In this document: positions 1-64,000 of the stretch, piece by piece
Layout: the number at the start of each line of letters is the position of its first letter
Position numbering within the stretch: position 1 is the first letter of the stretch
From: Herbihabitans rhizosphaerae
Lineage (GTDB): Bacteria > Actinomycetota > Actinomycetes > Mycobacteriales > Pseudonocardiaceae
Assembly (NCBI RefSeq): GCF_004216555.1
Contig: NZ_SGWQ01000006.1
Location: 62,001 to 126,000, forward strand
DNA: 64,000 nucleotides
Direction of reading: 5' to 3'
Program-made: the position numbers and the translations under genes
Notes under the pieces: model-generated
What the model was told of the DNA's origin: nothing
Database searches by the model: none
What the model saw: only the letters and a program-made list of their open reading frames with translations

Positions 1-410
1 AGGCACACCCTCAGCAAGACGTACTTGCCCTCCGCGATCTCCAGGTTGCGGTGACCGCAGCCCGCCGAGGCGCCGTTGCCGTCGGCGACCGAGGCCCGCA
101 CGGCCCCGTCCCAGTACAACTGCGAGGTCACGGTTCGCCCGTCCGCGCTGCGGTCGCAGGCGTACAGGTGCTCGCCGTAGGAGTAGAAGTAGCCCTGCCC
201 GCGGAGCACGCCCCCGGAGTAGGCGTTGATCTGAACGTCGATCGCCTGGATGCCGGGCGCCTCACCCGGCACGGCGGTCGTCGCCGACGACTCGGCCACA
301 TCCTGGGCCGCCGCGGTGTCCGCGCCGGCCGAACTCCCTCCCGCGAACATCAGCGCAATGGCGATGACGGTCGCGGCGATCCCCGCCACAATAGATCGAA
401 TGTATTTCAT
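1..410 (-). CDS. secreted hypothetical protein (3' end beyond window)
   Basis: I do not recognise this family. The reading frame opens at an ATG at 410 with a GAGGGA ribosome site just upstream and runs off the left edge (about 136 codons visible). The N-terminus (MKYIRSIVAGIAATVIAIAL) is a typical signal peptide, probably cleaved near an AGA site around residue 30. The mature part has two cysteines (in YACDRS and AGCGHR) that could form a disulfide, and many Tyr/Gly residues. A long hairpin lies 23-62 nt upstream. Export is well supported; the function is unknown. Confidence 0.7.
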   Translation of the reverse strand, partial: MKYIRSIVAGIAATVIAIALMFAGGSSAGADTAAAQDVAESSATTAVPGEAPGIQAIDVQINAYSGGVLRGQGYFYSYGEHLYACDRSADGRTVTSQLYWDGAVRASVADGNGASAGCGHRNLEIAEGKYVLLRVC

Positions 411-432
411 GTTCCCTCGCTCACTATTAGTC

Positions 433-472
433 GGTTATCCGGGGGCGGAACGACCCCCATAATTGGATAACC
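433..472 (-). promoter_or_regulatory. nested inverted repeat upstream of secreted protein
   Basis: Perfect 8-bp arms GGTTATCC (433-440) and GGATAACC (465-472) enclose a second pair, GGGGG (441-445) and CCCCC (454-458). It sits 23-62 nt upstream of the ATG at 410, so it may be an operator or a 5' leader hairpin. Confidence 0.45.
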
Positions 473-557
473 CCCGCCGCTATGCGCCCGCTCTGTTTCG
501 CCTATGCGGCGCGACTCGCGCGGTTGTCACCGATCGCATAAAAGACTCTTCCGCCGC

Positions 558-623
558 CGCGAGTCCCACCCTCCGCGCGCCGAGTTGGTGGGACTCGGCG
601 TCCTGGAGGTGGGACTCGCGCGG
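558..623. repeat. GAGTCCCACC inverted repeat cluster
   Basis: CGCGAGTCCCACC (558-570) pairs perfectly with GGTGGGACTCGCG (608-620), and a third inverted copy GGTGGGACTC lies at 587-596. It ends ten bases before the -10 box of the next gene. The core resembles the GAGTCCCGCGC repeats seen elsewhere in the window. Confidence 0.6.
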
Positions 624-632
624 AGGGGGCGC

Positions 633-638
633 TAGTCT
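633..638 (+). promoter_or_regulatory. leaderless -10 box TAGTCT
   Basis: TAGTCT ends six bases before the GTG start at 645 and no Shine-Dalgarno sequence intervenes, so the transcript probably begins at the start codon. Confidence 0.55.
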
Positions 639-644
639 CGCGGC

Positions 645-1283
645 GTGAACGAGGTGCCGGACCCGAGCCAACTGCGGGCGTCGAACGCTGACCGCGAGCG
701 TGTCGCGAAGATCCTGAACAACGCCATGGCGGAGGGCAGGCTGACCGTCAGCGAACTCGAGGAGCGGCTGGACGCCGTCTACTCCGCCAAGACGATCGGC
801 GAACTGGGGCCGCTCACCCACGACCTGCCCGCCGGCCATTCGCCGGCGGTGCGTGGGGAAACGCACCTCGCGGTGCCGCAGGCCGGCGCGATCGACCGGA
901 TCGGCGGCGAGCCGACGTCCAAGTCCTCGATCGCCTTCATGTCCTCGGCCGACCGCAAGGGGCCGTGGGTCGTGCCACCGAGCTACAGCGTCGTGGCGAT
1001 CATGGGCGGCAGCGCCATCGACCTGACCCACGCGCGCTTCGCCGAGCACGAGACCACGATCAACGTGTTCACCTGGTGGGGCGGTGTGGAGATCTACGTG
1101 CCGGACGACATCACCGTGCACGTCACCGGCAGCGGATTCATGGGCGCGTTCGACGACAGGGCGCACCAGCAGGTCGGCCCGCCCGGCGCGCCGGTGGTCA
1201 AGATCACCGGCCTGGCGATCATGGCCGGCGTGGAGGTCAAGCGCAGCAAGAAGAAGCAGCGCCGGCAGCGGATCGGGGAATAA
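645..1283 (+). CDS. DUF1707 domain protein with LiaF-like C-terminus
   Basis: 212 residues. Residues about 5-60 (SQLRASNADRERVAKIL, then LTVSELEERLDAVYSAKT) are the DUF1707 (SHOCT-like) domain common at the N-terminus of actinobacterial envelope-stress and membrane-associated proteins. The C-terminal half (about 110-190, SYSVVAIMGGSAIDLTHARF, FTWWGGVEIYVPDD) resembles the beta-helical cell-wall-active-antibiotic-response/LiaF C-terminal domain. No membrane segment is seen, so it is probably cytosolic or peripheral. The tail is strongly basic (KRSKKKQRRQR). The GTG start is chosen because a TANNNT box lies six bases upstream. A role in envelope stress sensing is inferred from family only. Confidence 0.8.
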   Translation: MNEVPDPSQLRASNADRERVAKILNNAMAEGRLTVSELEERLDAVYSAKTIGELGPLTHDLPAGHSPAVRGETHLAVPQAGAIDRIGGEPTSKSSIAFMSSADRKGPWVVPPSYSVVAIMGGSAIDLTHARFAEHETTINVFTWWGGVEIYVPDDITVHVTGSGFMGAFDDRAHQQVGPPGAPVVKITGLAIMAGVEVKRSKKKQRRQRIGE

Positions 1284-1286
1284 GAA

Positions 1287-1326
1287 CCGGCCATCACCGG
1301 GTGGGCCAGAACCCGGTGACGGCCGG
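1287..1326. terminator. bidirectional terminator hairpin
   Basis: Arms 1287-1302 and 1311-1326 pair over 16 bp with one mismatch around an 8-nt loop. It lies four bases after the stop at 1283, between convergent genes. Confidence 0.7.
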
Positions 1327-1331
1327 TCGGT

Positions 1332-1360
1332 GGGGCGCGCCGGGTGGGTTGGCGCGCCCC
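1332..1360. terminator. second terminator hairpin between convergent genes
   Basis: GGGGCGCGCC (1332-1341) and GGCGCGCCCC (1351-1360) form a perfect 10-bp stem with a 9-nt loop, ending four bases from the stop codon of the subtilase on the minus strand. Confidence 0.65.
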
Positions 1361-1363
1361 GGC

Positions 1364-2608
1364 TCATTCACCCAGCGATCCCGTGTACAGCAACAGGTTC
1401 GGCGTGCCGGGCAACGTCCAGCCGATCTTGTCCTTGGTCGCACTGTCCACCAGTGCGCGCCGCACGTCCTCCGGCGAGGCGTCGGGATTGCGGGCCAGGT
1501 ACAGCGCCGCGGCACCGGCCACGTGCGGCGCCGCCATCGACGTGCCGCTCATCGGCCCGCTGCTCCGGTCGTCGGCGAAAGTCGAGGACACGATGTCGGT
1601 GCCGGGCGCGATGATGTCGACGCAGTCGCCCCACTGGCTCTCCGCCGAGCGGTGATCCTTCTGGTTGGAGTTGGCGACCGTGATCGCCTCGCGCACGTTG
1701 GCCGGGTAGAACGTGCACGCCGGCACGTAGAAGTTGCCGGCGGCGATCGTGTAGGTGATGCCGGAGGCGATCGAGCGGCGCACCGCGTTCTCCAGGGCCG
1801 GCGAGCTGCCCGGGTAGCCGAGGCTCATGTTCACCACGGCCGGGCGCTTGGCGTTGGCCGTCACCCAGTCCACCCCGGCCAGCACCGAGTCGCTGGCGAC
1901 CAGGGTCACGCCGCAGCTCTGCACGCGGACCGACACGATCCGCGCGGCGGGGGCCACGCCGAAGGTCTTGCCGGCCACCGTGCCGGCGACGTGCGTGCCG
2001 TGCCCGCAGGCGTCGCTCGCGTCCGGGTCGTTGTCCACGAAGTCCCAGCCGGACGTGGCGCGGCCCTCGAACTCCTCGTGGGTGAGCCGCACGCCGGAGT
2101 CCAGGATGTACGCGGTGACACCGGCACCGCCGTCGCGCGGCCGGGCGGAGTCGCCGTCCAGCGGAAGATCGCGCTGGTTGACCCGGTCGAGGCCCCAACT
2201 CGACACGGCGGACCTGGTCGCCTGTCGCGCGGGTGCGGGCTGGGACGTGGGCTGGGGCGCCTTGACCGTGCGCACCGCCTCGACCGAGGACACCGCGGAG
2301 TCCGCGGCCAGGCGCTTGGCCTGGGTCTCCGCCATCCGCGCGGAGAACCCGCGAATCGTCGCGCGGTACCGGTTCTCGACCGTGGCGCCGTACTTCGCGG
2401 CGAGCCGGTCGACGGCGTCGGCCGCGGTGTCCTTCAACACGACGACGTACCGCCCGGCGACCGCGCCCTCCGCGCCAGCGTTGACAATGGCCCCCTCGGC
2501 GGGAGCGGCGGGCTCGGCGGTGGCGAGCGTGCCACCGATCACGGCCGTCGTGGCGAGCATCGCGGCGCCGGCCAACCACAGCGCGCGACGAGCTGTCTTG
2601 CGGTTCAT
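1364..2608 (-). CDS. secreted S8 family serine peptidase (subtilase, proteinase K-like)
   Basis: 414 residues from the ATG at 2608. A signal peptide (residues 1-31) precedes an inhibitor-I9-type propeptide (about 52-115, YVVVLKDT, GFSARMAE). The mature catalytic domain follows, with Asp170 (YILDSGV), His203 (CGHGTHVAGT), oxyanion Asn292 (IAAGN) and Ser357 (MSGTSMAAPHVAG). Length and motifs match the proteinase K/aqualysin group of secreted proteases that cleave off their own propeptide. The ATG at 2608 is preferred over the in-frame GTG at 2638 because the signal peptide starts properly there and a TANNNT box lies 7 nt upstream. An inverted repeat TGAAC-N6-GTTCA overlaps the promoter, suggesting repressor control shared with an acylase gene at 28317. 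Confidence 0.92.
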   Translation of the reverse strand: MNRKTARRALWLAGAAMLATTAVIGGTLATAEPAAPAEGAIVNAGAEGAVAGRYVVVLKDTAADAVDRLAAKYGATVENRYRATIRGFSARMAETQAKRLAADSAVSSVEAVRTVKAPQPTSQPAPARQATRSAVSSWGLDRVNQRDLPLDGDSARPRDGGAGVTAYILDSGVRLTHEEFEGRATSGWDFVDNDPDASDACGHGTHVAGTVAGKTFGVAPAARIVSVRVQSCGVTLVASDSVLAGVDWVTANAKRPAVVNMSLGYPGSSPALENAVRRSIASGITYTIAAGNFYVPACTFYPANVREAITVANSNQKDHRSAESQWGDCVDIIAPGTDIVSSTFADDRSSGPMSGTSMAAPHVAGAAALYLARNPDASPEDVRRALVDSATKDKIGWTLPGTPNLLLYTGSLGE

Positions 2609-2615
2609 GCCGCGG

Positions 2616-2645
2616 AGCCTACCAGTTGATGAACGCACATGTTCA
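2616..2645 (-). promoter_or_regulatory. leaderless promoter with TGAAC-N6-GTTCA operator
   Basis: On the minus strand, TAGGCT (2616-2621) lies 7 nt before the ATG at 2608. An inverted repeat TGAAC-N6-GTTCA occupies 2630-2645, starting 22 nt upstream of the ATG. The same repeat at the same distance precedes the acylase gene starting at 28317. Confidence 0.55.
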
Positions 2646-2693
2646 CAGAACTTCTGGGGCGTACTGTCCGGCGTGGTCGTGGGCGTGCGGTCC

Positions 2694-2699
2694 TAGACT
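2694..2699 (+). promoter_or_regulatory. leaderless -10 box TAGACT of deoC
   Basis: TAGACT is followed by six bases and the ATG at 2706, with no ribosome site between them. Confidence 0.55.
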
Positions 2700-2705
2700 C
2701 GGGGC

Positions 2706-3671
2706 ATGGTTGCCCCTCCGACGGCGTCGGGGCTCACGCCCGAGTTCGCCGACGTCACCCGTGACGAGTCGAGCCTGCGCCGTTTCCTGCACGGGCTGCC
2801 CGGAGTCGATCAGGTGGGCGTGGAACAACGCGCGGCCGGCCTCGGCACCCGCAGCATCAAGAAGGCCAGCAAGCTCTGGGCGATCGACACCGCCATCTCC
2901 ATGGTCGACCTGACCACGCTCGAGGGCGCCGACACGGTCGGCAAGGTCCGCTCGCTGTGCGCCAAGGCGCGCCGGCCGGACCCGGACCGCCCGGAGGTGC
3001 CGAAGGCCGCCGCCGTCTGCGTCTACCCCGACCTGGTGGAGACCGCGGTCAGGGCACTGGCGGGCAGCGGCGTGGGCGTGGCGAGCGTGGCCACCGCGTT
3101 CCCCAGCGGACGGTCCAGCATGCGGGTCAAGATCGCCGACACGGAGCTGGCCGTGGCGGCCGGTGCGTCCGAGGTGGACATGGTGATCGACCGGGGCGCC
3201 TTCCTGTCCGGGCGCTACGGGCAGGTGTTCGACGAGATCGCCACGATCAAGCACGCCTGCGGGGACGCGCACTTGAAGGTGATCCTGGAGACCGGCGAGC
3301 TGGCCACCTACGACAACGTGCGGCGCGCGTCCTGGCTGGGCTTACTGGCCGGCGGTGACTTCATCAAGACCTCGACCGGCAAGGTGTCGCCGGCCGCGAC
3401 GCTGCCCGTCACGCACGTGATGCTGCAGGCCGTGCGCGACTGGCACGACTCGACCGGCGAGCTGCGCGGCGTGAAACCCGCCGGCGGCATCCGGACGACC
3501 AAGGACGCGATCCGCTATCTGGTCGCCGTGCACGAGGTCGCCGGCCCGGAATGGCTGTCCCCCGAGCTTTTCCGGTTCGGCGCGTCCAGCCTCCTCAACG
3601 ACCTGCTGATGCAGCGGCGCACCCAACTGGACGGCCACTACAGCGGCCCCGACTACGTGACGGTGGACTGA
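2706..3671 (+). CDS. deoC: deoxyribose-phosphate aldolase
   Basis: Cleaves 2-deoxyribose-5-phosphate to glyceraldehyde-3-phosphate and acetaldehyde in the cytosol, the last step of deoxynucleoside catabolism. The 321-residue protein is the long actinobacterial form. The class I aldolase fold shows the expected motifs: KVILETGEL with a catalytic lysine, FIKTSTGK with the Schiff-base lysine, and GVKPAGGIRT with the phosphate-binding loop and third lysine. The ATG at 2706 follows a leaderless -10 box. The stop overlaps the next start by one base, so it is translationally coupled to an aldehyde dehydrogenase that could oxidise its acetaldehyde product (inference). Thymidine phosphorylase, cytidine and adenosine deaminases occur elsewhere in the window. 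Confidence 0.95.
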   Translation: MVAPPTASGLTPEFADVTRDESSLRRFLHGLPGVDQVGVEQRAAGLGTRSIKKASKLWAIDTAISMVDLTTLEGADTVGKVRSLCAKARRPDPDRPEVPKAAAVCVYPDLVETAVRALAGSGVGVASVATAFPSGRSSMRVKIADTELAVAAGASEVDMVIDRGAFLSGRYGQVFDEIATIKHACGDAHLKVILETGELATYDNVRRASWLGLLAGGDFIKTSTGKVSPAATLPVTHVMLQAVRDWHDSTGELRGVKPAGGIRTTKDAIRYLVAVHEVAGPEWLSPELFRFGASSLLNDLLMQRRTQLDGHYSGPDYVTVD

Positions 3672-5104
3672 TGACTACGTGGGAGTACGCCCCGGCGCCC
3701 GAGAACCGGGACATCGCGAACCTCAAGCCGAACTACCGCATGTTCGTCGACGGTGAGTTCACCGAGGGCACCGGCGAGCCGCTGAAGACGGTCAACCCGG
3801 CCACCGAGGAGGTGCTGGCCGAAGTCAGCACCGCCTCCACGTCCGACGTGGACCGCGCGGTGAAGGCGGCCCGGCGCGCCCACGACCGGGTGTGGGGCAA
3901 GATGCCCGGCGCCGAGCGGGCCAAGTACGTGTACCGGATCGCGCGCATGATCGCCGAGCGCGCCCGTGAGCTGGCCGTGCTGGAGAGCCTGGACAACGGC
4001 AAGCCGATCAAGGAGTCGCGCGACGTCGACGTGCCGCTGGCCTCGGCGCACTTCTTCCACCACGCCGGCTGGGCGGACAAGCTGTCCTACGCGGGGTACG
4101 GGCCGGATCCGCGCCCGGTCGGCGTTGCCGGTCAGGTGATCCCGTGGAACTTCCCGCTGCTGATGGCGGCCTGGAAGATCGCGCCGGCGCTGGCCTGCGG
4201 CAACACCGTGGTGCTCAAGCCGGCGGAGACCACGCCGCTGACCGCGCTGGTGCTCGCCGAGATCGTCCAGCAGGCGGATCTGCCGCCGGGCGTGGTCAAC
4301 ATCCTGCCGGGCGCGGGCGACGTGGGCGCGGCCGTGGTGGAGCACCCCGGCGTGGACAAGGTGGCGTTCACCGGGTCCACCGACGTCGGCAAGATCATCC
4401 AGCGGGCGATCGCCGGCACCGGTAAGAAGCTGACCCTGGAGCTGGGCGGCAAGGCGGCCAACGTGGTGTTCGACGACGCGCCGCTGGACCAGGCCGTCGA
4501 GGGCATCGTGAACGGGATCTTCTTCAACCAGGGGCACGTGTGCTGCGCCGGGTCGCGGCTGCTGGTGCAGGAGTCGGTGGCCGACGAGCTGCTGGAGAAG
4601 TTGCGCGCCAGGGTGTCCACGCTGCGCGTCGGCGATCCGCTGGACAAGAACACCGACGTCGGCGCGATCAACTCCGCCGAGCAGCTGCGCAAGATCACCG
4701 ACCTGGTGGCGTCCGGCGAGGCGGAGGGCGCCGAGCGGTGGACCAGCGCGTGTCCGTTGCCGGACAAGGGTTTCTTCTTCGCGCCGACCGTGTTCTCCGG
4801 TGTCTCCCAGGCGATGCGGATCGCGCGGGAGGAGATCTTCGGGCCGGTGCTGTCCGTGCTCACCTTCCGCACGCCCGAGGAGGCCGTGGCCAAGGCGAAC
4901 AACACGCCGTACGGGCTGTCCGCCGGGATCTGGACGGACAAGGGCTCGCGAATCCTGTGGATGGCGCAGAAACTGCGCGCCGGCGTGGTGTGGGCCAACA
5001 CGTTCAACCGGTTCGATCCCACCGCGCCGTTCGGTGGTTATCAGGAGTCTGGCTTCGGTCGCGAGGGCGGCCGCGTGGGACTGGAGGCGTACCTCGATGT
5101 CTGA
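3671..5104 (+). CDS. NAD(P)-dependent aldehyde dehydrogenase
   Basis: 477 residues, the normal full length of the ALDH superfamily. It has the conserved Asn region (VIPWNFPLLMAAWKIAPAL), the cofactor motif GSTDVGK, the general-base Glu in LELGGKAANVVF and the catalytic Cys in GHVCCAGSRLL (two adjacent cysteines). The C-terminal motifs EEIFGPVLSV and AGVVWANTFNRFDPTAPFGG are intact. The start is the ATG overlapping the deoC stop. The gene order deoC-ALDH-short ALDH suggests oxidation of acetaldehyde or another deoxyribose-derived aldehyde; the substrate cannot be read from sequence. Confidence 0.92.
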   Translation: MTTWEYAPAPENRDIANLKPNYRMFVDGEFTEGTGEPLKTVNPATEEVLAEVSTASTSDVDRAVKAARRAHDRVWGKMPGAERAKYVYRIARMIAERARELAVLESLDNGKPIKESRDVDVPLASAHFFHHAGWADKLSYAGYGPDPRPVGVAGQVIPWNFPLLMAAWKIAPALACGNTVVLKPAETTPLTALVLAEIVQQADLPPGVVNILPGAGDVGAAVVEHPGVDKVAFTGSTDVGKIIQRAIAGTGKKLTLELGGKAANVVFDDAPLDQAVEGIVNGIFFNQGHVCCAGSRLLVQESVADELLEKLRARVSTLRVGDPLDKNTDVGAINSAEQLRKITDLVASGEAEGAERWTSACPLPDKGFFFAPTVFSGVSQAMRIAREEIFGPVLSVLTFRTPEEAVAKANNTPYGLSAGIWTDKGSRILWMAQKLRAGVVWANTFNRFDPTAPFGGYQESGFGREGGRVGLEAYLDV

Positions 5105-5963
5105 CCGTATGTCGGTCTTGAAGACCTACAAACTCTTCATCGGGGGCGCCTTTCCCCGCTCGGAGTCCGGCCGCTCGTACCCGGTGAACGATCACCGGGG
5201 CAACTTCCTGGCCAACGCGGCGCAGGCGTCCCGCAAGGACGTGCGCGAGGCGGTAACCGCCGCACGCAAGGCTTTTCCTGGTTGGTCGGGCGCCACCGCG
5301 TACAACCGGGGGCAGGTGCTCTACCGGGTCGCCGAGCTGCTGGAGGGCCGGCGCGAGCAGTTCATCGCCGAGGTCGCCGCGAGCGAGGGCGTCCAGGCCA
5401 AACGCGCACAGTCCATTGTGGACGGTGCGATCGACAGGTGGGTCTGGTACGCCGGGTGGACCGACAAGCTGGCCATGGTGTTCGGCTCCAGCAACCCGGT
5501 CGCCGGCCCGTACTTCAACTTCACCATGCCGGAGCCGACCGGCGTGGCCGGCGTGCTGGCCCCGCAGCAGTCCTCGCTGCTCGGGTTGGTCAGCGTGCTC
5601 GCGCCGGTGATCGCCACCGGCAGCACGGCCGTCGTGGTGTCCAGCCTGGACCGCCCGCTGCCGGCGATCACGCTGTCGGAGGTGCTCGCCACGTCGGACG
5701 TGCCGGGCGGCGTGGTCAACATCCTGACCGGGCGCGCGGCCGAGTTGGGGCCGTGGCTGGCGTCGCACGCGGACGTGAACGCGATCGACCTGACCGGCGC
5801 GCCCGAGTCGATGCGCGCGGACCTGGAGCGGGCCGCGGCCGGCACGGTCAAGCGGGTACTGCGCGCGCCGTCGTCGGAGCCGGACTGGACGAGGGCGCCG
5901 GACATTTCTCGGTTGAAGCGGTACCTGGAGCACAAGACCGTGTGGCATCCTGTGGGCGTGTGA
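5097..5963 (+). CDS. half-length aldehyde dehydrogenase family protein lacking the active site
   Basis: 288 residues from the ATG at 5097, which overlaps the preceding ALDH by 8 bases. It covers only the first part of the ALDH fold: KLFIGGAFPRSESGRSY at the N-terminus, then VAGVLAPQQSSLLGLVSVLA where active enzymes have the PWNFP segment, and PGGVVNILTG. The region carrying the catalytic Glu and Cys is absent. The protein ends cleanly about 130 residues after the PWNFP-equivalent, with no remnant of the missing half downstream. It is well kept, so it is more likely a partner subunit or regulator of the active ALDH than a decaying gene (inference). Confidence 0.85.
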   Translation: MSDRMSVLKTYKLFIGGAFPRSESGRSYPVNDHRGNFLANAAQASRKDVREAVTAARKAFPGWSGATAYNRGQVLYRVAELLEGRREQFIAEVAASEGVQAKRAQSIVDGAIDRWVWYAGWTDKLAMVFGSSNPVAGPYFNFTMPEPTGVAGVLAPQQSSLLGLVSVLAPVIATGSTAVVVSSLDRPLPAITLSEVLATSDVPGGVVNILTGRAAELGPWLASHADVNAIDLTGAPESMRADLERAAAGTVKRVLRAPSSEPDWTRAPDISRLKRYLEHKTVWHPVGV

Positions 5964-5998
5964 ACACCCGTGTTCTCCATTCACCCACAGGCGGACCG

Positions 5999-6325
5999 AT
6001 GGAACCAATACAGGGCTTCGACGTCGACACCTCGGCGCTGACCGGCTACTCCAGGAGTGTCACCCCGCTGGCCGACGAGCTGAGCGCCGCGGCAGGCGAG
6101 CACCTCACCGGCTTCACCGAGGGCGCGTTCTCGCTGGTCGGCGTGCACTCCGGGTTCACCAGCCAGCTCGCGGCGGCGATCGAGCGGCACAACGCCGAGG
6201 TCACCGGGCACGCCTCGGCGATCGCCGGCATGGCGGCCGCAGTCGGGCAGACCGGCACGCACTACGACGTCCAGCAGGCCGGCCACAGCCAGACCTTCGG
6301 CGCGATCGGCGGTGAGCGCGCGTGA
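5999..6325 (+). CDS. EspC-like (DUF2580) type VII secretion-associated small helical protein
   Basis: 108 residues. The N-terminus GFDVDTSALTGYSRSVTPLA followed by two helical stretches (LAAAIERHNAEVTGHASAIA) matches the DUF2580/EspC group of ESX substrates and partners. No WXG motif is present. It starts at an ATG 36 nt after the ALDH stop. Its stop overlaps the GTG of the next gene by 4 nt. It is paralogous to the protein at 7895. Secretion is inferred from family; no ESX ATPase or membrane core gene lies in the window. Confidence 0.75.
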   Translation: MEPIQGFDVDTSALTGYSRSVTPLADELSAAAGEHLTGFTEGAFSLVGVHSGFTSQLAAAIERHNAEVTGHASAIAGMAAAVGQTGTHYDVQQAGHSQTFGAIGGERA

Positions 6326-7320
6326 CCTCCCCGATCATTCCGCTGGTCGAGGCGCTCGGGCAGGCCGCCGTCACCGCGTCGCGGCAGTTGCTCACCAACG
6401 ACGACGCGATCGACACGCTCGGCGCGGCCCAGCGCCAGGTGCGGGACACCGTGTCCCGCGTGGCCACCGACGTCGGCAACCAGACCGCCGGGCTCGCCCA
6501 GATGTGGACCGGCCAGGCCAGCGGCCGCCAGCAGACCGACGGCGCCGCGCTGGACGGAATCGCGCGGCAGCTCACGGCCAACAGCACGACGATCCAGGGC
6601 GCGATCGGCCAGGGCTTCGAGATCCTCAAGGGCGCGCAGGTCACCAACGTCGCGGACTTCGAGACGTTCAAGCAGCGCGCGGTCAACATCCTGATGGCGG
6701 CGCAGGCGGCGGCGTTCACCAATCCGTTCGGCGCCGCGATGAAGCTCGGCGAGCTGATCACGCTCGGCGGGGAGCTGGCCGGCAAGGTGTCCGGCAACCT
6801 GCGGGGCACCGTGCAGCAGCTCACCGGCGTGGGCCAGAAGCTGCTCGGCGACCTCGGCATGGGTGGCACCACACCGCAGCAGAACGGCTCCCCCGGCACC
6901 CCGCCCGAGGCGTACAACGGCGCGCCGCAGAACAACGCGCCACCGCCCAGCGGAGCCGGCGCGCAGGCCGTGGAGAACGCCAAGAAGTTGCTCGGCATGC
7001 CGTACGTGTGGGGCGGCAAGGACCCGAACCGCGACGGCGGCGTGGACTGCAGCGGCCTGGTCACCTGGGCGTACGGGCAGGCCGGCGTGGACGTGCCCGG
7101 CCCGGCGCAGAGTCAGGACATCGGCACACAGGTGAGCAAGGAGGACCTGCAGCCGGGCGACCTGCTCGTCTGGGAGGGTGGCGAGGCCGGCGGTCACGTG
7201 GCGATCTACGCCGGCGACGGGCAGCTCATCGAGGCCGGCGATCCGGTGCAGATGGGCCCGCTGCGGGAGACCAACATGGCCGGCCAGACCTTCCGCGGCT
7301 ACTGGCGGCCCACGGCGTAG
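6322..7320 (+). CDS. NlpC/P60 family peptidoglycan hydrolase with ESX-like helical N-terminus
   Basis: 332 residues. Residues 1-190 are helical and Ala/Gln-rich (AAQRQVRDTVSRVATDVGNQ) like WXG/PPE-type secretion domains. A Pro/Asn/Gly-rich linker (about 185-215) leads to a C-terminal NlpC/P60 domain (about 220-332) with catalytic Cys in VDCSGLVTWAYG, His in GGHVAIYAGDG and the third polar residue region LIEAGDPVQMG. There is no Sec signal peptide, which fits type VII export together with the overlapping upstream EspC-like gene. Such enzymes cut D-Glu-mDAP or related peptide links in the wall. Start GTG at 6322, overlapping the previous stop. Confidence 0.85.
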   Translation: MTSPIIPLVEALGQAAVTASRQLLTNDDAIDTLGAAQRQVRDTVSRVATDVGNQTAGLAQMWTGQASGRQQTDGAALDGIARQLTANSTTIQGAIGQGFEILKGAQVTNVADFETFKQRAVNILMAAQAAAFTNPFGAAMKLGELITLGGELAGKVSGNLRGTVQQLTGVGQKLLGDLGMGGTTPQQNGSPGTPPEAYNGAPQNNAPPPSGAGAQAVENAKKLLGMPYVWGGKDPNRDGGVDCSGLVTWAYGQAGVDVPGPAQSQDIGTQVSKEDLQPGDLLVWEGGEAGGHVAIYAGDGQLIEAGDPVQMGPLRETNMAGQTFRGYWRPTA

Positions 7321-7381
7321 CCATGTCCGAGAACCCCGAACGCCGGCGGATTTTGCCCGAGCTGTCGGACACGGCGTAGCC
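7311..7381 (+). repeat. 12-bp direct repeat flanking a micro-ORF
   Basis: CACGGCGTAGCC occurs at 7311-7322 and 7370-7381. Each copy includes a TAG stop codon: the first ends the NlpC/P60 gene, the second ends the 18-codon ORF. This looks like a small local duplication. Confidence 0.5.
7323..7379 (+). CDS. possible 18-residue leader or remnant ORF
   Basis: ATG at 7323 opens an 18-codon frame (MSENPERRRILPELSDTA) between the NlpC/P60 gene and the YbaB-like gene. No convincing ribosome site precedes it, but it starts two bases after a stop, so reinitiation is possible. It may be only a by-product of the 12-bp repeat. Confidence 0.25.
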   Translation: MSENPERRRILPELSDTA

Positions 7382-7385
7382 GGCC

Positions 7386-7793
7386 ATGGAGATCGACATC
7401 ACGCGGGAGAGCGCCGCGGTCGCCGAACGGGTCGAGCGGGTCACCGACACCGTGCGGGAACGCATGGATCAGGCCGGCCCGCTCGCCGGCTCGGCCAAGT
7501 CGCCCGACGGCACGATCTCGGTGACCGTGGCGCCCGGCGGCCTGATCACCGGGATCACGCTCACCGAAGCGGCACTGGCGGGCGGCTCCACCGAGCTGGC
7601 GCGCAACATCAGCAAGCTCGTCGAACGGGCGACCAGGCGTGCCGGTGACGCCGTGTACCGCGCGCTCGCCCCCGCGCTGCCCGCCGGCGCGCTCGGCGAG
7701 CTGGCGTCGCTCGGCTACGTCCGCTACGACGAGGACGACGGCGACGCCGGAGACGACTACCGGTCGCCGATCATTCCCCCTGACAAGGTGTAA
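7386..7793 (+). CDS. YbaB/EbfC-like (EspL-like) protein, first copy
   Basis: 135 residues. The pattern of an N-terminal helix (MEIDITRESAAVAERVERVT), a beta hairpin with SPDGTISVTVAPGGLITGI and a long helix (ELARNISKLVERATRRAGDA) is that of the YbaB/EbfC fold. In mycobacteria the ESX-1 accessory protein EspL belongs to this fold, and these proteins recur beside ESX substrates in actinomycetes. The C-terminus is acidic (YDEDDGDAGDD). It probably works as a cytosolic dimer that binds or chaperones the adjacent substrates; a DNA-binding role is the alternative. It is closely paralogous to the protein at 9345. Confidence 0.75.
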   Translation: MEIDITRESAAVAERVERVTDTVRERMDQAGPLAGSAKSPDGTISVTVAPGGLITGITLTEAALAGGSTELARNISKLVERATRRAGDAVYRALAPALPAGALGELASLGYVRYDEDDGDAGDDYRSPIIPPDKV

Positions 7794-7894
7794 CCGTTTT
7801 CCCACGGTGTGACCCGCGTTGTTCTAATCTTGTACCGGCGCGTGGGGATCCGATGGGGGCCGGTGTACGTCACACCCGGGTCAGGGAGGGACAC

Positions 7895-8239
7895 ATGAAC
7901 GATCCGCATCATCGGCGGCCGAGCAACCAAGGCTACGACGTCGACACCGATGCGCTCACCGACTACGCCAGGCGCACCAACCCCGTCTCCGACGAGGTGC
8001 GCGGCGCGGCCGGGATGACCGGAGCCGATTTCGACGACTACGCGTTCTCCAAGATCGGCAGCGAGGTCGGCCTGTCCTCGGCGCTGCGGGACGCCAACCA
8101 GCGCCAGCGCGACGACCTCGCCGGCCTGTCCACGAACATGGACAACATCGCGCAGGCCGTGCACAACACCGGCGTGAACTACACCGACCGCGAGGACCAG
8201 GGCCGCCAGGCGCTGCGCCGCGCCGCCAGGGAGGAATGA
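7895..8239 (+). CDS. EspC-like (DUF2580) protein, second copy
   Basis: 114 residues. The N-terminus GYDVDTDALTDYARRTNPVS aligns with the protein at 5999 (GFDVDTSALTGYSRSVTPLA), followed by the same two-helix layout and no WXG motif. The ATG at 7895 is preferred over an earlier in-frame ATG at 7853 because AGGGAGGG lies just upstream and the homologous start is there. The stop overlaps the following ATG (ATGA), so it is coupled to the second NlpC/P60 gene. The gap of about 100 bp after the previous stop probably holds a separate promoter. Confidence 0.75.
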   Translation: MNDPHHRRPSNQGYDVDTDALTDYARRTNPVSDEVRGAAGMTGADFDDYAFSKIGSEVGLSSALRDANQRQRDDLAGLSTNMDNIAQAVHNTGVNYTDREDQGRQALRRAAREE

Positions 8240-9333
8240 GCGTGGCACCGCCCAACGCAGGACCGGTGCTCGCGCCGCTCGTGGAGCCGGGCGCCACCGC
8301 CCAGACCCACCTGCGCACCGACAACGGTGGCATCAACGCCGTCAAGGACGCGCACGGCAACGTGGTGACCCGCCTCGACGGCACGCAACAGGTGGTCAAC
8401 ACCAACAACCAGAACGTCAACGCCAACTGGCAGGGCCAGGGCGCCGACCGGGCCGTCGGCGACCAGCAGTCGCAGGGCGGCCAGTTCCGCGACATCAGCA
8501 CGTACAGCACGCAGGTGCAGAGCGCGGTCCAGGAAGCGTCGGGCATCCTGCAGGTCGGCCAGAACACCAACCAGCAGGCGATCCACGACTTCATGAACCG
8601 GGCGGCGCCGATCATGGAGGCGGCGGCCGGCCTGCGCGCGGCGGGCAAGCACGCCGACGCCGCCGCGAAGCTGTCCGACCTGGCCAAGCTGGCCGACGAC
8701 TTCAACGGCCAGGTCAAGATCAACCTCAAGGACGTGCAGGGCCAGCTCACCGGCGTCGTCGACAAGATCAACGGTGCCGGCGGCAACCGGCCCAAGAGCG
8801 GTGGCGGCGGTACCCGCACGCCGTCCGCGTACACCCAGGGCGGCGGGGGCGGCCGGAGCGGTGGCAGCAGCGGGGGCGGAGGCGGCGCGGCGTCCAAGAA
8901 GCGCCTGCCGGCGGCGATCCCGATGCAGCCCGGCACCGGCGTGAAGGTCAACCTTCCGGACGGCAGCACGGTCGAGGCGCCGAACGAGACGGCCGCGAAG
9001 GCGGTGCGCGCGGCGCTCACCCAGCTCGGCGTGCCGTACGTGTGGGGCGGCACCTCTCCCGGTCAGGGTCTGGACTGCAGCGGTCTGACCCAGTACGCCT
9101 ACGGCGAGGGCGGCATGGACCTCCCGCGCACCTCGCGCGAGCAGGACATCGGCGCGGAGGTGCCGAACGCGGATTCCCTGCTGCCCGGCGATCTGGTGTG
9201 CTGGGAAGGCCATGTGGCCATGTACATCGGCAACGGGCAGATCGTCGAAGCGGGCGACCCGGTGCAGACCGGGCCGCTGCGCACGACGAACTCTGGTATG
9301 CCTTTCGTGGGCTTCTACCGCCCCACTGGCTGA
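8236..9333 (+). CDS. NlpC/P60 family hydrolase with ESX-like N-terminus, second copy
   Basis: 365 residues. The N-terminal 190 residues are helical and Gln/Asn-rich with an internal NW-Q segment (VNANWQGQGADRAVGDQQ) reminiscent of WXG proteins. A very glycine-rich linker (about 193-220) joins it to the NlpC/P60 domain (about 255-365) with Cys in LDCSGLTQYAYG and His in EGHVAMYIGNG. The domain ends in EAGDPVQTGPLR, almost as in the copy at 6322, while the N-terminal parts have diverged. There is no Sec signal. Probably exported by a type VII system encoded elsewhere. Confidence 0.85.
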   Translation: MSVAPPNAGPVLAPLVEPGATAQTHLRTDNGGINAVKDAHGNVVTRLDGTQQVVNTNNQNVNANWQGQGADRAVGDQQSQGGQFRDISTYSTQVQSAVQEASGILQVGQNTNQQAIHDFMNRAAPIMEAAAGLRAAGKHADAAAKLSDLAKLADDFNGQVKINLKDVQGQLTGVVDKINGAGGNRPKSGGGGTRTPSAYTQGGGGGRSGGSSGGGGGAASKKRLPAAIPMQPGTGVKVNLPDGSTVEAPNETAAKAVRAALTQLGVPYVWGGTSPGQGLDCSGLTQYAYGEGGMDLPRTSREQDIGAEVPNADSLLPGDLVCWEGHVAMYIGNGQIVEAGDPVQTGPLRTTNSGMPFVGFYRPTG

Positions 9334-9344
9334 CGGAGGAACAC

Positions 9345-9752
9345 GTGGAGATCGACATCGAGCGCGAGATCGCGGCGCTTGACGAGCGGATGGCCCGCGC
9401 GGGCGAGCGCGCCGAGCAGCGGGTCGCGTCGCTCGGCAAGCTGTCCGGCACGGCGTCCTCGCCGGACGGCACGATCACGGTCGAGGTGGAGCCGGGCGGG
9501 CTACTGTCCGACCTGCGCCTGTCCCCCGCCGCACTGGCCCAGGGCTCGGACTCGTTGGCGCGCAACATCACCGCGCTGGTCGACAAGGCGACCAAGCGGG
9601 CCGGCGGCGCGCTGCACAAGGCGCTCGCGCCGACGATGAGCCCGGAGGCGGTCCGCGAGATCGAGTCGCTCGGCTACGTGCCGTACGAGGACGACGAAGA
9701 GGACTTCGATCCGGACTACAGCTCCAATCCCTTTGGGGGTCGCATCCGATGA
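9345..9752 (+). CDS. YbaB/EbfC-like (EspL-like) protein, second copy
   Basis: 135 residues, the same length as the paralog at 7386 and alike throughout (MEIDIEREIAALDERMARAG; SPDGTITVEVEPGGLLSDL; LARNITALVDKATKRAGGAL). The GTG at 9345 is supported by GGAGGA 5 nt upstream. The stop overlaps the next start (ATGA at 9749). The C-terminus is acidic (YEDDEEDFDPDY). Role as for the first copy: probable cytosolic partner of the EspC/NlpC module. Confidence 0.75.
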   Translation: MEIDIEREIAALDERMARAGERAEQRVASLGKLSGTASSPDGTITVEVEPGGLLSDLRLSPAALAQGSDSLARNITALVDKATKRAGGALHKALAPTMSPEAVREIESLGYVPYEDDEEDFDPDYSSNPFGGRIR

Positions 9753-10327
9753 ACACAGCAGGGCGAAGCCCTTTCGATGAGAGGGCGGGGGCGGGGCAGA
9801 GGATGGTGATCGAGCGGGAGCCGCTGGAGCGCAGTACCGACCAGCTCATCGCCGACATGGACGCCCGGCGCGACGCGCTGGCCCAGGTGGAGCCGGTGCT
9901 CAAGAGCACCACCGGCACCGCGCACGATCCGCAGGGCACCGTGCAGATCACCGTTGACGGGCAAGGGAAACTGCTCAAGCTGTACATGCGCCCCGACGCG
10001 GTGAAGTGGGGCGCGGACACACTCGCCAAGCTGATCGTGGACGTGGCGCGAGTGGCCCACCAGGACGCCACGCAGAACGCGTACAACAAGCTCGGCCCGC
10101 TGCTCGGCGACAACCTCACCTACGCCATCGAGCAACTGTCGGGGCTGCGCGCGCCGGCTCGCCAGGAGACCGAGGGCGGCATCACCGCCGAGGAGTTCCA
10201 GGCGAGGCGCGACGAGCGGGTCCGGCACGAATCCCAAGGGACGCAACAGGTTTCCCCGTCGTCCGCGGCGGATGACGACTACGACCTGGACACCTTCGAC
10301 GCCTCGATGCTCCGGTCGGACCGGTAG
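9749..10327 (+). CDS. third YbaB/EbfC-like protein with acidic tail
   Basis: 192 residues, the last gene of the type VII-like cluster. The YbaB-like core spans about 30-125 (DARRDALAQVEPVLKSTTGT, DPQGTVQITVDGQGKLLKLY, WGADTLAKLIVDVARVAHQD). It is more distant from the other two copies and has a longer charged C-terminus ending in YDLDTFDASMLRSDR. ATGA overlap with the previous gene. The stop lies three bases from the end of a convergent serine hydrolase gene. Confidence 0.7.
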   Translation: MNTAGRSPFDERAGAGQRMVIEREPLERSTDQLIADMDARRDALAQVEPVLKSTTGTAHDPQGTVQITVDGQGKLLKLYMRPDAVKWGADTLAKLIVDVARVAHQDATQNAYNKLGPLLGDNLTYAIEQLSGLRAPARQETEGGITAEEFQARRDERVRHESQGTQQVSPSSAADDDYDLDTFDASMLRSDR

Positions 10328-10330
10328 CCG

Positions 10331-11467
10331 TCAGGGCCGGACCAGGGCCTCGGTGACGATCCTGGCCGTCTTGTCCTCGGCGGACGGGCTCACCAGGGCT
10401 CCCGGGCGGAGCAGGACGACCACGGTGCCCGAGCCGGGGTCGACCTGGACGGTCTGACCGCCGAGCCCCTGGGCCCAGTACATGTCCTGCGGCGCCCCCG
10501 GAACGATCTGGGTGTGCGGCGCGTTCGCGCTGTCCTCGTGAGTCCAGGCCTTCGTCACGCCGGCGACCGGGCCGAGGCGGTTGAGCCACCAGAGGTACCC
10601 GTACGCGGTGGTGATGTCCTGGGAGGGCTTTCCGGTGGCCTCGGCGACCCACTGCTCGGGCACGACCTGAGTGTCGCGCCAGTGTCCGTTGCGTAGGAAC
10701 AGATAGCCGAACCGGGCCATGTCCTGGCAGGTCGACTGCACGCCCATGAACGTGTTGGTGTTGCCCGCCTGGTCCTTGGTCATGGTCGAGTTCTTCATGC
10801 CCAGCGGCTCGAGGAGTTTCTTCTGGGCGTAGTCGACGGGCTCCTCTCCGGTCGCCCCGTGCAGCACGTCGTCCAGCGTCTGGATGGCGGTGTTGTTGTA
10901 GGCCCACACGTCGTTGGGAGGGACGTCCTGGGGTACCGAGACGGCGTAGCCGGTTCGGTCCGACGCCCCGAAGACCGCCCCGGCGTCGTCCAGGGCGCCC
11001 GTCCAATGCCGGCCGGAGTCGTTGCTCAGCAGGTCCTTGACCGTGACACCGTCCGAGGGCGTGCCCACCCAGGGGGCAAGGTACTTCGACGCCTTGTCCT
11101 CGATGCTGAGCTTCTGCTCGGCCGCCGCGATTCCGACCAGGGTGCTCGAGACCGACTTGGTCACCGACCACACTTCCTGCTTGGAGTCGGGCCCGGTGCC
11201 GTTCCAGTACCACTCGGCGACCAGCCGCCCGTGCCGGATGACCGCCAGGCAGTTCGACTTGTCCGCCTTCAACTCCTCGGCGATCTGTTCGAGCTTGGCG
11301 GGGTCGAACCCGGCCGCGGCGGCGTCACCGCGCTCCCATTCCGCACCCGGATACGGGTCATCATTCGGACCGGCGAAGGCCGAACCGTTCGACGCGACGG
11401 CCGCACCGGCCACCAGCGCCGCGACGGCCACTGCGGAAACGACCCTGCGACGAGCAGAAGAAAGCAC
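10331..11467 (-). CDS. secreted serine hydrolase (beta-lactamase/DD-peptidase class C-like)
   Basis: 378 residues. A signal peptide (about 1-32, ending ASNGSAFAGP) leads to a beta-lactamase-fold domain with the SxxK motif SVTK (in EVWSVTKSVSST) and a YxN motif (WAYNNTAIQ). Segments such as AVIRHGRLVAEWYW and GYLWWLNRLG are typical of the family often annotated as serine hydrolase or 6-aminohexanoate-dimer-hydrolase-like. The substrate is unknown: an ester, an amide or peptidoglycan is possible. The start is a GTG with CGGAGG 5 nt upstream. Acts outside the cell. Confidence 0.85.
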   Translation of the reverse strand: MLSSARRRVVSAVAVAALVAGAAVASNGSAFAGPNDDPYPGAEWERGDAAAAGFDPAKLEQIAEELKADKSNCLAVIRHGRLVAEWYWNGTGPDSKQEVWSVTKSVSSTLVGIAAAEQKLSIEDKASKYLAPWVGTPSDGVTVKDLLSNDSGRHWTGALDDAGAVFGASDRTGYAVSVPQDVPPNDVWAYNNTAIQTLDDVLHGATGEEPVDYAQKKLLEPLGMKNSTMTKDQAGNTNTFMGVQSTCQDMARFGYLFLRNGHWRDTQVVPEQWVAEATGKPSQDITTAYGYLWWLNRLGPVAGVTKAWTHEDSANAPHTQIVPGAPQDMYWAQGLGGQTVQVDPGSGTVVVLLRPGALVSPSAEDKTARIVTEALVRP

Positions 11468-11569
11468 ACCGACCTCCGACCCCGACAGATCACCTCGAAG
11501 CAGAGTGGCGGCGACCGGGAAATCGTGTCAACGCGCCGCCGGATTAGTTGTCACGCCTGCGCAGCCCGC

Positions 11570-11602
11570 GAGTCCCGCGCCCCGCACCGGCGAGTCCCGC
11601 GC
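11570..11602. repeat. two GAGTCCCGCGC repeats 22 bp apart
   Basis: GAGTCCCGCGC occurs at 11570-11580 and 11592-11602, exactly 22 bp start to start, in the divergent gap between the serine hydrolase and the dehydratase. The same core and spacing form a five-copy array at 49965. Confidence 0.65.
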
Positions 11603-11678
11603 TCAGGCACCGCGTCGCCGCGCGAAAAAGTTGCGTGGCGGCGGGAAAACTTTCAATCGCGGTGACCGGCGCCGCGGC

Positions 11679-11684
11679 TAGCGT
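11679..11684 (+). promoter_or_regulatory. leaderless -10 box TAGCGT
   Basis: TAGCGT is followed by six bases and the ATG at 11691, with no ribosome site. Confidence 0.55.
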
Positions 11685-11690
11685 CAAGCC

Positions 11691-12626
11691 ATGGACCTCG
11701 ATCTGGAGCGCATCGAACGCGCCGCCACCACCGTGAACCCGGTGTTCCTCAACAGTCCACAGTGGACTGATGACACGCTGGCCGAGGCGCTCGGCCGCCG
11801 CGTGCTGGCGAAGCTGGAGACGGCCAACCCGCTGCGCAGCTTCAAGGGCCGCGGCGCGGACTTCGCCGCCGCCGAGTTCGACCCGAGCCGGCCGGTCGTC
11901 TGCGCGTCCAGCGGCAACTTCGGCCAGGCGATGGCCTACGCGTGCCGCGCGCGGGGCATCCCGGTCGAGGTGTTCGTGCCGGACGACATCAACCCCGGCA
12001 AGCGGGCCAGGATGGAGGCGTTCGGCGCGAAGGTGATCCCCGCCGGCGTGGACGGCAACGCGGCCGGCGAGCGGGCCGTCGAGCACGCCGGGCGGACCGG
12101 CGCGCGGTACGTCAAGGACGGCGATCTGGCGGCGATCTCCGAGGGCGCCGGCACCATCGGCGTCGAGCTGCTGCGCGGCGGCACCACGATCGACACGGTG
12201 ATCGTCCCGGTGGGCGACGGCGCCTTGATCACCGGTGTGGCGCGCTGGGTGAAGGAGCACTCGCCGCACACCAGGATCGTCGGCGTCAGCGCGGTCGGCG
12301 CACCCGCGATGGAGCGGAGCTGGCGGGCCGGCGAGCCCCGCCCGACCGAGTCGATCGATACCGTCGCGGAGGGCATCGCGATCCGCACACCGGTGGCGAA
12401 TTCGGTGGCACGTATGGGAAAACTCGTCGACGACATGGTGCTGGTGGACGACAAGCAGATGTTCGACGCGATGGCCTTGGCGGTCCGCACGATCGGCGTG
12501 CTGCTGGAGCCGTCGGGGGCCGCCGGGCTGGCCGCGCTGGCCGTGCACGAGATCCCCGGCGACACGGTGGCGACGGTGCTCACCGGAAGCAATCTGCGGC
12601 CCGAACATCTCGGCACAGCCCTGTGA
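11691..12626 (+). CDS. PLP-dependent threonine/serine dehydratase family protein
   Basis: 311 residues, fold type II PLP enzyme. The PLP-binding lysine lies in ANPLRSFKGRGA, the substrate loop in CASSGNFGQAMA, and the phosphate-binding loop appears as VPVGDGALITG, where most enzymes have a Gly-rich GGGG loop. There is no C-terminal ACT regulatory domain, so it is the short catabolic or serine-racemase-like form rather than biosynthetic IlvA. Likely reaction: deamination of L-threonine or L-serine; racemase or another ammonia-lyase activity is possible. The transcript is apparently leaderless. Confidence 0.85.
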   Translation: MDLDLERIERAATTVNPVFLNSPQWTDDTLAEALGRRVLAKLETANPLRSFKGRGADFAAAEFDPSRPVVCASSGNFGQAMAYACRARGIPVEVFVPDDINPGKRARMEAFGAKVIPAGVDGNAAGERAVEHAGRTGARYVKDGDLAAISEGAGTIGVELLRGGTTIDTVIVPVGDGALITGVARWVKEHSPHTRIVGVSAVGAPAMERSWRAGEPRPTESIDTVAEGIAIRTPVANSVARMGKLVDDMVLVDDKQMFDAMALAVRTIGVLLEPSGAAGLAALAVHEIPGDTVATVLTGSNLRPEHLGTAL

Positions 12627-12718
12627 TCGCTCCCATAACGCGGACCACGTAGGCTGCCTGCCGTCGGCGCGCCACCCACGTGCGCCGGTGGGACGCGTTA
12701 CCCGGGAGGATCTCCGCA

Positions 12719-14029
12719 ATGGCTCAGGACATCGTTCCGATCGAGCTCGGCCTGCCCCAGGGCGACCTGGTGACCCTCTGGGCACCTCGGTGGCGGGAAG
12801 ACGGCGAGGAGTGGGAGGCGTTCCTCGGTCACGAGGAAGATCTCTACGCCTTCCCCGACGTCGCGCATCTCGCCGCGTTCACCCGCACGGTGGCCGAGCA
12901 CGACCTGGCCGATCATCCGGCGTGGCAGGTGGTCCCGGCGCTGTCGGCGCCCGAGCTGCTGCCCGACGAGGCGCACCAGTTCGACCTCGTCGGCGTGCCG
13001 GAGCTGGCCGCCGAGGACCCGGACACCTGGACGATCGGCGAGCTGGCCGACATCACCGCGATCGTGCGGTCGCTCGCCGACGTGTGCGAGCTGGACGACG
13101 TGCACGAGGTGCTCGACTCCTCCGACGGGTTCGCGCTGCTGTCCGAGGGCACGCTGCCGTTCACCGGTCGCGACGGTCAGAAGCTGTGGGACGACCTGGC
13201 CAAGACGATCGCCGAGCGCTGGGACGAGGTGCTCGACGCGATCGACGGCGTGGTCACCGTTCCGGACGTGGACGACACCGCGCTCGAGGCGGCCGCCGAG
13301 GAGCTGGCCGCGTTCGAGCAGGAGTCCGAGGACTCGGCCGGCGCGCTGGGCGTCGACGTCGAGGACATCGACCCGGTGGACACCGAGGCCGACACCGACA
13401 CCGCCGCCGCGAAGTCCGACGAGTCCGATGAGGACAGCGCGGACGACGACGGGGACGAAGACGAGGACGACGAGCCGGTCGGGTTCTGGGGCGAGGTCGG
13501 CATCGACCCGGTCAAGATCATCACCGGTGGGCACGAGTACTACTCGCTGCGCTGCTACCTCGACGACGAGCCGATCTTCCTCGGCTCGGACGGCAAGATC
13601 GACGTGTTCACCTCACCGCGCGCGCTGGCCAACCACCTCGCGCAGTCCGAGGACGACCACGACCTGACCGAGGTGTCCACCTGGCCGGAGGTCGCCACCA
13701 GGGCCACCGACGGCGACCTGGACATCGAGGTCGACGTGGACAACACCTACGTACTGCAGGGGCTCGCCGACGACCTCGCCGAGGGGCCGGACGCGATCGA
13801 CCCGACCCAGCTCGACCTGGCCGTCGAGCTGATCACCGACGCGGCGGACTGGGCCGGCGACGACAGCGTCTCCGAGGCGCTCGGGCAGTCGGAGAGCCTC
13901 GGCTGGCTGGTGTCCTTCGTGCTGAACCCGGACCCGACCCGGCTCGCACCGAGCGCGCCGTTCGACGCCGAGGTCACCGCGTGGCGCGAGCTGTCCGAGT
14001 CCTTCGAGAACCGCCTGCGCCCCCACTGA
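12719..14029 (+). CDS. acidic actinobacterial protein of unknown function with internal duplication
   Basis: 436 residues from the ATG at 12719, preceded by GGGAGGA. I do not recognise a named domain. The sequence is two related halves joined by a very acidic linker (about 205-262, almost only D/E/S/A). First half: EAFLGHEEDLYAFPDVAHLA followed by a DHPAW segment. Second half: YLDDEPIFLGSDGKIDVFTS followed by a VSTWPEV segment. The later parts also match in layout (ADVCELDDVHEVLDSSDGFA against AADWAGDDSVSEALGQSESL). No signal peptide or membrane segment, so cytosolic. A TAGGCT box about 65 nt upstream could be its promoter. Confidence 0.8.
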   Translation: MAQDIVPIELGLPQGDLVTLWAPRWREDGEEWEAFLGHEEDLYAFPDVAHLAAFTRTVAEHDLADHPAWQVVPALSAPELLPDEAHQFDLVGVPELAAEDPDTWTIGELADITAIVRSLADVCELDDVHEVLDSSDGFALLSEGTLPFTGRDGQKLWDDLAKTIAERWDEVLDAIDGVVTVPDVDDTALEAAAEELAAFEQESEDSAGALGVDVEDIDPVDTEADTDTAAAKSDESDEDSADDDGDEDEDDEPVGFWGEVGIDPVKIITGGHEYYSLRCYLDDEPIFLGSDGKIDVFTSPRALANHLAQSEDDHDLTEVSTWPEVATRATDGDLDIEVDVDNTYVLQGLADDLAEGPDAIDPTQLDLAVELITDAADWAGDDSVSEALGQSESLGWLVSFVLNPDPTRLAPSAPFDAEVTAWRELSESFENRLRPH

Positions 14030-14041
14030 CAGCGAACCGAT

Positions 14042-14105
14042 CCTTAGCAAGCCTAAGGTATTCAGCGGGCTTATTCACGCTCGAACCCCCGAGATTCAGC
14101 GGGCT
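14042..14105. terminator. weak hairpin and 12-bp repeats between convergent genes
   Basis: CCTTAG (14042-14047) pairs with CTAAGG (14053-14058). ATTCAGCGGGCT occurs at 14060-14071 and 14094-14105. It lies between the stops of convergent genes, so a transcription end site is plausible. Confidence 0.35.
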
Positions 14106-14121
14106 CGATCCCGCGGGAGCG

Positions 14122-15213
14122 TCAGCCGATGAGCGCCGCGTAGCCGGGCTTGATCACGTTGTTGATGATCGCCAGGCGTTCGTCGAAGGAGATGAACGCC
14201 GATTTCATCGCGTTGATCGTGAACCACTGCAGGTCGGCCCAGTCGTAGCCGAACGCGTCCATCAGCGCGGCCATCTCGCTGCCCACCGAGCAGCCGCTCA
14301 TCAGCCGGTTGTCGGTGTTGATCGTGACGCGGAAGCGCAGCCGGGTGAGCAGGCCGATCGGGTGCTCGGCGATGGACGGCGCCGCACCGGTCTGCACGTT
14401 GGACGACGGGCACATCTCCAGCGGGATCCGGCGGTCCCGCACGTACGCGGCCAACCGTCCCAAGTGGACAGTGCCGTCCTCGGCGACCTTGATGTCGTCC
14501 ACGATCCGCACGCCGTGCCCGAGCCGCTCGGTGCCGCAGTGCTGGATCGCCTCCCAGATCGACGGCAGCCCGAACGCCTCACCGGCGTGAATCGTGAAGT
14601 GCGCGTTCTGCTGGCGCAGGTACTCGAACGCGTCCAGGTTGCGGGTGGGCGGGAAGCCCTCCTCCGGGCCGGCGATGTCGAACCCGACCACGCCGCTGTC
14701 CCGGTACCGCACGGCCAGCTCGGCGATCTCCAGCGAGCGCGCGTTCTGCCGCATCGCGCACAGCAGCGTCTTCACGCTGATCGTGCTGCCCGCGCCGGCC
14801 GCGCGCCGCTCGCCGTCGGCGAAGCCCTCCTGCACGGCCTGCACGATCACGTCGAGGGACAGCCCGCGCTCGGTGAACAGCTCCGGCGCGTAGCGCACCT
14901 CGGCGTACACCACGCCGTCGGCGGCGAGATCCTCGACACACTCGGCGGCCACCCGGCGCAGCGCCGCCTCGTCCTGCATCACGCCGCACGTGTGCGCGAA
15001 CGTCTCCAGGTAGCGGACCAGCGAGCCGGAGTCGGCGGCTTCGCGAAACCAGGCACCGAGTTGCTCGGCGTCGGTGGTCGGCAGCGCGGTGTACCCGCTC
15101 GCCTCGGCGAGCTCGACGACGGTGCCGGGTCGCAGCCCGCCGTCGAGATGATCGTGGAGCAGGACCTTGGGGGCGCGACGGATCGTGTCCGGCGTGACGG
15201 GTGCGGCTGGCAT
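14122..15213 (-). CDS. add: adenosine deaminase
   Basis: 363 residues. Deaminates (deoxy)adenosine to (deoxy)inosine in purine salvage. The metal-binding HxH is in [12 protein letters not shown], the substrate/metal His and catalytic Glu region in [16 protein letters not shown], the next conserved His in RLGHGVRI, and the late metal Asp in [24 protein letters not shown] is also conserved. The length is usual for the family. The ATG at 15213 follows a leaderless -10 box. With deoC, deoA, cdd and the nucleoside transporters in this window it completes much of a nucleoside salvage set. Confidence 0.95.
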
Positions 15214-15219
15214 GGCCCA

Positions 15220-15225
15220 ACGCTA
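15220..15225 (-). promoter_or_regulatory. leaderless -10 box TAGCGT of add
   Basis: On the minus strand TAGCGT is followed by six bases and the ATG at 15213. Confidence 0.55.
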
Positions 15226-15427
15226 CCGAGTAGGCCAAGTGGTGGGAACGCGGTGACCCCCATTCGGCCGCATGGTCGTGACCCAACGTCCGAGGTCAAA
15301 AGCATGTCACCCGATCGTGGGCGCAAAACCGGCCCGCTAACCTACGGGTGGTGTTTAGACGGGGACCGGCTGTGGCTAGGCTCGGCGCCGTCGCCCCACT
15401 CCCCTCCCCAGACAAAGGTCACCCACC

Positions 15428-16456
15428 GTGCAGGAGAACAACAACGCCACGGTTTCGTTCGACCGGATGCGCACCATGCTTGTGCGTGCGGCCGAGATCC
15501 GTGAAAGCGAGCAACAGCAGATCTTCGACGCGCTGGACGAGATCCACGCGCGCATGGCCCCCATCGAGACGCTCGGCACCATCCGCAAGCGCCTCACCGA
15601 GATGTCCGACCGCGCCGAGGTCGTCGTGCTCGCCGAGCGCGTCGACGCGGTGATGTCGAAGCTGGACTCACAGGACGCGGCGATCGCCGCCGTCGGCCGC
15701 GCCGTCGAGTCCATCGTGGACAAGCTGGCCACGCCGTTCGCCCAGCTCGACGGTCGTCTGGACGGCGTCGCCGGCCGGATGGAGGGTGTCGCGGGCCGGA
15801 TGGACGGCCTGGAGGACAAGCTCCTCAACATCCACCGCCGGCTCGACGAGCTGGACGGCCACCTGTCCAAGCAGGACGACCGCGTCGCCATGGTTCCCGG
15901 CGAGGTGACCGTTCCGGTCCGCGAGCGCATCGAGGCGCTGGAGGGCGGGCTGCGCGCGCGGATCGACGAGGTGGACGACCGGCTGCACGAGCACCTGGAC
16001 GGCACCAAGGACGCGCTGCACGCCGCGGTCAACGAGACCCGCGAGACGGTGGACGCGAGCGACCGGCTCAACGGGCTGGCCGAGCGCCTCGAGCAGGTGA
16101 CCTCGCGTCTGGACTCGATGACCAGCCGCCTGGACACCGTCGAGGACGGCTTCACCGCGGCGCTGGGCAGCCTGTCCGGCTCGATCGAGCAGAGCCTGAC
16201 CAAGGTCGAGGGCACCCTGACCGAGCGGCCCGACTCGCAGTCGGTGGAGTCGATGGTGCGCAAGAGCAACGCCGAGTCCGAGCGCCGCATCGGCGGCCAC
16301 CTGGACGAGGCGATGGCCACCTTCGCGGAGCTGATGCTCGGTGGCGGGCCGGCGCCGCAGCCGCCGACCACACTGCCCCGCCAGGGCACCCGCCGGCGCA
16401 CCACGAAGAAGGCCGGCACGAAGAACAACTCCACGGACGACGCCGACATCGCCTGA
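15428..16456 (+). CDS. long coiled-coil protein with basic C-terminal tail
   Basis: 342 residues. I recognise no named family. Residues about 20-290 are almost all heptad-like helix with repeated motifs (AQLDGRLDGVAGRMEGVAGR; RLDSMTSRLDTVEDGF), so it should form an extended coiled coil. The tail (about 310-335) is Pro-rich, then basic (RQGTRRRTTKKAGTKNN), which could bind DNA or another polyanion. No signal or membrane segment is seen. The start is a GTG at 15428 in ACCGTGCAGGAG. Context gives no function. The gene ends 106 bp before a convergent GH172 gene, with a strong hairpin between them. Confidence 0.75.
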   Translation: MQENNNATVSFDRMRTMLVRAAEIRESEQQQIFDALDEIHARMAPIETLGTIRKRLTEMSDRAEVVVLAERVDAVMSKLDSQDAAIAAVGRAVESIVDKLATPFAQLDGRLDGVAGRMEGVAGRMDGLEDKLLNIHRRLDELDGHLSKQDDRVAMVPGEVTVPVRERIEALEGGLRARIDEVDDRLHEHLDGTKDALHAAVNETRETVDASDRLNGLAERLEQVTSRLDSMTSRLDTVEDGFTAALGSLSGSIEQSLTKVEGTLTERPDSQSVESMVRKSNAESERRIGGHLDEAMATFAELMLGGGPAPQPPTTLPRQGTRRRTTKKAGTKNNSTDDADIA

Positions 16457-16462
16457 GTTCGC

Positions 16463-16556
16463 GAGTCCCGCGCTGAGACATTCACCGGGACACCCCGAGT
16501 CCCGCGCTCCGCACTGATGCGGAGCGCGGGACTCGCCGGTGCAGGGCGCGGGACTC
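16463..16556. repeat. four GAGTCCCGCGC repeats in two orientations
   Basis: Forward copies lie at 16463-16473 and 16497-16507, inverted copies at 16524-16534 and 16546-16556. They fill the whole gap between two convergent genes. The inverted pair is again spaced 22 bp start to start. Confidence 0.7.
16497..16534. terminator. perfect 17-bp hairpin, bidirectional terminator
   Basis: The 17-base arm at 16497-16513 is perfectly complementary to 16518-16534 around a 4-nt loop (CTGA). It lies between the stops of convergent genes and is built from two inverted GAGTCCCGCGC repeats. Confidence 0.7.
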
Positions 16557-16561
16557 GCGGG

Positions 16562-20312
<3,751 letters not shown>

Positions 20313-21605
20313 TCAACTGCGGAGCGTATCGATGATCAACGGGGCGCGCTCCGCACCGGCGTCGCCAATCGTGACCCCGCCGTTAAGCGCGGCCAGCGCG
20401 CCGCCGAGGGTGTCCTCGTTGTTCGTGCGCAACTCGAGCAGCGGCTGGCCCGCCGACACCCGATCGCCCGGCTTGGCGTGGCACAGCACGCCGGCGGCGT
20501 GGTCGACCGGATCCTCCTTGCGCGCCCGGCCCGCGCCGAGGCGCCACGCGGCCACCCCGACGGCGTACGCGTCCAGGCCGGTGAGCACGCCGTCGGACTC
20601 GGCGGTCACCTCGCGCACGTGCCGCGCGGACGGCAGCGGCGCGTCCGGGTCACCGCCCTGCGCGGCGATCATGCGACACCAGGTCTCGTAGCCGCGGCCG
20701 GACGCCAGCACCTCCGCCGGGTCCACTGTGGACAGTCCGGTGAGGGAGAGCATCTCGCGGGCCAGCGCCATGGTCAGCTCGACCACGTCGGCCGGCCCGC
20801 CGCCTTTCAGCACGTCGACCGACTCGGCCACCTCGACCGCGTTGCCCACGGCGGCGCCGAGCGGCACGGACATGTCGGTGAGCAGCGCGGTGGTCGGCAC
20901 GCCGTGCTCGCGGCCGATCCCGACCAGCGCCGCGGCCAGCGCGCGGGCGTCCGCCTCGGTCTTCATGAACGCGCCGGCGCCGACCTTCACGTCGAGCACC
21001 AGGCCACCGGCGCCCTCGGCGATCTTCTTGCTCATGATCGAGCTGGCGATCAGCGGGACGGACTCCACGGTGCCGGTGACGTCCCGCAGCGCGTACAGCT
21101 TGCGGTCGGCCGGCGCGAGATTGGGCGTGGCCGCGCACACCACGGCGCCGACCTCGTCGAGTTGGCGCGCGATCTCCTCGGTGGACAGGCCGGCCCGCCA
21201 GCCGGAGATCGACTCCAGCTTGTCCAGCGTGCCGCCGGTGTAGCCGAGGCCGCGGCCGGAAAGCTGTGGGACGGCGGCGCCGCACGCGGCCACCAGCGGG
21301 GCCAGCGGCAGGGTGATCTTGTCGCCGACGCCGCCGGTGGAGTGCTTGTCCACGGTCGGGCGGCTGGTGCGCAGCGAGAGCCGCTCGCCCGAGTCGATCA
21401 TCGCGCGGGTCCACCTGGCGGTCTCGACGGCGTCCATCCCGTTGAGCAGGATCGCCATGGCGAGGGCGGACATCTGCTCGTCGGCGACCACGCCACGGGT
21501 GTAGGCGTCCACCACCCAGTCGATCTGCTCGCCGGTCAGCGTGCCGCCGTCCCGCTTCGCCCTGATGATGTCCACAGTGGACAGTGGTTCCCACGTCATG
21601 GACAC
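20313..21605 (-). CDS. deoA: thymidine phosphorylase
   Basis: 430 residues. Converts thymidine (and deoxyuridine) plus phosphate to the base and deoxyribose-1-phosphate. The glycosyltransferase family 3 pattern is complete: N-terminal helical domain with YTRGVVADEQMSALAMAILL, the signature SGERLSLRTSRPTVDKHSTG, the phosphate-binding KHSTGGVGDK loop, and the C-terminal PYNP domain (DAYAVGVAAWRLGAGRARKE, VSAGQPLLELRTNN). The start is the GTG at 21605 or the ATG at 21599. It is downstream of SDR and SMR genes on the same strand with almost no gap, so it may be their operon partner. A phosphopentomutase, needed to link it to DeoC, is not in the window. Confidence 0.95.
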   Translation of the reverse strand: MSMTWEPLSTVDIIRAKRDGGTLTGEQIDWVVDAYTRGVVADEQMSALAMAILLNGMDAVETARWTRAMIDSGERLSLRTSRPTVDKHSTGGVGDKITLPLAPLVAACGAAVPQLSGRGLGYTGGTLDKLESISGWRAGLSTEEIARQLDEVGAVVCAATPNLAPADRKLYALRDVTGTVESVPLIASSIMSKKIAEGAGGLVLDVKVGAGAFMKTEADARALAAALVGIGREHGVPTTALLTDMSVPLGAAVGNAVEVAESVDVLKGGGPADVVELTMALAREMLSLTGLSTVDPAEVLASGRGYETWCRMIAAQGGDPDAPLPSARHVREVTAESDGVLTGLDAYAVGVAAWRLGAGRARKEDPVDHAAGVLCHAKPGDRVSAGQPLLELRTNNEDTLGGALAALNGGVTIGDAGAERAPLIIDTLRS

Positions 21606-21608
21606 ACT

Positions 21609-21932
21609 CTAAGCCTCGACAAGTTTCAGCCCGATGATCCCGGCGACGATCAACAGCAGGAACCCCAGTCGCGACAACGACATCGCCTCGCCGAACAGCG
21701 CCATCCCGGTGACCGCGACGCCGACCGTGCCGATGCCCACCCAGACGGCGTACGCGGTGCCGACCGGCAGATCGGCGAGTGCTATCGAGAGCATGCCGAG
21801 GCTGACCGCGGCGACCGCGATCCCGATCACGGTCGGCACGAGTCGAGTCAAGCCGTCGGCCTGCTTCAACGCGACCGACCAGACGATCTCGAGCAGTCCG
21901 GCCGCGACGAGGATGACCCAGGCACGGCTCAC
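21609..21932 (-). CDS. SMR family transporter (SugE/Gdx-like)
   Basis: 107 residues with four hydrophobic helices. The SMR-family Glu in the first helix ([15 protein letters not shown]) and the loop/helix motif [20 protein letters not shown] are present. The WVGIGTVG form is typical of the SugE/Gdx branch, which exports guanidinium, rather than EmrE multidrug pumps. Start GTG at 21932, overlapping the SDR stop by 4 nt. The stop lies a few bases before thymidine phosphorylase. Substrate not proven. Confidence 0.85.
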
Positions 21933-22669
21933 GCGGTGACCCCGCCGTCCACCGTCACGGTCGCGCCGGTGATGTAACGGCCGGAGTCGCCGACCAGGTG
22001 TGCCACCGTGGCGGCGATGTCCTCGGCGGTCCCGTAGTGGCCGAGCGCGGTGACCGCCCGCTCGCCGTCGGCGTGGTCGCCGTCGGCCGGGTTCATCTCG
22101 GTGTCGATCGACCCCGGCTGGACGAGGTTGACCGTGATCCCGCGCGGCCCCAGATCGCGTGCCACTCCCTTGGTGAAGCCGATCAGGGCCGACTTGCTCA
22201 TCGCGTACAGGCTGTAGCCCGGCGCCGGCACGCGATCGGCGAGGCTGCTGCCGATGCTGACGATCCGCCCGCCGTCGGGCAGGTGCTCGACGGCCGCCCT
22301 GGTCGCGGAGAACACCGCGCGGGCGTGCACCGCCATGAGCTCGTCGTAGTGGTCGACCGTGGCCTCGCCGATCTCCCCGGAAATGAACAGGCCCGCGTTG
22401 TTGACCAGGATGTCCAGCCGCCCGAGCCGCTCGACCGTCTCGGTGACCGCGGCGCTGATCGCGGCGTGGTCCGCGGCGTTCGCCTGGATCGCGACGCCCC
22501 GGCCGCCGGCGACGGCGACCGCGGCGAGCACGTCGTCGGCACGGTCCTTCGCGGTGTTGTAGGTGATCGCGATGTCGGCGCCGTCGGCCGCGAGCCGGGT
22601 GGCGATGGCTGCCCCGATGCCCCGGCTTCCGCCGGTGACCAGTCCGACCTTGCCGTCGAGTTTCTGCAC
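21929..22669 (-). CDS. SDR family oxidoreductase (3-oxoacyl-ACP reductase-like)
   Basis: 246 residues, classical short-chain dehydrogenase. Cofactor motif [12 protein letters not shown] near residue 13, NNAG at about 90, catalytic Ser ([10 protein letters not shown]), Tyr and Lys ([11 protein letters not shown]). The site after beta-2 ([13 protein letters not shown]) suggests NADPH. The GTG at 22669 has AGGAG 7 nt upstream. It is divergent from a TetR regulator with an inverted repeat between them, a common arrangement in which the regulator represses the reductase gene. Substrate unknown. Confidence 0.88.
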
Positions 22670-22684
22670 GAGCTGCTCCTATTT

Positions 22685-22713
22685 CTGCAGTGAACGCTTC
22701 CTAATTACTGTAG
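22685..22713. promoter_or_regulatory. putative TetR operator in divergent promoter
   Basis: CTGCAGTGA (22685-22693) and TTACTGTAG (22705-22713) are inverted with 7 of 9 matches across an 11-nt spacer, between the SDR start (22669) and the TetR start (22757). Confidence 0.45.
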
Positions 22714-22756
22714 CCTTGCTAGTGTGGAGACGGCAACCACACGGGAAGGGAGCGCG

Positions 22757-23392
22757 ATGGCACCGCCGGGACGACCGCGCGGCTTCGACCGCGACGCGGT
22801 ACTCGACGCGGCGATGCGGCTGTTCTGGCAGCACGGCTACGAGGGCACGTCGATCAGCGACCTCACCGAGACGACGGGCATCGGCACGCGCAGCCTGTAC
22901 GCCGCGTTCGGCTCGAAGGAGGAGCTCTTCCGGGAGGCGGTGACGCTGTACAACAGTGCGAGCGTGATCAGCTGCGGTGCGCTCGACGAGGAGCCGACCG
23001 CACGTGCGGCGATCGAGACGCTGTTACGCGCCAACGCCGATGCCTACGCGGATCCGACGACACCGCGCGGCTGCATGATCGTCCTCGGCGCGGCGACCGG
23101 CACGCCGGAGAACGAGCCCGTCCGGCGGTTCCTCGCCGACTGCCGCGACGCCGACCGCACGGCGGTGTCCGCCCGGCTCGAACGCGCGGTGGGCGACGGC
23201 GATCTGCCGCCGGACGCGGACACCGAGGCGATCGCGACGTTCTACCTGACCGTCCTGCACGGCCTGTCGATCGGCGCCCGCGACGGCGGCACCCGCGAGG
23301 CCATGCACCAAGTCATCGACATGGCGATGTGCGGGTGGGACGGCGTGGTGTCGCAACGGCGACGCTCAGCCCGCCCAGCCCGAAGCCGGTGA
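22757..23392 (+). CDS. TetR family transcriptional regulator
   Basis: 211 residues from the ATG at 22757, preceded by AAGGGA; an in-frame GTG at 22724 would add 11 residues. The N-terminal helix-turn-helix (about 10-55) reads FDRDAVLDAAMRLFWQHGYE then TGIGTRSLYAAFGSKEELF, typical of TetR proteins. The ligand domain carries CMIVLGAATGTPENEPVRRF, seen in the AcrR/TetR subgroup that often controls adjacent oxidoreductases. Divergent from the SDR-SMR-deoA set, so likely its local repressor. Ligand unknown. Confidence 0.9.
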   Translation: MAPPGRPRGFDRDAVLDAAMRLFWQHGYEGTSISDLTETTGIGTRSLYAAFGSKEELFREAVTLYNSASVISCGALDEEPTARAAIETLLRANADAYADPTTPRGCMIVLGAATGTPENEPVRRFLADCRDADRTAVSARLERAVGDGDLPPDADTEAIATFYLTVLHGLSIGARDGGTREAMHQVIDMAMCGWDGVVSQRRRSARPARSR

Positions 23393-23402
23393 GGAGTTCT
23401 CG

Positions 23403-25805
23403 TCAGTCGAGCACCGTGGTGGTCAGCGCCGGCGAGGCGTCGATCTCCGCGTCGGTGAACCGTGGTGTCACCCATCCGCCGGACGAGTACAGCTTGGTCT
23501 GGTCGGAGAAGTGCGGCGAGGTCGGGTCGGAGGACTGCGAGTACGTCAACACTGTCGACACCTTCGGCGCGCCCCGCCCGAACTGGATCACCTGGATGTA
23601 GGACGACCCGTGCGGCACCTCCACGTAGCCGCGCTTCGGGTCCCAGGTCGCCGTGATCACGTTCAGCACGCCGAGCTGCCCCGGCCCGCCGTGGATCGGG
23701 ATGCGCTCGCCGTTGCGCGTCACGGTCTGCCCCTGCGCGAGCGGCGCGTCCAGCGCCAGCCCGGCGGCGAGCACCTCGGCCGCCGCGTTGCCGAACGCCA
23801 GCGCCACCTCGGGCTTGTCCGCGGCCAGCGTGTTCGGCGTGTGCACCGGATTGCGCGGGTCGAACGGCACCTTCCACGGCCCGCCGGGCACCCGGCCGAG
23901 CTGCGCCCAGAACCGTTGGAACAGCAGGGATCCACGGCTGTCGTTGGTGTACCCGTGCTGCCACGACGCGAGCGCGGGACACGCCGCGCGCACGTCGACC
24001 GGGCCGGAGGAGGACGGCGCCTTGCCGTCCGGGAACGCGGCACACATCTTCGCCGTGTCGGCCGCGGTCAGCTCGGCGTTGCGGCTGTGGTCGGAGAACA
24101 GCACGGCGCGCATCGACTCGTTGCTGAACCCGCGCCCCGGCAGCCCGTCGGTACCGGTGATCCGCCGCTGGGTCGCGATGATGCTCTCCTGCGTGCGGGT
24201 CGAGCGCTGCTCCAGGGTGTCGCCGAACACGCGCGGGTAGCTCAGCGGCCGGGCCGGGTTGGCCAGCCACGGGCTGTCGTTGGCGTTGGTGACGAAGTCC
24301 TTGCGGGTCAACGACGGCATGCGGGACGGCCCGAGCAACCCGGGCTCCAGCGCCTCGCCGTCGGTGCCCCACTGGCAGGCGCTCCGGCCACCGTCCAAAA
24401 TGGACAGTCCGTCGGAGGCGAAGGTCTCCTTGCCGAGCGGGGTGCCGCACGTGGCGGCGTGCTCGTCGGTCACGTGCGGGACGACCTGCGAGTCGGTGTA
24501 CAGCGCGTTGCCGTCGCGGTCGGAGGCGATCGTGTTCACCCACGGGATGCCCTGGCCGCGGCGCAGCACGTCGCGCAGACCGGCCGTGTCGCGCGCCTTG
24601 GCGAAGCCGAACCAGGTGTTCAGCGCGCGCAGGTTCCCGGCGTTGGCGTCGCGCATCACGTGCGCGGTCTGGCCCCACGGCAGATCGATGCCCTCGACCT
24701 CGTTGGTCACCGGGCCGTAGCGGGTTGACCAGAGGGTGCGCTCCACGGTGCCGATCGAGCCGTCGTCGTTGCGCACCTGGACGGCGACCCGCTGCGAGGT
24801 CATGTCCTCCGGCTTGCCGTCCACCAGGTATTGGGTCGGCTTCCCGGGTGTCAGCGGCACCTCGAACAGGCCGAACGGGATCACGGTGGACACGGTGTGG
24901 CTCCACGCCACGCGGTCGGTGTGCCCGATGTTGATCGCCGGCATGCCGATCAGACCGGCGCCGGAGACGTCGATCTCGCCGGGGATGGTGAGGTGGCTCT
25001 GCCAGAAGCGGCGCGAGCCGTGCCACGGGAAGTGCGGGTTGCCGAGCAGCACGCTGCGGCCGTCGGTCACGCCCTGCGAGCCGACGGCGATCGCGTTGCT
25101 GCCGATGTCGGCCGGGCCCTTGCCGGCGCCGAGCGCGGCGGACAGGCGGCGCGCGGTGTCCGGTGCGGGGGCGCTCACCGGGGTGGCCGGCGGCTGCGCG
25201 TTGACCTCGCCGTCGACGCTGCCACCGGAGCCGGCGCCGACCACGACCGAGTACACGTGCCGGTACACGTCGAGGTCGGTGATCGGGCGCACCCACTCCT
25301 GGCCCTTGCAGCGCGGGTCGGTGATCGCGCCGCCGTGCTCGGCGAGGTACTTGTTGTATCCCTTGGCGTATCCGCGAACCACGTCGCGCACCCGCGGCTC
25401 GGGGCCGTTGGGGGCCGGCTGGTCGACCAGGCGCTCGACGACACGGCTGTCGTTGATCCGCTGGAAGTGCAGGTCGCTGTTCAGGCTGGTGGTGGAGCCG
25501 CCGAGACCGGGGCTCACCGGAGCGTTCGGGCCGAGATAGCGGGACCGCTGCCCGCTGACCGTGAGATAGCTGTCGGCGAGCAGGCAGACGTTGTCCTTGG
25601 CGGAGGCGAAACCGAGGCCTTCGCCGAGCCCGCCGTAGTCGCGCGCGGTGATGTGCGGGATGCCGTACTCGGTGTACCGGATCTTCACCTTCGGCGACCC
25701 GGCCGCCGCGGGTTCGGCGGTGGCCGGGGTGTTGGCCACGGCGATCGCCGTGGCGACGGCCGCGATCGCACCTACCGCTCCGGTGATCTTGATCGCGCGT
25801 CTCAT
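23403..25805 (-). CDS. secreted penicillin acylase family N-terminal nucleophile hydrolase, copy 1
   Basis: 800 residues from the ATG at 25805, which has AGGGGAGGA upstream. A signal peptide (about 1-31) precedes the alpha chain, then a linker (about 195-235) and the beta chain beginning at Ser236 in ADIGSNAIAVGSQ, the autocatalytic cleavage point and nucleophile of this Ntn family. ARDYGGLGEGLGFASAKDN, GNPHFPWHGSRRFWQSHLTI and INIGHTDRVAWSHTVS are family hallmarks. Actinobacterial relatives include aculeacin A acylase and acyl-homoserine-lactone acylases, so cleavage of lipopeptides or signalling amides is plausible. It lies just downstream of a paralog of the same orientation. Confidence 0.9.
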   Translation of the reverse strand: MRRAIKITGAVGAIAAVATAIAVANTPATAEPAAAGSPKVKIRYTEYGIPHITARDYGGLGEGLGFASAKDNVCLLADSYLTVSGQRSRYLGPNAPVSPGLGGSTTSLNSDLHFQRINDSRVVERLVDQPAPNGPEPRVRDVVRGYAKGYNKYLAEHGGAITDPRCKGQEWVRPITDLDVYRHVYSVVVGAGSGGSVDGEVNAQPPATPVSAPAPDTARRLSAALGAGKGPADIGSNAIAVGSQGVTDGRSVLLGNPHFPWHGSRRFWQSHLTIPGEIDVSGAGLIGMPAINIGHTDRVAWSHTVSTVIPFGLFEVPLTPGKPTQYLVDGKPEDMTSQRVAVQVRNDDGSIGTVERTLWSTRYGPVTNEVEGIDLPWGQTAHVMRDANAGNLRALNTWFGFAKARDTAGLRDVLRRGQGIPWVNTIASDRDGNALYTDSQVVPHVTDEHAATCGTPLGKETFASDGLSILDGGRSACQWGTDGEALEPGLLGPSRMPSLTRKDFVTNANDSPWLANPARPLSYPRVFGDTLEQRSTRTQESIIATQRRITGTDGLPGRGFSNESMRAVLFSDHSRNAELTAADTAKMCAAFPDGKAPSSSGPVDVRAACPALASWQHGYTNDSRGSLLFQRFWAQLGRVPGGPWKVPFDPRNPVHTPNTLAADKPEVALAFGNAAAEVLAAGLALDAPLAQGQTVTRNGERIPIHGGPGQLGVLNVITATWDPKRGYVEVPHGSSYIQVIQFGRGAPKVSTVLTYSQSSDPTSPHFSDQTKLYSSGGWVTPRFTDAEIDASPALTTTVLD

Positions 25806-25825
25806 CGTCGCGTCCTCCCCTGAAT

Positions 25826-25868
25826 CACGTGGTGTGCACCCCGCCCCACACGGGGCACACACTACGTG
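25826..25868 (-). terminator. imperfect 17-bp hairpin between acylase genes
   Basis: Arms 25826-25842 and 25852-25868 pair at 14 of 17 positions. It begins directly after the upstream acylase stop (25870) and ends before the ribosome site of the second acylase, so it may be a terminator or attenuator separating the two. Confidence 0.5.
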
Positions 25869-25869
25869 A

Positions 25870-28317
25870 TCACCGGGACAGCGTGACCACGGTCAGCTCC
25901 GGCGAGGCGTTGATCTGCTCCTCGGTGAACCGCTCGGGAACCCACTTGCCGGCCGAGAACAGCTCGGTCTGGTCGGCGTAGTGCGGCGAGGTGGGGTCGG
26001 TCGACTGCGAGTAGGTGAGCACGGAGTGGGCCGAGGGCGCACCGTCACCGAAGTGCGTGACCTGGATGAACGACGAGCCGTGCCGGATCTCGGGGTAACC
26101 GGCCTTGGGGTCCCACAGCGGGGTGATCACGTTGAGCACGCCGAGCTGGCCCTGACCGCCGTGGATGGGGATGCGCTTGCCGTTGCGGGTGACCGACTGG
26201 CCGTCGGAAAGCGGTGCGGCCAACGGGATTCCGGCCGCGCGCAGGTCGTTGACCGCGTTGCCGAAGGCCAGCCACACGTCGGGCCGGTCGGTGGCGAGCT
26301 TGCGCGGGGTGTTGACCGGGTCCTTCGGGTCGAAGCCGTCCTTCCACGGTCCGGGAAGGCTCGCACCGGCGAACTTGATCAGCCCGATGTGCGTCCAGAA
26401 GCGTTGGAACAGAACGGATCCGCGGCTGTCGGCGCGGAACGAGCCGTCCCAGTTCTCCAGCACCGGGCAGGCTTCGCTCACGTTGATCAGCCCGCCGCTG
26501 AACGGTGCGAGGCCGCCGAGGAAGCCCTTGCACATGGCGACGGTGTCGGTGCGGGCGAGTTCGGCGTTGCGGCTGTCGTCGCGGAAGAGGACCTCGCGCA
26601 TGGTGTCGCCGTCGAAGCCCTTGCCGGGTAGGCCGTCGACGCCGGCGAGGCGGCGCTGGGCGGCGACGATGCTCTGCTGGGTGCGAGTGGAGCGGGCGGT
26701 GTTCATGTCACCCATGACACGGGGGTGGGACAGCGGTTCGGCGGGGTTGGCGAGCCAGGCGCTGTCGTTGGCGTTGGTGACGAAGTCCTTGCGGGTCAAC
26801 GAGGGCATGCGGGACGGGCCGAGCAGTCCGGGTTCGAGCGCGTCCGGGTCGTTGCCCCACTGACACGCGCCGCGGCCACCGTCCAAAATGGACAGTCCCT
26901 GCAGCGAGAAGGTGACCTTGCCGAGGAGCGTGTTGCAGGCGTTGGCCTTCTCGTCGGTGATGTGCGGGACGACCTGGATGTCGCCGTAGAAGGCGTTGCC
27001 CTTGCGGTCGGAGGCGATCGTGTTGACCCACGGGATGCCCTGGGTGCGGCGCAGCACGTCCTTGATCTCGCCGGTGTCGCGGGCCTTGGCGATGTTGAGC
27101 CAGGTGTTCATGCCGCGAAGGTTGGTGAGGTTCGCCTCGCGCACCGAATGGGCGGTGAGCGCCCACGGAAGGGGGATGGTGCCCATGATCGAGGTGGTGA
27201 CCGGGCCGTAGCGGGTGGACCAGATGGTGCGCTCGACCTTGCCCGTGGAGCCGTCCGCGTTGCGGACGTCGACCGAGACCTGTTGCGCGGTCATCGATTC
27301 GACCTTGCCGTCGACCAGGTACTTGGTCGGATCCCACGGCACGACGGGAACTTCGAAGAGCCCGAACGGCGCGACCGTGGCGACCGTGTGGGTCCACGCG
27401 ACGTCGTCGTTGTGCCCGATGTTGACGGCGGGCAGGCCGAGCAGGCTGGCGCCGCTGACGTTGAGCTTGCCGGGGATCGTGAGGTGGCTCTGCCACATGC
27501 GGTTCTTGCCGTGCCACGGAAAGTGCGGGTTGCCGAGCAGGACGCTCTTGCCGCCCGAGACGCCCTGCGATCCGGCGGCGATCCCGTTGGAGCCCATGCC
27601 CTCGTGCCGGTTGGACTGGATCGCGGAGGCGATGCGGCTGGCTGTGTCCTTGGCCGGCTTCGGTGCCGGTGCGTTGGCCGGCACGACAGCGGGTTTGGCC
27701 CCGACCACCCCGTCCAGGACGTAGTCGGTACTGCCCATGATCACGGTCATGTGGACGTGCCGGTACACGTCGATGTCGGAGATCGGGCGGACCCAGTCCT
27801 TACCCCGACAGGCGGGATCGGAGATGTTCCCGACGCCAGTCTCGGCCAGGTAGCGGTTGTACCCCTTGGCGTACCCGCGAACGACTTCCTTGACCTCGGG
27901 CTCGGGCCCCTGCGGCGCGGGCAGGTCCACGAGCCCCTCGACGATCTTGGCGTCCTTGAGGCGGGTGAAGTACAGATCGCTGTTGAGATTCGTGGTGGTC
28001 GCGCTCTGGCCGGGCGAGACCTGGCCGTCCGGGCCAAGGAACCGGGAGCGCTCACCATTGGCCGTGAGGTAGGTGTCGGCGAGCAAGCAGAGGTTGTCCT
28101 TGGCTACGGCGTACCCGTAGCCCTCGCCGAGGCCCGCGAAGTCCGACGCGGTGATGTGCGGGATGCCGAACTCGGTGTAGCGAATGGTGGCGGCCGCCGG
28201 TGCGGCCTCAGCGGTGTACTGCACGGCCACCGTGGTGGCCGTGGCCGCGACGGCCAGCACCGCCGCGCCTGCGACGGATGCTCGTAACCTCGTGCGGAAC
28301 CTGCGGGTGTGCGCCAT
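25870..28317 (-). CDS. secreted penicillin acylase family hydrolase, copy 2
   Basis: 815 residues from the ATG at 28317. A signal peptide (1-39) precedes the alpha chain; the beta-chain nucleophile is Ser243 in EGMGSNGIAAGSQ. It shares long stretches with the neighbour (GNPHFPWHG, RKDFVTNAND, YSQSTDPTSPH), so the pair is a tandem duplication. Even the DNA palindrome GTCCAAAATGGAC is kept at the same place in both. The linker before the nucleophile and the substrate-pocket regions differ, suggesting different acyl preferences. The start is chosen for the signal peptide and for a TANNNT box 6 nt upstream. A perfect operator-like inverted repeat overlaps the promoter. Confidence 0.9.
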   Translation of the reverse strand: MAHTRRFRTRLRASVAGAAVLAVAATATTVAVQYTAEAAPAAATIRYTEFGIPHITASDFAGLGEGYGYAVAKDNLCLLADTYLTANGERSRFLGPDGQVSPGQSATTTNLNSDLYFTRLKDAKIVEGLVDLPAPQGPEPEVKEVVRGYAKGYNRYLAETGVGNISDPACRGKDWVRPISDIDVYRHVHMTVIMGSTDYVLDGVVGAKPAVVPANAPAPKPAKDTASRIASAIQSNRHEGMGSNGIAAGSQGVSGGKSVLLGNPHFPWHGKNRMWQSHLTIPGKLNVSGASLLGLPAVNIGHNDDVAWTHTVATVAPFGLFEVPVVPWDPTKYLVDGKVESMTAQQVSVDVRNADGSTGKVERTIWSTRYGPVTTSIMGTIPLPWALTAHSVREANLTNLRGMNTWLNIAKARDTGEIKDVLRRTQGIPWVNTIASDRKGNAFYGDIQVVPHITDEKANACNTLLGKVTFSLQGLSILDGGRGACQWGNDPDALEPGLLGPSRMPSLTRKDFVTNANDSAWLANPAEPLSHPRVMGDMNTARSTRTQQSIVAAQRRLAGVDGLPGKGFDGDTMREVLFRDDSRNAELARTDTVAMCKGFLGGLAPFSGGLINVSEACPVLENWDGSFRADSRGSVLFQRFWTHIGLIKFAGASLPGPWKDGFDPKDPVNTPRKLATDRPDVWLAFGNAVNDLRAAGIPLAAPLSDGQSVTRNGKRIPIHGGQGQLGVLNVITPLWDPKAGYPEIRHGSSFIQVTHFGDGAPSAHSVLTYSQSTDPTSPHYADQTELFSAGKWVPERFTEEQINASPELTVVTLSR

Positions 28318-28323
28318 GGTGGC

Positions 28324-28356
28324 ATGGTAGCGCATCAATGAACAGTAGTGTTCATT
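28324..28356 (-). promoter_or_regulatory. leaderless promoter with perfect 8-bp-arm operator
   Basis: TACCAT (28324-28329) lies six bases before the ATG at 28317. The inverted repeat AATGAACA-N4-TGTTCATT (28337-28356) contains TGAAC-N6-GTTCA at 28339-28354, starting 22 nt upstream of the ATG exactly as for the subtilase gene. The form suits a TetR-type dimer. Confidence 0.6.
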
Positions 28357-28359
28357 TAG

Positions 28360-29430
28360 TCAGGCGGACATCCCGACGAGGTGCATGGTGTTGCGGATCG
28401 GCTTGCGCTGCGGATCAACCCACGCGGGCGGGATGTAGTAGGGAATCCCGTTGCGCATGATGATTTCCCAGTCTTGTTGGTGGATGGTGGTGTGGTGGTG
28501 TCGGCAGAGCAGTGTCATGAGTTCTGCTGAGGTTATTCCACCGTCGATCCACGGGATGATGTGGTGTGCGTCGGTCCACTCCGGCGGCCGATCGCACCCA
28601 GGGAATGAGCAGCCTTTGTCGCGTGCGATGAGCGCCGCCCGAATCGTTGCGGTGACGAGCCGTTGTTCGCGTCCCACGTCGAGTGGCTTGCCTTCACTGT
28701 TCAACACGATGGGCGTGATTCCGGCATCACACGCGATCTGCCGAATGGTTTGCGGTGTGATCAGCGCACCGAAGTCACCATGGCCGAGGCCGATTTGGTC
28801 GCGAAGTTGTTCGTAGGAAATCGTGATCGCGAGGTGCGGCCGCCGTCCACCGTCCTGCGGGAGTGTGTCGGAGTTGAGGATGCGGTGCGCCAACTCGATC
28901 AGCGCGTCGGCCCACCTGCGGGCGGCTGATCGGTCATCATCTTTGCCGGCGGGTTTCGCCAGCGGCGACAGGGCTGCTTTGAGAACTTCGGCACACTCGG
29001 GCGAGAGCCGCCCGCGCACGATGATCATCCCGTCGACGTCTTCAATCATGGAGAATTCCATGCGTTTCCATGCGGCTTGTTCGTCGAGCACGACTTGTTC
29101 GGGTTGCAGGTGAGCTCGGGTGCGGGTGGCGAGCTTGCCGAGTTTGACCGGGTCGAAGCGCTCGGCTTCCTCCACGAGAAGGTGTTCCACGTCGGCGTGA
29201 TGTTCGTCGGGAAGTGTGTCGATGGTGGTGCGCACGACCTGCACGTGGTCACGGCTGATCGCCCCAGCGGCGAGTGCCTTCGCCGCCACGGGTAGCTGTG
29301 CCTCGATGGGCTGCCCGGTCAACGTGGTCGACCCGAACAACGCGTTGGCGTCAGCTACTCGCCGTCGTGCGTCGGCGGGTGAGATCCGCACGGTGTCCCG
29401 CAGGAACGATGCCGTGGAGTAGGCGCCCAT
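28360..29430 (-). CDS. DUF222/HNH (13E12 repeat family) protein, 5' end broken
   Basis: 356 residues from an internal ATG at 29430. DUF222 (about 1-215) is followed by a C-terminal HNH-like domain (CSFPGCDRPPEWTDAHHIIP, LLCRHHHTTIH). The usual Asn of the motif is replaced: TSAELMTLLC where relatives have DNLVLLC. The frame extends upstream without ATG to a leaderless start ATG at 29547, but that start is followed by an in-frame TAA at codon 5 (29533-29535), so about 39 N-terminal residues may be lost. A second, more decayed copy lies at 61758, and both have the same 86-bp element upstream. The family matches mycobacterial REP13E12. Function unknown; possibly a nuclease of a repeat element. 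Confidence 0.8.
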   Translation of the reverse strand: MGAYSTASFLRDTVRISPADARRRVADANALFGSTTLTGQPIEAQLPVAAKALAAGAISRDHVQVVRTTIDTLPDEHHADVEHLLVEEAERFDPVKLGKLATRTRAHLQPEQVVLDEQAAWKRMEFSMIEDVDGMIIVRGRLSPECAEVLKAALSPLAKPAGKDDDRSAARRWADALIELAHRILNSDTLPQDGGRRPHLAITISYEQLRDQIGLGHGDFGALITPQTIRQIACDAGITPIVLNSEGKPLDVGREQRLVTATIRAALIARDKGCSFPGCDRPPEWTDAHHIIPWIDGGITSAELMTLLCRHHHTTIHQQDWEIIMRNGIPYYIPPAWVDPQRKPIRNTMHLVGMSA

Positions 29431-29553
29431 TTCTTTCGCGATGCCCTGCTCATGGATTTCGTGGACGAGTTGAAGTCGCTCATATTCGAGTTGTCGAATA
29501 TGGATTTCGCGAGCCCGTAGCTCGTCGATTAGTTACTGTCCCCTCATACCTCG

Positions 29554-29559
29554 ATTCTA
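29554..29559 (-). promoter_or_regulatory. leaderless -10 box TAGAAT of DUF222 gene
   Basis: TAGAAT lies six bases before the original ATG at 29547. The identical box and spacing occur before the second copy at 61746-61751, which supports 29547 as the ancestral start. Confidence 0.55.
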
Positions 29560-29602
29560 CCCAATTCGACCGACCACCATGGGGTGAACTAAAAGGAGCA
29601 AG

Positions 29603-29688
29603 GTGGCGGCGCAGTACGGGCAAAAGGCAGGCGGAGCCTGCCCGTAGCGCCAGCCGTTAGGGCCTCCCGCACAATTCCGCGCCGCCAC
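29603..29688 (-). repeat. 86-bp palindromic element, copy 1
   Basis: Ends are the inverted pair GTGGCGGCGC / GCGCCGCCAC, with an internal hairpin GGCAGGC-N3-GCCTGCC. It is nearly identical to 61614-61699 in inverted orientation. In both places it sits upstream of a DUF222 gene in the same relative direction. Here it also occupies the promoter side of cytidine deaminase. Confidence 0.8.
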
Positions 29689-29709
29689 ACCCCAACACCA
29701 GCACGCACG

Positions 29710-29715
29710 TACGAT
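29710..29715 (+). promoter_or_regulatory. leaderless -10 box TACGAT of cdd
   Basis: TACGAT is followed by six cytosines and the ATG at 29722; no ribosome site is present. Confidence 0.55.
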
Positions 29716-29721
29716 CCCCCC

Positions 29722-30111
29722 ATGAAGACGGACTGGGACACGCTCAGAACAACGGCCACCCAAGCAGCCACCCACGCGTACGCCCCCTACTCGAAACTCC
29801 ACGTCGGAGCCGCCGCACTCTGCGACGACGGCAGAACAGTCACCGGCTGCAACGTCGAGAACGTCTCCTACGGCCTGAGCCTGTGCGCCGAATGCACCCT
29901 CGTCGGCCAACTCCAACTCACCGGCGGCGGCAAGATCACCGCCCTCGCCTGCCGCGACGCCGAGGGCAACCTTCTGATGCCCTGCGGCCGCTGCCGCCAA
30001 CTCATCAACGAGTTCGCCGCCCCCGACTGCCTGATCGACACCCCCCACGGCCCACTCCCCATGACCGACGTCCTCCCGGACAGCTTCAGCCAGTCCGACC
30101 TACCCGCCTGA
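29722..30111 (+). CDS. cdd: cytidine deaminase
   Basis: 129 residues, the normal size of the tetrameric enzyme. Deaminates (deoxy)cytidine to (deoxy)uridine in pyrimidine salvage. Zinc site: Cys with catalytic Glu in LCAECTLVGQ and the two cysteines of MPCGRCRQLI. The substrate-binding YSKLHVGAAAL and GCNVENVSYGLSLCAE segments are present. The start is leaderless. The last 26 bases overlap the 3' end of a convergent MFS gene. Fits with deoA, add, deoC and the nucleoside transporter in this window. Confidence 0.95.
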   Translation: MKTDWDTLRTTATQAATHAYAPYSKLHVGAAALCDDGRTVTGCNVENVSYGLSLCAECTLVGQLQLTGGGKITALACRDAEGNLLMPCGRCRQLINEFAAPDCLIDTPHGPLPMTDVLPDSFSQSDLPA

Positions 30112-31351
30112 CCACCACCACGGTCAGCACCGCAAATCCCGCACCAAGAACGCAGATCACCAAAGAGACCACGCCCACCGCGCCCCACCCCAGCGACGCC
30201 CCCACACAGGCGTACAGCGGCGGCCCGAGGAACGTCCCCACGTTGCCGCCCTGCGCGAACGCCCCGTGTGCCAGCGCCGCCATCCGATCCGACGCGACCA
30301 GCGGGATCGTCGCGAACGTCGCCCCCTGCACGCACCCGCTGAACAAGAACAGCACCACGCTCCCGACCAGCAACGCCCCGCCGTCCAACCACGCGAACAC
30401 CGCGACGGCGGCCAGCGCCTCCCCGGCGAAGGACACGGTGAGCGTCGTGAACGGCGACACCCCGAGCCGCAACAGCACGGCCCCGACCAGAGTCGTCGCC
30501 ACGATCGACAGCACGGCCAGCAGCGACATCCACGGCCCGAGTCCGTCCGCGCTCACGGCTCCCCCGGAGACGAGCGGCGCCCGCACGTAGGACAGGTACG
30601 AGCTGAACATCAGGCAGTGACACACGAACGCGGCCGTGGCGAGCATGATCGGCCCGTGCCGGTAGAGCCGCCCGTGGTCGGTGATCACGGTGCGCAGCAA
30701 CACTTTCGCGCGCGCACCGGACGGCGGCGGCTCCAGCGTCTGCTCCCGCGCGAGCCGGTTCAGCCGAGGCACCAGCAGCACGGTCACCACCGCGAACAGC
30801 ACCGCGTGCGCCCAGAACAGCGACCGCCAGCCCCAGCCGTCCACCAGCGCGGGCGCGACGAGATCGGTCAGCGCGAACCCGACCGCGAAGAAGCTGCCCC
30901 AGACGGTCATCACCAGCGTGCGATCACTCGGCCGGGCCACCACGCCCATCAGGCTCGGCGCGGCGACCACGATCACCAGGTGCGACAGGCCTTCGAACAC
31001 GCGCAGCCCGAGGAAGGCCGAGGTGGACGACAGCACGGGGACCAGCGCCGAGGTGACTCCACCGGCGATCAGCGACACGGTCAGCAGCCGGCGCCGGCCC
31101 CACGCGTCGACCAGCGCGCCGGCCGCGACGCCGAGCACCACACCCATGAGCGCGACCAGTGACACCGCGAGCCCGCCGCCGATCGGGGACAATCCCAGCT
31201 CGGCCGACAGCGAGGGCAACACCGGCGGCACCTTCGCGAAGTGCACCGCCGCGGCGATTCCGGCGACGAACAGCAGCGCCACGCTGTACCAGTCGGTGCG
31301 CTCACGCGCCTCGCCGTAGTTCTCCGATAGCGCGTCGCAGTCCGCCGTCAC
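30086..31351 (-). CDS. MFS transporter
   Basis: 421 residues with about 12 hydrophobic segments. The MFS loop 2-3 motif appears as GALVDAWGRRRLLTVSLIAG, and the cytosolic central loop lies around residues 185-215. The arrangement (KVPPVLPSLSAELGLSPIGG) resembles the CynX/NimT or general DHA1-type group; the substrate is not readable. The GTG at 31351 follows a leaderless TAGTCT box. Its 3' end overlaps the cytidine deaminase gene by 26 bases. Confidence 0.85.
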   Translation of the reverse strand: MTADCDALSENYGEARERTDWYSVALLFVAGIAAAVHFAKVPPVLPSLSAELGLSPIGGGLAVSLVALMGVVLGVAAGALVDAWGRRRLLTVSLIAGGVTSALVPVLSSTSAFLGLRVFEGLSHLVIVVAAPSLMGVVARPSDRTLVMTVWGSFFAVGFALTDLVAPALVDGWGWRSLFWAHAVLFAVVTVLLVPRLNRLAREQTLEPPPSGARAKVLLRTVITDHGRLYRHGPIMLATAAFVCHCLMFSSYLSYVRAPLVSGGAVSADGLGPWMSLLAVLSIVATTLVGAVLLRLGVSPFTTLTVSFAGEALAAVAVFAWLDGGALLVGSVVLFLFSGCVQGATFATIPLVASDRMAALAHGAFAQGGNVGTFLGPPLYACVGASLGWGAVGVVSLVICVLGAGFAVLTVVVVRRVGRTG

Positions 31352-31357
31352 GCCGAC

Positions 31358-31363
31358 AGACTA
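31358..31363 (-). promoter_or_regulatory. leaderless -10 box TAGTCT of MFS gene
   Basis: On the minus strand TAGTCT is followed by six bases and the GTG at 31351. Confidence 0.5.
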
Positions 31364-31395
31364 GCCAGCGGGAGGCGTTGCGCCCCAAGGAGAAT

Positions 31396-31932
31396 TCAGC
31401 GCCGCCAGGCGGCGTTGTACGAGTCGATCATGGCGAGCGCCGGGCCCGGGATGTACTGCCGGTACTGGTCGACCTGCGACTTGACCGGCGCCTTGGGTGC
31501 CGGAGCCTGCTGGGTGACCGGACGCGGCTTGGGCGCCGGGGCCTTCACCGGTGCCGCCTCCTGCGCGACGGCCAGCGCGGCGACCGGCGGCGCGACGGGC
31601 TCGGTGACCGCCACCTGCGCCGGCTCGTCCAGCGGCTCGTGGGTCACCATCACCGGCGACTCGCTCCCGACGACCGACGAGAAGCCCTCGCCGGACGCCA
31701 GCGGCTCGCCCTGCTGCCCGTCCCCGCTCCACGCCACCGACAGCGCGCCGGCGACGACCAGCGCGCCGGTGGCCGCGGCGATCGCACCGCGCCCGGCGGC
31801 GGCGTGCGCCCGGGAGGCGTCACGCACCGGTTCTCGACCTTCACGAGCGAGCAGGTCGGCTGCGGCGACACCGGAGTACGACCGGTGTACGCCCTTGTAG
31901 CCCGACTTCTGAACCGCGATCCGGCTGGCCAT
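31396..31932 (-). CDS. single-pass membrane or exported protein, Pro/Ala-rich, unknown function
   Basis: 178 residues. The N-terminal 50 residues are charged and cytosolic-looking. One hydrophobic helix (about 50-67, AIAAATGALVVAGALSVAW) is followed by a Pro/Ala/Lys-rich stretch (about 115-155) and a C-terminus IPGPALAMIDSYNAAWRR that resembles a peptidoglycan-binding or lysozyme-like repeat end. I do not recognise the family. The ATG at 31932 is preferred because TATGGT lies seven bases upstream. It follows the BMP transporter operon at 30 nt but appears to have its own promoter. Confidence 0.6.
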   Translation of the reverse strand: MASRIAVQKSGYKGVHRSYSGVAAADLLAREGREPVRDASRAHAAAGRGAIAAATGALVVAGALSVAWSGDGQQGEPLASGEGFSSVVGSESPVMVTHEPLDEPAQVAVTEPVAPPVAALAVAQEAAPVKAPAPKPRPVTQQAPAPKAPVKSQVDQYRQYIPGPALAMIDSYNAAWRR

Positions 31933-31939
31933 GGGCAAG

Positions 31940-31945
31940 ACCATA
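31940..31945 (-). promoter_or_regulatory. leaderless -10 box TATGGT
   Basis: TATGGT on the minus strand ends seven bases before the ATG at 31932. Confidence 0.4.
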
Positions 31946-31961
31946 CCGAGGTGCGCAAGCC

Positions 31962-33221
31962 CTAGCCGCCCTGCCCCTTCCGATAGCTCTGCCCGATCCA
32001 TTTCGGTACCCGGAGCCGTTGTGCCGCAAGCGAAAGCACCAGCAGCGTGACCACGTACGGCGCGGCCGTGACCAGCTCGGGAGGCAGCACGTCGGTGCTG
32101 GCGAACCAGATCAGGAACGCCACGCCGATCGCCGCGGCGACGCCCGCGATCCCGTACCGGCGCGCGCGAGCCTGGAACACGGCCAGCACGAGCAGCGCGA
32201 TACCGAGCAGGAGCAGCAGCGCGTGCACGGCGTCCGCGCCGCGCAACTGCATCGCGTCGGTGTAGCCGAACAGGCCGGCACCCGCCGCCACGCCACCGGG
32301 CCGCCAGTTGCCGAAGATCATCGACGCGAGGCCGATGTACCCGCGGCCGGCGACCTGCTGATCGCGGAACTGGCTGGAGCTGACCGCGAGGATCGCGCCG
32401 CCGAGCCCGGCCAGCGCGCCCGAGCTCACGATCGCCGCGTACTTGTACTTGTAGACGTTCACGCCGAGCGATTCGGCGGCGACCGGCGCCTCGCCGCAGG
32501 AGCGCAGCCGCAGCCCGAACGGCGTGCGCCACAGCAGCCACGCGGTGAACACGAACAGCACAACCGCGAGCAATGTCAGCAGTGACACGTTGGTGGTCAG
32601 GCCGCGCAGCACGCCGGCCAGGTCGGAGATCAGGAACCAGTGCTTGGCCTCGATGTCGCCGAGCAGCGAGGAAAACCCGGGAATGCTCACCCTCGGCACG
32701 TCCGGGATCGGCGGGGACTTCTTCTGCCCGCCGCCGGGCGTGTCGGTGAAGTACAGCTTGGCCAGGAACAGCGTGAGGCCGGGCGCCACCAGGGTGATCG
32801 CCACACCGGAGATGATGTGGTCGACGCCGAAGGTCACAGTGGCCACCGCGTGGATCAGGCCGCCGACCGCGCCGAGCACGACGCCGAAGAACACGCCGGC
32901 CCACGGGCCCCACTGCCAGCCGGCCAGGCCCGCGCCGAACGTGCCGAGCACCATCATGCCCTCGAGGCCGATGTTGATCACGCCGGCGCGTTCGGACCAC
33001 AGCCCGCCGAGACCGGCCAGCGCGATCGGCACGGCCGCGGTGAGTGCCGCGGCCACGGTGCCGGACGAGGTCAGGTCCTCGGCTCCGGTCAACGTCCTGA
33101 TCAACGCGATGACGACGAACGCGCCGGCCGCGATCAGCACGTAGGTCATCGGCGAGATCCGCCGCTTGCGTGGTGCCGGCGCCTCCTCGACGCCGGCGCT
33201 GAGCCCTCCGCCCGCGGTCAT
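31962..33221 (-). CDS. BMP-type nucleoside ABC transporter permease 2
   Basis: 419 residues with about ten membrane helices. The motif SERAGVINIGLEGMMVLGTFGA is the signature of the second permease (NupQ/YufQ-like) in BMP-family nucleoside or ribose-type importers. FGLRLRSCGEAPVAAESLGV is the coupling loop that contacts the ATPase. It overlaps the preceding permease by 4 nt (ATGA) and is the fourth gene of the bmpA-ATPase-permease-permease operon. Substrate: probably purine and/or pyrimidine nucleosides, supported by cdd, deoA and add in the window. Confidence 0.9.
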   Translation of the reverse strand: MTAGGGLSAGVEEAPAPRKRRISPMTYVLIAAGAFVVIALIRTLTGAEDLTSSGTVAAALTAAVPIALAGLGGLWSERAGVINIGLEGMMVLGTFGAGLAGWQWGPWAGVFFGVVLGAVGGLIHAVATVTFGVDHIISGVAITLVAPGLTLFLAKLYFTDTPGGGQKKSPPIPDVPRVSIPGFSSLLGDIEAKHWFLISDLAGVLRGLTTNVSLLTLLAVVLFVFTAWLLWRTPFGLRLRSCGEAPVAAESLGVNVYKYKYAAIVSSGALAGLGGAILAVSSSQFRDQQVAGRGYIGLASMIFGNWRPGGVAAGAGLFGYTDAMQLRGADAVHALLLLLGIALLVLAVFQARARRYGIAGVAAAIGVAFLIWFASTDVLPPELVTAAPYVVTLLVLSLAAQRLRVPKWIGQSYRKGQGG

Positions 33222-34375
33222 GTGGTCACCTCCGCGGGAGCCGGGGTCTTCGTGGTGCCGAGCGCCGCGCCCACGTCACGCTGTTCGAGGCGCAGGCGGT
33301 AGCGGCGCACCAGTTCGTAGGCGATGACCACGGACAGCACGATCACGCCCTGCATGATCACCACGATCTCCTTGGGCACGCCGGTGATGTCCAGCGAGTT
33401 GGACGTCTGGTCCAGCACGCCCCACAGGATCGCCGCGATCGCCATGCCCACCGGGTGGTTTCGGCCGAGCAGCGCGATCGCGATGCCGGTGAAGCCGAGC
33501 CCGGCGGGGAAGTCCAGCGCGTAGGTGTGCGACGAGCCGAGCAGCTGCGGGACGCCGACCAGGCCGGCCACCGCGCCGGAGAGCACCATGCTCGCGACGA
33601 CCATCTTCTTGACGTTCACGCCGCTGGCCACCGCGGCCGACTCGGACAGGCCGGTCGCCTTCAAGTCGAAGCCGAACCTGGTGCGGGACAACAGGTACCA
33701 GTACCCGACGCCGACCGCGACGGCCAGAATGCTCAGCCCGAACACCGTGGACGTCGAGCCCGGATACGGGATGCCGGACACCCGTCCGCCCTCGGTGATC
33801 GGCGGCGTGCCGATGTTGTTGCTGCCGCCGATCGGCACCGCGAGGCGCGACGGGTTCAGCAGGAACGCCACCACGGCGGTCGCCACCGCGTTCAGCATGA
33901 TCGTGGAGATGACCTCGCTGACGCCTCGGGTGACCTTGAGGATGCCGGCGATGCCCGCCCACACCGCGCCGACCAGCATCGCCACGATGATCGTCATCGC
34001 GACGCGCAGGAACGACGGCAGGTTCTCCATGAACGCCGCGCCGGCCAGTGCCGCGGACAGCATCGCGGCGATCCGGTACTGGCCGTCCACACCGATGTTG
34101 AACAGCCGCATCTTGAAGCCGATCGCCACGGCCACCGCGGACAGGTAGTACGTCGTGGCGTTGTTCAGCGAGTTGGCGAACGTGCGCGGGCGCTCCAGCG
34201 AGTCCGCCATCTGCTGGGCCGCGTCGGCGGGCGAGTGGCCGGTCACCGACAGGATGATCACCGACACGATGGCCGCGAACACCAGCGCGCTGACCGGGGC
34301 GGCCAGGGCCAAACCGACGCGGCGCAACGTGTGCCAGGAGAAGCGCCTCTTCAGATACGTCAGATAACCAGCCAT
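33218..34375 (-). CDS. BMP-type nucleoside ABC transporter permease 1
   Basis: 385 residues from the ATG at 34375, overlapping the ATPase stop by one base. About ten hydrophobic segments. The motif KMRLFNIGVDGQYRIAAMLS marks the first permease (NupP/YufP-like) of BMP systems, and FGFDLKATGLSESAAVASGV is the ATPase-coupling loop. It is longer at the N-terminus (YLKRRFSWHTLRRVGLALAA) than the partner permease. A longer upstream reading frame exists but overlaps the ATPase gene and is rejected. Confidence 0.9.
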   Translation of the reverse strand: MAGYLTYLKRRFSWHTLRRVGLALAAPVSALVFAAIVSVIILSVTGHSPADAAQQMADSLERPRTFANSLNNATTYYLSAVAVAIGFKMRLFNIGVDGQYRIAAMLSAALAGAAFMENLPSFLRVAMTIIVAMLVGAVWAGIAGILKVTRGVSEVISTIMLNAVATAVVAFLLNPSRLAVPIGGSNNIGTPPITEGGRVSGIPYPGSTSTVFGLSILAVAVGVGYWYLLSRTRFGFDLKATGLSESAAVASGVNVKKMVVASMVLSGAVAGLVGVPQLLGSSHTYALDFPAGLGFTGIAIALLGRNHPVGMAIAAILWGVLDQTSNSLDITGVPKEIVVIMQGVIVLSVVIAYELVRRYRLRLEQRDVGAALGTTKTPAPAEVTT

Positions 34376-35880
34376 CAGGCCGCCCCCTCCCCCGCGCCGG
34401 TCATGGCGGAGCCCAGTTCCTCGGGTGTGACCGTCTTCGGGTCGTACGAGGCGACCAGCCGCCCGCGCAGGATCACCGACAGGCTGTCCGACATGCCGAT
34501 CAGCTCGTCCAGGTCGGCGGAGATCAACAGCACCGCGAGGTGCTCGGCGCGGGCGCGACGGATGTGCTCCCAGATCGCGGCCTGCGCGCCGACGTCCACC
34601 CCGCGCGTGGGGTGCGAGGCGATCAGCAGCACCGGGTTGCCGCTCATCTCCCGGCCGACGATCAGCTTCTGCTGGTTGCCGCCGGACAGCGAGCCGACCG
34701 CCACGTCGATGCCGGGTGTGCGGACGTCGTACTCCTCGACGATCCGCCGCGTGTCCTTGCGCGCGCCGCCGCGGTTGATCAGCACGCCGCGCACGCTGGG
34801 CGCCTTGGTCTGGTGCCCGAGGATCCGGTTCTCCCACAGCGTCGCCTCGAGCAGAACACCCTGGCGGTGCCGGTCCTCGGGGATGTAGGCCATACCCGCG
34901 TCGCGCCGGTCGCGGGTGGACAGCTTGCTGATTTCCTTGTCCCGCAAGAAGATCCGGCCCGAGTCCAGCGACCGGATGCCCATCAGCGCCTCGACCAGCT
35001 CGGCCTGACCGTTGCCCTCCACGCCCGCGATGCCGAGCACCTCGCCCGCGTGGATCGTGAAGGACAGGTCCTCGAGCACCGCGCGCCCGTCCGGGGTGTT
35101 CACGGTGAGGCCGTCGACCTCGATCACCGGCACGTCGGTGACCGTGGACTCGCGCAGCTCCGGCACCGGCAGCGCGCTGCCCACCATCAGCTCGGCGAGC
35201 TGGCGGGCCGTCGTCTCGCGCGGCGCGACGCTGGCGACCGTGGTGCCGCGGCGCATCACCGTGATGTCGTCGGCGACCGACAGCACCTCGTCCAGCTTGT
35301 GCGAGATGAACAGGATCGTGAGCCCCTCGGCCTTGAGCTCGCGCAGGTTGCCGAACAGCTCGTCGACCTCCTGCGGCACGAGCACGGCGGTCGGCTCGTC
35401 GAGGATCAGGATGCGCGCGCCGCGGTAGAGCACCTTGAGGATCTCGACGCGCTGCCGGTCACCCACGCCGAGCTCGTCGACCAGCCGGTCGGGCTCGACG
35501 CCGAGGCCGTAGCGCCCGGAGATGTCGCGGATCTTCCCTCGCGCGGCCTTGAAGTCCAGCCGGCCCCCGGAACGCGGCTCGCTGCCGAGCACCACGTTCT
35601 CCAGCACGGTCAGGTTGTCGGCCAACATGAAGTGCTGGTGCACCATGCCGATGCCGGCGGCGATCGCGTCGGCCGGCGAGTGGAACGTCGCCGCCTTGCC
35701 GTCGATCTCGATGCTGCCCTCGTCGGGGCGCTGCATCCCGTAGAGAATCTTCATCAACGTGGACTTGCCCGCGCCGTTCTCCCCGACCAGCGCGTGCACC
35801 GTGCCCGGACGGACGGCGACGTTGACATCGGAGTTGGCGATCACGCCGGGAAACCGCTTGGTGATCCCGAGCAACTCCAC
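34375..35880 (-). CDS. BMP-type nucleoside ABC transporter ATP-binding protein (two NBDs)
   Basis: 501 residues from the GTG at 35880, two fused ATPase domains. The first has Walker A VGENGAGKSTLMKILYG, an ABC signature reading ELGVGDRQRVEILK and Walker B ILILDEPTAVL. The second is degenerate: GVEGNGQAELVEALMG in place of Walker A, a signature region SLSGGNQQKLIVGREM and NPVLLIASHPTRGVD. This is usual for RbsA/BMP-type ATPases. The ribosome site AGGGGAG is about 32 nt before the GTG but only six bases before an in-frame ATC at 35898. The N-terminus then reads (I/M)SDTNAVELLGI as in relatives, so the true start may be this non-standard codon. Confidence 0.9.
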   Translation of the reverse strand: MELLGITKRFPGVIANSDVNVAVRPGTVHALVGENGAGKSTLMKILYGMQRPDEGSIEIDGKAATFHSPADAIAAGIGMVHQHFMLADNLTVLENVVLGSEPRSGGRLDFKAARGKIRDISGRYGLGVEPDRLVDELGVGDRQRVEILKVLYRGARILILDEPTAVLVPQEVDELFGNLRELKAEGLTILFISHKLDEVLSVADDITVMRRGTTVASVAPRETTARQLAELMVGSALPVPELRESTVTDVPVIEVDGLTVNTPDGRAVLEDLSFTIHAGEVLGIAGVEGNGQAELVEALMGIRSLDSGRIFLRDKEISKLSTRDRRDAGMAYIPEDRHRQGVLLEATLWENRILGHQTKAPSVRGVLINRGGARKDTRRIVEEYDVRTPGIDVAVGSLSGGNQQKLIVGREMSGNPVLLIASHPTRGVDVGAQAAIWEHIRRARAEHLAVLLISADLDELIGMSDSLSVILRGRLVASYDPKTVTPEELGSAMTGAGEGAA

Positions 35881-35975
35881 CGCGTTCGTGTCGCTGATGG
35901 TGCGCTCCCCTCATGAACGGGCGAACCCGGGGCGACTCTAGGGCCAGCCCCGGGTCCGTCTGCCCGTCACCCGAA

Positions 35976-37028
35976 TTACTTCTTCGACGGCACCTGAACA
36001 GTGCCGGAGATGATCTTCTGCTTGTACTCCTCCAGCTGCGCCTTGATGTCGTCCACCTTGCCGCCACTGGTCGCGTACTCGATGCCGCCCGATTTCAGGT
36101 CGTAGACCTTGTTGCCGGAGATCGGCTTGCCGGCCTTCACGCTGGTGATGAAGTCGTAGACCGCCAGGTCCACCTTCTTCACCATGGACGTCATGATCAC
36201 GTCCTTGACGTCGGCCAGCTCCGGCACGTTGTACTGGTCGGAGTCGACGCCGATGCCGAGCTTGCCCTTGGACTTGATCGACTTGAACGCGCCGCTGCCG
36301 GAGCCGCCGGCCGCCGCGTAGATCACGTCGGCGCCCGCGTCGAGCTGGCCGGTGGCGGCCGTCTCGCCCTTGGCCGGGTCGTTGAAGCCGGTCATGTCCG
36401 GCGGCTGGGTCAGGTACTTGACCTCCACCGTGGCGGTCGGCTTGGCGGCCTTCACCCCGGCGGCGTAGCCGACCTCGAACTTCTGCAGCAGCGGGGTGTT
36501 CACGCCGCCGACGTAGCCGACCTTGTTGGTCTTGCTCTTCAACGCGGCGGCGACACCGACCAGGAACGAGCCCTCGTGCTCGGCGAAGGTCAGGTTCGCG
36601 ATGTTCGGGCCGTCGTCGGTGCCAGGCGAGTAGTCGTCGATGATCGCGAACTTGACGTTCGGGTGATCCTTGGCGACCTTGCCGATCGGGGTGGCGTACG
36701 CGTAGCCGATCGCGATGATCGGGTTGAAGCCGCCGTCGGCGAGCTGACGCAGCCGGTCCTCCTTGGCGGAGTCGGTCTCGCCGGGGCTCGCCTCGAGCTC
36801 ACGGGTCTCGATGCCGGTCTCGGCCTTGGCCTTGTCCAGCCCGCGCGCGGCGGAGTCGTTGAACGACTGGTCGCCGCGACCGCCCACGTCGTAGGCCAGG
36901 CCGATCTTCAGCTTGCCGTCGCCGCCGCCGGCCGGCGCTTCGTCCGACCCGCACGCGGCGAGACCGGCGAGGCCGAGGCCCAGCGCCAGCGCTCCGGCGA
37001 CGAGTCGTATTCCTCGCACTCGGCGCAA
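35976..37028 (-). CDS. BMP family lipoprotein, nucleoside ABC transporter substrate-binding protein
   Basis: 350 residues. A lipoprotein signal with lipobox LAAC (Cys26) anchors it outside the membrane. KIGLAYDVGGRGDQSFNDSA at the mature N-terminus is the BMP (PnrA/BmpA-like) signature for purine nucleoside binding; the family's DVGG/F-D-SFN pattern and the late TSMVKKVDLAVYDF segment are present. The TTG at 37028 is chosen because AAGGGAG lies 6 nt upstream; longer in-frame starts would spoil the signal peptide. First gene of the four-gene importer operon, 95 nt before the ATPase, allowing higher expression of the binding protein. Confidence 0.9.
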   Translation of the reverse strand: MRRVRGIRLVAGALALGLGLAGLAACGSDEAPAGGGDGKLKIGLAYDVGGRGDQSFNDSAARGLDKAKAETGIETRELEASPGETDSAKEDRLRQLADGGFNPIIAIGYAYATPIGKVAKDHPNVKFAIIDDYSPGTDDGPNIANLTFAEHEGSFLVGVAAALKSKTNKVGYVGGVNTPLLQKFEVGYAAGVKAAKPTATVEVKYLTQPPDMTGFNDPAKGETAATGQLDAGADVIYAAAGGSGSGAFKSIKSKGKLGIGVDSDQYNVPELADVKDVIMTSMVKKVDLAVYDFITSVKAGKPISGNKVYDLKSGGIEYATSGGKVDDIKAQLEEYKQKIISGTVQVPSKK

Positions 37029-37144
37029 GGCGTTCTCCCTTCCCCTTGCCACGCCCGGCACCCCCGAGCGCGGTTCTTGTTCGCGAGACCGTACCCCCAC
37101 GACGTCGTCAAGCCCCGTCCACTCTCTGGTGCGTGACCGAATCG

Positions 37145-37172
37145 TTGACCGGTCCGCCCGCGCCGCTACTCT
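37145..37172 (+). promoter_or_regulatory. promoter of the NCS2 permease gene
   Basis: TTGACC (37145-37150) and TACTCT (37167-37172) are separated by 16 bases and resemble a housekeeping promoter. The predicted transcript starts near 37179 and contains AGGGAGG at about 37196 before the ATG at 37212. Confidence 0.45.
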
Positions 37173-37211
37173 CCGGTGGGCGGACGTCGCAGCACAGGGA
37201 GGCGCCGGTCG

Positions 37212-38687
37212 ATGAGCACCCGAATGACGGACCGAGTGGACCGTTTCTTCCTGGTCAGTGCCCGAAAGTCGACCTTGGCTCGGGAGGTCCGGGGCGGCCT
37301 TGCCACGTTCTTCGCGATGTCCTACATCGTGGTGCTGAACCCGTTGATCATCGGCACCGCGAAGGACCGGAACGGCGAGCTGATCGCCGGCGGCACCGAC
37401 GTGACGACAAGCGTCGTCGCGGTCGCCGGCGTCACCGCGCTCACCGCCGGAGTGCTCACGATCCTGATGGGCGTGGTCGGGCGGTACCCGTTCGCGATCG
37501 CCGTGGGCCTCGGTCTGAACTCGTTCCTCGCGGTCGGAGTAGCGAGCCAGACGACGTGGCCGGAGGCCATGGGCCTGGTCCTACTCGAGGGCCTGATCAT
37601 CATGGTGCTGGTGCTGACCCGCGTGCGGACGGCGATCATGCACGCGATCCCCGCCGACTTGAAGACCGCGATCGGCGTGGGCATCGGACTGTTCCTGGTA
37701 CTCATCGGGCTGGTCGACGCCGGGATCGTGCGCCGGATTCCGGACGCGGCCGGCACCACCGTGCCGGTCGGGTTCGGGGTGGGCGGCGAGTTGGAGGGCT
37801 GGCCGATCCTGGTGTTCGTGGTCGGGCTGGTGCTCACCGCGATCCTGGTGGTGCGGCGCGTGCCGGGCGCGATCGTGATCGGCATCCTGTCCTCCACCGT
37901 GCTGGCGATCGTCGTGGAGGCGGTGTTCCATCCGGGCCCGTCGGTGGTGGACGGCAAGCCGGTGTCGCCGACCGGGTGGCAGTTGAACGTGCCGAGGGCG
38001 CCGACGGACTGGTTCGCGCTGCCCGATCTGTCGCTGGTCGGCCAGGTGGATCCGTTCGGCGCGTTCGGCCGGATCGGCGTGATCGCCGCGCTGATGATCG
38101 TCTTCGCGCTGCTGCTGTCGGACTTCTTCGACACGATGGGCACGGTCGTCGGGCTGACCGCGCAAGCTGATCTGCTCGACTCGAAGGGGCAGGTGCCCGG
38201 CATCGGACGAGTGCTGTTCGTGGACTCGCTGGCGGCCACCCTCGGCGGCGCGGCGTCCAGCTCGTCGAACACGACGTACGTCGAATCGTCGGCGGGGATC
38301 GGCGAGGGCGCGCGCACCGGCATCGCGAGCGTGATCACCGGATCGCTGTTCCTGGCCGCGATGTTCTTCGCGCCGCTGGTGACCGTGGTGCCGTTCGAGG
38401 CGGCGACCCCGGCGCTGGTCGTGGTGGGCCTGGCGATGGTGTCGCAGATCAGGCACATCGACTTCACCGACAACGGGATCCTGCTGCCGGCGCTGCTGAC
38501 CGCCGTGCTGATGCCGTTCACGTACTCGATCTCGGTCGGCATCGGCGCGGGCCTGATCAGTTACGTGATCCTGCGGGTGTTCCAGGGCCGGGCGCGGGAG
38601 ATCCACGCGCTGCTGTGGATCACCGCCGGCCTGTTCGCGATCTACTTCGCGACGCATCCGCTGAAGTCGCTGTTCGGTATCGAGTGA
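37212..38687 (+). CDS. NCS2 family purine permease (AzgA-like)
   Basis: 491 residues with 12-14 hydrophobic segments. Imports purine bases such as hypoxanthine, guanine or adenine with protons. The AzgA-type features are GGLATFFAMSYIVVLNPLII in helix 1, GLGLNSFLAVGV, FFDTMGTVVGLTAQADLLD and SSSNTTYVESSAGIGEGART; the last is the conserved motif of helix 10 in this branch. Preceded by AGGGAGG at a suitable distance. Divergent from the BMP transporter, so both nucleoside and base uptake are encoded here. Specificity for xanthine or uracil is less likely given the AzgA-type motifs. Confidence 0.9.
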   Translation: MSTRMTDRVDRFFLVSARKSTLAREVRGGLATFFAMSYIVVLNPLIIGTAKDRNGELIAGGTDVTTSVVAVAGVTALTAGVLTILMGVVGRYPFAIAVGLGLNSFLAVGVASQTTWPEAMGLVLLEGLIIMVLVLTRVRTAIMHAIPADLKTAIGVGIGLFLVLIGLVDAGIVRRIPDAAGTTVPVGFGVGGELEGWPILVFVVGLVLTAILVVRRVPGAIVIGILSSTVLAIVVEAVFHPGPSVVDGKPVSPTGWQLNVPRAPTDWFALPDLSLVGQVDPFGAFGRIGVIAALMIVFALLLSDFFDTMGTVVGLTAQADLLDSKGQVPGIGRVLFVDSLAATLGGAASSSSNTTYVESSAGIGEGARTGIASVITGSLFLAAMFFAPLVTVVPFEAATPALVVVGLAMVSQIRHIDFTDNGILLPALLTAVLMPFTYSISVGIGAGLISYVILRVFQGRAREIHALLWITAGLFAIYFATHPLKSLFGIE

Positions 38688-38716
38688 CCGGTCCAGAGCC
38701 AAGGAAACGAGCGGGC

Positions 38717-39301
38717 ATGCGAGCCAGAAGGATGACGCGGGAGCAGCGCAGGAGCCAGTTGCTCGCGACGGCCGCCGAGATCATCCGCGCGGAGGGGACC
38801 GACGCGCTGACGCTCCTTCGGCTCGCCGAGCGTGCCGGCGTCTCCCGTCCGGTCGTCTACGACCACTTCGAGACGCGCGAGGGGCTGCTCATGGCTCTTT
38901 ACCGCGACTACGACGACCAGATCGGCCGGGCGATCCGGCAGGCGCCGCGCGATCAGCCGGAGACGCTGGAGAACGTGGTGACGATCCTGAGCAGCGCGTA
39001 CGTCGACGGTGTACTCGCGGCGGGCCCGGAGTGCGAGCAGGTCTACGCCGCGCTGTCCGGCAGTCCGCAGACGCGGGGTTTCCGGCAGCGGTCGTCGGAT
39101 TTCTACGTCGAGGAGTTCCGCGCCGCGATCGAACCGTTCGTGCCGCTGTCCCCCAAGTCCGACCTCGCGCTGCTCACCGGAATGTTCAACGTGGTCGAAG
39201 GTCTCTCCCGCGCCGCGGCCACGGGCCGGATCTCACGCGCCGAGGCGATCTCCGTGTCGACGGACATCGTGCTCGGCGCCCTGCGGGGCCGCGCCTCCTA
39301 G
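38717..39301 (+). CDS. TetR family transcriptional regulator
   Basis: 194 residues from the ATG at 38717; a GTG at 38684 overlapping the permease stop is the alternative. The helix-turn-helix (about 8-55) reads RRSQLLATAAEIIRAEGTDA then ERAGVSRPVVYDHFETREGL, standard for TetR. The C-terminal ligand domain is not assignable. A large inverted repeat lies directly after its stop, before the imine-reductase-like gene, suggesting it controls that gene and perhaps is co-transcribed with the permease. Confidence 0.88.
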   Translation: MRARRMTREQRRSQLLATAAEIIRAEGTDALTLLRLAERAGVSRPVVYDHFETREGLLMALYRDYDDQIGRAIRQAPRDQPETLENVVTILSSAYVDGVLAAGPECEQVYAALSGSPQTRGFRQRSSDFYVEEFRAAIEPFVPLSPKSDLALLTGMFNVVEGLSRAAATGRISRAEAISVSTDIVLGALRGRAS

Positions 39302-39302
39302 C

Positions 39303-39341
39303 CGCTACCTACAAAGTGTAAGCTACATTTTGTAGATAGCG
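39303..39341. promoter_or_regulatory. large TetR-type operator
   Basis: TACAAAGTGTA and TACATTTTGTA form 11-bp arms with one mismatch and a 3-nt spacer (39310-39334). Outer arms CGCTA and TAGCG (39303-39307, 39337-39341) extend the symmetry. It ends 15 nt before the GTG at 39356, overlapping the likely promoter. Confidence 0.6.
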
Positions 39342-39355
39342 ATTGGGGAGGAAAC

Positions 39356-40210
39356 GTGCGAGCGACGAACAAACAAGCAGCGGAACCGGTCCTGGTCATC
39401 GGGAACAATCCGAGGTCATCGGCCCTGGCCACGGCGCTGACCCGAGCGGGACACACGGTCACCGTCTGGGCTCCCGCCGACCCACCGGACGCACCGGCGG
39501 CCGCACTGGCCACGGCGCGCGTGGTCGTGCTGTGCGTCGGCGACTACGACGAACTGTGGCGCGTCCTCGATCAGGTCGAACAGCCCATGACCGGACACGA
39601 GATCGTCAATCTCACCTCCGGGACGAGCGCGCAGGCCCGGCAGGCCGCCGCGCGTGTGTCGGCCCTCGGCGGCCAGTACCTGGACGGCGCGCTGATGGCC
39701 CACCCCGAGCACGTGGGCGACGAGCACACGGTGTTGGTCTACAGCGGCGCGGAGCGGGTGTTCCAGAACAACGAATCCCTGTTCGGACACTGGGGCAGCG
39801 CGACGTACCTTGGCCCCGATGCCGGCACGGCGTCGCTCTACGACGTCGCGATGCTGAACTTCGCCTGGGCGACGCTCATCGGCTACCTGCACACGGCGAC
39901 GCTGCTCGGGGCCGCCGGCGTCCAGGCGAGGACCTTCACTCCGTTGCTCACCCGGTGGCTCAAGGCGACCGTGGTGGACGTCATCGAGGACTACGCCGCG
40001 CAGATCGACGACCGGAAGTACCCAGGCGAGGAGGAATGGCTCGAACTCGACGCGCCGTTGATGGATCACCTCGTGCGGGCCAGCGAGGAGCACGGCCTGG
40101 ACGCGGCCCTGCCGGAGCTGATCGCGTCCCTGACCGCCAAGGGCATCGACGCCGGCCGCGGCAGGGAGAGTTTCGCGAGCCTGGTCGAGGTCATCAGGAC
40201 ACGTCGCTAG
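39356..40210 (+). CDS. imine reductase-like NAD(P)-binding oxidoreductase
   Basis: 284 residues. The N-terminal Rossmann domain starts VLVIGNNPRSSALATALTRA, a weakened form of the usual GxGxMG loop. It is followed by VNLTSGTSAQARQAA and YLDGALMAHPEHVG, typical of the imine reductase branch of the beta-hydroxyacid dehydrogenase superfamily. The helical C-terminal half (about 160-284) should form the domain-swapped dimer. The GTG at 39356 has GGGGAGG upstream. A TetR operator precedes it. Likely reduces an imine or carbonyl with NADPH, but the atypical cofactor loop leaves activity uncertain. Confidence 0.75.
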   Translation: MRATNKQAAEPVLVIGNNPRSSALATALTRAGHTVTVWAPADPPDAPAAALATARVVVLCVGDYDELWRVLDQVEQPMTGHEIVNLTSGTSAQARQAAARVSALGGQYLDGALMAHPEHVGDEHTVLVYSGAERVFQNNESLFGHWGSATYLGPDAGTASLYDVAMLNFAWATLIGYLHTATLLGAAGVQARTFTPLLTRWLKATVVDVIEDYAAQIDDRKYPGEEEWLELDAPLMDHLVRASEEHGLDAALPELIASLTAKGIDAGRGRESFASLVEVIRTRR

Positions 40211-40560
40211 TCGCCCTTCGGGCCGGGGATGCCGATGCGCTCGTGCGCCTTCGCCACCGCCGCGAGGCCTTCGACGCAGATGCGCTCGGCCAGCTCGAAG
40301 TCCTCTTCGGTCTTCGCCTTGGTGAGCACCGATCCGGCGGTGACCCACCGCTCACGCGCGTCCCGCAGCAGTTCGGCGGCGCGCACGTCGTCGGTCGCAG
40401 CCGGCGTCTCCACGTAGTGCCCGAGTTTCGCGTGACTCGACCGGGCCGCGATCGCCTCGTCGTTGCTGCGCAGCGCCAGCCGCTTGCGCCGGCCGAGCAG
40501 CGGCACCAGCGCGCCGGCCGCGACGATCACCGCCGCCAGTGCGATCAACCAGGGGCTCAC
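40207..40560 (-). CDS. small single-pass membrane protein of three-gene operon (gene 3)
   Basis: 117 residues, unrecognised. One N-terminal membrane helix (SPWLIALAAVIVAAGALVPL) is followed by RRKR and a cytosolic helical part (AAELLRDARERWVTAGSVLT; FELAERICVEGLAAVAKAHE). Its start overlaps the stop of the preceding gene by 4 nt. Its stop overlaps the end of the convergent imine-reductase-like gene by 4 nt. The cytosolic helices resemble the C-terminal tails of the other two operon proteins, so the three may assemble through them (inference). Confidence 0.7.
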   Translation of the reverse strand: MSPWLIALAAVIVAAGALVPLLGRRKRLALRSNDEAIAARSSHAKLGHYVETPAATDDVRAAELLRDARERWVTAGSVLTKAKTEEDFELAERICVEGLAAVAKAHERIGIPGPKGD

Positions 40561-41582
40561 CGGCGCACCATCTCCTCGAGTGAGGACAGCTCTCTGTCCA
40601 CTTCGGACACCGGCCCGCGGTCGGAGAACTCCTTGAGCACCAACACATATCGCCGCGCCAGCTCAGCCTGGTGCTCCGCCTCCGCGGCGTCGTGCGGCCG
40701 CCGAGGGTGCAGCACGTCGTCAGACAGGCTGCTGATCCGCGCGTCGATCTCGATCCGTCTGGTGTCCATTCCGGACTGGCGGTCGGCGCGCCGGCGCCAC
40801 AGCAGCGCACCGACGTGCAGCAGCGCGAACAACGCCACCGAGGCGAGCATGATGCCACCGAGCGAGGTCACGATCTGCCGCGTCTGCACCGGATCCGGTG
40901 CCGGCGCCGGTGGCTGGATCACCGCACGGCGAGGAATCGAGACGTTCTTCTCGGCGATCTTCGCGTCGAACGCGAGCACGAACTCCTCGATCTCCGGCGT
41001 CTTGTTCGTCTCGGTGGCCCGGTACTGCCACGCCTGCTCGGGCGCCACGAGGAAGGAGAACCCGAAGTCGGAGTTCTTCAACCCGTTGTGCGCGTTGCCG
41101 AACTGCTTGCCGACACAGTACGACGAGTCGTAGCCGTCCTTGTTCTCCATGGCGAAGGTGATCACCAGGTTGGTGGCCGCGATCTCGGCGATCTCCTCGC
41201 ACATGTCCTGGCCTTCGAGGCCCATCCTGGCCGGCGGCAGCGGAGTGCTGTCCAACATGGCCACCACGATCGGGCGGTCGCCGATCACCTGGCGTACCCG
41301 CTCGACGTCGACCACCGGCGGCGCGCCAGGCGCCACGTACACCGAACCGGTCCGCAGTCCCTCGGCAGCGGCCAAAGCCTTGGGGGACAACGGTTTCGGC
41401 CCCTGCACCGGGTTGCCGAAGAACACGTACCCGAGTGCCACACCGACCACGACCCCGAGCACCAGCCACCTCGGCAGCCCGAGCCACTTCGGCCGGCGCA
41501 GGTACGCCCAGACCTTCACCCGGTGCTTCCACAGCGGCGGCACGATGAACATCGCGGCGATGACCAGCCACACCGCCGTCAT
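40557..41582 (-). CDS. membrane protein with extracytoplasmic domain, three-gene operon (gene 2)
   Basis: 341 residues, unrecognised. Membrane helices near the N-terminus (VWLVIAAMFIVPPLW and WLVLGVVVGVALGYVFFG) and one at about 240-262 (IVTSLGGIMLASVALFALLH) flank an outside domain. That domain contains VYVAPGAPPVVDVERVRQVI then a DRPIVVAMLDSTPLP segment, which aligns in pattern with the outside domain of the gene 1 protein. Two cysteines (DMCEE, SYCVGK) lie in it. The C-terminal tail is cytosolic, charged and helical. The stop and start overlap their neighbours by 4 nt. Confidence 0.7.
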   Translation of the reverse strand: MTAVWLVIAAMFIVPPLWKHRVKVWAYLRRPKWLGLPRWLVLGVVVGVALGYVFFGNPVQGPKPLSPKALAAAEGLRTGSVYVAPGAPPVVDVERVRQVIGDRPIVVAMLDSTPLPPARMGLEGQDMCEEIAEIAATNLVITFAMENKDGYDSSYCVGKQFGNAHNGLKNSDFGFSFLVAPEQAWQYRATETNKTPEIEEFVLAFDAKIAEKNVSIPRRAVIQPPAPAPDPVQTRQIVTSLGGIMLASVALFALLHVGALLWRRRADRQSGMDTRRIEIDARISSLSDDVLHPRRPHDAAEAEHQAELARRYVLVLKEFSDRGPVSEVDRELSSLEEMVRR

Positions 41583-42886
41583 CGGGAATCACCGGCCATC
41601 TCGATCCCCTCGTCGGCGATCTTGGCCACCTGCGCCATCGCGACCGGCGTGTGCGCCTGATCGAACAGCGACCGCGCGGTGTCGTGCCGCTCGGCGACGG
41701 CGGAATCGACCGGATCGCCGCGCTCTTCCGCCGCCAGCACGAGCGCTCCCAGCGCACTGATCTTCGCCGCCGCCTGAGCGCTCGCGATCCGCAACTCGGT
41801 CGAGTCGACCTTGTCCCGCCGCCCGCGCAGCCGCCACAGGAACACCCCGGTGCCACCGAGCACACCGGCGGACCCGAGCAGCGCCCACGGTGCGGCCGCG
41901 CTGATCGTCCTGCGCACGTCGTAGGGCTCGGGCCTGGGTTGGGCCGGCGGCTGCGGGCGCCCGAACGGCTTCTTGTTCCGCAGCGTGTGCAGCCGCTCCA
42001 ACACGGTGCCGATCCGGTCGGACATGGTGCTGCCCTTGGTGAAACTGCCGATCTCGAACCGCCCGTACGCGTAGTCCCGCGACGAGGTGATCTCCGCCTG
42101 ATCCGGGCCGACCGCGTCGAGCCACCGGCCCTGCGTGACCATGATCACCTCACCGGGGAAGCGACCGGCAAGGGCGGGCGCGTAGTCGATCAGCGGCTGC
42201 CCCCGGGTGAGCCGCGGCAGCGCGGCGACCCGCAGCGTGATTCCCGCCCGCCCGGCCTGGTCGGCGAGATCCGCCAGCACCGGGTCCTCCCGGCCGGGCG
42301 CGTTGTAGATCTTCGTGCGCTCCAGATTGCGGGCCATCGCGTCCACCTGCGACGGCGTGGGCGGCACGACCTTGTCGTTGGTGTACTCGAACCGCCACGA
42401 CTGGTCGCGCGGCACGCCCTTGGCCAGGCGGGCCAGCGTCAGCACCGACTGCGTCACGTCCAGGTACGCGGTGGTCTGGCGCAAACTGGGGATGTCGGAC
42501 GGGCCATATCCCGGGCCATCGGTCACGTCGACGCCCAGCCCTTCGACCTTGATCAGCCGCAGGTTCGTGCGCTTGGCCCACTCCTCGATCGGGTTGTACA
42601 CCTGGTTCTGGTAGTCGTCCTTGCCCGGATAGTTGTCGCCCTTGTAGGGCGCCACCAGAATCCGGGTATTCGGCGCCATCTCGGCGCGCACCCGCTGCTC
42701 GTCGATCCACGCCACCGCGCCGGGCGCACGATGGATCGGCGTCGTCTCCAACGCCGTGAGCGCGGCCGGCACGTCGAGCTTCGGCGGCTGCGCGGGCGTG
42801 GGTTCGGCCTGAGCCGGCAGTGGCGCGACGACCAGCGCGAAGGCCAGCGCGGCCAGTGCTGCGAACACGCGTCGGATCCCCGTCAC
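41579..42886 (-). CDS. exported membrane-anchored protein, three-gene operon (gene 1)
   Basis: 435 residues, unrecognised. A signal peptide (about 1-27, ending LPAQAEP) leads to a large outside region (about 30-325). It contains a TPM-like motif order, IHRAPGAVAWIDEQRVRAEM then NTRILVAPYKGDNYPG, and a second segment RLTRGQPLIDYAPALAGRFP. A membrane helix (AAPWALLGSAGVLGGTGVFL) and a cytosolic helical tail follow. The part at about 50-90 aligns with gene 2, suggesting an ancient duplication. It is the first gene of a tightly overlapping operon, transcribed away from sdhC. The start is a GTG. Function unknown; envelope role inferred. Confidence 0.7.
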   Translation of the reverse strand: MTGIRRVFAALAALAFALVVAPLPAQAEPTPAQPPKLDVPAALTALETTPIHRAPGAVAWIDEQRVRAEMAPNTRILVAPYKGDNYPGKDDYQNQVYNPIEEWAKRTNLRLIKVEGLGVDVTDGPGYGPSDIPSLRQTTAYLDVTQSVLTLARLAKGVPRDQSWRFEYTNDKVVPPTPSQVDAMARNLERTKIYNAPGREDPVLADLADQAGRAGITLRVAALPRLTRGQPLIDYAPALAGRFPGEVIMVTQGRWLDAVGPDQAEITSSRDYAYGRFEIGSFTKGSTMSDRIGTVLERLHTLRNKKPFGRPQPPAQPRPEPYDVRRTISAAAPWALLGSAGVLGGTGVFLWRLRGRRDKVDSTELRIASAQAAAKISALGALVLAAEERGDPVDSAVAERHDTARSLFDQAHTPVAMAQVAKIADEGIEMAGDSR

Positions 42887-42943
42887 GGCGCGAATCCTGC
42901 CACGACGGCTCCTGTCTGCTGTGTCACACAGGGGATCAGTGAG

Positions 42944-42974
42944 TTGGGTCGGCCGGACGAGCCCGGTCTAGCAT
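42944..42974 (+). promoter_or_regulatory. possible sdh promoter
   Basis: TTGGGT (42944-42949) and TAGCAT (42969-42974) are 19 bases apart. They would give a leader of about 70 nt before sdhC. The spacing is longer than ideal, so this is tentative. Confidence 0.3.
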
Positions 42975-43051
42975 CCGGGAGTCAACGTCGGCGGTATGTC
43001 CACTTGCGACACGCAGGCCGATCCCTCAGTGACGTTGGAGGCCGTCAACCG

Positions 43052-43489
43052 ATGTCCGAATCGGCCGGCTCAGGCGCGAAGACGGAGAGCGCGCCAGCTC
43101 GCACCCGCAGGAGCGGGACCGTCTATCGCGGCGACCCGGGTATGTGGTCGTGGGTGGCACACCGGATCACCGGCGTGCTCACGTTCTTCTTCCTGTTCGC
43201 GCACGTGCTGGACACCGCACTCGTGCGGGTCTCGCCCAACGCGTACAACGAGGTCATCGAGACCTACAAGACCCCGCTGGTCAACCTAATGGAGATCGGC
43301 CTGGTCGGCGCGGTGCTCTACCACGCGCTCAACGGAATCCGCGTGATGCTGGTGGACTTCTGGGCCAAGGGTCCGCGCTACCAGCGGCAGATGCTCTGGG
43401 GCATTCTCGGCGTCTGGGTCGTGGTGATGGTGCCCGGTGCGTACTTCATGATCGAGCGCACCGCGCGCGAGATGTTCGGGGGTCACTGA
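43052..43489 (+). CDS. sdhC: succinate dehydrogenase cytochrome b556 subunit
   Basis: 145 residues with three membrane helices. The first, MWSWVAHRITGVLTFFFLFA followed by HVLDTALV, carries the conserved SxxHR and heme-ligand-type His. It anchors the complex and binds quinone and heme with SdhD. The ATG at 43052 has TTGGAGG 10 nt upstream. First gene of sdhCDAB, the usual actinobacterial order. The N-terminal 25 residues are an extra hydrophilic extension. Confidence 0.93.
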   Translation: MSESAGSGAKTESAPARTRRSGTVYRGDPGMWSWVAHRITGVLTFFFLFAHVLDTALVRVSPNAYNEVIETYKTPLVNLMEIGLVGAVLYHALNGIRVMLVDFWAKGPRYQRQMLWGILGVWVVVMVPGAYFMIERTAREMFGGH

Positions 43490-43492
43490 GCC

Positions 43493-43909
43493 ATGGCCGA
43501 ACTCGCACTCGACAAGCCGCGCGCCCCACGCCGTCCGGCCGCGCGCCGCAGCAACTTCGAGCTGTACAGCTGGCTGTTCATGCGGCTGTCCGGCATGGCG
43601 CTGGTGGTGCTCGTACTCGGGCACCTGTTCATCATGAACATCCTCGACGGCGGCGTGCACCGCATCAACTGGGGCTTCGTCGCCGGCCGCTGGGCGTCGC
43701 CGTTCTGGCAGTTCTGGGACCTGTCGATGCTGTGGCTGGCACAACTGCACGGCGGCAACGGCCTGCGCACGGTCATCGACGACTACGCGCGCAAGGACTC
43801 CACCCGGTTCTGGCTGAAGATGCTGCTCTACGTGTCGATGGTGCTGATCCTGGCGCTCGGCACGTTCGTGATCTTCACCTTCGACCCGCAGATGGACATG
43901 CGGGACTGA
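43493..43909 (+). CDS. sdhD: succinate dehydrogenase hydrophobic membrane anchor subunit
   Basis: 138 residues, three membrane helices. [20 protein letters not shown] and [20 protein letters not shown] carry the anchor motif and the heme-region His. It begins 3 nt after sdhC. Pairs with SdhC in the membrane to transfer electrons from SdhB to menaquinone. Confidence 0.92.
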
Positions 43910-43940
43910 CCCCACCACGCGTCAGAAGAGAGAAGCGGCA

Positions 43941-45694
<1,754 letters not shown>

Positions 45695-45695
<1 letters not shown>

Positions 45696-46492
45696 TGTCC
45701 ACTTCCACCACGAGCGACAAGCCCACCAGCGTCTGGGGCTCCCACGAGTCCCAGCCTCCGGTCCCGGACGGCGCGGTGTCGGTGACCGTGAAGCTCCTCC
45801 GGTTCAACCCGGAGGTCGACTCCGAGCCGCACTGGCAGTCCTTCGAGGTGCCGGCGCTGCCCACGGATCGCGTGCTGAACCTGCTGCACTACGTGAAGTG
45901 GTACCTGGACGGCACGCTGACCTTCCGCCGCTCCTGCGCGCACGGCATCTGCGGCTCCGACGCCATGCAGATCAACGGCATCAACCGGCTGGCCTGCAAG
46001 GTCCTGATCAAGGATCTGCTGGCGAAGAAGGGCAAGCCGACCACGATCACGCTGGCGCCGATCAAGGGCCTGCCGGTGAACAAGGACCTGCTGGTCGACA
46101 TGGAGCCGTTCTTCGAGGCGTTCCGGGCGGTCAAGCCGTACCTGATCACCTACGGCAACGAGCCGACGCGCGAGCGGATCCAGTCCGCGGCCGACCGCGA
46201 GCGGTTCGACGACACCACCAAGTGCATCCTGTGCGCCTGCTGCACCTCCTCGTGCCCGGTCTACTGGAACGACGGCTCGTACTTCGGCCCGGCCGCGATC
46301 GTCAACGCGCACCGGTTCATCTTCGACTCGCGCGACGAGGGCGCCGAGGAGCGGCTGGACATCCTCAACGACGCCGAGGGCGTGTGGCGCTGCCGCACGA
46401 CGTTCAACTGCACCGACGCCTGCCCGCGCGGCATCGAGGTCACCAAGGCCATCCAAGAGGTCAAGCGCGCGCTGCTGTTCAAGCGCGTCTGA
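45695..46492 (+). CDS. sdhB: succinate dehydrogenase iron-sulfur subunit
   Basis: 265 residues. The N-terminal ferredoxin domain holds the [2Fe-2S] ligands in CAHGICGSDAM and the following Cys (LACKVLIKD). The C-terminal domain has CILCACCTSSCPVYW for the [4Fe-4S] and CRTTFNCTDACPRGIEV for the [3Fe-4S] and [4Fe-4S] clusters. Electrons pass from SdhA to the membrane anchors. Last gene of the operon; start ATG overlaps sdhA. Confidence 0.97.
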
Positions 46493-46496
46493 CCCG

Positions 46497-46576
46497 AGTT
46501 ATCCACAAGCTCCGGGTTATCCACAGATTCGGAGCGCGCCCCGCCATGCCCGCGTGATCGGGCCGACGATGGACGC
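46497..46576 (+). repeat. leader block with two TTATCCACA boxes, copy A
   Basis: TTATCCACA occurs at 46499-46507 and 46517-46525, each identical to a DnaA box. The stretch TTATCCACAGATTCG followed by a GCGC-CCCG segment recurs at 47356 (copy B). It ends at an ATG (46577) that opens only a short frame and may mark a lost gene. Confidence 0.55.
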
Positions 46577-46638
46577 ATGACAACAGCACTCGCACCACCC
46601 AGCGAAACATCACCATGCGACGCTCCACCCGATCGAGC

Positions 46639-46675
46639 TAGCGCCATTTCAGCGCTACAGCGCTACTCTAGCGCC
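46639..46675. promoter_or_regulatory. four half-site operator and promoter of the VapBC pair
   Basis: TAGCGCC (46639-46645), AGCGCTA (46651-46657), AGCGCTA (46659-46665) and TAGCGCC (46669-46675) form an ordered set of inverted half-sites. It ends at the ATG and includes the leaderless -10 box TACTCT (46664-46669). This is typical of toxin-antitoxin autoregulation. Confidence 0.65.
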
Positions 46676-46915
46676 ATGCCCACCATCCAGATCCGCGATA
46701 TCCCCGACGACATCTACGACTACCTGCGGAAAGACGCCAGGGCGAACGGAAAATCCCTGCAGTCCTACATGCGCGACCAGGTGATCAATCTGGCTCGAAA
46801 GAGGCGGAAGATCGAGTCCTCGGAACGGCACCGGCAGGTGCTGGAGCGGGTTGGCCCGAGCACCGCCACCCTCGAGGACATCGTCGCGACCATCCGGGAA
46901 GTGCGCGGTGACTGA
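46676..46915 (+). CDS. FitA/VapB-type ribbon-helix-helix antitoxin
   Basis: 79 residues. TIQIRDIPDDIYDYLRKDAR then GKSLQSYMRDQVI is a ribbon-helix-helix DNA-binding domain of the FitA/VapB type. The C-terminal part (LERVGPSTATLEDIVATIRE) should neutralise the toxin. The ATG at 46676 follows a TACTCT box by six bases, so the longer frame from 46577 is rejected. It overlaps the toxin gene by 8 nt. It should bind the four half-sites upstream. Confidence 0.88.
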   Translation: MPTIQIRDIPDDIYDYLRKDARANGKSLQSYMRDQVINLARKRRKIESSERHRQVLERVGPSTATLEDIVATIREVRGD

Positions 46916-47315
46916 CCTGGTGATCGACGCGTCCGCCTTCGTGTTCGCCAAGGCGGAGCAACACACCGCGGCGGTGGCCATGAACGACCGTTTCGACGAC
47001 ACCGTCTGTCACGCGCCGCATGTCGTGGACGCCGAGGTCGGCCATGCCCTGCGCAAGCTGGAACGAGTCGGCGAGATCGGTCACGAACTCGCCGCCAGCG
47101 CGCTGTCCGACCTGTGGTGGACGATCGACGAGCGCTATCCGCACACGGGTGCGCTCACCGACCTCGCCTGGCAGATGCGGCAGTACATGTCGTTCTACGA
47201 CGGGCTGTACGTCGCGCTGGCCTGCCTGCTCGACGTGCCGTTACTCACCGCGGACGCCCGCCTGGCCAAGGCCGCCGCCGACCTCCCCTGTGAGGTCGAG
47301 CTGATCACTGCTTAG
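46908..47315 (+). CDS. VapC-type PIN domain toxin (ribonuclease)
   Basis: 135 residues. All four acidic PIN-domain residues are present: Asp in LVIDASAFVF, Glu in DAEVGHALRK, Asp in SFYDGLYVALA and Asp in LLTADARLAK. Such toxins cleave tRNA or rRNA in the presence of Mg2+. The GTG at 46908 lies inside the antitoxin's last codons, a classical coupled arrangement. The pair appears intact and functional. Confidence 0.9.
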   Translation: MTDLVIDASAFVFAKAEQHTAAVAMNDRFDDTVCHAPHVVDAEVGHALRKLERVGEIGHELAASALSDLWWTIDERYPHTGALTDLAWQMRQYMSFYDGLYVALACLLDVPLLTADARLAKAAADLPCEVELITA

Positions 47316-47338
47316 CGCCGGCCAGCAGTAGCCCCATC

Positions 47339-47415
47339 TGTCCACAAGCGTCGAGTTATCCACAGATTCGACGCGCACCCCGTCACGCCCTCATCACAGA
47401 ATCGAGCACGACCCC
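47339..47415 (+). repeat. leader block with TTATCCACA box, copy B
   Basis: GTCCACAAGCG then TTATCCACAGATTCG (box at 47356-47364) and a GC-rich tail align with copy A at 46497. It leads directly into the ATG of the second antitoxin at 47416. Confidence 0.55.
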
Positions 47416-47684
47416 ATGACTTCACCAATCGACTCAATCCCAGCAAATCTCGGCTCCGTGGTCCGCGAGGTCGCCTACTCCGGCGAGGAGGCGATCATCA
47501 CCGACAGCGGCAGCGAGATCGCGGTGATCATCAGCATGGCCGACTACGAGCGTCTGCACGAACACGCGGACATCACGGATGCCGTGCGCATCAAGGAAAT
47601 CCGCGAGCGTGGGTTCGCATCCACCCACTGGTCGACATGCTCGACAAGCTTGATGCGAGCCCGTCGGAAGTCCACACCTCGTGA
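47416..47684 (+). pseudogene. Phd/YefM-type antitoxin, frameshifted
   Basis: The first 65 codons (NLGSVVREVAYSGEEAIITD, IAVIISMADYERLHEHA) are a Phd/YefM antitoxin. After RERGFASTH at about 47625 the frame runs into unrelated sequence. A shift at that point restores a plausible C-terminus (HPLVDMLDKLDASPSEVHTS) that stops at 47682-47684, overlapping the RelE remnant start. One indel has therefore broken the gene. Confidence 0.7.
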
Positions 47685-47844
47685 AGATCGAGTTCCGCCC
47701 GGACGTAGACAAGCAGCTGCAACGACTGCCGCGCGACGTCCTCGCACGAATGTTGGAAATCGTCATGAGCCTGGCGGATGCCCCGCGGAGGCCGGGCTGA
47801 TCACGATCATGCGAGTGGCGAAGCGCTCCGACGTCTACCGGTGA
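47681..47844 (+). pseudogene. RelE/ParE-type toxin, internally deleted
   Basis: GTG at 47681 begins VKIEFRPDVDKQLQRLPRDV then a helix ending LADAPRRPG and a stop (47798-47800). A RelE-like C-terminus, LITIMRVAKRSDVYR, follows in another frame from 47797 to 47844. About 35 residues of the middle are missing, so the toxin is dead. Confidence 0.7.
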
Positions 47845-47859
47845 CGGCTGCCCGACGGG

Positions 47860-48318
47860 TCAGGGCCGATCCGCGAGCAGGAGCAGTTCGAGGAGATGGG
47901 AGGCGGTCACCACGCCGTGCACCTCGTCCTTCTCCGCGACGACCAGCAGCGGGGTGCGCAGCCTGGCCATCAGTGCCGCACATTCCATGACCGTCGCCGA
48001 ACCGTCCACAATGGCCAGTTCGTGCCGCTTCTCCTTGGGAGGCAACAATTCCTTGACCGTACGCCCCCGTAGGGTGCTCGCACACTTGTCAGCGGTGCGC
48101 TCGTCGTAGACGCGCGCGAGTGACGGGTCGTCCTGCACGTACCCGGGGATCAGGAACCGCAGCACCTGCGAGCCGGGTAGGACCGTCACCGGGCGGCCGC
48201 CGTCGTCCACGACCACGACACCGGGCAGCCGCCGCTGGGCAAGCAGCCGTGCCGCGTCCAGCGCGTCATCGGACACCTTGACGAGCGGATAGTCCTCGGC
48301 GACCTCCCTGGCACGCAT
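47860..48318 (-). CDS. CBS domain protein
   Basis: 152 residues from the ATG at 48318, which follows a leaderless TACGCT box; an upstream ATG at 48345 is less likely. Two CBS motifs: DDALDAARLLAQRRLPGVVV then DDGGRPVTVLPGSQVLRFL, and TVMECAALMARLRTPLLVVA then GVVTASHLLELLL. They would bind an adenine nucleotide and act as an energy sensor. It is divergent from an ArsB/NhaD-type transporter, with which such proteins are often paired in actinobacteria; gating that carrier is a plausible role. Confidence 0.85.
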   Translation of the reverse strand: MRAREVAEDYPLVKVSDDALDAARLLAQRRLPGVVVVDDGGRPVTVLPGSQVLRFLIPGYVQDDPSLARVYDERTADKCASTLRGRTVKELLPPKEKRHELAIVDGSATVMECAALMARLRTPLLVVAEKDEVHGVVTASHLLELLLLADRP

Positions 48319-48324
48319 GGGGTC

Positions 48325-48330
48325 AGCGTA
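48325..48330 (-). promoter_or_regulatory. leaderless -10 box TACGCT of CBS gene
   Basis: TACGCT on the minus strand is followed by six bases and the ATG at 48318. Confidence 0.5.
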
Positions 48331-48475
48331 GGAGCATTCGGCCATCTGAGCGCGCCTGGATTTGCGGAATCTTGACGATCTCCTGCAGAGTGTTCACACG
48401 GAGCGCCGGGAAGTCTGGTCGGCATGTAGGTAGAGCGACGACTTCTCCGGGAGCTGACATGGCGACGGTGTACCG

Positions 48476-49774
48476 ATGACCACGCCACAAATTCTGTCGG
48501 TGATCGTCTTCGTCGCCGCCTACGTCCTGATCGCCACCGAGCGGGTGCACCGGGTGGCCGCCGCGCTCGGCGGCGCGGCGATCATGCTGGCGCTGCGCCT
48601 CACCGACGGCGAGACGGCCTTCCACTCGCTGGACGCCGGCATCGACTGGAACGTCGTGTTCCTGCTGCTCGGCATGATGGTCATCGTCGGGGTGATCAAG
48701 CAGACCGGTCTGTTCGAGTACCTGGCGATCAAGGCTGCGAAGAAGGCTCGCGGCCGGCCCTTCGTGCTGATGGTCATGCTGGTGGTGATCACCGCCGTGG
48801 CGTCGGCCCTGCTGGACAACGTCACCACCGTGCTGCTGATCGCGCCGGTGACGTTCCTGGTGTGCGACCGGCTGGGGCTCAAGCCGATCCCCTACCTGAT
48901 CGCCGAGGTGCTCGCGTCCAACATCGGCGGCACCGCGACGCTGATCGGCGACCCGCCGAACATCATCATCGCGAGCCGCAGTGGCTTGTCGTTCAACGAC
49001 TTCATCGTTCACCTCGCGCCGTTCGTCGTGGTGATGATGATCGTCTACATCGCGGTGTGCCGATGGCTGTTCCGGGACGCGTTCACCGTGGACGAGGAGC
49101 GCGTCGCCGAGGTGATGGCGCTGTCCGAACGCGACGCCATCCGGGACAAGGTGCTGCTCGTGCAGAGCCTGGTGGTGCTCACGCTGGTGCTCGCCGGGTT
49201 CGTGCTGCACACCGAGCTGCACTTCGACCCGTCCGTGGTGGCCCTGCTGGGCGCCGGCCTGCTGGTGGCCGCCACGAAGGTCACCGTCGAGGACGCGATC
49301 AACGACGTCGAGTGGGAGACGCTGGTCTTCTTCATGGGCCTGTTCGTCATGGTCGGCGCGCTGGTCAAGACCGGCGTGATCGGCATGGCGTCGCGCGCGC
49401 TGGCCGACGCGACCGGCGGGCGGCTGCTGCTCGCGGTGATGGTGCTGCTCGTGGTGTCCGCGCTGCTGTCCGCCGTGGTGGACAACATCCCTTACGTGGC
49501 AACGATGTCGCCGATCGTGGCCGACCTGGTCGCAGCCGCGGGCGGCACGCCGCAAGCCGAGTCGCTGTGGTGGTCGCTGGCACTCGGCGCGGACCTCGGC
49601 GGTAACGCGACCGCCGTCGGGGCGAGCGCCAACGTCGTGGTGCTCGGGCTGGCCGCCCGCAACGGCACCCCGATCAGCTTCTGGACGTTCACCCGCTACG
49701 GCGCGGTGGTCGCCGGCCTGTCGATCGCACTCGCCGCGCCCTACCTGTGGCTGCGCTACTTCGTACTCGCATGA
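48476..49774 (+). CDS. ArsB/NhaD ion transporter superfamily membrane protein
   Basis: 432 residues, 11-13 hydrophobic helices in two inverted repeats. The repeats carry the IT-superfamily motifs: [20 protein letters not shown] with [20 protein letters not shown] in the first half, and [20 protein letters not shown] with [20 protein letters not shown] in the second. This fits arsenite/antimonite (ArsB), Na+/H+ (NhaD) or dicarboxylate/citrate carriers. The divergent CBS gene fits an ion or carboxylate carrier; the substrate is not resolved. Confidence 0.88.
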
Positions 49775-49950
49775 CCACGATCGACGTCCCCGACGAGCTG
49801 GCCGCCGCCCAGCACAAGTACGGCGGCGAGGCCGGCCGCGCGTGGATCGCCGCACTCCCCGACCTCGCGCCGCCCGTGCTCGACGCCTGGGAACTGCGCG
49901 CCGTGTCGTCGTCACCGGAGCTGGGCTGCGTCCCGTCCCCTAAGGTGCGG
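49771..49950 (+). pseudogene. truncated aminoglycoside phosphotransferase-like gene
   Basis: The ATG at 49771 overlaps the transporter stop. Its first 45 codons (DELAAAQHKYGGEAGRAWIA) match the N-terminus of APH(6)-type streptomycin phosphotransferase relatives. After DAWELRA the kinase core is missing and the frame enters a repeat array (49965-50063). It is a fragment; the enzyme is not functional. Confidence 0.55.
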
Positions 49951-49964
49951 CTGCTTGGCACCAC

Positions 49965-50063
49965 GAGTCCCGCGCTGTGCACCGGCGAGTCCCGCGCCCT
50001 GCACCCGCGAGTCCCGCGCCCTGCACCCGCGAGTCCCGCGCCCTGCACCCGCGAGTCCCGCGC
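49965..50063. repeat. five-copy GAGTCCCGCGC array, exact 22-bp period
   Basis: GAGTCCCGCGC starts at 49965, 49987, 50009, 50031 and 50053. The spacers are variants of CCTGCACCCGC or TGTGCACCGGC. The same core occurs at 11570, 11592 and in the hairpin at 16463-16556. Confidence 0.8.
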
Positions 50064-50119
50064 TGTGCACGCGCCCTGCACGCCGATCGCGCCCGTGCGG
50101 GGCCGGGGCTCGCCGGTGA

Positions 50120-50968
50120 TCAGAGTGCGGGCGGGCCCTGTTCGATCCGCCGCATGATCGGCGTCAGCTTGTCGAGGTCCGCGCTGTTGATCGGCATTCG
50201 CTCGTCCCACCACGTCGCTCCGGCGTCGGCGAGCGGGCCGATCACGTCGGCGGCGTCACGGGTGCTGGAGCCGCCGACCACGACGTCGAACGGCCCGCCG
50301 CCGTCACGGTGCGACGACACGTAGTCGACCAGGTCGCGCACCTCGTGCACGGGCGGCGGCGTGCCGTGGTTCGCCGACTTGAACAGCGGCACCACGCCGT
50401 CCCACCGCGCGGCCCGGCGCATCGGCTTGCGGTTGGGCCAGTAGCCGGCCACCCACACCGGCACGCGCGGCCGCTGCACGGGCGTCGGCAGCAGCGTCAC
50501 GTCCCGCACGATGTGGTGCTTGCCCTCATGTGACACCTGCTCGCCGGACCAGTAGCGATCGAGCAGGTCCAGGCCCTCGTCGAGTAGTTCGGCGATCACC
50601 ACGGGATCGGTCGGCTCGCCGAAGCTGCCGTACTCGTCCTCGATCGGCGCGCCCAGCCCGGTGCCGATGATCACCCGCCCGCCGCTCAGGTTGTCCAGTG
50701 TGGACACCTGCCGGGCGAGCTGATGCGGCCGCCGCCGGGCCACCGGGGTCACCAGCGTGCCGAGCTTGATCCGCGTGGTGGCCAGGGCCGCCGCGGTCAA
50801 CAGCATCCAGGGATCGCCGAAGGACCGGCCCAGCGTCTTGACGTGGACAACGTGGTCCCACACGAACAACGCGTCCCAGCCGGCGTCCTCAGCGGCCTTC
50901 GCCACCGAGGCCACCGTCCGCGCGTCGCCGAAGTCACCGAAATTCGGGATGTTCACCGAGAAGCGCAC
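50120..50968 (-). CDS. LLM class flavin-dependent oxidoreductase
   Basis: 282 residues. The luciferase-like monooxygenase barrel is clear: RFSVNIPNFGDFGDARTVAS and AAEDAGWDALFVWDHVV, then IKLGTLVTPVARRRPHQLAR and LDNLSGGRVIIGTGLGAPIE, the usual signature of this family. Such enzymes use FMN or F420 (common in actinomycetes). The start is a GTG with no strong ribosome site. It lies 36 nt downstream of a small membrane protein gene on the same strand. Substrate unknown. Confidence 0.88.
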   Translation of the reverse strand: MRFSVNIPNFGDFGDARTVASVAKAAEDAGWDALFVWDHVVHVKTLGRSFGDPWMLLTAAALATTRIKLGTLVTPVARRRPHQLARQVSTLDNLSGGRVIIGTGLGAPIEDEYGSFGEPTDPVVIAELLDEGLDLLDRYWSGEQVSHEGKHHIVRDVTLLPTPVQRPRVPVWVAGYWPNRKPMRRAARWDGVVPLFKSANHGTPPPVHEVRDLVDYVSSHRDGGGPFDVVVGGSSTRDAADVIGPLADAGATWWDERMPINSADLDKLTPIMRRIEQGPPAL

Positions 50969-51004
50969 GGCCGCATGGTTGTCTCACCGCACGGCGGCGG
51001 CAAC

Positions 51005-51352
51005 TCAATTCCAGAAGACCGCGAGGCCGACGTTGAGGACTACGAGGCCGGCCAGCGTGGGGGCGACCCACTTGGGTGCCGACTCCTTGCGCATGAAGGA
51101 GATCGCGAGACCGCCGATCACCACCAGCACGACCAGCTTGATGCCGAGCTTCATGTGGTTGTAATCGGCGTCGGTGGCGGGCGCGAGCACCATCAGCAGG
51201 ATTCCGGACAGTAGTTGCAGCGCGCTGCCGTGTAGCCAACCCTTGTTGATCGGCGCCTCACGGCCGGCCATCAGCTGCAGCAGGATCATGCCGACGAGCA
51301 GACCCATCCCGATCAGGTGAATAAACACCAGCAGGTCACGGACGAAGCCCAT
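51005..51352 (-). CDS. small four-helix integral membrane protein
   Basis: 115 residues, mostly hydrophobic, with about four membrane helices (LLVFIHLIGMGLLVGMILLQ; ALQLLSGILLMVLAPA; MKLGIKLVVLVVIGGLAISF; VAPTLAGLVVLNVGLAVFW). The conserved-looking His in the first helix and the motif GWLHGSALQLLSG resemble small DUF2269-like or cytochrome-type membrane proteins, but I cannot assign it. Start ATG at 51352. Confidence 0.75.
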   Translation of the reverse strand: MGFVRDLLVFIHLIGMGLLVGMILLQLMAGREAPINKGWLHGSALQLLSGILLMVLAPATDADYNHMKLGIKLVVLVVIGGLAISFMRKESAPKWVAPTLAGLVVLNVGLAVFWN

Positions 51353-51450
51353 GCCGCCTCCTCAATCCGTCGACGTCGACAGCATGATCGTGCCAAACCG
51401 TGCGGCGCGCCCGGTGCGGTGGTGCTTGCCTGCACGGAGCGTGCACGCCC

Positions 51451-51456
51451 TAACCT
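51451..51456 (+). promoter_or_regulatory. leaderless -10 box TAACCT of dacA-like gene
   Basis: TAACCT is followed by six bases and the GTG at 51463. Confidence 0.55.
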
Positions 51457-51462
51457 ACTCAC

Positions 51463-52785
51463 GTGCGCTTCACAGCCCGCAGATCAGCCATCGCCCTTCT
51501 CTTCTCGCTGAGTGCTCTCCTGATCGCCGCGTTGATCGCCGCGCCAGGCGGATCCGCGCAGCCACAGGGCGAGCGGTCGACCGCCGAGACACACGGGGTA
51601 CTCGACGACTGCCCACCACGGGAGGCCCGCGAGACGCCGCCGCCCCCGGTGGACACCTCCGAGGTCCCGAAGCCCGGCACGCCCCCGCCGGCGCCGCTGC
51701 CCGTGCCGGACGAGCCGGTCGGCGGCAACCGCATGGGCGAGTGCGGCGTCGTGCGGCCGGAGGGCACCACGCCACCACCCGGTGAGCTGACCTCGGCCGC
51801 GTGGATGGTCGCCGACGTCGACACCGGCCAGATCCTCGCCGCCCGCGACCCGCACACCCGGCACCGCCCCGCGTCGGTGATCAAGACGCTGCTGGCGATT
51901 GTGGCGATCCGCGAGCTGAACCCGCGCATGGTGATCAGCGGCACGCAGGAGGACGCCAACCAGGAGGGCACCAAGGTCGGCGTCGGCCCCGGCGGCCAGT
52001 ACCCGGTGCACCTGTTGCTGCAGGCGATGGTCATGCGCTCCGGCAACGACGCGGCGCACGCGCTGGCCAGGGCGCTCGGCGGGGTGCCGGCCGCGCTGGA
52101 GAAGATGAACTCGCTGGCGAAGGCGCTGGGCGCCACGGACACCCGCGCCGCCACGCCATCCGGTCTCGACGGCCCGGGCATGTCGACCTCGGCCTACGAC
52201 GTGGCGCTGCTGTTCCGCACGGCGATGCGCCACCACGAGTTCGCCGAGGCGGTCGCGACCAAGGCGCTCGACTTCCCCGGTTACGCCGCCAAGCCGGGTT
52301 ACAAGCTCTTCAACGACAACAAGCTGCTCGGCAAGTACACCGGGTTCCTCGGTGGCAAGACCGGGTTCACCGACGATGCCCGGCACACCTACGTCGGCGC
52401 GGCCACCCGCGACGGCCGGCGTCTGGTGGCGGTCGTGTTGCGCACGGAGAGCAAGCCGGTGCACCCGTCGGAGCAGGCGGCCGAGCTGTTGAGCTACGGC
52501 TTCACGCTGGCCCGCCAGGGCTCGGGGTCGGTCGGCCAGCTCGTGGAACGCGCGCCGCAGCCGCAGCCCAAGCCGGGCAGCCCGCCGCCGGTCGGCGAGA
52601 CCACCTCGCAGGCCCCGGTCGTGGTGGGCGAGGCGTCCAACGACCCGAACCGGTCGGCGTTCGGCAACATGGGCGTGCCACTGTTCGTGATCGCCGGCTT
52701 CGTGGTGGCGATCGCCGTCGCGCTGTGGTTGCGGCGCCAGAAGGCGAAGCGAGCGCGACTGGCCCGCCAGAGCGCCACCCCCTAG
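51463..52785 (+). CDS. dacA: D-alanyl-D-alanine carboxypeptidase (S11, PBP5-like)
   Basis: 440 residues. Trims the terminal D-Ala of peptidoglycan stem peptides outside the membrane. After the signal peptide (about 1-32) comes a long Pro-rich spacer (about 50-105), then the S11 domain with SVIK (SxxK nucleophile, in RPASVIKTLLAIVAI), SGN (VMRSGNDAAHAL) and KTG (LGGKTGFTDDARHTYVG). A C-terminal membrane helix (about 405-425, VPLFVIAGFVVAIAVALWLR) and basic tail anchor it, unlike the amphipathic anchor of E. coli PBP5. The gene appears leaderless. Confidence 0.93.
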   Translation: MRFTARRSAIALLFSLSALLIAALIAAPGGSAQPQGERSTAETHGVLDDCPPREARETPPPPVDTSEVPKPGTPPPAPLPVPDEPVGGNRMGECGVVRPEGTTPPPGELTSAAWMVADVDTGQILAARDPHTRHRPASVIKTLLAIVAIRELNPRMVISGTQEDANQEGTKVGVGPGGQYPVHLLLQAMVMRSGNDAAHALARALGGVPAALEKMNSLAKALGATDTRAATPSGLDGPGMSTSAYDVALLFRTAMRHHEFAEAVATKALDFPGYAAKPGYKLFNDNKLLGKYTGFLGGKTGFTDDARHTYVGAATRDGRRLVAVVLRTESKPVHPSEQAAELLSYGFTLARQGSGSVGQLVERAPQPQPKPGSPPPVGETTSQAPVVVGEASNDPNRSAFGNMGVPLFVIAGFVVAIAVALWLRRQKAKRARLARQSATP

Positions 52786-52803
52786 AAACGCGCATCGCGG
52801 GGG

Positions 52804-53313
52804 TTAGAGCATTCCGGAGGCGGCGGCGATTCCGCCGTAGCGGTGGACGGTGGGGGTCGTCTCGGGGGTGGCGAGGGTTGTGCTGATCTCGGCGACCGTG
52901 TCACGCAGCGCGACATAGCGCTCGTCGCCGAACAGGATCGTGAGTTCGTTGCGCGGCAAGCAGAATCGCAGTGACAGTGACGGCTTGCCGTTGCGGCGTT
53001 CGGTGCCGATCACGATTTCCCGCAGGCCGTGTTCGTGGTACACGGCGGGCACCGAGCCGTCCTCGCTGGAGTCCACGAGTTCGGCAAGTTTGTCCACTGT
53101 GGACTGATCGAGAATGCACGAGTGCGTGGTCACCGCGCCAGGGTGCACCACCACGTGGGCGCGGTCCGGGGCGAGATCGAACAGCATCGTGCTACGCCGG
53201 CCGTTGCGCGTGACGCCGGTGACACACCAGCGGCAGAAGAATCGAGGGCCGGCACCCGGGGGCATCGCCATCTCGTAGGCACGCAGCGCCGCTGCGACGT
53301 TCGGCTTTTTCAT
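52804..53313 (-). CDS. hypothetical protein divergent from XRE regulator
   Basis: 169 residues, unrecognised. MKKPNVAAALRAYEMAMPPG starts it; CRWCVTG has two cysteines, and a middle acidic part is followed by a beta-rich region (REIVIGTERRNGKPSLSLRF). No signal or membrane segment is seen. It is divergent from an Scr1-type XRE gene, and both promoters sit near copies of the same 16-bp motif, so it may be regulated by that protein. A 15-bp perfect hairpin lies 17 nt upstream of its start. Confidence 0.65.
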   Translation of the reverse strand: MKKPNVAAALRAYEMAMPPGAGPRFFCRWCVTGVTRNGRRSTMLFDLAPDRAHVVVHPGAVTTHSCILDQSTVDKLAELVDSSEDGSVPAVYHEHGLREIVIGTERRNGKPSLSLRFCLPRNELTILFGDERYVALRDTVAEISTTLATPETTPTVHRYGGIAAASGML

Positions 53314-53329
53314 GATCGCCCCATTTCGC

Positions 53330-53373
53330 GAGGCGGCGCGGGAAGGATGAGAGGCCGATTCCCGCGCCGCCTC
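53330..53373 (-). promoter_or_regulatory. perfect 15-bp inverted repeat in the 5' region
   Basis: GAGGCGGCGCGGGAA (53330-53344) and TTCCCGCGCCGCCTC (53359-53373) pair perfectly with a 14-nt loop, 17 nt upstream of the ATG at 53313. As a leader hairpin it could block translation or attenuate transcription. Confidence 0.5.
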
Positions 53374-53406
53374 TCCACCAGCGGACCAGCCACTGTGGCT
53401 CCTGTT

Positions 53407-53422
53407 TGTCGTATGTCACAAC
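53407..53422. promoter_or_regulatory. putative XRE regulator site 1
   Basis: TGTCGTATGTCACAAC matches site 2 at 53525 in 14 of 16 bases. It lies in the divergent region between the hypothetical gene (53313) and the XRE gene (53558). Confidence 0.45.
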
Positions 53423-53524
53423 CTTTGCATCCAAGGTGGACCCCGCACAACGGGACAAACAGCGCCCAATTGAGTGAATCCACCGGCGATTGCCGTTACA
53501 GAAAGGAGCGCGCCAATTAAGGTA

Positions 53525-53540
53525 TGTCGTATATGACAAC
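53525..53540. promoter_or_regulatory. putative XRE regulator site 2
   Basis: TGTCGTATATGACAAC contains the near palindrome TGTC-N6-GACA. It ends 17 nt before the XRE start at 53558, suggesting autoregulation. Confidence 0.5.
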
Positions 53541-53557
53541 GCGACTGGGGAGATGAC

Positions 53558-54421
53558 ATGCCACGAAAGCCGAAGTACCTCGGCAAGATCGGCGAGCGCG
53601 GACTCGGCACGGAGCTGCGCCGACTCCGCGAGAAAGCACACGTGACGTGCGAGGAGTTGGGCCGGGAACTCGGCTGCTCCCCCAACACGATCAGCCGTCT
53701 GGAGCGCGGCCTGCGCCCAGGCACGACGGCCGAAGAAGTGCACCAGATTCTGACATATCTCAATGTTCCCGATGAGGAACGCAAAGGCGTGCTCAACATG
53801 GTCAAGGGCTACGCCGAGCACGGCTTGCTGGAGCACAGTCGCGCCACGAGACCCGGCCCGAGGGGCGCCTACCGCCGATTCGAATCACGTGCCACGAAGA
53901 TCACGAGCTTCGAGGCGAACGTGGTCCCCGGTCTCCTCCAGACAGCCGACTACTACCACACGTTGCTTCGGGTCTTCGACGTCGCCGAGGAGCGCTTCGA
54001 GGAACTGATCGCTCGACGCCTGGGTCGGCAGGCACTCCTCAGCAGGCCGAATCCGCCAGACCTTGTGTTCATGATGACCGAGCCGATGTTGCGGCGGCCC
54101 TTCGGTGGACACAAGGTCATGGCGCGGCAGGTGCGAGCAATCGCTGAAGCCAGCGAGCGACCGGCTGTGTCGGTGCGAATTGTGCCGGACAGTGTCGTCG
54201 AACATCCCGGTGTCGCAGGCTCTTTCAGCCTTCTCGAGATCCCACGAGAGCCACTGGTCGTGGGCGTGGAAACGCGTAACTCGATGGCGTATCCAGAGGA
54301 TCCCGAGGAGATCGAAGCTTATAGGCTGGGAGCTGAGAGGCTAATCAACTTGACGCTGGACGACCAGCAGTCGCGTAGCACGCTGGACGCCATCGCCAAG
54401 GAGTTGGAGAAGGCGAGGTAG
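53558..54421 (+). CDS. Scr1-family XRE helix-turn-helix regulator (DUF5753)
   Basis: 287 residues. The N-terminal XRE helix-turn-helix (about 15-75) reads LGTELRRLREKAHVTCEELG then CSPNTISRLERG. The rest (about 95-280, FESRATKITSFEANVVPGLL, YYHTLLRVFDVAEERFEELI) is DUF5753, the Scr1-associated domain. Such regulators are always close to a small DUF397 protein in actinomycetes and control development or secondary metabolism. The ATG at 53558 has GGGGAG upstream. Partner gene starts 5 nt after the stop. Confidence 0.92.
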   Translation: MPRKPKYLGKIGERGLGTELRRLREKAHVTCEELGRELGCSPNTISRLERGLRPGTTAEEVHQILTYLNVPDEERKGVLNMVKGYAEHGLLEHSRATRPGPRGAYRRFESRATKITSFEANVVPGLLQTADYYHTLLRVFDVAEERFEELIARRLGRQALLSRPNPPDLVFMMTEPMLRRPFGGHKVMARQVRAIAEASERPAVSVRIVPDSVVEHPGVAGSFSLLEIPREPLVVGVETRNSMAYPEDPEEIEAYRLGAERLINLTLDDQQSRSTLDAIAKELEKAR

Positions 54422-54426
54422 CGGAC

Positions 54427-54627
54427 ATGACCGCGCCCATCGATTTCCACATCTGGCGGACCAGCAGCTATAGCGGCGTGGGCGACGGAGACGACAGCAA
54501 CTGCGTGGAGATTTCCTTTGGTCGCAACGACTTCACGGGGATCCGTGACTCGAAGGCACCTCAGCAGGGGCACCTTGCGGTGAGGGCGCCTGCGTGGCGG
54601 GCGTTCCTACAACAGGCCCAGGGCTAG
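54427..54627 (+). CDS. DUF397 domain protein
   Basis: 66 residues. IWRTSSYSGVGDGDDSNCVE and IRDSKAPQQGHLAVRAPAWR are the DUF397 signature (WxxSSYS, CVE, RDSK). It pairs with the XRE/DUF5753 gene just upstream, resembling Scr1/Scr2-type or BldB-like partner systems, probably as an antagonist or co-factor of the regulator. Start ATG 5 nt after the upstream stop. Its 3' end overlaps a decayed MFS gene on the other strand. Confidence 0.9.
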   Translation: MTAPIDFHIWRTSSYSGVGDGDDSNCVEISFGRNDFTGIRDSKAPQQGHLAVRAPAWRAFLQQAQG

Positions 54628-54970
54628 CCAGGGTCTTGCGGGCCCAGGTGGGGGCGACGACCGCCCCCACTACCGCCATCGTCAACGCGACAGTGAGCAG
54701 CCACGGGAAACCGATGGCCGCCGCGAGCGCGAGGCCGGCCGAGTGCACGGCCGTCACGAAGGTGCCCTCGATCGACATCGGCACCGGGTAATCCGTTGCC
54801 GCCGATGTCGGGCGCGCCAGATCCATGCACACCGTGGCGATCCACGTCAGTTTCGCGCTGTACACCACGTACAGCACGGCGATCGCGCACACGACCACGA
54901 CGGTGCTCCCAGCGCCGAGCGCCAGCGGGAACAACCCGGCCACCGAGCCGACGCCGGCCACGCCGAGCAC
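54533..54970 (-). pseudogene. C-terminal fragment of an MFS transporter
   Basis: The frame has hydrophobic helices (VAGVGSVAGLFPLALGAGST; LALAAAIGFPWLLTVALTMA) and SAATDYPVPMSIEGTFVTAV, a pattern of the second half of MFS carriers of the siderophore/AmpG-like type. In-frame sequence continues upstream of the GTG at 54970 for about ten codons, but the whole N-terminal half is gone. The end overlaps DUF397. Not a working carrier. Confidence 0.6.
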
Positions 54971-55016
54971 CAGTGCGGGCCGAACGAGGTGGCGTGACGG
55001 AACGAGTGTTACGTAT

Positions 55017-55409
55017 TCATCGAGAACGAGCGGCCTCGAAACTCGGGCGCACGTCCACTGTGTCGTACAGGATCCGCAGGGCCGCGATGCGCCCGTCCTC
55101 GGCCAACTCCGCGAGGTCCACGACGTCGAACGGCGCCGCCACCCCGGACGGCAGCCGCCAGTCGAAGTGGAACCAGAACGACACCAGCGGCGCGCCGTCC
55201 CGTGTGCGACCTTCCATCACCCCGTGCAGCGTGAGCTTCGCCGCGCTGGTGTCGGCGAACAGCTCCGGATAGAACTCGGCGGGCGGGCGCTCGCCGTACA
55301 ACGGCGAATGCACCACCGCGTCCGGCGCGAACAACGCGAGCACGGCGTCCAGATCCGAGCGCTCCAGCGCGTCCAGGTATCGCGAAACGAGATCGGAGGG
55401 TGTCAACAC
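55017..55409 (-). CDS. SnoaL-like (NTF2 fold) polyketide cyclase/isomerase family protein
   Basis: 130 residues. The cone-shaped NTF2/SnoaL pattern is visible: LVSRYLDALERSDLDAVLAL, FAPDAVVHSPLYG, VSFWFHFDWRLPSG and VVDLAELAEDGRIAALRILY. These small proteins bind a hydrophobic ligand in a pocket and often act as isomerases or hydrolases; many have no known role. The GTG at 55409 follows a TAGTCT box by seven bases. Confidence 0.8.
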   Translation of the reverse strand: MLTPSDLVSRYLDALERSDLDAVLALFAPDAVVHSPLYGERPPAEFYPELFADTSAAKLTLHGVMEGRTRDGAPLVSFWFHFDWRLPSGVAAPFDVVDLAELAEDGRIAALRILYDTVDVRPSFEAARSR

Positions 55410-55416
55410 ATCCGCA

Positions 55417-55422
55417 AGACTA
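55417..55422 (-). promoter_or_regulatory. leaderless -10 box TAGTCT
   Basis: On the minus strand TAGTCT ends seven bases before the GTG at 55409. Confidence 0.4.
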
Positions 55423-55440
55423 TGCCGGCACGAACGCCAA

Positions 55441-55467
55441 GTGCCCGCCGGGCGTACCGGCGGGCAC
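55441..55467 (-). terminator. perfect 11-bp terminator hairpin
   Basis: GTGCCCGCCGG (55441-55451) and CCGGCGGGCAC (55457-55467) pair around a 5-nt loop, 17 nt after the stop of the gene ending at 55484. Confidence 0.7.
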
Positions 55468-55483
55468 TCGATTCAGCACTATG

Positions 55484-55882
55484 TCACGGCGTGCGGTAAA
55501 GCTCCTCGATCGGCTTCAAGTTGTCGTCGATCCGAATGACCGCGACATACTCGGCTGGCTTGCGCAGTTCCATGTCAGTAATGACAGTGCCCTTGTAGAA
55601 CAGCGGGCTGCTGTGCTCGAAGTTTCCGTCCGTGTTGCCGAGCGCCACCCACATGGCACCCTCGCCGTCGCAGCCACCGATGCCGCATTCCTGGAAGAAC
55701 GCACCGGGGCACCTGTTCTTGCCATCGATCTCGCCCATGAGCTGCCGATTGCGCTCGCCCACCGTCGGTTCGTTCACCATCCGCGGCGCGGGCGGAACCG
55801 CCGTGGACGCGGACCGCGCCGGCGTCCGGAACAGCTCCTCGCCCTTCTGCAGGTGATCATCAAGCCGGTAGACGACCACCAT
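55484..55882 (-). CDS. hypothetical protein with duplicated terminal motif
   Basis: 132 residues, unrecognised. The N-terminal VVVYRLDDHLQKGEELFRTP and the C-terminal VAVIRIDDNLKPIEELYRTP are clear repeats of about 20 residues. Between them is a Cys-rich segment (RCPGAFFQECGIGGCDGEGA). No signal peptide is seen. GAGGGA lies 9 nt before the ATG at 55882. The repeat also extends a few codons upstream of the ATG in frame, so the original protein may have been longer. Confidence 0.55.
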   Translation of the reverse strand: MVVVYRLDDHLQKGEELFRTPARSASTAVPPAPRMVNEPTVGERNRQLMGEIDGKNRCPGAFFQECGIGGCDGEGAMWVALGNTDGNFEHSSPLFYKGTVITDMELRKPAEYVAVIRIDDNLKPIEELYRTP

Positions 55883-56075
55883 CTGGACGTCGTCCCTCAG
55901 TCGGAGTGGTGTAGGCCTCGTCGTTCGCGCGCCGAATCGACGGAGTTATTCCATGGATCACTGAGAAAGACACGTAATTTGCGACGCCAAGGACGCCGAA
56001 ACCCGACGAAGATATTAGGGAAGGCCCACGTACGTAGTTCCTTCGATTTCAATAGGGAGCCCGAACGAGTGATAC
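55883..56075. other. gene-free intergenic stretch
   Basis: No supported gene. The sequence is less GC-rich than its neighbours and includes upstream in-frame remnants of the repeat protein ending at 55484. No terminator or operator was seen. Confidence 0.4.
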
Positions 56076-57116
56076 CTAGCGCCGCCGGCGCAGCCATCCT
56101 CGCAATGCCAGCCCGCCGACCGCGCCCGCGCCGAGCAGTCCGGCGGACGTGCGCGCGTCCGGGCCGCGCCGCACCTCGATCGTCGGCCGGATGATCGCCG
56201 GAGCGGGCGGCTGCGGCACCGGCGGGCGCAGGTTCTCCTTCGCCGTTGCCGTCCACGCCGTGACGAAAAGCAGGAACCGGGACACCAGATTGGCGAACAC
56301 CAGCAGACCGATGATCGGGCCGAACAGCGCTCCGGTCGGCGAGCTGGCCACGCTCGCCAGGTAGATCGTCGCGACCTGCTTGAGGATTTCGAAGCCGACC
56401 GCCGCGATCAGCGCGCCCTTCATCGCGGACCGTGCGTGCACCCGCTCACGCGGCAGCCGGGACAGCACCCACAGGAACACCAGCCAGTTGGCCGCCAGGG
56501 ACAGCACGATCGTGCCGACTCGCAGCAGGAACAACGCCCAGCTCTCGTCCTGGAGCCCGACGAGCTTCAACAGCAGGTGCCCGAGACCGCTGCCGGCGGC
56601 GGTCAGACCGAACGACACCACCAGCGCGATGCCCAGTCCGAACAGCGACAGCAGGTCCTTGCCGGACCGCTTGAAGAACGACTCCTTGGGCTTGCGGGTC
56701 ATCCCCCACAACGCGGTGAGCGCGTCACGCAGGTTGCTCATCCAGCCGAGCCCCGCGTAGAGCGCGCCGAGCAGACCGAACACGCCGACCGCGCCGCGCG
56801 ACTTGATCGCCTGGTCGACGACGTCGTTCAAGGTGTCACCGAGCCCGGCCGGCGCGGAGGAGGTGATCCCCTCCTGCAGCTCTCGCAGCAGGTCCTGGTT
56901 GCCGGCGAGCACGAATCCGGCGACCGCGAACGCGATCATGATCAGCGGGAACAGGGACAGCACGCTGAAATACGTGATCGCCGCCGCGTAGTGGTTGCCG
57001 TACCGCTCGTCGAAGGCGTCGTTGGCGCGGATCAGGTGGTCGATGCCCGGCCGTTTCCGGCGCACCTTGTCCAGCTTCGACTCTTCCTCGACTGGTTCGT
57101 CAACACTGGTCGTCAC
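56076..57116 (-). CDS. YihY/BrkB family integral membrane protein
   Basis: 346 residues. Six membrane helices in the YihY/virulence-factor-BrkB pattern: RYGNHYAAAITYFSVLSLFP opens the domain, followed by LGDTLNDVVDQAIKSRGAVG and SNLRDALTALWGMTRKPKES, then GALFGPIIGLLVFANLVSRF. The N-terminus is acidic (TSVDEPVEEESKLDKVRRK); the C-terminus is basic. Often misnamed ribonuclease BN; the true role is unknown. The GTG at 57116 follows a leaderless TAACTT box. Confidence 0.9.
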   Translation of the reverse strand: MTTSVDEPVEEESKLDKVRRKRPGIDHLIRANDAFDERYGNHYAAAITYFSVLSLFPLIMIAFAVAGFVLAGNQDLLRELQEGITSSAPAGLGDTLNDVVDQAIKSRGAVGVFGLLGALYAGLGWMSNLRDALTALWGMTRKPKESFFKRSGKDLLSLFGLGIALVVSFGLTAAGSGLGHLLLKLVGLQDESWALFLLRVGTIVLSLAANWLVFLWVLSRLPRERVHARSAMKGALIAAVGFEILKQVATIYLASVASSPTGALFGPIIGLLVFANLVSRFLLFVTAWTATAKENLRPPVPQPPAPAIIRPTIEVRRGPDARTSAGLLGAGAVGGLALRGWLRRRR

Positions 57117-57122
57117 GGCTGA

Positions 57123-57128
57123 AAGTTA
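57123..57128 (-). promoter_or_regulatory. leaderless -10 box TAACTT of YihY-type gene
   Basis: TAACTT on the minus strand is followed by six bases and the GTG at 57116. Confidence 0.5.
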
Positions 57129-57176
57129 GCCCCACCAAGGTGGACCCGCAATGTGAGTCCACAATGGACAGACGGG

Positions 57177-58268
<1,092 letters not shown>

Positions 58269-58302
58269 CTACGGTCGATGTACGGGGAGTGAAAGGCGTT
58301 CC

Positions 58303-59646
58303 ATGGCTGATGTGGATGTCGTGGTGATCGGGGGCGGGCTCGCCGGTCTCACCGCGGCGAGGAGTCTGATCACGCGCGACCGAAGCGTGCTGGTGCTCGA
58401 GGCGCGGGATCGCGTCGGCGGGCGGCTGGAGAGCGTGCGGATGCGCGAGGCGGACGCCGTGCTCGATCTCGGCGGCCAGTACGTCGGGCCGACGCAGCAC
58501 GAGATCATGTCGCTGCTCGACGAGTTGGGCGTGCGCACCGAGACGACCAGGGACACCGGCGATCACGTGGTGCACCTCGGTTCGCGCCTGCTGCGGTACG
58601 CCGCCGAGCCGAAGCTGAGCCTGCTCACCATGCTGGACCTCGGGCGCACCGTGCGGCTGATCGACTCGACCGCCCGGCGGATTCCGCCGCACGCGCCGTG
58701 GAGCGCGCCCAGCGCGGCCAAGCTGGATGCGCAGACGTTCGCGGAATGGTTGCGCCGCAAGGGTTTCACTCCACGTGGGCGGGCGCTGCTGGCCGCCGTC
58801 ACGCGCGCGATCTTCGCCGCGGAGCCGAGCGAGGTGTCCGCGTTATGGGCGCTGTTCTATGTCGCGTCGGGCGGCGGGTTCGACCCGCTCACGGCCACCA
58901 CCGGCGGGGCGCAGCAGGACTGGATCGTGGGTGGCGCGCAGCAGGTGGCCGAGCGGCTGGCCGCCCGGCTGCCGGTGCGGCTCGGCACGCCGGCGACCGC
59001 GATCGACTGGAGTGAGCACGGCGTCGAGGTCGCCGCCGGTGGCATGACGGTGCGCGCCCGCCGCGCGGTGCTCGCCGTGCCGCCGCCGTTGGCCGGACGG
59101 CTGATGTACCGGCCGGCGCTCCCGCCGGACCGGGCGCACCTCACCCAGCGGATGCCGATGGGCTCGGTGATCAAGGTGCACGTGGTGTACGAGCGGCCGT
59201 TCTGGCGCGAGGCCGGGCTGTCCGGGCAGGCGGCCGGCGACAGCCTCCCGGTCGGCATGGTGTTCGACAACTGCCAGGAGCCGGACGGGCCCGGGGTGCT
59301 GGTCGGGTTCGTGGACGGCGCGCACGCGGCGGAGGCGAGCCGGCTGGACCCCGAACGGCGGCGCGCGATGGTGATCAGGTGTCTGGCGACCTACTTCGGC
59401 GCGCAGGCCGAGCATCCGATCGGGTACGTGGAGCGGGATTGGAGCACCGAGCCGTTCAGCGCCGGGTGCTACGGCGCGTTCGGCGTGCCCGGCACGCTCA
59501 CCCGGTACGGCAAGGCTCTGCGCGACCCCGTCGGCCCCCTGCACTTCGCCGGCACGGAGACCGCGACACGGTGGGCGGGCTACATGGACGGGGCGATCCA
59601 GTCCGGACGGCGCGCGGCTGACGAAGTGGACCTCGCCCTCCGCTGA
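58303..59646 (+). CDS. FAD-dependent amine oxidase (monoamine oxidase family)
   Basis: 447 residues. The dinucleotide-binding VVVIGGGLAGLTAARSL opens the protein, followed by the flavin amine oxidase motif LEARDRVGGRLESV. The C-terminal FAD-binding segment reads HFAGTETATRWAGYMDGAIQ SGRRAADEV, very like eukaryotic-type monoamine oxidases. The Cys that carries covalent FAD in MAO (SGGC) is present in SAGCYGAFGVPG context, so covalent flavin is possible. Likely oxidises a primary amine or a related substrate. AAAGGCG precedes the ATG. Confidence 0.9.
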   Translation: MADVDVVVIGGGLAGLTAARSLITRDRSVLVLEARDRVGGRLESVRMREADAVLDLGGQYVGPTQHEIMSLLDELGVRTETTRDTGDHVVHLGSRLLRYAAEPKLSLLTMLDLGRTVRLIDSTARRIPPHAPWSAPSAAKLDAQTFAEWLRRKGFTPRGRALLAAVTRAIFAAEPSEVSALWALFYVASGGGFDPLTATTGGAQQDWIVGGAQQVAERLAARLPVRLGTPATAIDWSEHGVEVAAGGMTVRARRAVLAVPPPLAGRLMYRPALPPDRAHLTQRMPMGSVIKVHVVYERPFWREAGLSGQAAGDSLPVGMVFDNCQEPDGPGVLVGFVDGAHAAEASRLDPERRRAMVIRCLATYFGAQAEHPIGYVERDWSTEPFSAGCYGAFGVPGTLTRYGKALRDPVGPLHFAGTETATRWAGYMDGAIQSGRRAADEVDLALR

Positions 59647-59652
59647 GTTTGG

Positions 59653-59674
59653 GGACTTTAGCGGGCTAAAGTCC
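59653..59674 (+). terminator. 10-bp-arm hairpin after amine oxidase gene
   Basis: GGACTTTAGC (59653-59662) and GCTAAAGTCC (59665-59674) are perfect inverted arms with a 2-nt centre, 7 nt after the stop at 59646. As the arms are AT-rich it could also be an operator. Confidence 0.5.
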
Positions 59675-59792
59675 GCACCTCGGAGCGGCGTGCAGGGCTG
59701 TGACGTGCGGAAACGCGGAGAGCGGCCAGGAGTGGTCGGCGATCGTGGGCGTTTTGTCCGACTTAACCCTGCGAAAGTCGCGAAGCCGCTGG

Positions 59793-60164
59793 TCAGGCCA
59801 CGTTGTCGGCGGGCAGCGGCTTGGTCGGCGGGCCCGGGTCGGGCAGCACCGCGTCCAGCTCCAGCGTCTCGGAGGGCGAGGTGCGGGTGGCTGAGATGCG
59901 TGTGACGGCGTTCCGGCCGCGGCGCACCAGGCCGAAGATCAGCCCGACGATGCCGAGCGACACGGCGACGACCCCTACCGGTCCGTCGAGCCCGAACGGC
60001 ACCGACTCGTCCGCCGCGAGGTGGCTCGTGTCGGCCACGGTCTCCGCGGACGCGGGCACCGCCGCGACCACCAGACCTGCGACGGCGGTCAGGAACAAAA
60101 CCGACACACGGCGGAAGATCACCGTGATCGAACGGCCACCCCGGCGGGCAACTCCGTTGCGCAC
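59793..60164 (-). CDS. small exported membrane protein
   Basis: 123 residues from the GTG at 60164, which has AAGGGG upstream; a longer frame to 60329 lacks support. A signal-like helix (VSVLFLTAVAGLVVAAVPASA) ends with a cleavage-type site (ASAET). A short outside segment and a second membrane helix (GVVAVSLGIVGLIFGLVRR) follow, then a cytosolic tail. This is the layout of small LPXTG-less surface or phage-shock-like proteins. Family not recognised. Confidence 0.65.
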   Translation of the reverse strand: MRNGVARRGGRSITVIFRRVSVLFLTAVAGLVVAAVPASAETVADTSHLAADESVPFGLDGPVGVVAVSLGIVGLIFGLVRRGRNAVTRISATRTSPSETLELDAVLPDPGPPTKPLPADNVA

Positions 60165-60341
60165 TGCTGCGCCCCTTCTGCGATCCAGTCCCCGAGCGTT
60201 CACCCGTTCGAGTGACGCTCTCCCCGGCAACCGACCAAAAGCTACCGCGAGTGTCAACCCGTCGAACCCGGTCGACACTGGCGGGTGAGAGTAGTCGATC
60301 AAGCGCGCTGCGTTGCGATGGGGGCTCACCCCGGCGCGTCG

Positions 60342-60800
60342 CTACTTCCTGACCAGCTTGAGCGTGGTGCAGCCCTCGAAAACGACCCGGCCGGTCAGCT
60401 CGGGCGCGTCCGGCGGCACCGGTCCGGGAAGGTCGACGTCAACCATCCCGTAACCCTCGGGCTGCTCGATCCACTCGTGCTGTTTGAGCAACACTCGCCC
60501 GTTGATCACGGTGCCGATCATCGAGAACTTGCCTCGGGCGGCCTTGGGATTCGTCTCGAGTGGGAAGAACTCGAACACCGCGGTGACGGCTCCGGCCCTC
60601 GGCGGATCGACGGCGAGCCGCAGGCCGGTCTCGCCCTGGTTGCACAGGTAGGTGCCTTCCCAGAGGCCGGCGAGCCCGGTGAGTTCGGCTTGTCCGGGTG
60701 CTTCGATGGCGATCGGGTTGCCGATCACGGGCTTGGCGCAGCCGGCGGCGGACAGCGCGAGTGCGGCGGCGACCGTCAGCGCGCGTGCGGCACGGTTCAA
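60342..60800 (-). CDS. lipoprotein of unknown function
   Basis: 152 residues. The start is a TTG at 60800 with GGGAG five bases upstream. The N-terminus LTVAAALALSAAGCAKP is a lipoprotein signal with lipobox SAAGC (Cys about 21). The mature part is beta-rich (LAGLWEGTYLCNQGETGLRL; AVFEFFPLETNP; GRVLLKQHEWIEQPEGYG) and resembles small lipocalin-like domains. Located outside the membrane. No named family recognised. Confidence 0.75.
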   Translation of the reverse strand: MNRAARALTVAAALALSAAGCAKPVIGNPIAIEAPGQAELTGLAGLWEGTYLCNQGETGLRLAVDPPRAGAVTAVFEFFPLETNPKAARGKFSMIGTVINGRVLLKQHEWIEQPEGYGMVDVDLPGPVPPDAPELTGRVVFEGCTTLKLVRK

Positions 60801-60853
60801 TGTCGCTCCCGGGTCGTGGATCTGGTCGGCCCACGGGTGCCAGACTGATCGCC

Positions 60854-61588
60854 GTGAGCACGGTGACCGTACTGGGCGGGTGCGGCGCGTGGCCGGAGGC
60901 GGGGCGCGCGTGCAGCGGGTTTCTGGTGTCGCACAACGGGTTCGATGTCGTGGTGGATCTGGGGTACGCGACGTTGCCTCGATTGTTGGCGCATCGGCCG
61001 GGTGGGGAGGTCGATGCTGTGGTGATCACGCATGAGCATCCTGATCATTGTGTGGATCTGACTGGGTTGGCTCGGGTGCGGGCGGCTTCTTCGGCTGGGC
61101 GGATTCCGTTGTACTGCACGCCGGGGGTGGTGTCGCGTAACCGTGCTATGGAGCCTCGGCCTTCGTTGGATTCGTTCTTTGAGGTGCACTCGCTACCTGG
61201 GGCTTATCAGGCGGGGCCTCTGCGGTTGGAGTCGTGGGTGTTGCCGCATCATGTGTTGAACGTGGGGGTGCGGCTTTCGTTTTCTGGGCTGGTGGTCGCG
61301 TTTACGGGTGACACCGGACCGGATCCGGCACTGGCTGAACTGGGGGCTGGGGCGGATTTGTTTGTGGTGGATTCGACTTGGGTGGACTCGCCTCCATCTG
61401 GCGAGGATGAAGGGAAGTTGATGACGGCGCGGGAGGCGGGGGTTTGGGCGGATCGGGCTGGGGCGCGGCGGCTTCTGCTTACGCATTTCTGGCCGGGGGC
61501 GGATCGGGCTCTTGGGGTGGCGCGGGCTCGGCTTGGGTTTGCTGGGGAGATCTTTACGGCTGAGGAGGATCTGGTGGTCTCTCTTTAG
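60854..61588 (+). CDS. MBL-fold metallo-hydrolase (RNase Z/lactonase-like)
   Basis: 244 residues from the GTG at 60854. The metal motif HxHxDH is exact in VVITHEHPDHCVDLTGLA. Further metal ligands lie in VLPHHVLN, VAFTGDTGPD and the late LTHFWPG. STVTVLGGCGAWPEAGRACS starts the fold, as in RNase Z-type and phosphodiesterase-like members. From about codon 20 the codon use shifts sharply to T- and G-ending codons (GAT, CTT, TTG, GGG), unlike neighbouring genes, suggesting acquisition or relaxed selection. Function not resolved. Confidence 0.85.
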   Translation: MSTVTVLGGCGAWPEAGRACSGFLVSHNGFDVVVDLGYATLPRLLAHRPGGEVDAVVITHEHPDHCVDLTGLARVRAASSAGRIPLYCTPGVVSRNRAMEPRPSLDSFFEVHSLPGAYQAGPLRLESWVLPHHVLNVGVRLSFSGLVVAFTGDTGPDPALAELGAGADLFVVDSTWVDSPPSGEDEGKLMTAREAGVWADRAGARRLLLTHFWPGADRALGVARARLGFAGEIFTAEEDLVVSL

Positions 61589-61613
61589 TTTCTCGGCGTG
61601 CTGGCTCTGGGGT

Positions 61614-61699
61614 GTGGCGGCGCGGAATTGTGCGGGAGGCCCTAACCGCAGGCGCTACGGGCAGGCTCCGCCTGCCTTTTGCCCGTACCGCGCCGCCAC
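61614..61699 (+). repeat. 86-bp palindromic element, copy 2
   Basis: Ends GTGGCGGCGC (61614-61623) and GCGCCGCCAC (61690-61699), with the inner hairpin GGCAGGC-N3-GCCTGCC. It is nearly identical to 29603-29688 in the other orientation and sits in the same position relative to a DUF222 gene. Confidence 0.8.
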
Positions 61700-61745
61700 A
61701 CTCTTTCTGCTTTTGATTCACCCCATAGTGGTGGACCTTTTTCGG

Positions 61746-61751
61746 TAGAAT
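61746..61751 (+). promoter_or_regulatory. leaderless -10 box TAGAAT of second DUF222 copy
   Basis: TAGAAT is followed by six bases and the ATG at 61758, exactly as in the copy at 29547. Confidence 0.5.
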
Positions 61752-61757
61752 ACAAGT

Positions 61758-62240
61758 ATGAGGGACAACAACTAATCGACGAGCTACGGGCTCGCGAAAT
61801 CCACATTCGACAACTCGAATATGAACGACTACAACTCGTCCACGAAATCCATGAGCAAGGCATCGCGAAAGAAATGGGCGCCTACTCCACAGCATCGTTC
61901 CTCCGTGACACCGTGCGGATCTCACCCGCCGACGCACGCAGGCGAGTAGCGGACGCCAACGCGTTGTTCGGGTCGACCACACTGACCGGCCAACCCATCG
62001 AAGCGCCGCTACCTGTGGCGGCACGAGCACTCGCCTCCGAGTCCATCAGCCGCGACCACGTGCAGGTTGTGCGCGCCACGATCGACAAACTCCCACCCGA
62101 GCATCACGCCGACGTGGAGCAACTCCTCGTGGACGAGGCCGAACGCTTCGACCCGGTCAAGCTGGCCACCCGGACACGGGCGCACCTGCAACCAGAACAA
62201 GTTGTCCTGGAAGAACAAGCCGCGCGCAAACGCATGGAAT
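61758..62240 (+). pseudogene. DUF222 (13E12 family) gene, truncated and frameshifted
   Basis: The ancestral ATG at 61758 is out of frame by one missing G relative to copy 1 and meets TAA after five codons. In the DUF222 frame the sequence LIDELRAREIHIRQLEYERL and MGAYSTASFLRDTVRISPAD continues. It closely matches copy 1, with a 9-bp in-frame deletion (KLGKLATRT reduced to KLATRT). At 62240 (after RKRMEF) homology stops and sequence of a membrane transporter begins. The HNH half is absent. Confidence 0.75.
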
Positions 62241-62547
62241 TCGAGTCCGTGGGTGCCGGCTGTTCTCGCGTTGTTTGGGATCGGCTCGTTTGTCGGGGTC
62301 ACGCTTGCGGGTCGCAACACTGTCAGCATCAGGCTTGGGGTGGTGGGGTTTTCGATTCTGGCGGGGGCGGTGGGATTCGGGGTCGGCTCGACATTGAATG
62401 TGGGCTCAGTGGTGCACCCCGGCGATCGCCGGGGTGGCGGTGGGTGATGGTGCGGGGCACGCCGCGTTGTGGGTGAGCTTCGGGTTCGCCGCGGCTGCGG
62501 GGGTGCTAGCAGTCGCGGCCGGGCAGCGCCTTCAGGAAATCCGCTGA
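62241..62547 (+). pseudogene. C-terminal remnant of an MFS transporter
   Basis: In the frame +1 to DUF222, VPAVLALFGIGSFVGVTLAG then VGFSILAGAVGFGVGSTLN are MFS helices of the DHA1/chloramphenicol-exporter type. After a frame change near 62420 the sequence VAVGDGAGHAALWVSFGFAA continues the last helices and stops at 62545-62547. The junction with DUF222 at 62240 marks a recombination event. The end overlaps the SH3-like gene on the other strand. Confidence 0.6.
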
Positions 62548-62847
62548 CGCCCACCGGTTGTCGCTCAGCTTCCGGAAACCGTTCTGCACGGTCTTCTCGG
62601 CATCGGTCTGCGCGTCCTTCTTGTACGAGCCGACCTTGGGCGCGTTCTGCTCGGGGCTCGACCGCACGTTGAGAATGTCCGCGGTCACCACCATGCGGCA
62701 CTGCGTCGAACTGGAGCTGGACGACGACGAGGTCTGCCCGCCCGGCGAGGCGGCCGCCTTCTCCCGCTGCTTCTCCGACCCGAGCAGGTACAACACGAGT
62801 ACGCCGGCAGCCACCGCGATGATGATCAAGACCCGCTTGCCAGGCAC
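62506..62847 (-). CDS. membrane-anchored SH3-like domain protein
   Basis: 113 residues. One N-terminal membrane helix (VLIIIAVAAGVLVLYLLG), a Ser-rich linker of eight serines and an outside bacterial SH3-like domain (MVVTADILNVRSSPEQNAPK; DNRWASADFLKALPG). The NVRSSPE pattern is typical of SH3b domains that bind peptidoglycan or protein. GGAGGAG precedes the GTG at 62847. Function unknown beyond probable wall binding. The 3' end overlaps the MFS remnant by about 40 bp. Confidence 0.8.
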   Translation of the reverse strand: MPGKRVLIIIAVAAGVLVLYLLGSEKQREKAAASPGGQTSSSSSSSSTQCRMVVTADILNVRSSPEQNAPKVGSYKKDAQTDAEKTVQNGFRKLSDNRWASADFLKALPGRDC

Positions 62848-62938
62848 GCCGCACGCTCCTCCGCGTTTTCGTACTGGTTCAGGTATAGCTCAGTGCGCCC
62901 CTCAGTCAACAGGGGCACCGCCGAACCACTCGAACGCG

Positions 62939-62972
62939 CACACGGCCCGATCCCTCGGGACCGGGCCGTGTG
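62939..62972 (-). terminator. terminator of isocitrate dehydrogenase gene
   Basis: CACACGGCCCG (62939-62949) and CGGGCCGTGTG (62962-62972) pair perfectly over 11 bp, with an inner CCC/GGG pair in the 12-nt loop, 13 nt after the stop at 62985. Confidence 0.75.
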
Positions 62973-62984
62973 ACGCGCGAAAGA

Positions 62985-64000
62985 TCAGGCCGAGGCCATC
63001 TTCTTCTGCAGGTTCTCGTCCAGCGTCGCGAGGAACTCCTCGGTCGTCTGGAACTCCTGGTCCTTGCCGATGAGCAGCGCAAGGTCCTTGGTCATCTTGC
63101 CACTCTCCACGGTCTCGATGATGACCTTCTCCAGCGTCTCGGCGAACCCGACCACGTCCGGCGTCGAGTCCAGCTTGCCGCGGTGCTCCAGCCCCCGGGT
63201 CCACGCGAAGATCGACGCGATCGGGTTGGTGGAGGTCGGCTTGCCCTGCTGGTGCTGGCGGTAGTGGCGGGTGACCGTGCCGTGCGCGGCCTCCGCCTCG
63301 ACCTTGCCGTCCGGAGTCATCAGCACCGAGGTCATCAGGCCGAGCGACCCGAAGCCCTGCGCCACCGTGTCGGACTGCACGTCACCGTCGTAGTTCTTGC
63401 ACGCCCAGACGTAGCCGCCCTCCCACTTCAGCGCGGCAGCCACCATGTCGTCGATCAGGCGGTGCTCATAGGTGAGCCCGGCGGCGTCGAACTCGCCCTT
63501 GAACTCGGCGTCGAAGATCTCCTGGAACACGTCCTTGAACATGCCGTCGTAGGCCTTGAGGATCGTGTTCTTGGTGGACATGTACACCGGGTACTTCCGC
63601 TCGAGCCCGTAGCGGAACGACGCGCGCGCGAAGTCCACGATCGAGGAGCGGTAGTTGTACATCGACATCGCGACGCCGCCGTCGGCCGGGTACTTCGCGA
63701 CCTCGAACTCCATCGGCTCGGAGCCGTCCTCCGGCGTGAACGTCACAGTCAGCGTGCCGGGGCCGGGCACCTTGAAGTCCGTGGCCTTGTACTGGTCGCC
63801 GTGCGCGTGACGGCCGACGATGATCGGCTTGGTCCAACCGGGCACCAGGCGCGGAATGTTCGAGATCACGATCGGCTCGCGGAAGATCACGCCGCCCAGA
63901 ATGTTCCTGATCGTGCCGTTGGGGCTGCGCCACATCTTCTTCAGGCCGAACTCCTCGACCCGTGCCTCGTCCGGCGTGATCGTGGCGCACTTGACGCCGA
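62985..64000 (-). CDS. icd: NADP-dependent isocitrate dehydrogenase (5' part beyond window)
   Basis: About 338 C-terminal residues; the start lies to the right. Oxidatively decarboxylates isocitrate to 2-oxoglutarate with NADP+ in the TCA cycle. The homodimeric eukaryote-like type is shown by [20 protein letters not shown], the NADP/substrate region [20 protein letters not shown], the metal-binding Asp region [20 protein letters not shown] and [20 protein letters not shown], then [20 protein letters not shown]. The C-terminus QKKMASA is complete. A strong terminator follows. Works next to SdhCDAB in the same pathway. Confidence 0.95.

Follow-up and report, generated by a model that had tools for sequence, protein, structure and literature searches.

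A putative TetR-family operator common to a PvdQ-like acylase, a subtilase and an SDR-CMD operon in Herbihabitans rhizosphaerae

Do two similar inverted repeats, lying at the same distance before two genes for probable exported hydrolases, mark the targets of one regulator, and if so, what else does that regulator control? We investigated this question in the window (the whole stretch of 64,000 nt of Herbihabitans rhizosphaerae DNA analysed here), in the remainder of the host genome and in related genomes. The exact motif TGAAC-N6-GTTCA occurs at two places only in the window, both on the minus strand: at 28339-28354 (window sequence TGAACAGTAGTGTTCA; gene strand TGAACACTACTGTTCA), before acylase copy 2, and at 2630-2645 (window sequence TGAACGCACATGTTCA; gene strand TGAACATGTGCGTTCA, with the left flank TCTGT before GAACA), before a subtilase gene. 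A preliminary description had reported both repeats at these positions, at equal distances from their genes, and its geometry was borne out in every particular. At both acylase copy 2 (ATG 28317) and the subtilase (ATG 2608), 21 nt separate the site from the ATG, so that each site starts 22 nt upstream of the start codon. The acylase arms extend, as described, to a perfect 8 bp (28337-28344 and 28349-28356, the whole spanning 28337-28356), and the inverted repeats measure 16 bp at both sites and 20 bp at the acylase, above the length of about 15 bp expected of a TetR-family operator. The TANNNT boxes noted 6-7 nt before the starts are also present, as TACCAT-N6-ATG for the acylase (28324-28329, minus strand) and TAGGCT-N7-ATG for the subtilase (2616-2621, minus strand). 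Leaderless promoters with a TANNNT box are an already described class, and both promoters look leaderless.

Acylase copy 2 (25870-28317, minus strand) encodes a PvdQ-like protein of the penicillin-amidase family with a probable signal peptide. It resembles PvdQ acylases in matching their model (NCBIfam NF051460) over nearly its whole length, but its score of 610 bits falls below the equivalog cut-off of 950, and we assign it to the wider Penicil_amidase family. Acylase copy 1 (23403-25805, minus strand) is 65% identical to copy 2 and lies 64 nt downstream of it, and the two probably share one operon. Between them, at 25824-25870, is a 20-nt inverted repeat (85% complementary, arms 7 nt apart) that may be an attenuator or else a processing hairpin. 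The preliminary description saw no obvious adjacent regulator gene, which we correct here: a TetR gene (22724-23392, plus strand) runs towards the acylase pair, with 10 nt separating their 3' ends, and diverges from an SDR/SMR pair. It is a positional candidate only, and we set it aside because the motif was absent from its own promoter in the window scan.

On its other side, the acylase operator adjoins a high-copy DUF222-HNH gene (28360-29430, minus strand), the palindrome starting 5 nt past the stop codon of that gene. This position, and the copy number of the gene, would suit a palindrome that is part of the DUF222-HNH gene or of its transcript end, an origin that is mostly refuted already and that we consider extremely improbable. 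The 3' flanks of 25 other copies or fragments diverge before the palindrome, the segment common to other copies stopping short of the operator, and the exact motif occurs at just three places in the genome; on these two grounds the element-end reading was rejected. In addition, no T-run follows the palindrome, and the subtilase has no such neighbour. The DUF222-HNH gene itself, which is probably mobile, gave 52 matches in the genome, of which 14 (28360-29430 included) are nearly full-length and at least 82% identical; many are fragments at contig ends, and a second copy lies in the window at 61679-62476 (other loci L199-L228).

The second gene encodes an S8 subtilase with an I9 propeptide and a probable signal peptide (1364-2608, minus strand), for which the nearest NCBIfam models are mycosins, matched below cut-off. 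Both acylase and subtilase are probably secreted, as judged from their N-termini rather than by a signal-peptide program. The subtilase site also lies 61-76 nt upstream of the ATG of a divergent DeoC/LacD-family aldolase gene (2706-3671, plus strand; TAGACT-N6-ATG), and the aldolase may therefore be affected as well. When one mismatch was allowed, the window contained three sites, whereas shuffled windows had a mean of 0.74 and reached three in 4 of 100 shuffles. The additional site (5961-5976, plus strand) is 22 nt before the ATG (5999) of a small gene that is followed by an NlpC/P60 gene. It overlaps the stop codon of an ALDH gene, lacks a TANNNT box at the right place and has a low flank score, and is probably not a regulon member; with the full matrix it comes 9th (flank score and matrix are explained below). 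The neighbouring stretch at 5999-10327, near the subtilase, contains two NlpC/P60 genes, an EspC-like gene (below cut-off) and YbaB-family genes, two above cut-off and one below.

Could the common position be explained by the promoters alone? The sigma-70 -35 consensus is TTGACA, with which TGAACA agrees in four of six letters, and TGAACA is found 19 nt (acylase) and 18 nt (subtilase) before the -10 boxes. That the arm is a mere sigma-70-type -35 hexamer is nonetheless very unlikely, as it accounts neither for the second arm and the flanks nor for the copies lying further upstream at C15:6635 and C15:6653 (see below).

We then considered how often such a pair would arise by chance within one genome, using the 6.63 Mb of the host assembly and local scans that covered 1.64 Mb (C6, C1 1-800k and C3 1-400k), later extended to 2.06 Mb including C15. 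The exact motif has three copies in the whole genome, the third of which (L001) was dropped as an operator, as it sits in a GC-rich terminator-like hairpin followed by TTTT. With one mismatch there are 101 copies genome-wide, against 23 for the reversed pattern. Two exact intergenic sites were found in 1.64 Mb, where 300 dyads made of the same letters average 0.22; at one mismatch, the motif is only 22nd of the 300 by intergenic count. The extended form GAACA-N4-TGTTC is among 11 of 2240 dyads (three A/T letters per arm) with at least four intergenic copies in 1.64 Mb, several of the others being repeats. Genome-wide this form is found at 8 places (control 0), several of which precede signal-peptide-like starts. 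We do not rely on these places as a secreted-protein regulon, because one (L113) is a coding start (ATGAAC...) and another (L114) lies between TetR-like and ABC-like genes.

A more direct count was provided by 324 AT-rich dyads located before starts in 1.64 Mb. They formed 148 pairs with a common word and spacer, and in 17 pairs both members are equally far from the start. As about 7% of random pairs fall within 64 kb (by arithmetic from contig sizes), chance should give about one equal-distance pair that close together in the 1.64 Mb. Of the 148 pairs, six lie within 64 kb, and in two of these, each with the acylase site as a member, the distances differ by no more than 1 nt. Thus, by in-genome counting the acylase-subtilase pair is marginal, and taken alone it is weak and not convincing.

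Nor was the site recovered at the homologous genes examined. We scanned 51 acylase loci (3 own, 29 from the same family and 19 from named genomes) over a stretch reaching from 350 nt upstream of the match start to 60 nt beyond it, allowing two mismatches. The same-family loci were the best matches, one per genome, with a further 55 of 200 genomes also having a match, and for several of the named genomes the match starts within the protein, which reduced the upstream DNA covered. None of the 48 non-own loci has the site, and among all 51 only acylase copy 2 does; the preliminary description had held that a lack of conservation at orthologous promoters would count against its proposal, and for the acylase this lack is what we found. 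A search of 200 family genomes at E<=1e-120 gave no close orthologue of the subtilase outside the own genome, and of 16 own paralogue loci two contain a two-mismatch match, neither of them rightly placed. Separately, we noted by eye a TCAGGG-N4-CCCTGA inverted repeat before four acylase homologues (L035, L039, L040 and L046), imperfect in L051 and in the own locus L006; homologues with this repeat may be under another regulator.

The operator does recur across genera, at genes of a different kind. We identified the layout of GAACA-N4-TGTTC, TANNNT box and start codon in 14 of 390 family genomes, with no match for the reversed-pattern control. Eight of the 14 matches, from four genera, precede either an SDR gene (L232, L233, L235, L236 and L238, with 62-70% identity to the own protein) or a CMD gene (L234, L241 and L242, 50-58%), the assignment being made by identity to own proteins that carry those Pfam domains. 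A divergent TetR gene is present at two of the eight loci (L233 and L236), and no TetR-like gene was seen at the other six within roughly 1.5 kb on each side. The remaining six matches are the acylase, an esterase, two near-identical promoters, whose protein has no Pfam match (L229 tested), and two sites before ORFs of 82 and 11 aa that are probably due to chance. The foreign sites follow an approximate extended consensus, read by eye as TYTRY-GAACA-N4-TGTTC-RC-N-GA, with longer symmetrical flanks.

The esterase also came up in a search for the perfect 18-bp palindrome, which occurs in two of 297 family genomes, the own genome and G189. In G189 the palindrome precedes an esterase gene (PF00756) with a probable signal peptide, and the spacing is exactly that of the acylase (TGTTCA-N9-TANNNT-N6-ATG), including the distance from -10 box to ATG. 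A class-wide search gave four of 394 genomes, own included; two of the other matches, from one genus (g71), lie within a called gene and the third has no called gene around it, and these were discarded.

The recurrence before SDR and CMD genes led to a prediction that was then tested in the host genome. The CMD protein of L234 has its sole match there at C15:7610 (58% identity), and the SDR of the same own operon is 62-70% identical to the foreign proteins. Upstream of the own SDR gene we identified three tandem variant sites (GAACATCGGCGTTC, GAACAGGTCCGTTC and GAACGGCGACGTTC). The proximal one, GAACGGCGACGTTC, lies 8 nt before TACTGT, itself 6 nt before the ATG, which is the same layout as above; the further upstream copies are at C15:6635 and C15:6653. 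The subtilase site shares the variant form GAACA-N4-CGTTC with the own SDR sites, and a 12-mer (CGTTCATCAACT) is common to the subtilase site and the second SDR site (C15:6653), these being the only two places with it in 2.06 Mb.

One gene beyond the CMD gene, with a C39-type peptidase gene between, is a TetR gene (C15:9042-9671) whose product has a TetR_N domain and is 51% and 54% identical to the TetR proteins of L236 and L233, respectively. Its promoter contains no GAACA-N4-TGTTC within two mismatches. A TetR gene therefore lies near an operator-bearing target at the SDR-CMD genes of L233, L236 and C15; this arrangement was not seen in the stretches covered at the other six foreign loci, nor for the acylase or the subtilase, and both hydrolase sites are far from the C15 candidate.

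How closely do the two hydrolase sites resemble these SDR-CMD operators? A matrix built from the eight foreign SDR/CMD sites, with none from the host genome, was scanned over 2.06 Mb (about 31% of the genome) and placed the acylase site first (30.7) and the subtilase site second (26.5), with the three C15 sites 6th, 14th and 15th. The training sites had been retrieved with a pattern derived from the acylase, so that the core part of this ranking is partly circular; the flanks, which the pattern left unconstrained, and the kind of downstream gene alone are free of circularity. When the ten flanking bases were scored alone, the subtilase site obtained 10.0, a score that 0.008% of 83,080 random intergenic positions attain, and the acylase site 5.1, which 0.29% of them attain. 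Among the 26 GAAC-N6-GTTC sites, the subtilase ranks first and the acylase fourth on flanks, the proximal C15 site being third and a site in a coding stretch (C3:385624) second, outscoring the acylase. At spacers of 4, 5, 7 and 8, none of 259 GAAC-Nx-GTTC sites reaches either score. Fourteen of the 26 sites, including the three at C15, are intergenic, whereas 11 permuted half-sites have 2 to 10 intergenic sites each. The site in third place by the matrix (TGAACACTACTGTTC; G000 C3:287998-288013, L094) repeats 15 bases of the acylase operator; it precedes a YbaB-family gene, from which an ABC-transporter-like gene diverges.

The position of the sites was assessed in the same way. Three places in 2.06 Mb have the full layout with exact arms (acylase, subtilase and the proximal C15 site), and the controls gave one (CGAA) among 11 permutations and one (GAAC, spacer 4) among four other spacers. 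With up to one core mismatch (GAACR-N4-YGTTC) there are five, namely the acylase, the subtilase, a lipase-like gene (C1:697144), the SDR-CMD operon and a TetR-like gene (C1:304656), against one in total for the 11 permuted half-sites, where sites with both arms exact were counted twice, which can only inflate the controls. C15 was sampled on account of the motif and is thus a biased member of these layout counts. The lipase-like gene, with a probable signal peptide, has the layout if it starts at a GTG, the called ATG being 46 nt from the site. The TetR-like gene, with a one-mismatch site and beside an MFS-transporter-like gene, is kept as a probable chance match. Three of the five genes (acylase, subtilase and lipase-like) look like exported hydrolases, as judged by eye. 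Overall, a site at the same place over predicted promoters is found at the acylase, the subtilase, the own SDR-CMD operon and the G189 esterase.

These results bear on the possibility that two unrelated short inverted repeats are alike in sequence and position by coincidence. The one equal-distance pair expected within 64 kb among the 324 dyads, the low rank at one mismatch and the lack of conservation among the acylase homologues examined would all accord with coincidence. It is at odds with the first and second ranks under a matrix drawn from unrelated genes of other genera, with the agreement of the flanks and with the identical layout before an esterase of another genus, and we regard it as unlikely; with the cross-genus evidence added, the pair becomes more convincing.

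The proposal of the preliminary description, of one regulator for a small extracellular-hydrolase regulon, is supported in part. A shared operator is supported by the foreign matrix and by the flanks, the protein that binds it being our inference. The acylase, the subtilase, the lipase-like gene and the foreign esterase partly bear out an extracellular-hydrolase regulon, but the recurrent target is an intracellular SDR-CMD operon. We favour, with moderate confidence, a TetR-family operator over leaderless-type promoters, with SDR-CMD as the core target, exported hydrolases as additions and the C15 TetR as the candidate regulator: the same site in the same spot before two hydrolases, and also before SDR-CMD genes with a TetR gene nearby, suggests that one switch protein probably controls all. 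The operator would cover about -37 to -22 of each promoter, over the -35 region and spacer, so that a bound dimer would block RNA polymerase, and a small ligand would lift the block; repression rather than activation is our presumption. Across the family, the recurrent target would be an SDR and/or CMD operon, with the TetR gene beside it in some genomes. In the host, the TetR at C15:9042-9671 would act on the same operator at the acylase pair and the subtilase, and perhaps at a weaker form of it before the lipase, so that exported hydrolases would be switched together with SDR-CMD.

It is also possible, if rather less probable, that the operator is real and shared but is bound by another regulator, either another TetR (for example that at 22724-23392) or a MarR-type protein, the likeness to the SDR-CMD operator then reflecting similar recognition helices. 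A TetR gene does adjoin the acylase pair, and GAACA-N4-TGTTC is also found between TetR-like and ABC-exporter-like genes (L114, judged by sequence rather than by family search). Yet the flanks of both hydrolase sites match the SDR-CMD operators, and the adjacent TetR promoter has no such site. Should the C15 TetR be the regulator, the acylase and a protease would be switched together, and the ligand of this TetR would signal the cell to secrete a PvdQ-like acylase. A bolder version, which we think doubtful, is that a TetR sensing an acylated signal or lipid couples SDR-CMD to secretion of the PvdQ-like acylase, the protease and perhaps the lipase, answering and dismantling the acyl signals of neighbours; its ligand part is speculation from the enzyme families.

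TetR operators of such a build are ordinary. KstR, KstR2, BkaR and Rv3066 are named as TetR-family proteins binding palindromes in one published account (PMC4482099). The putative operator described here resembles those of the TetR family in being a palindrome over a promoter, in having several targets and in the TetR gene near the recurrent target in some genomes, and differs in the leaderless-type promoters and in the probable exported hydrolases beside the SDR-CMD core. The actinobacterial LexA SOS box, CGAAC-N4-GTTCG, also has GAAC and GTTC arms, but their spacer here is 6 rather than 4, and no DNA repair gene is among those found downstream. The BioQ site of corynebacteria, TGAAC-N3-GTTAC, shares the TGAAC half-site and the TetR family, but here the spacer is 6 rather than 3 and the targets are others. 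A literature search by motif spelling, which could miss motifs shown only as logos and did not extend to most subscription papers, did not find the operator. The analysis gives a putative operator unrecorded in the papers searched, for which a specific regulator can be proposed and which occurs at three or more promoters of one genome, with cross-genus support.

Finally, the scans of 1.64 Mb additionally identified a different palindrome, TTAGC-N2-GCTAA, with 29 copies between called genes and none inside genes, one of them at 59658-59669 of the window. It is mostly embedded in ACTTTAGC-SS-GCTAAAGT, and is a REP-like or terminator-like repeat of the host genome.
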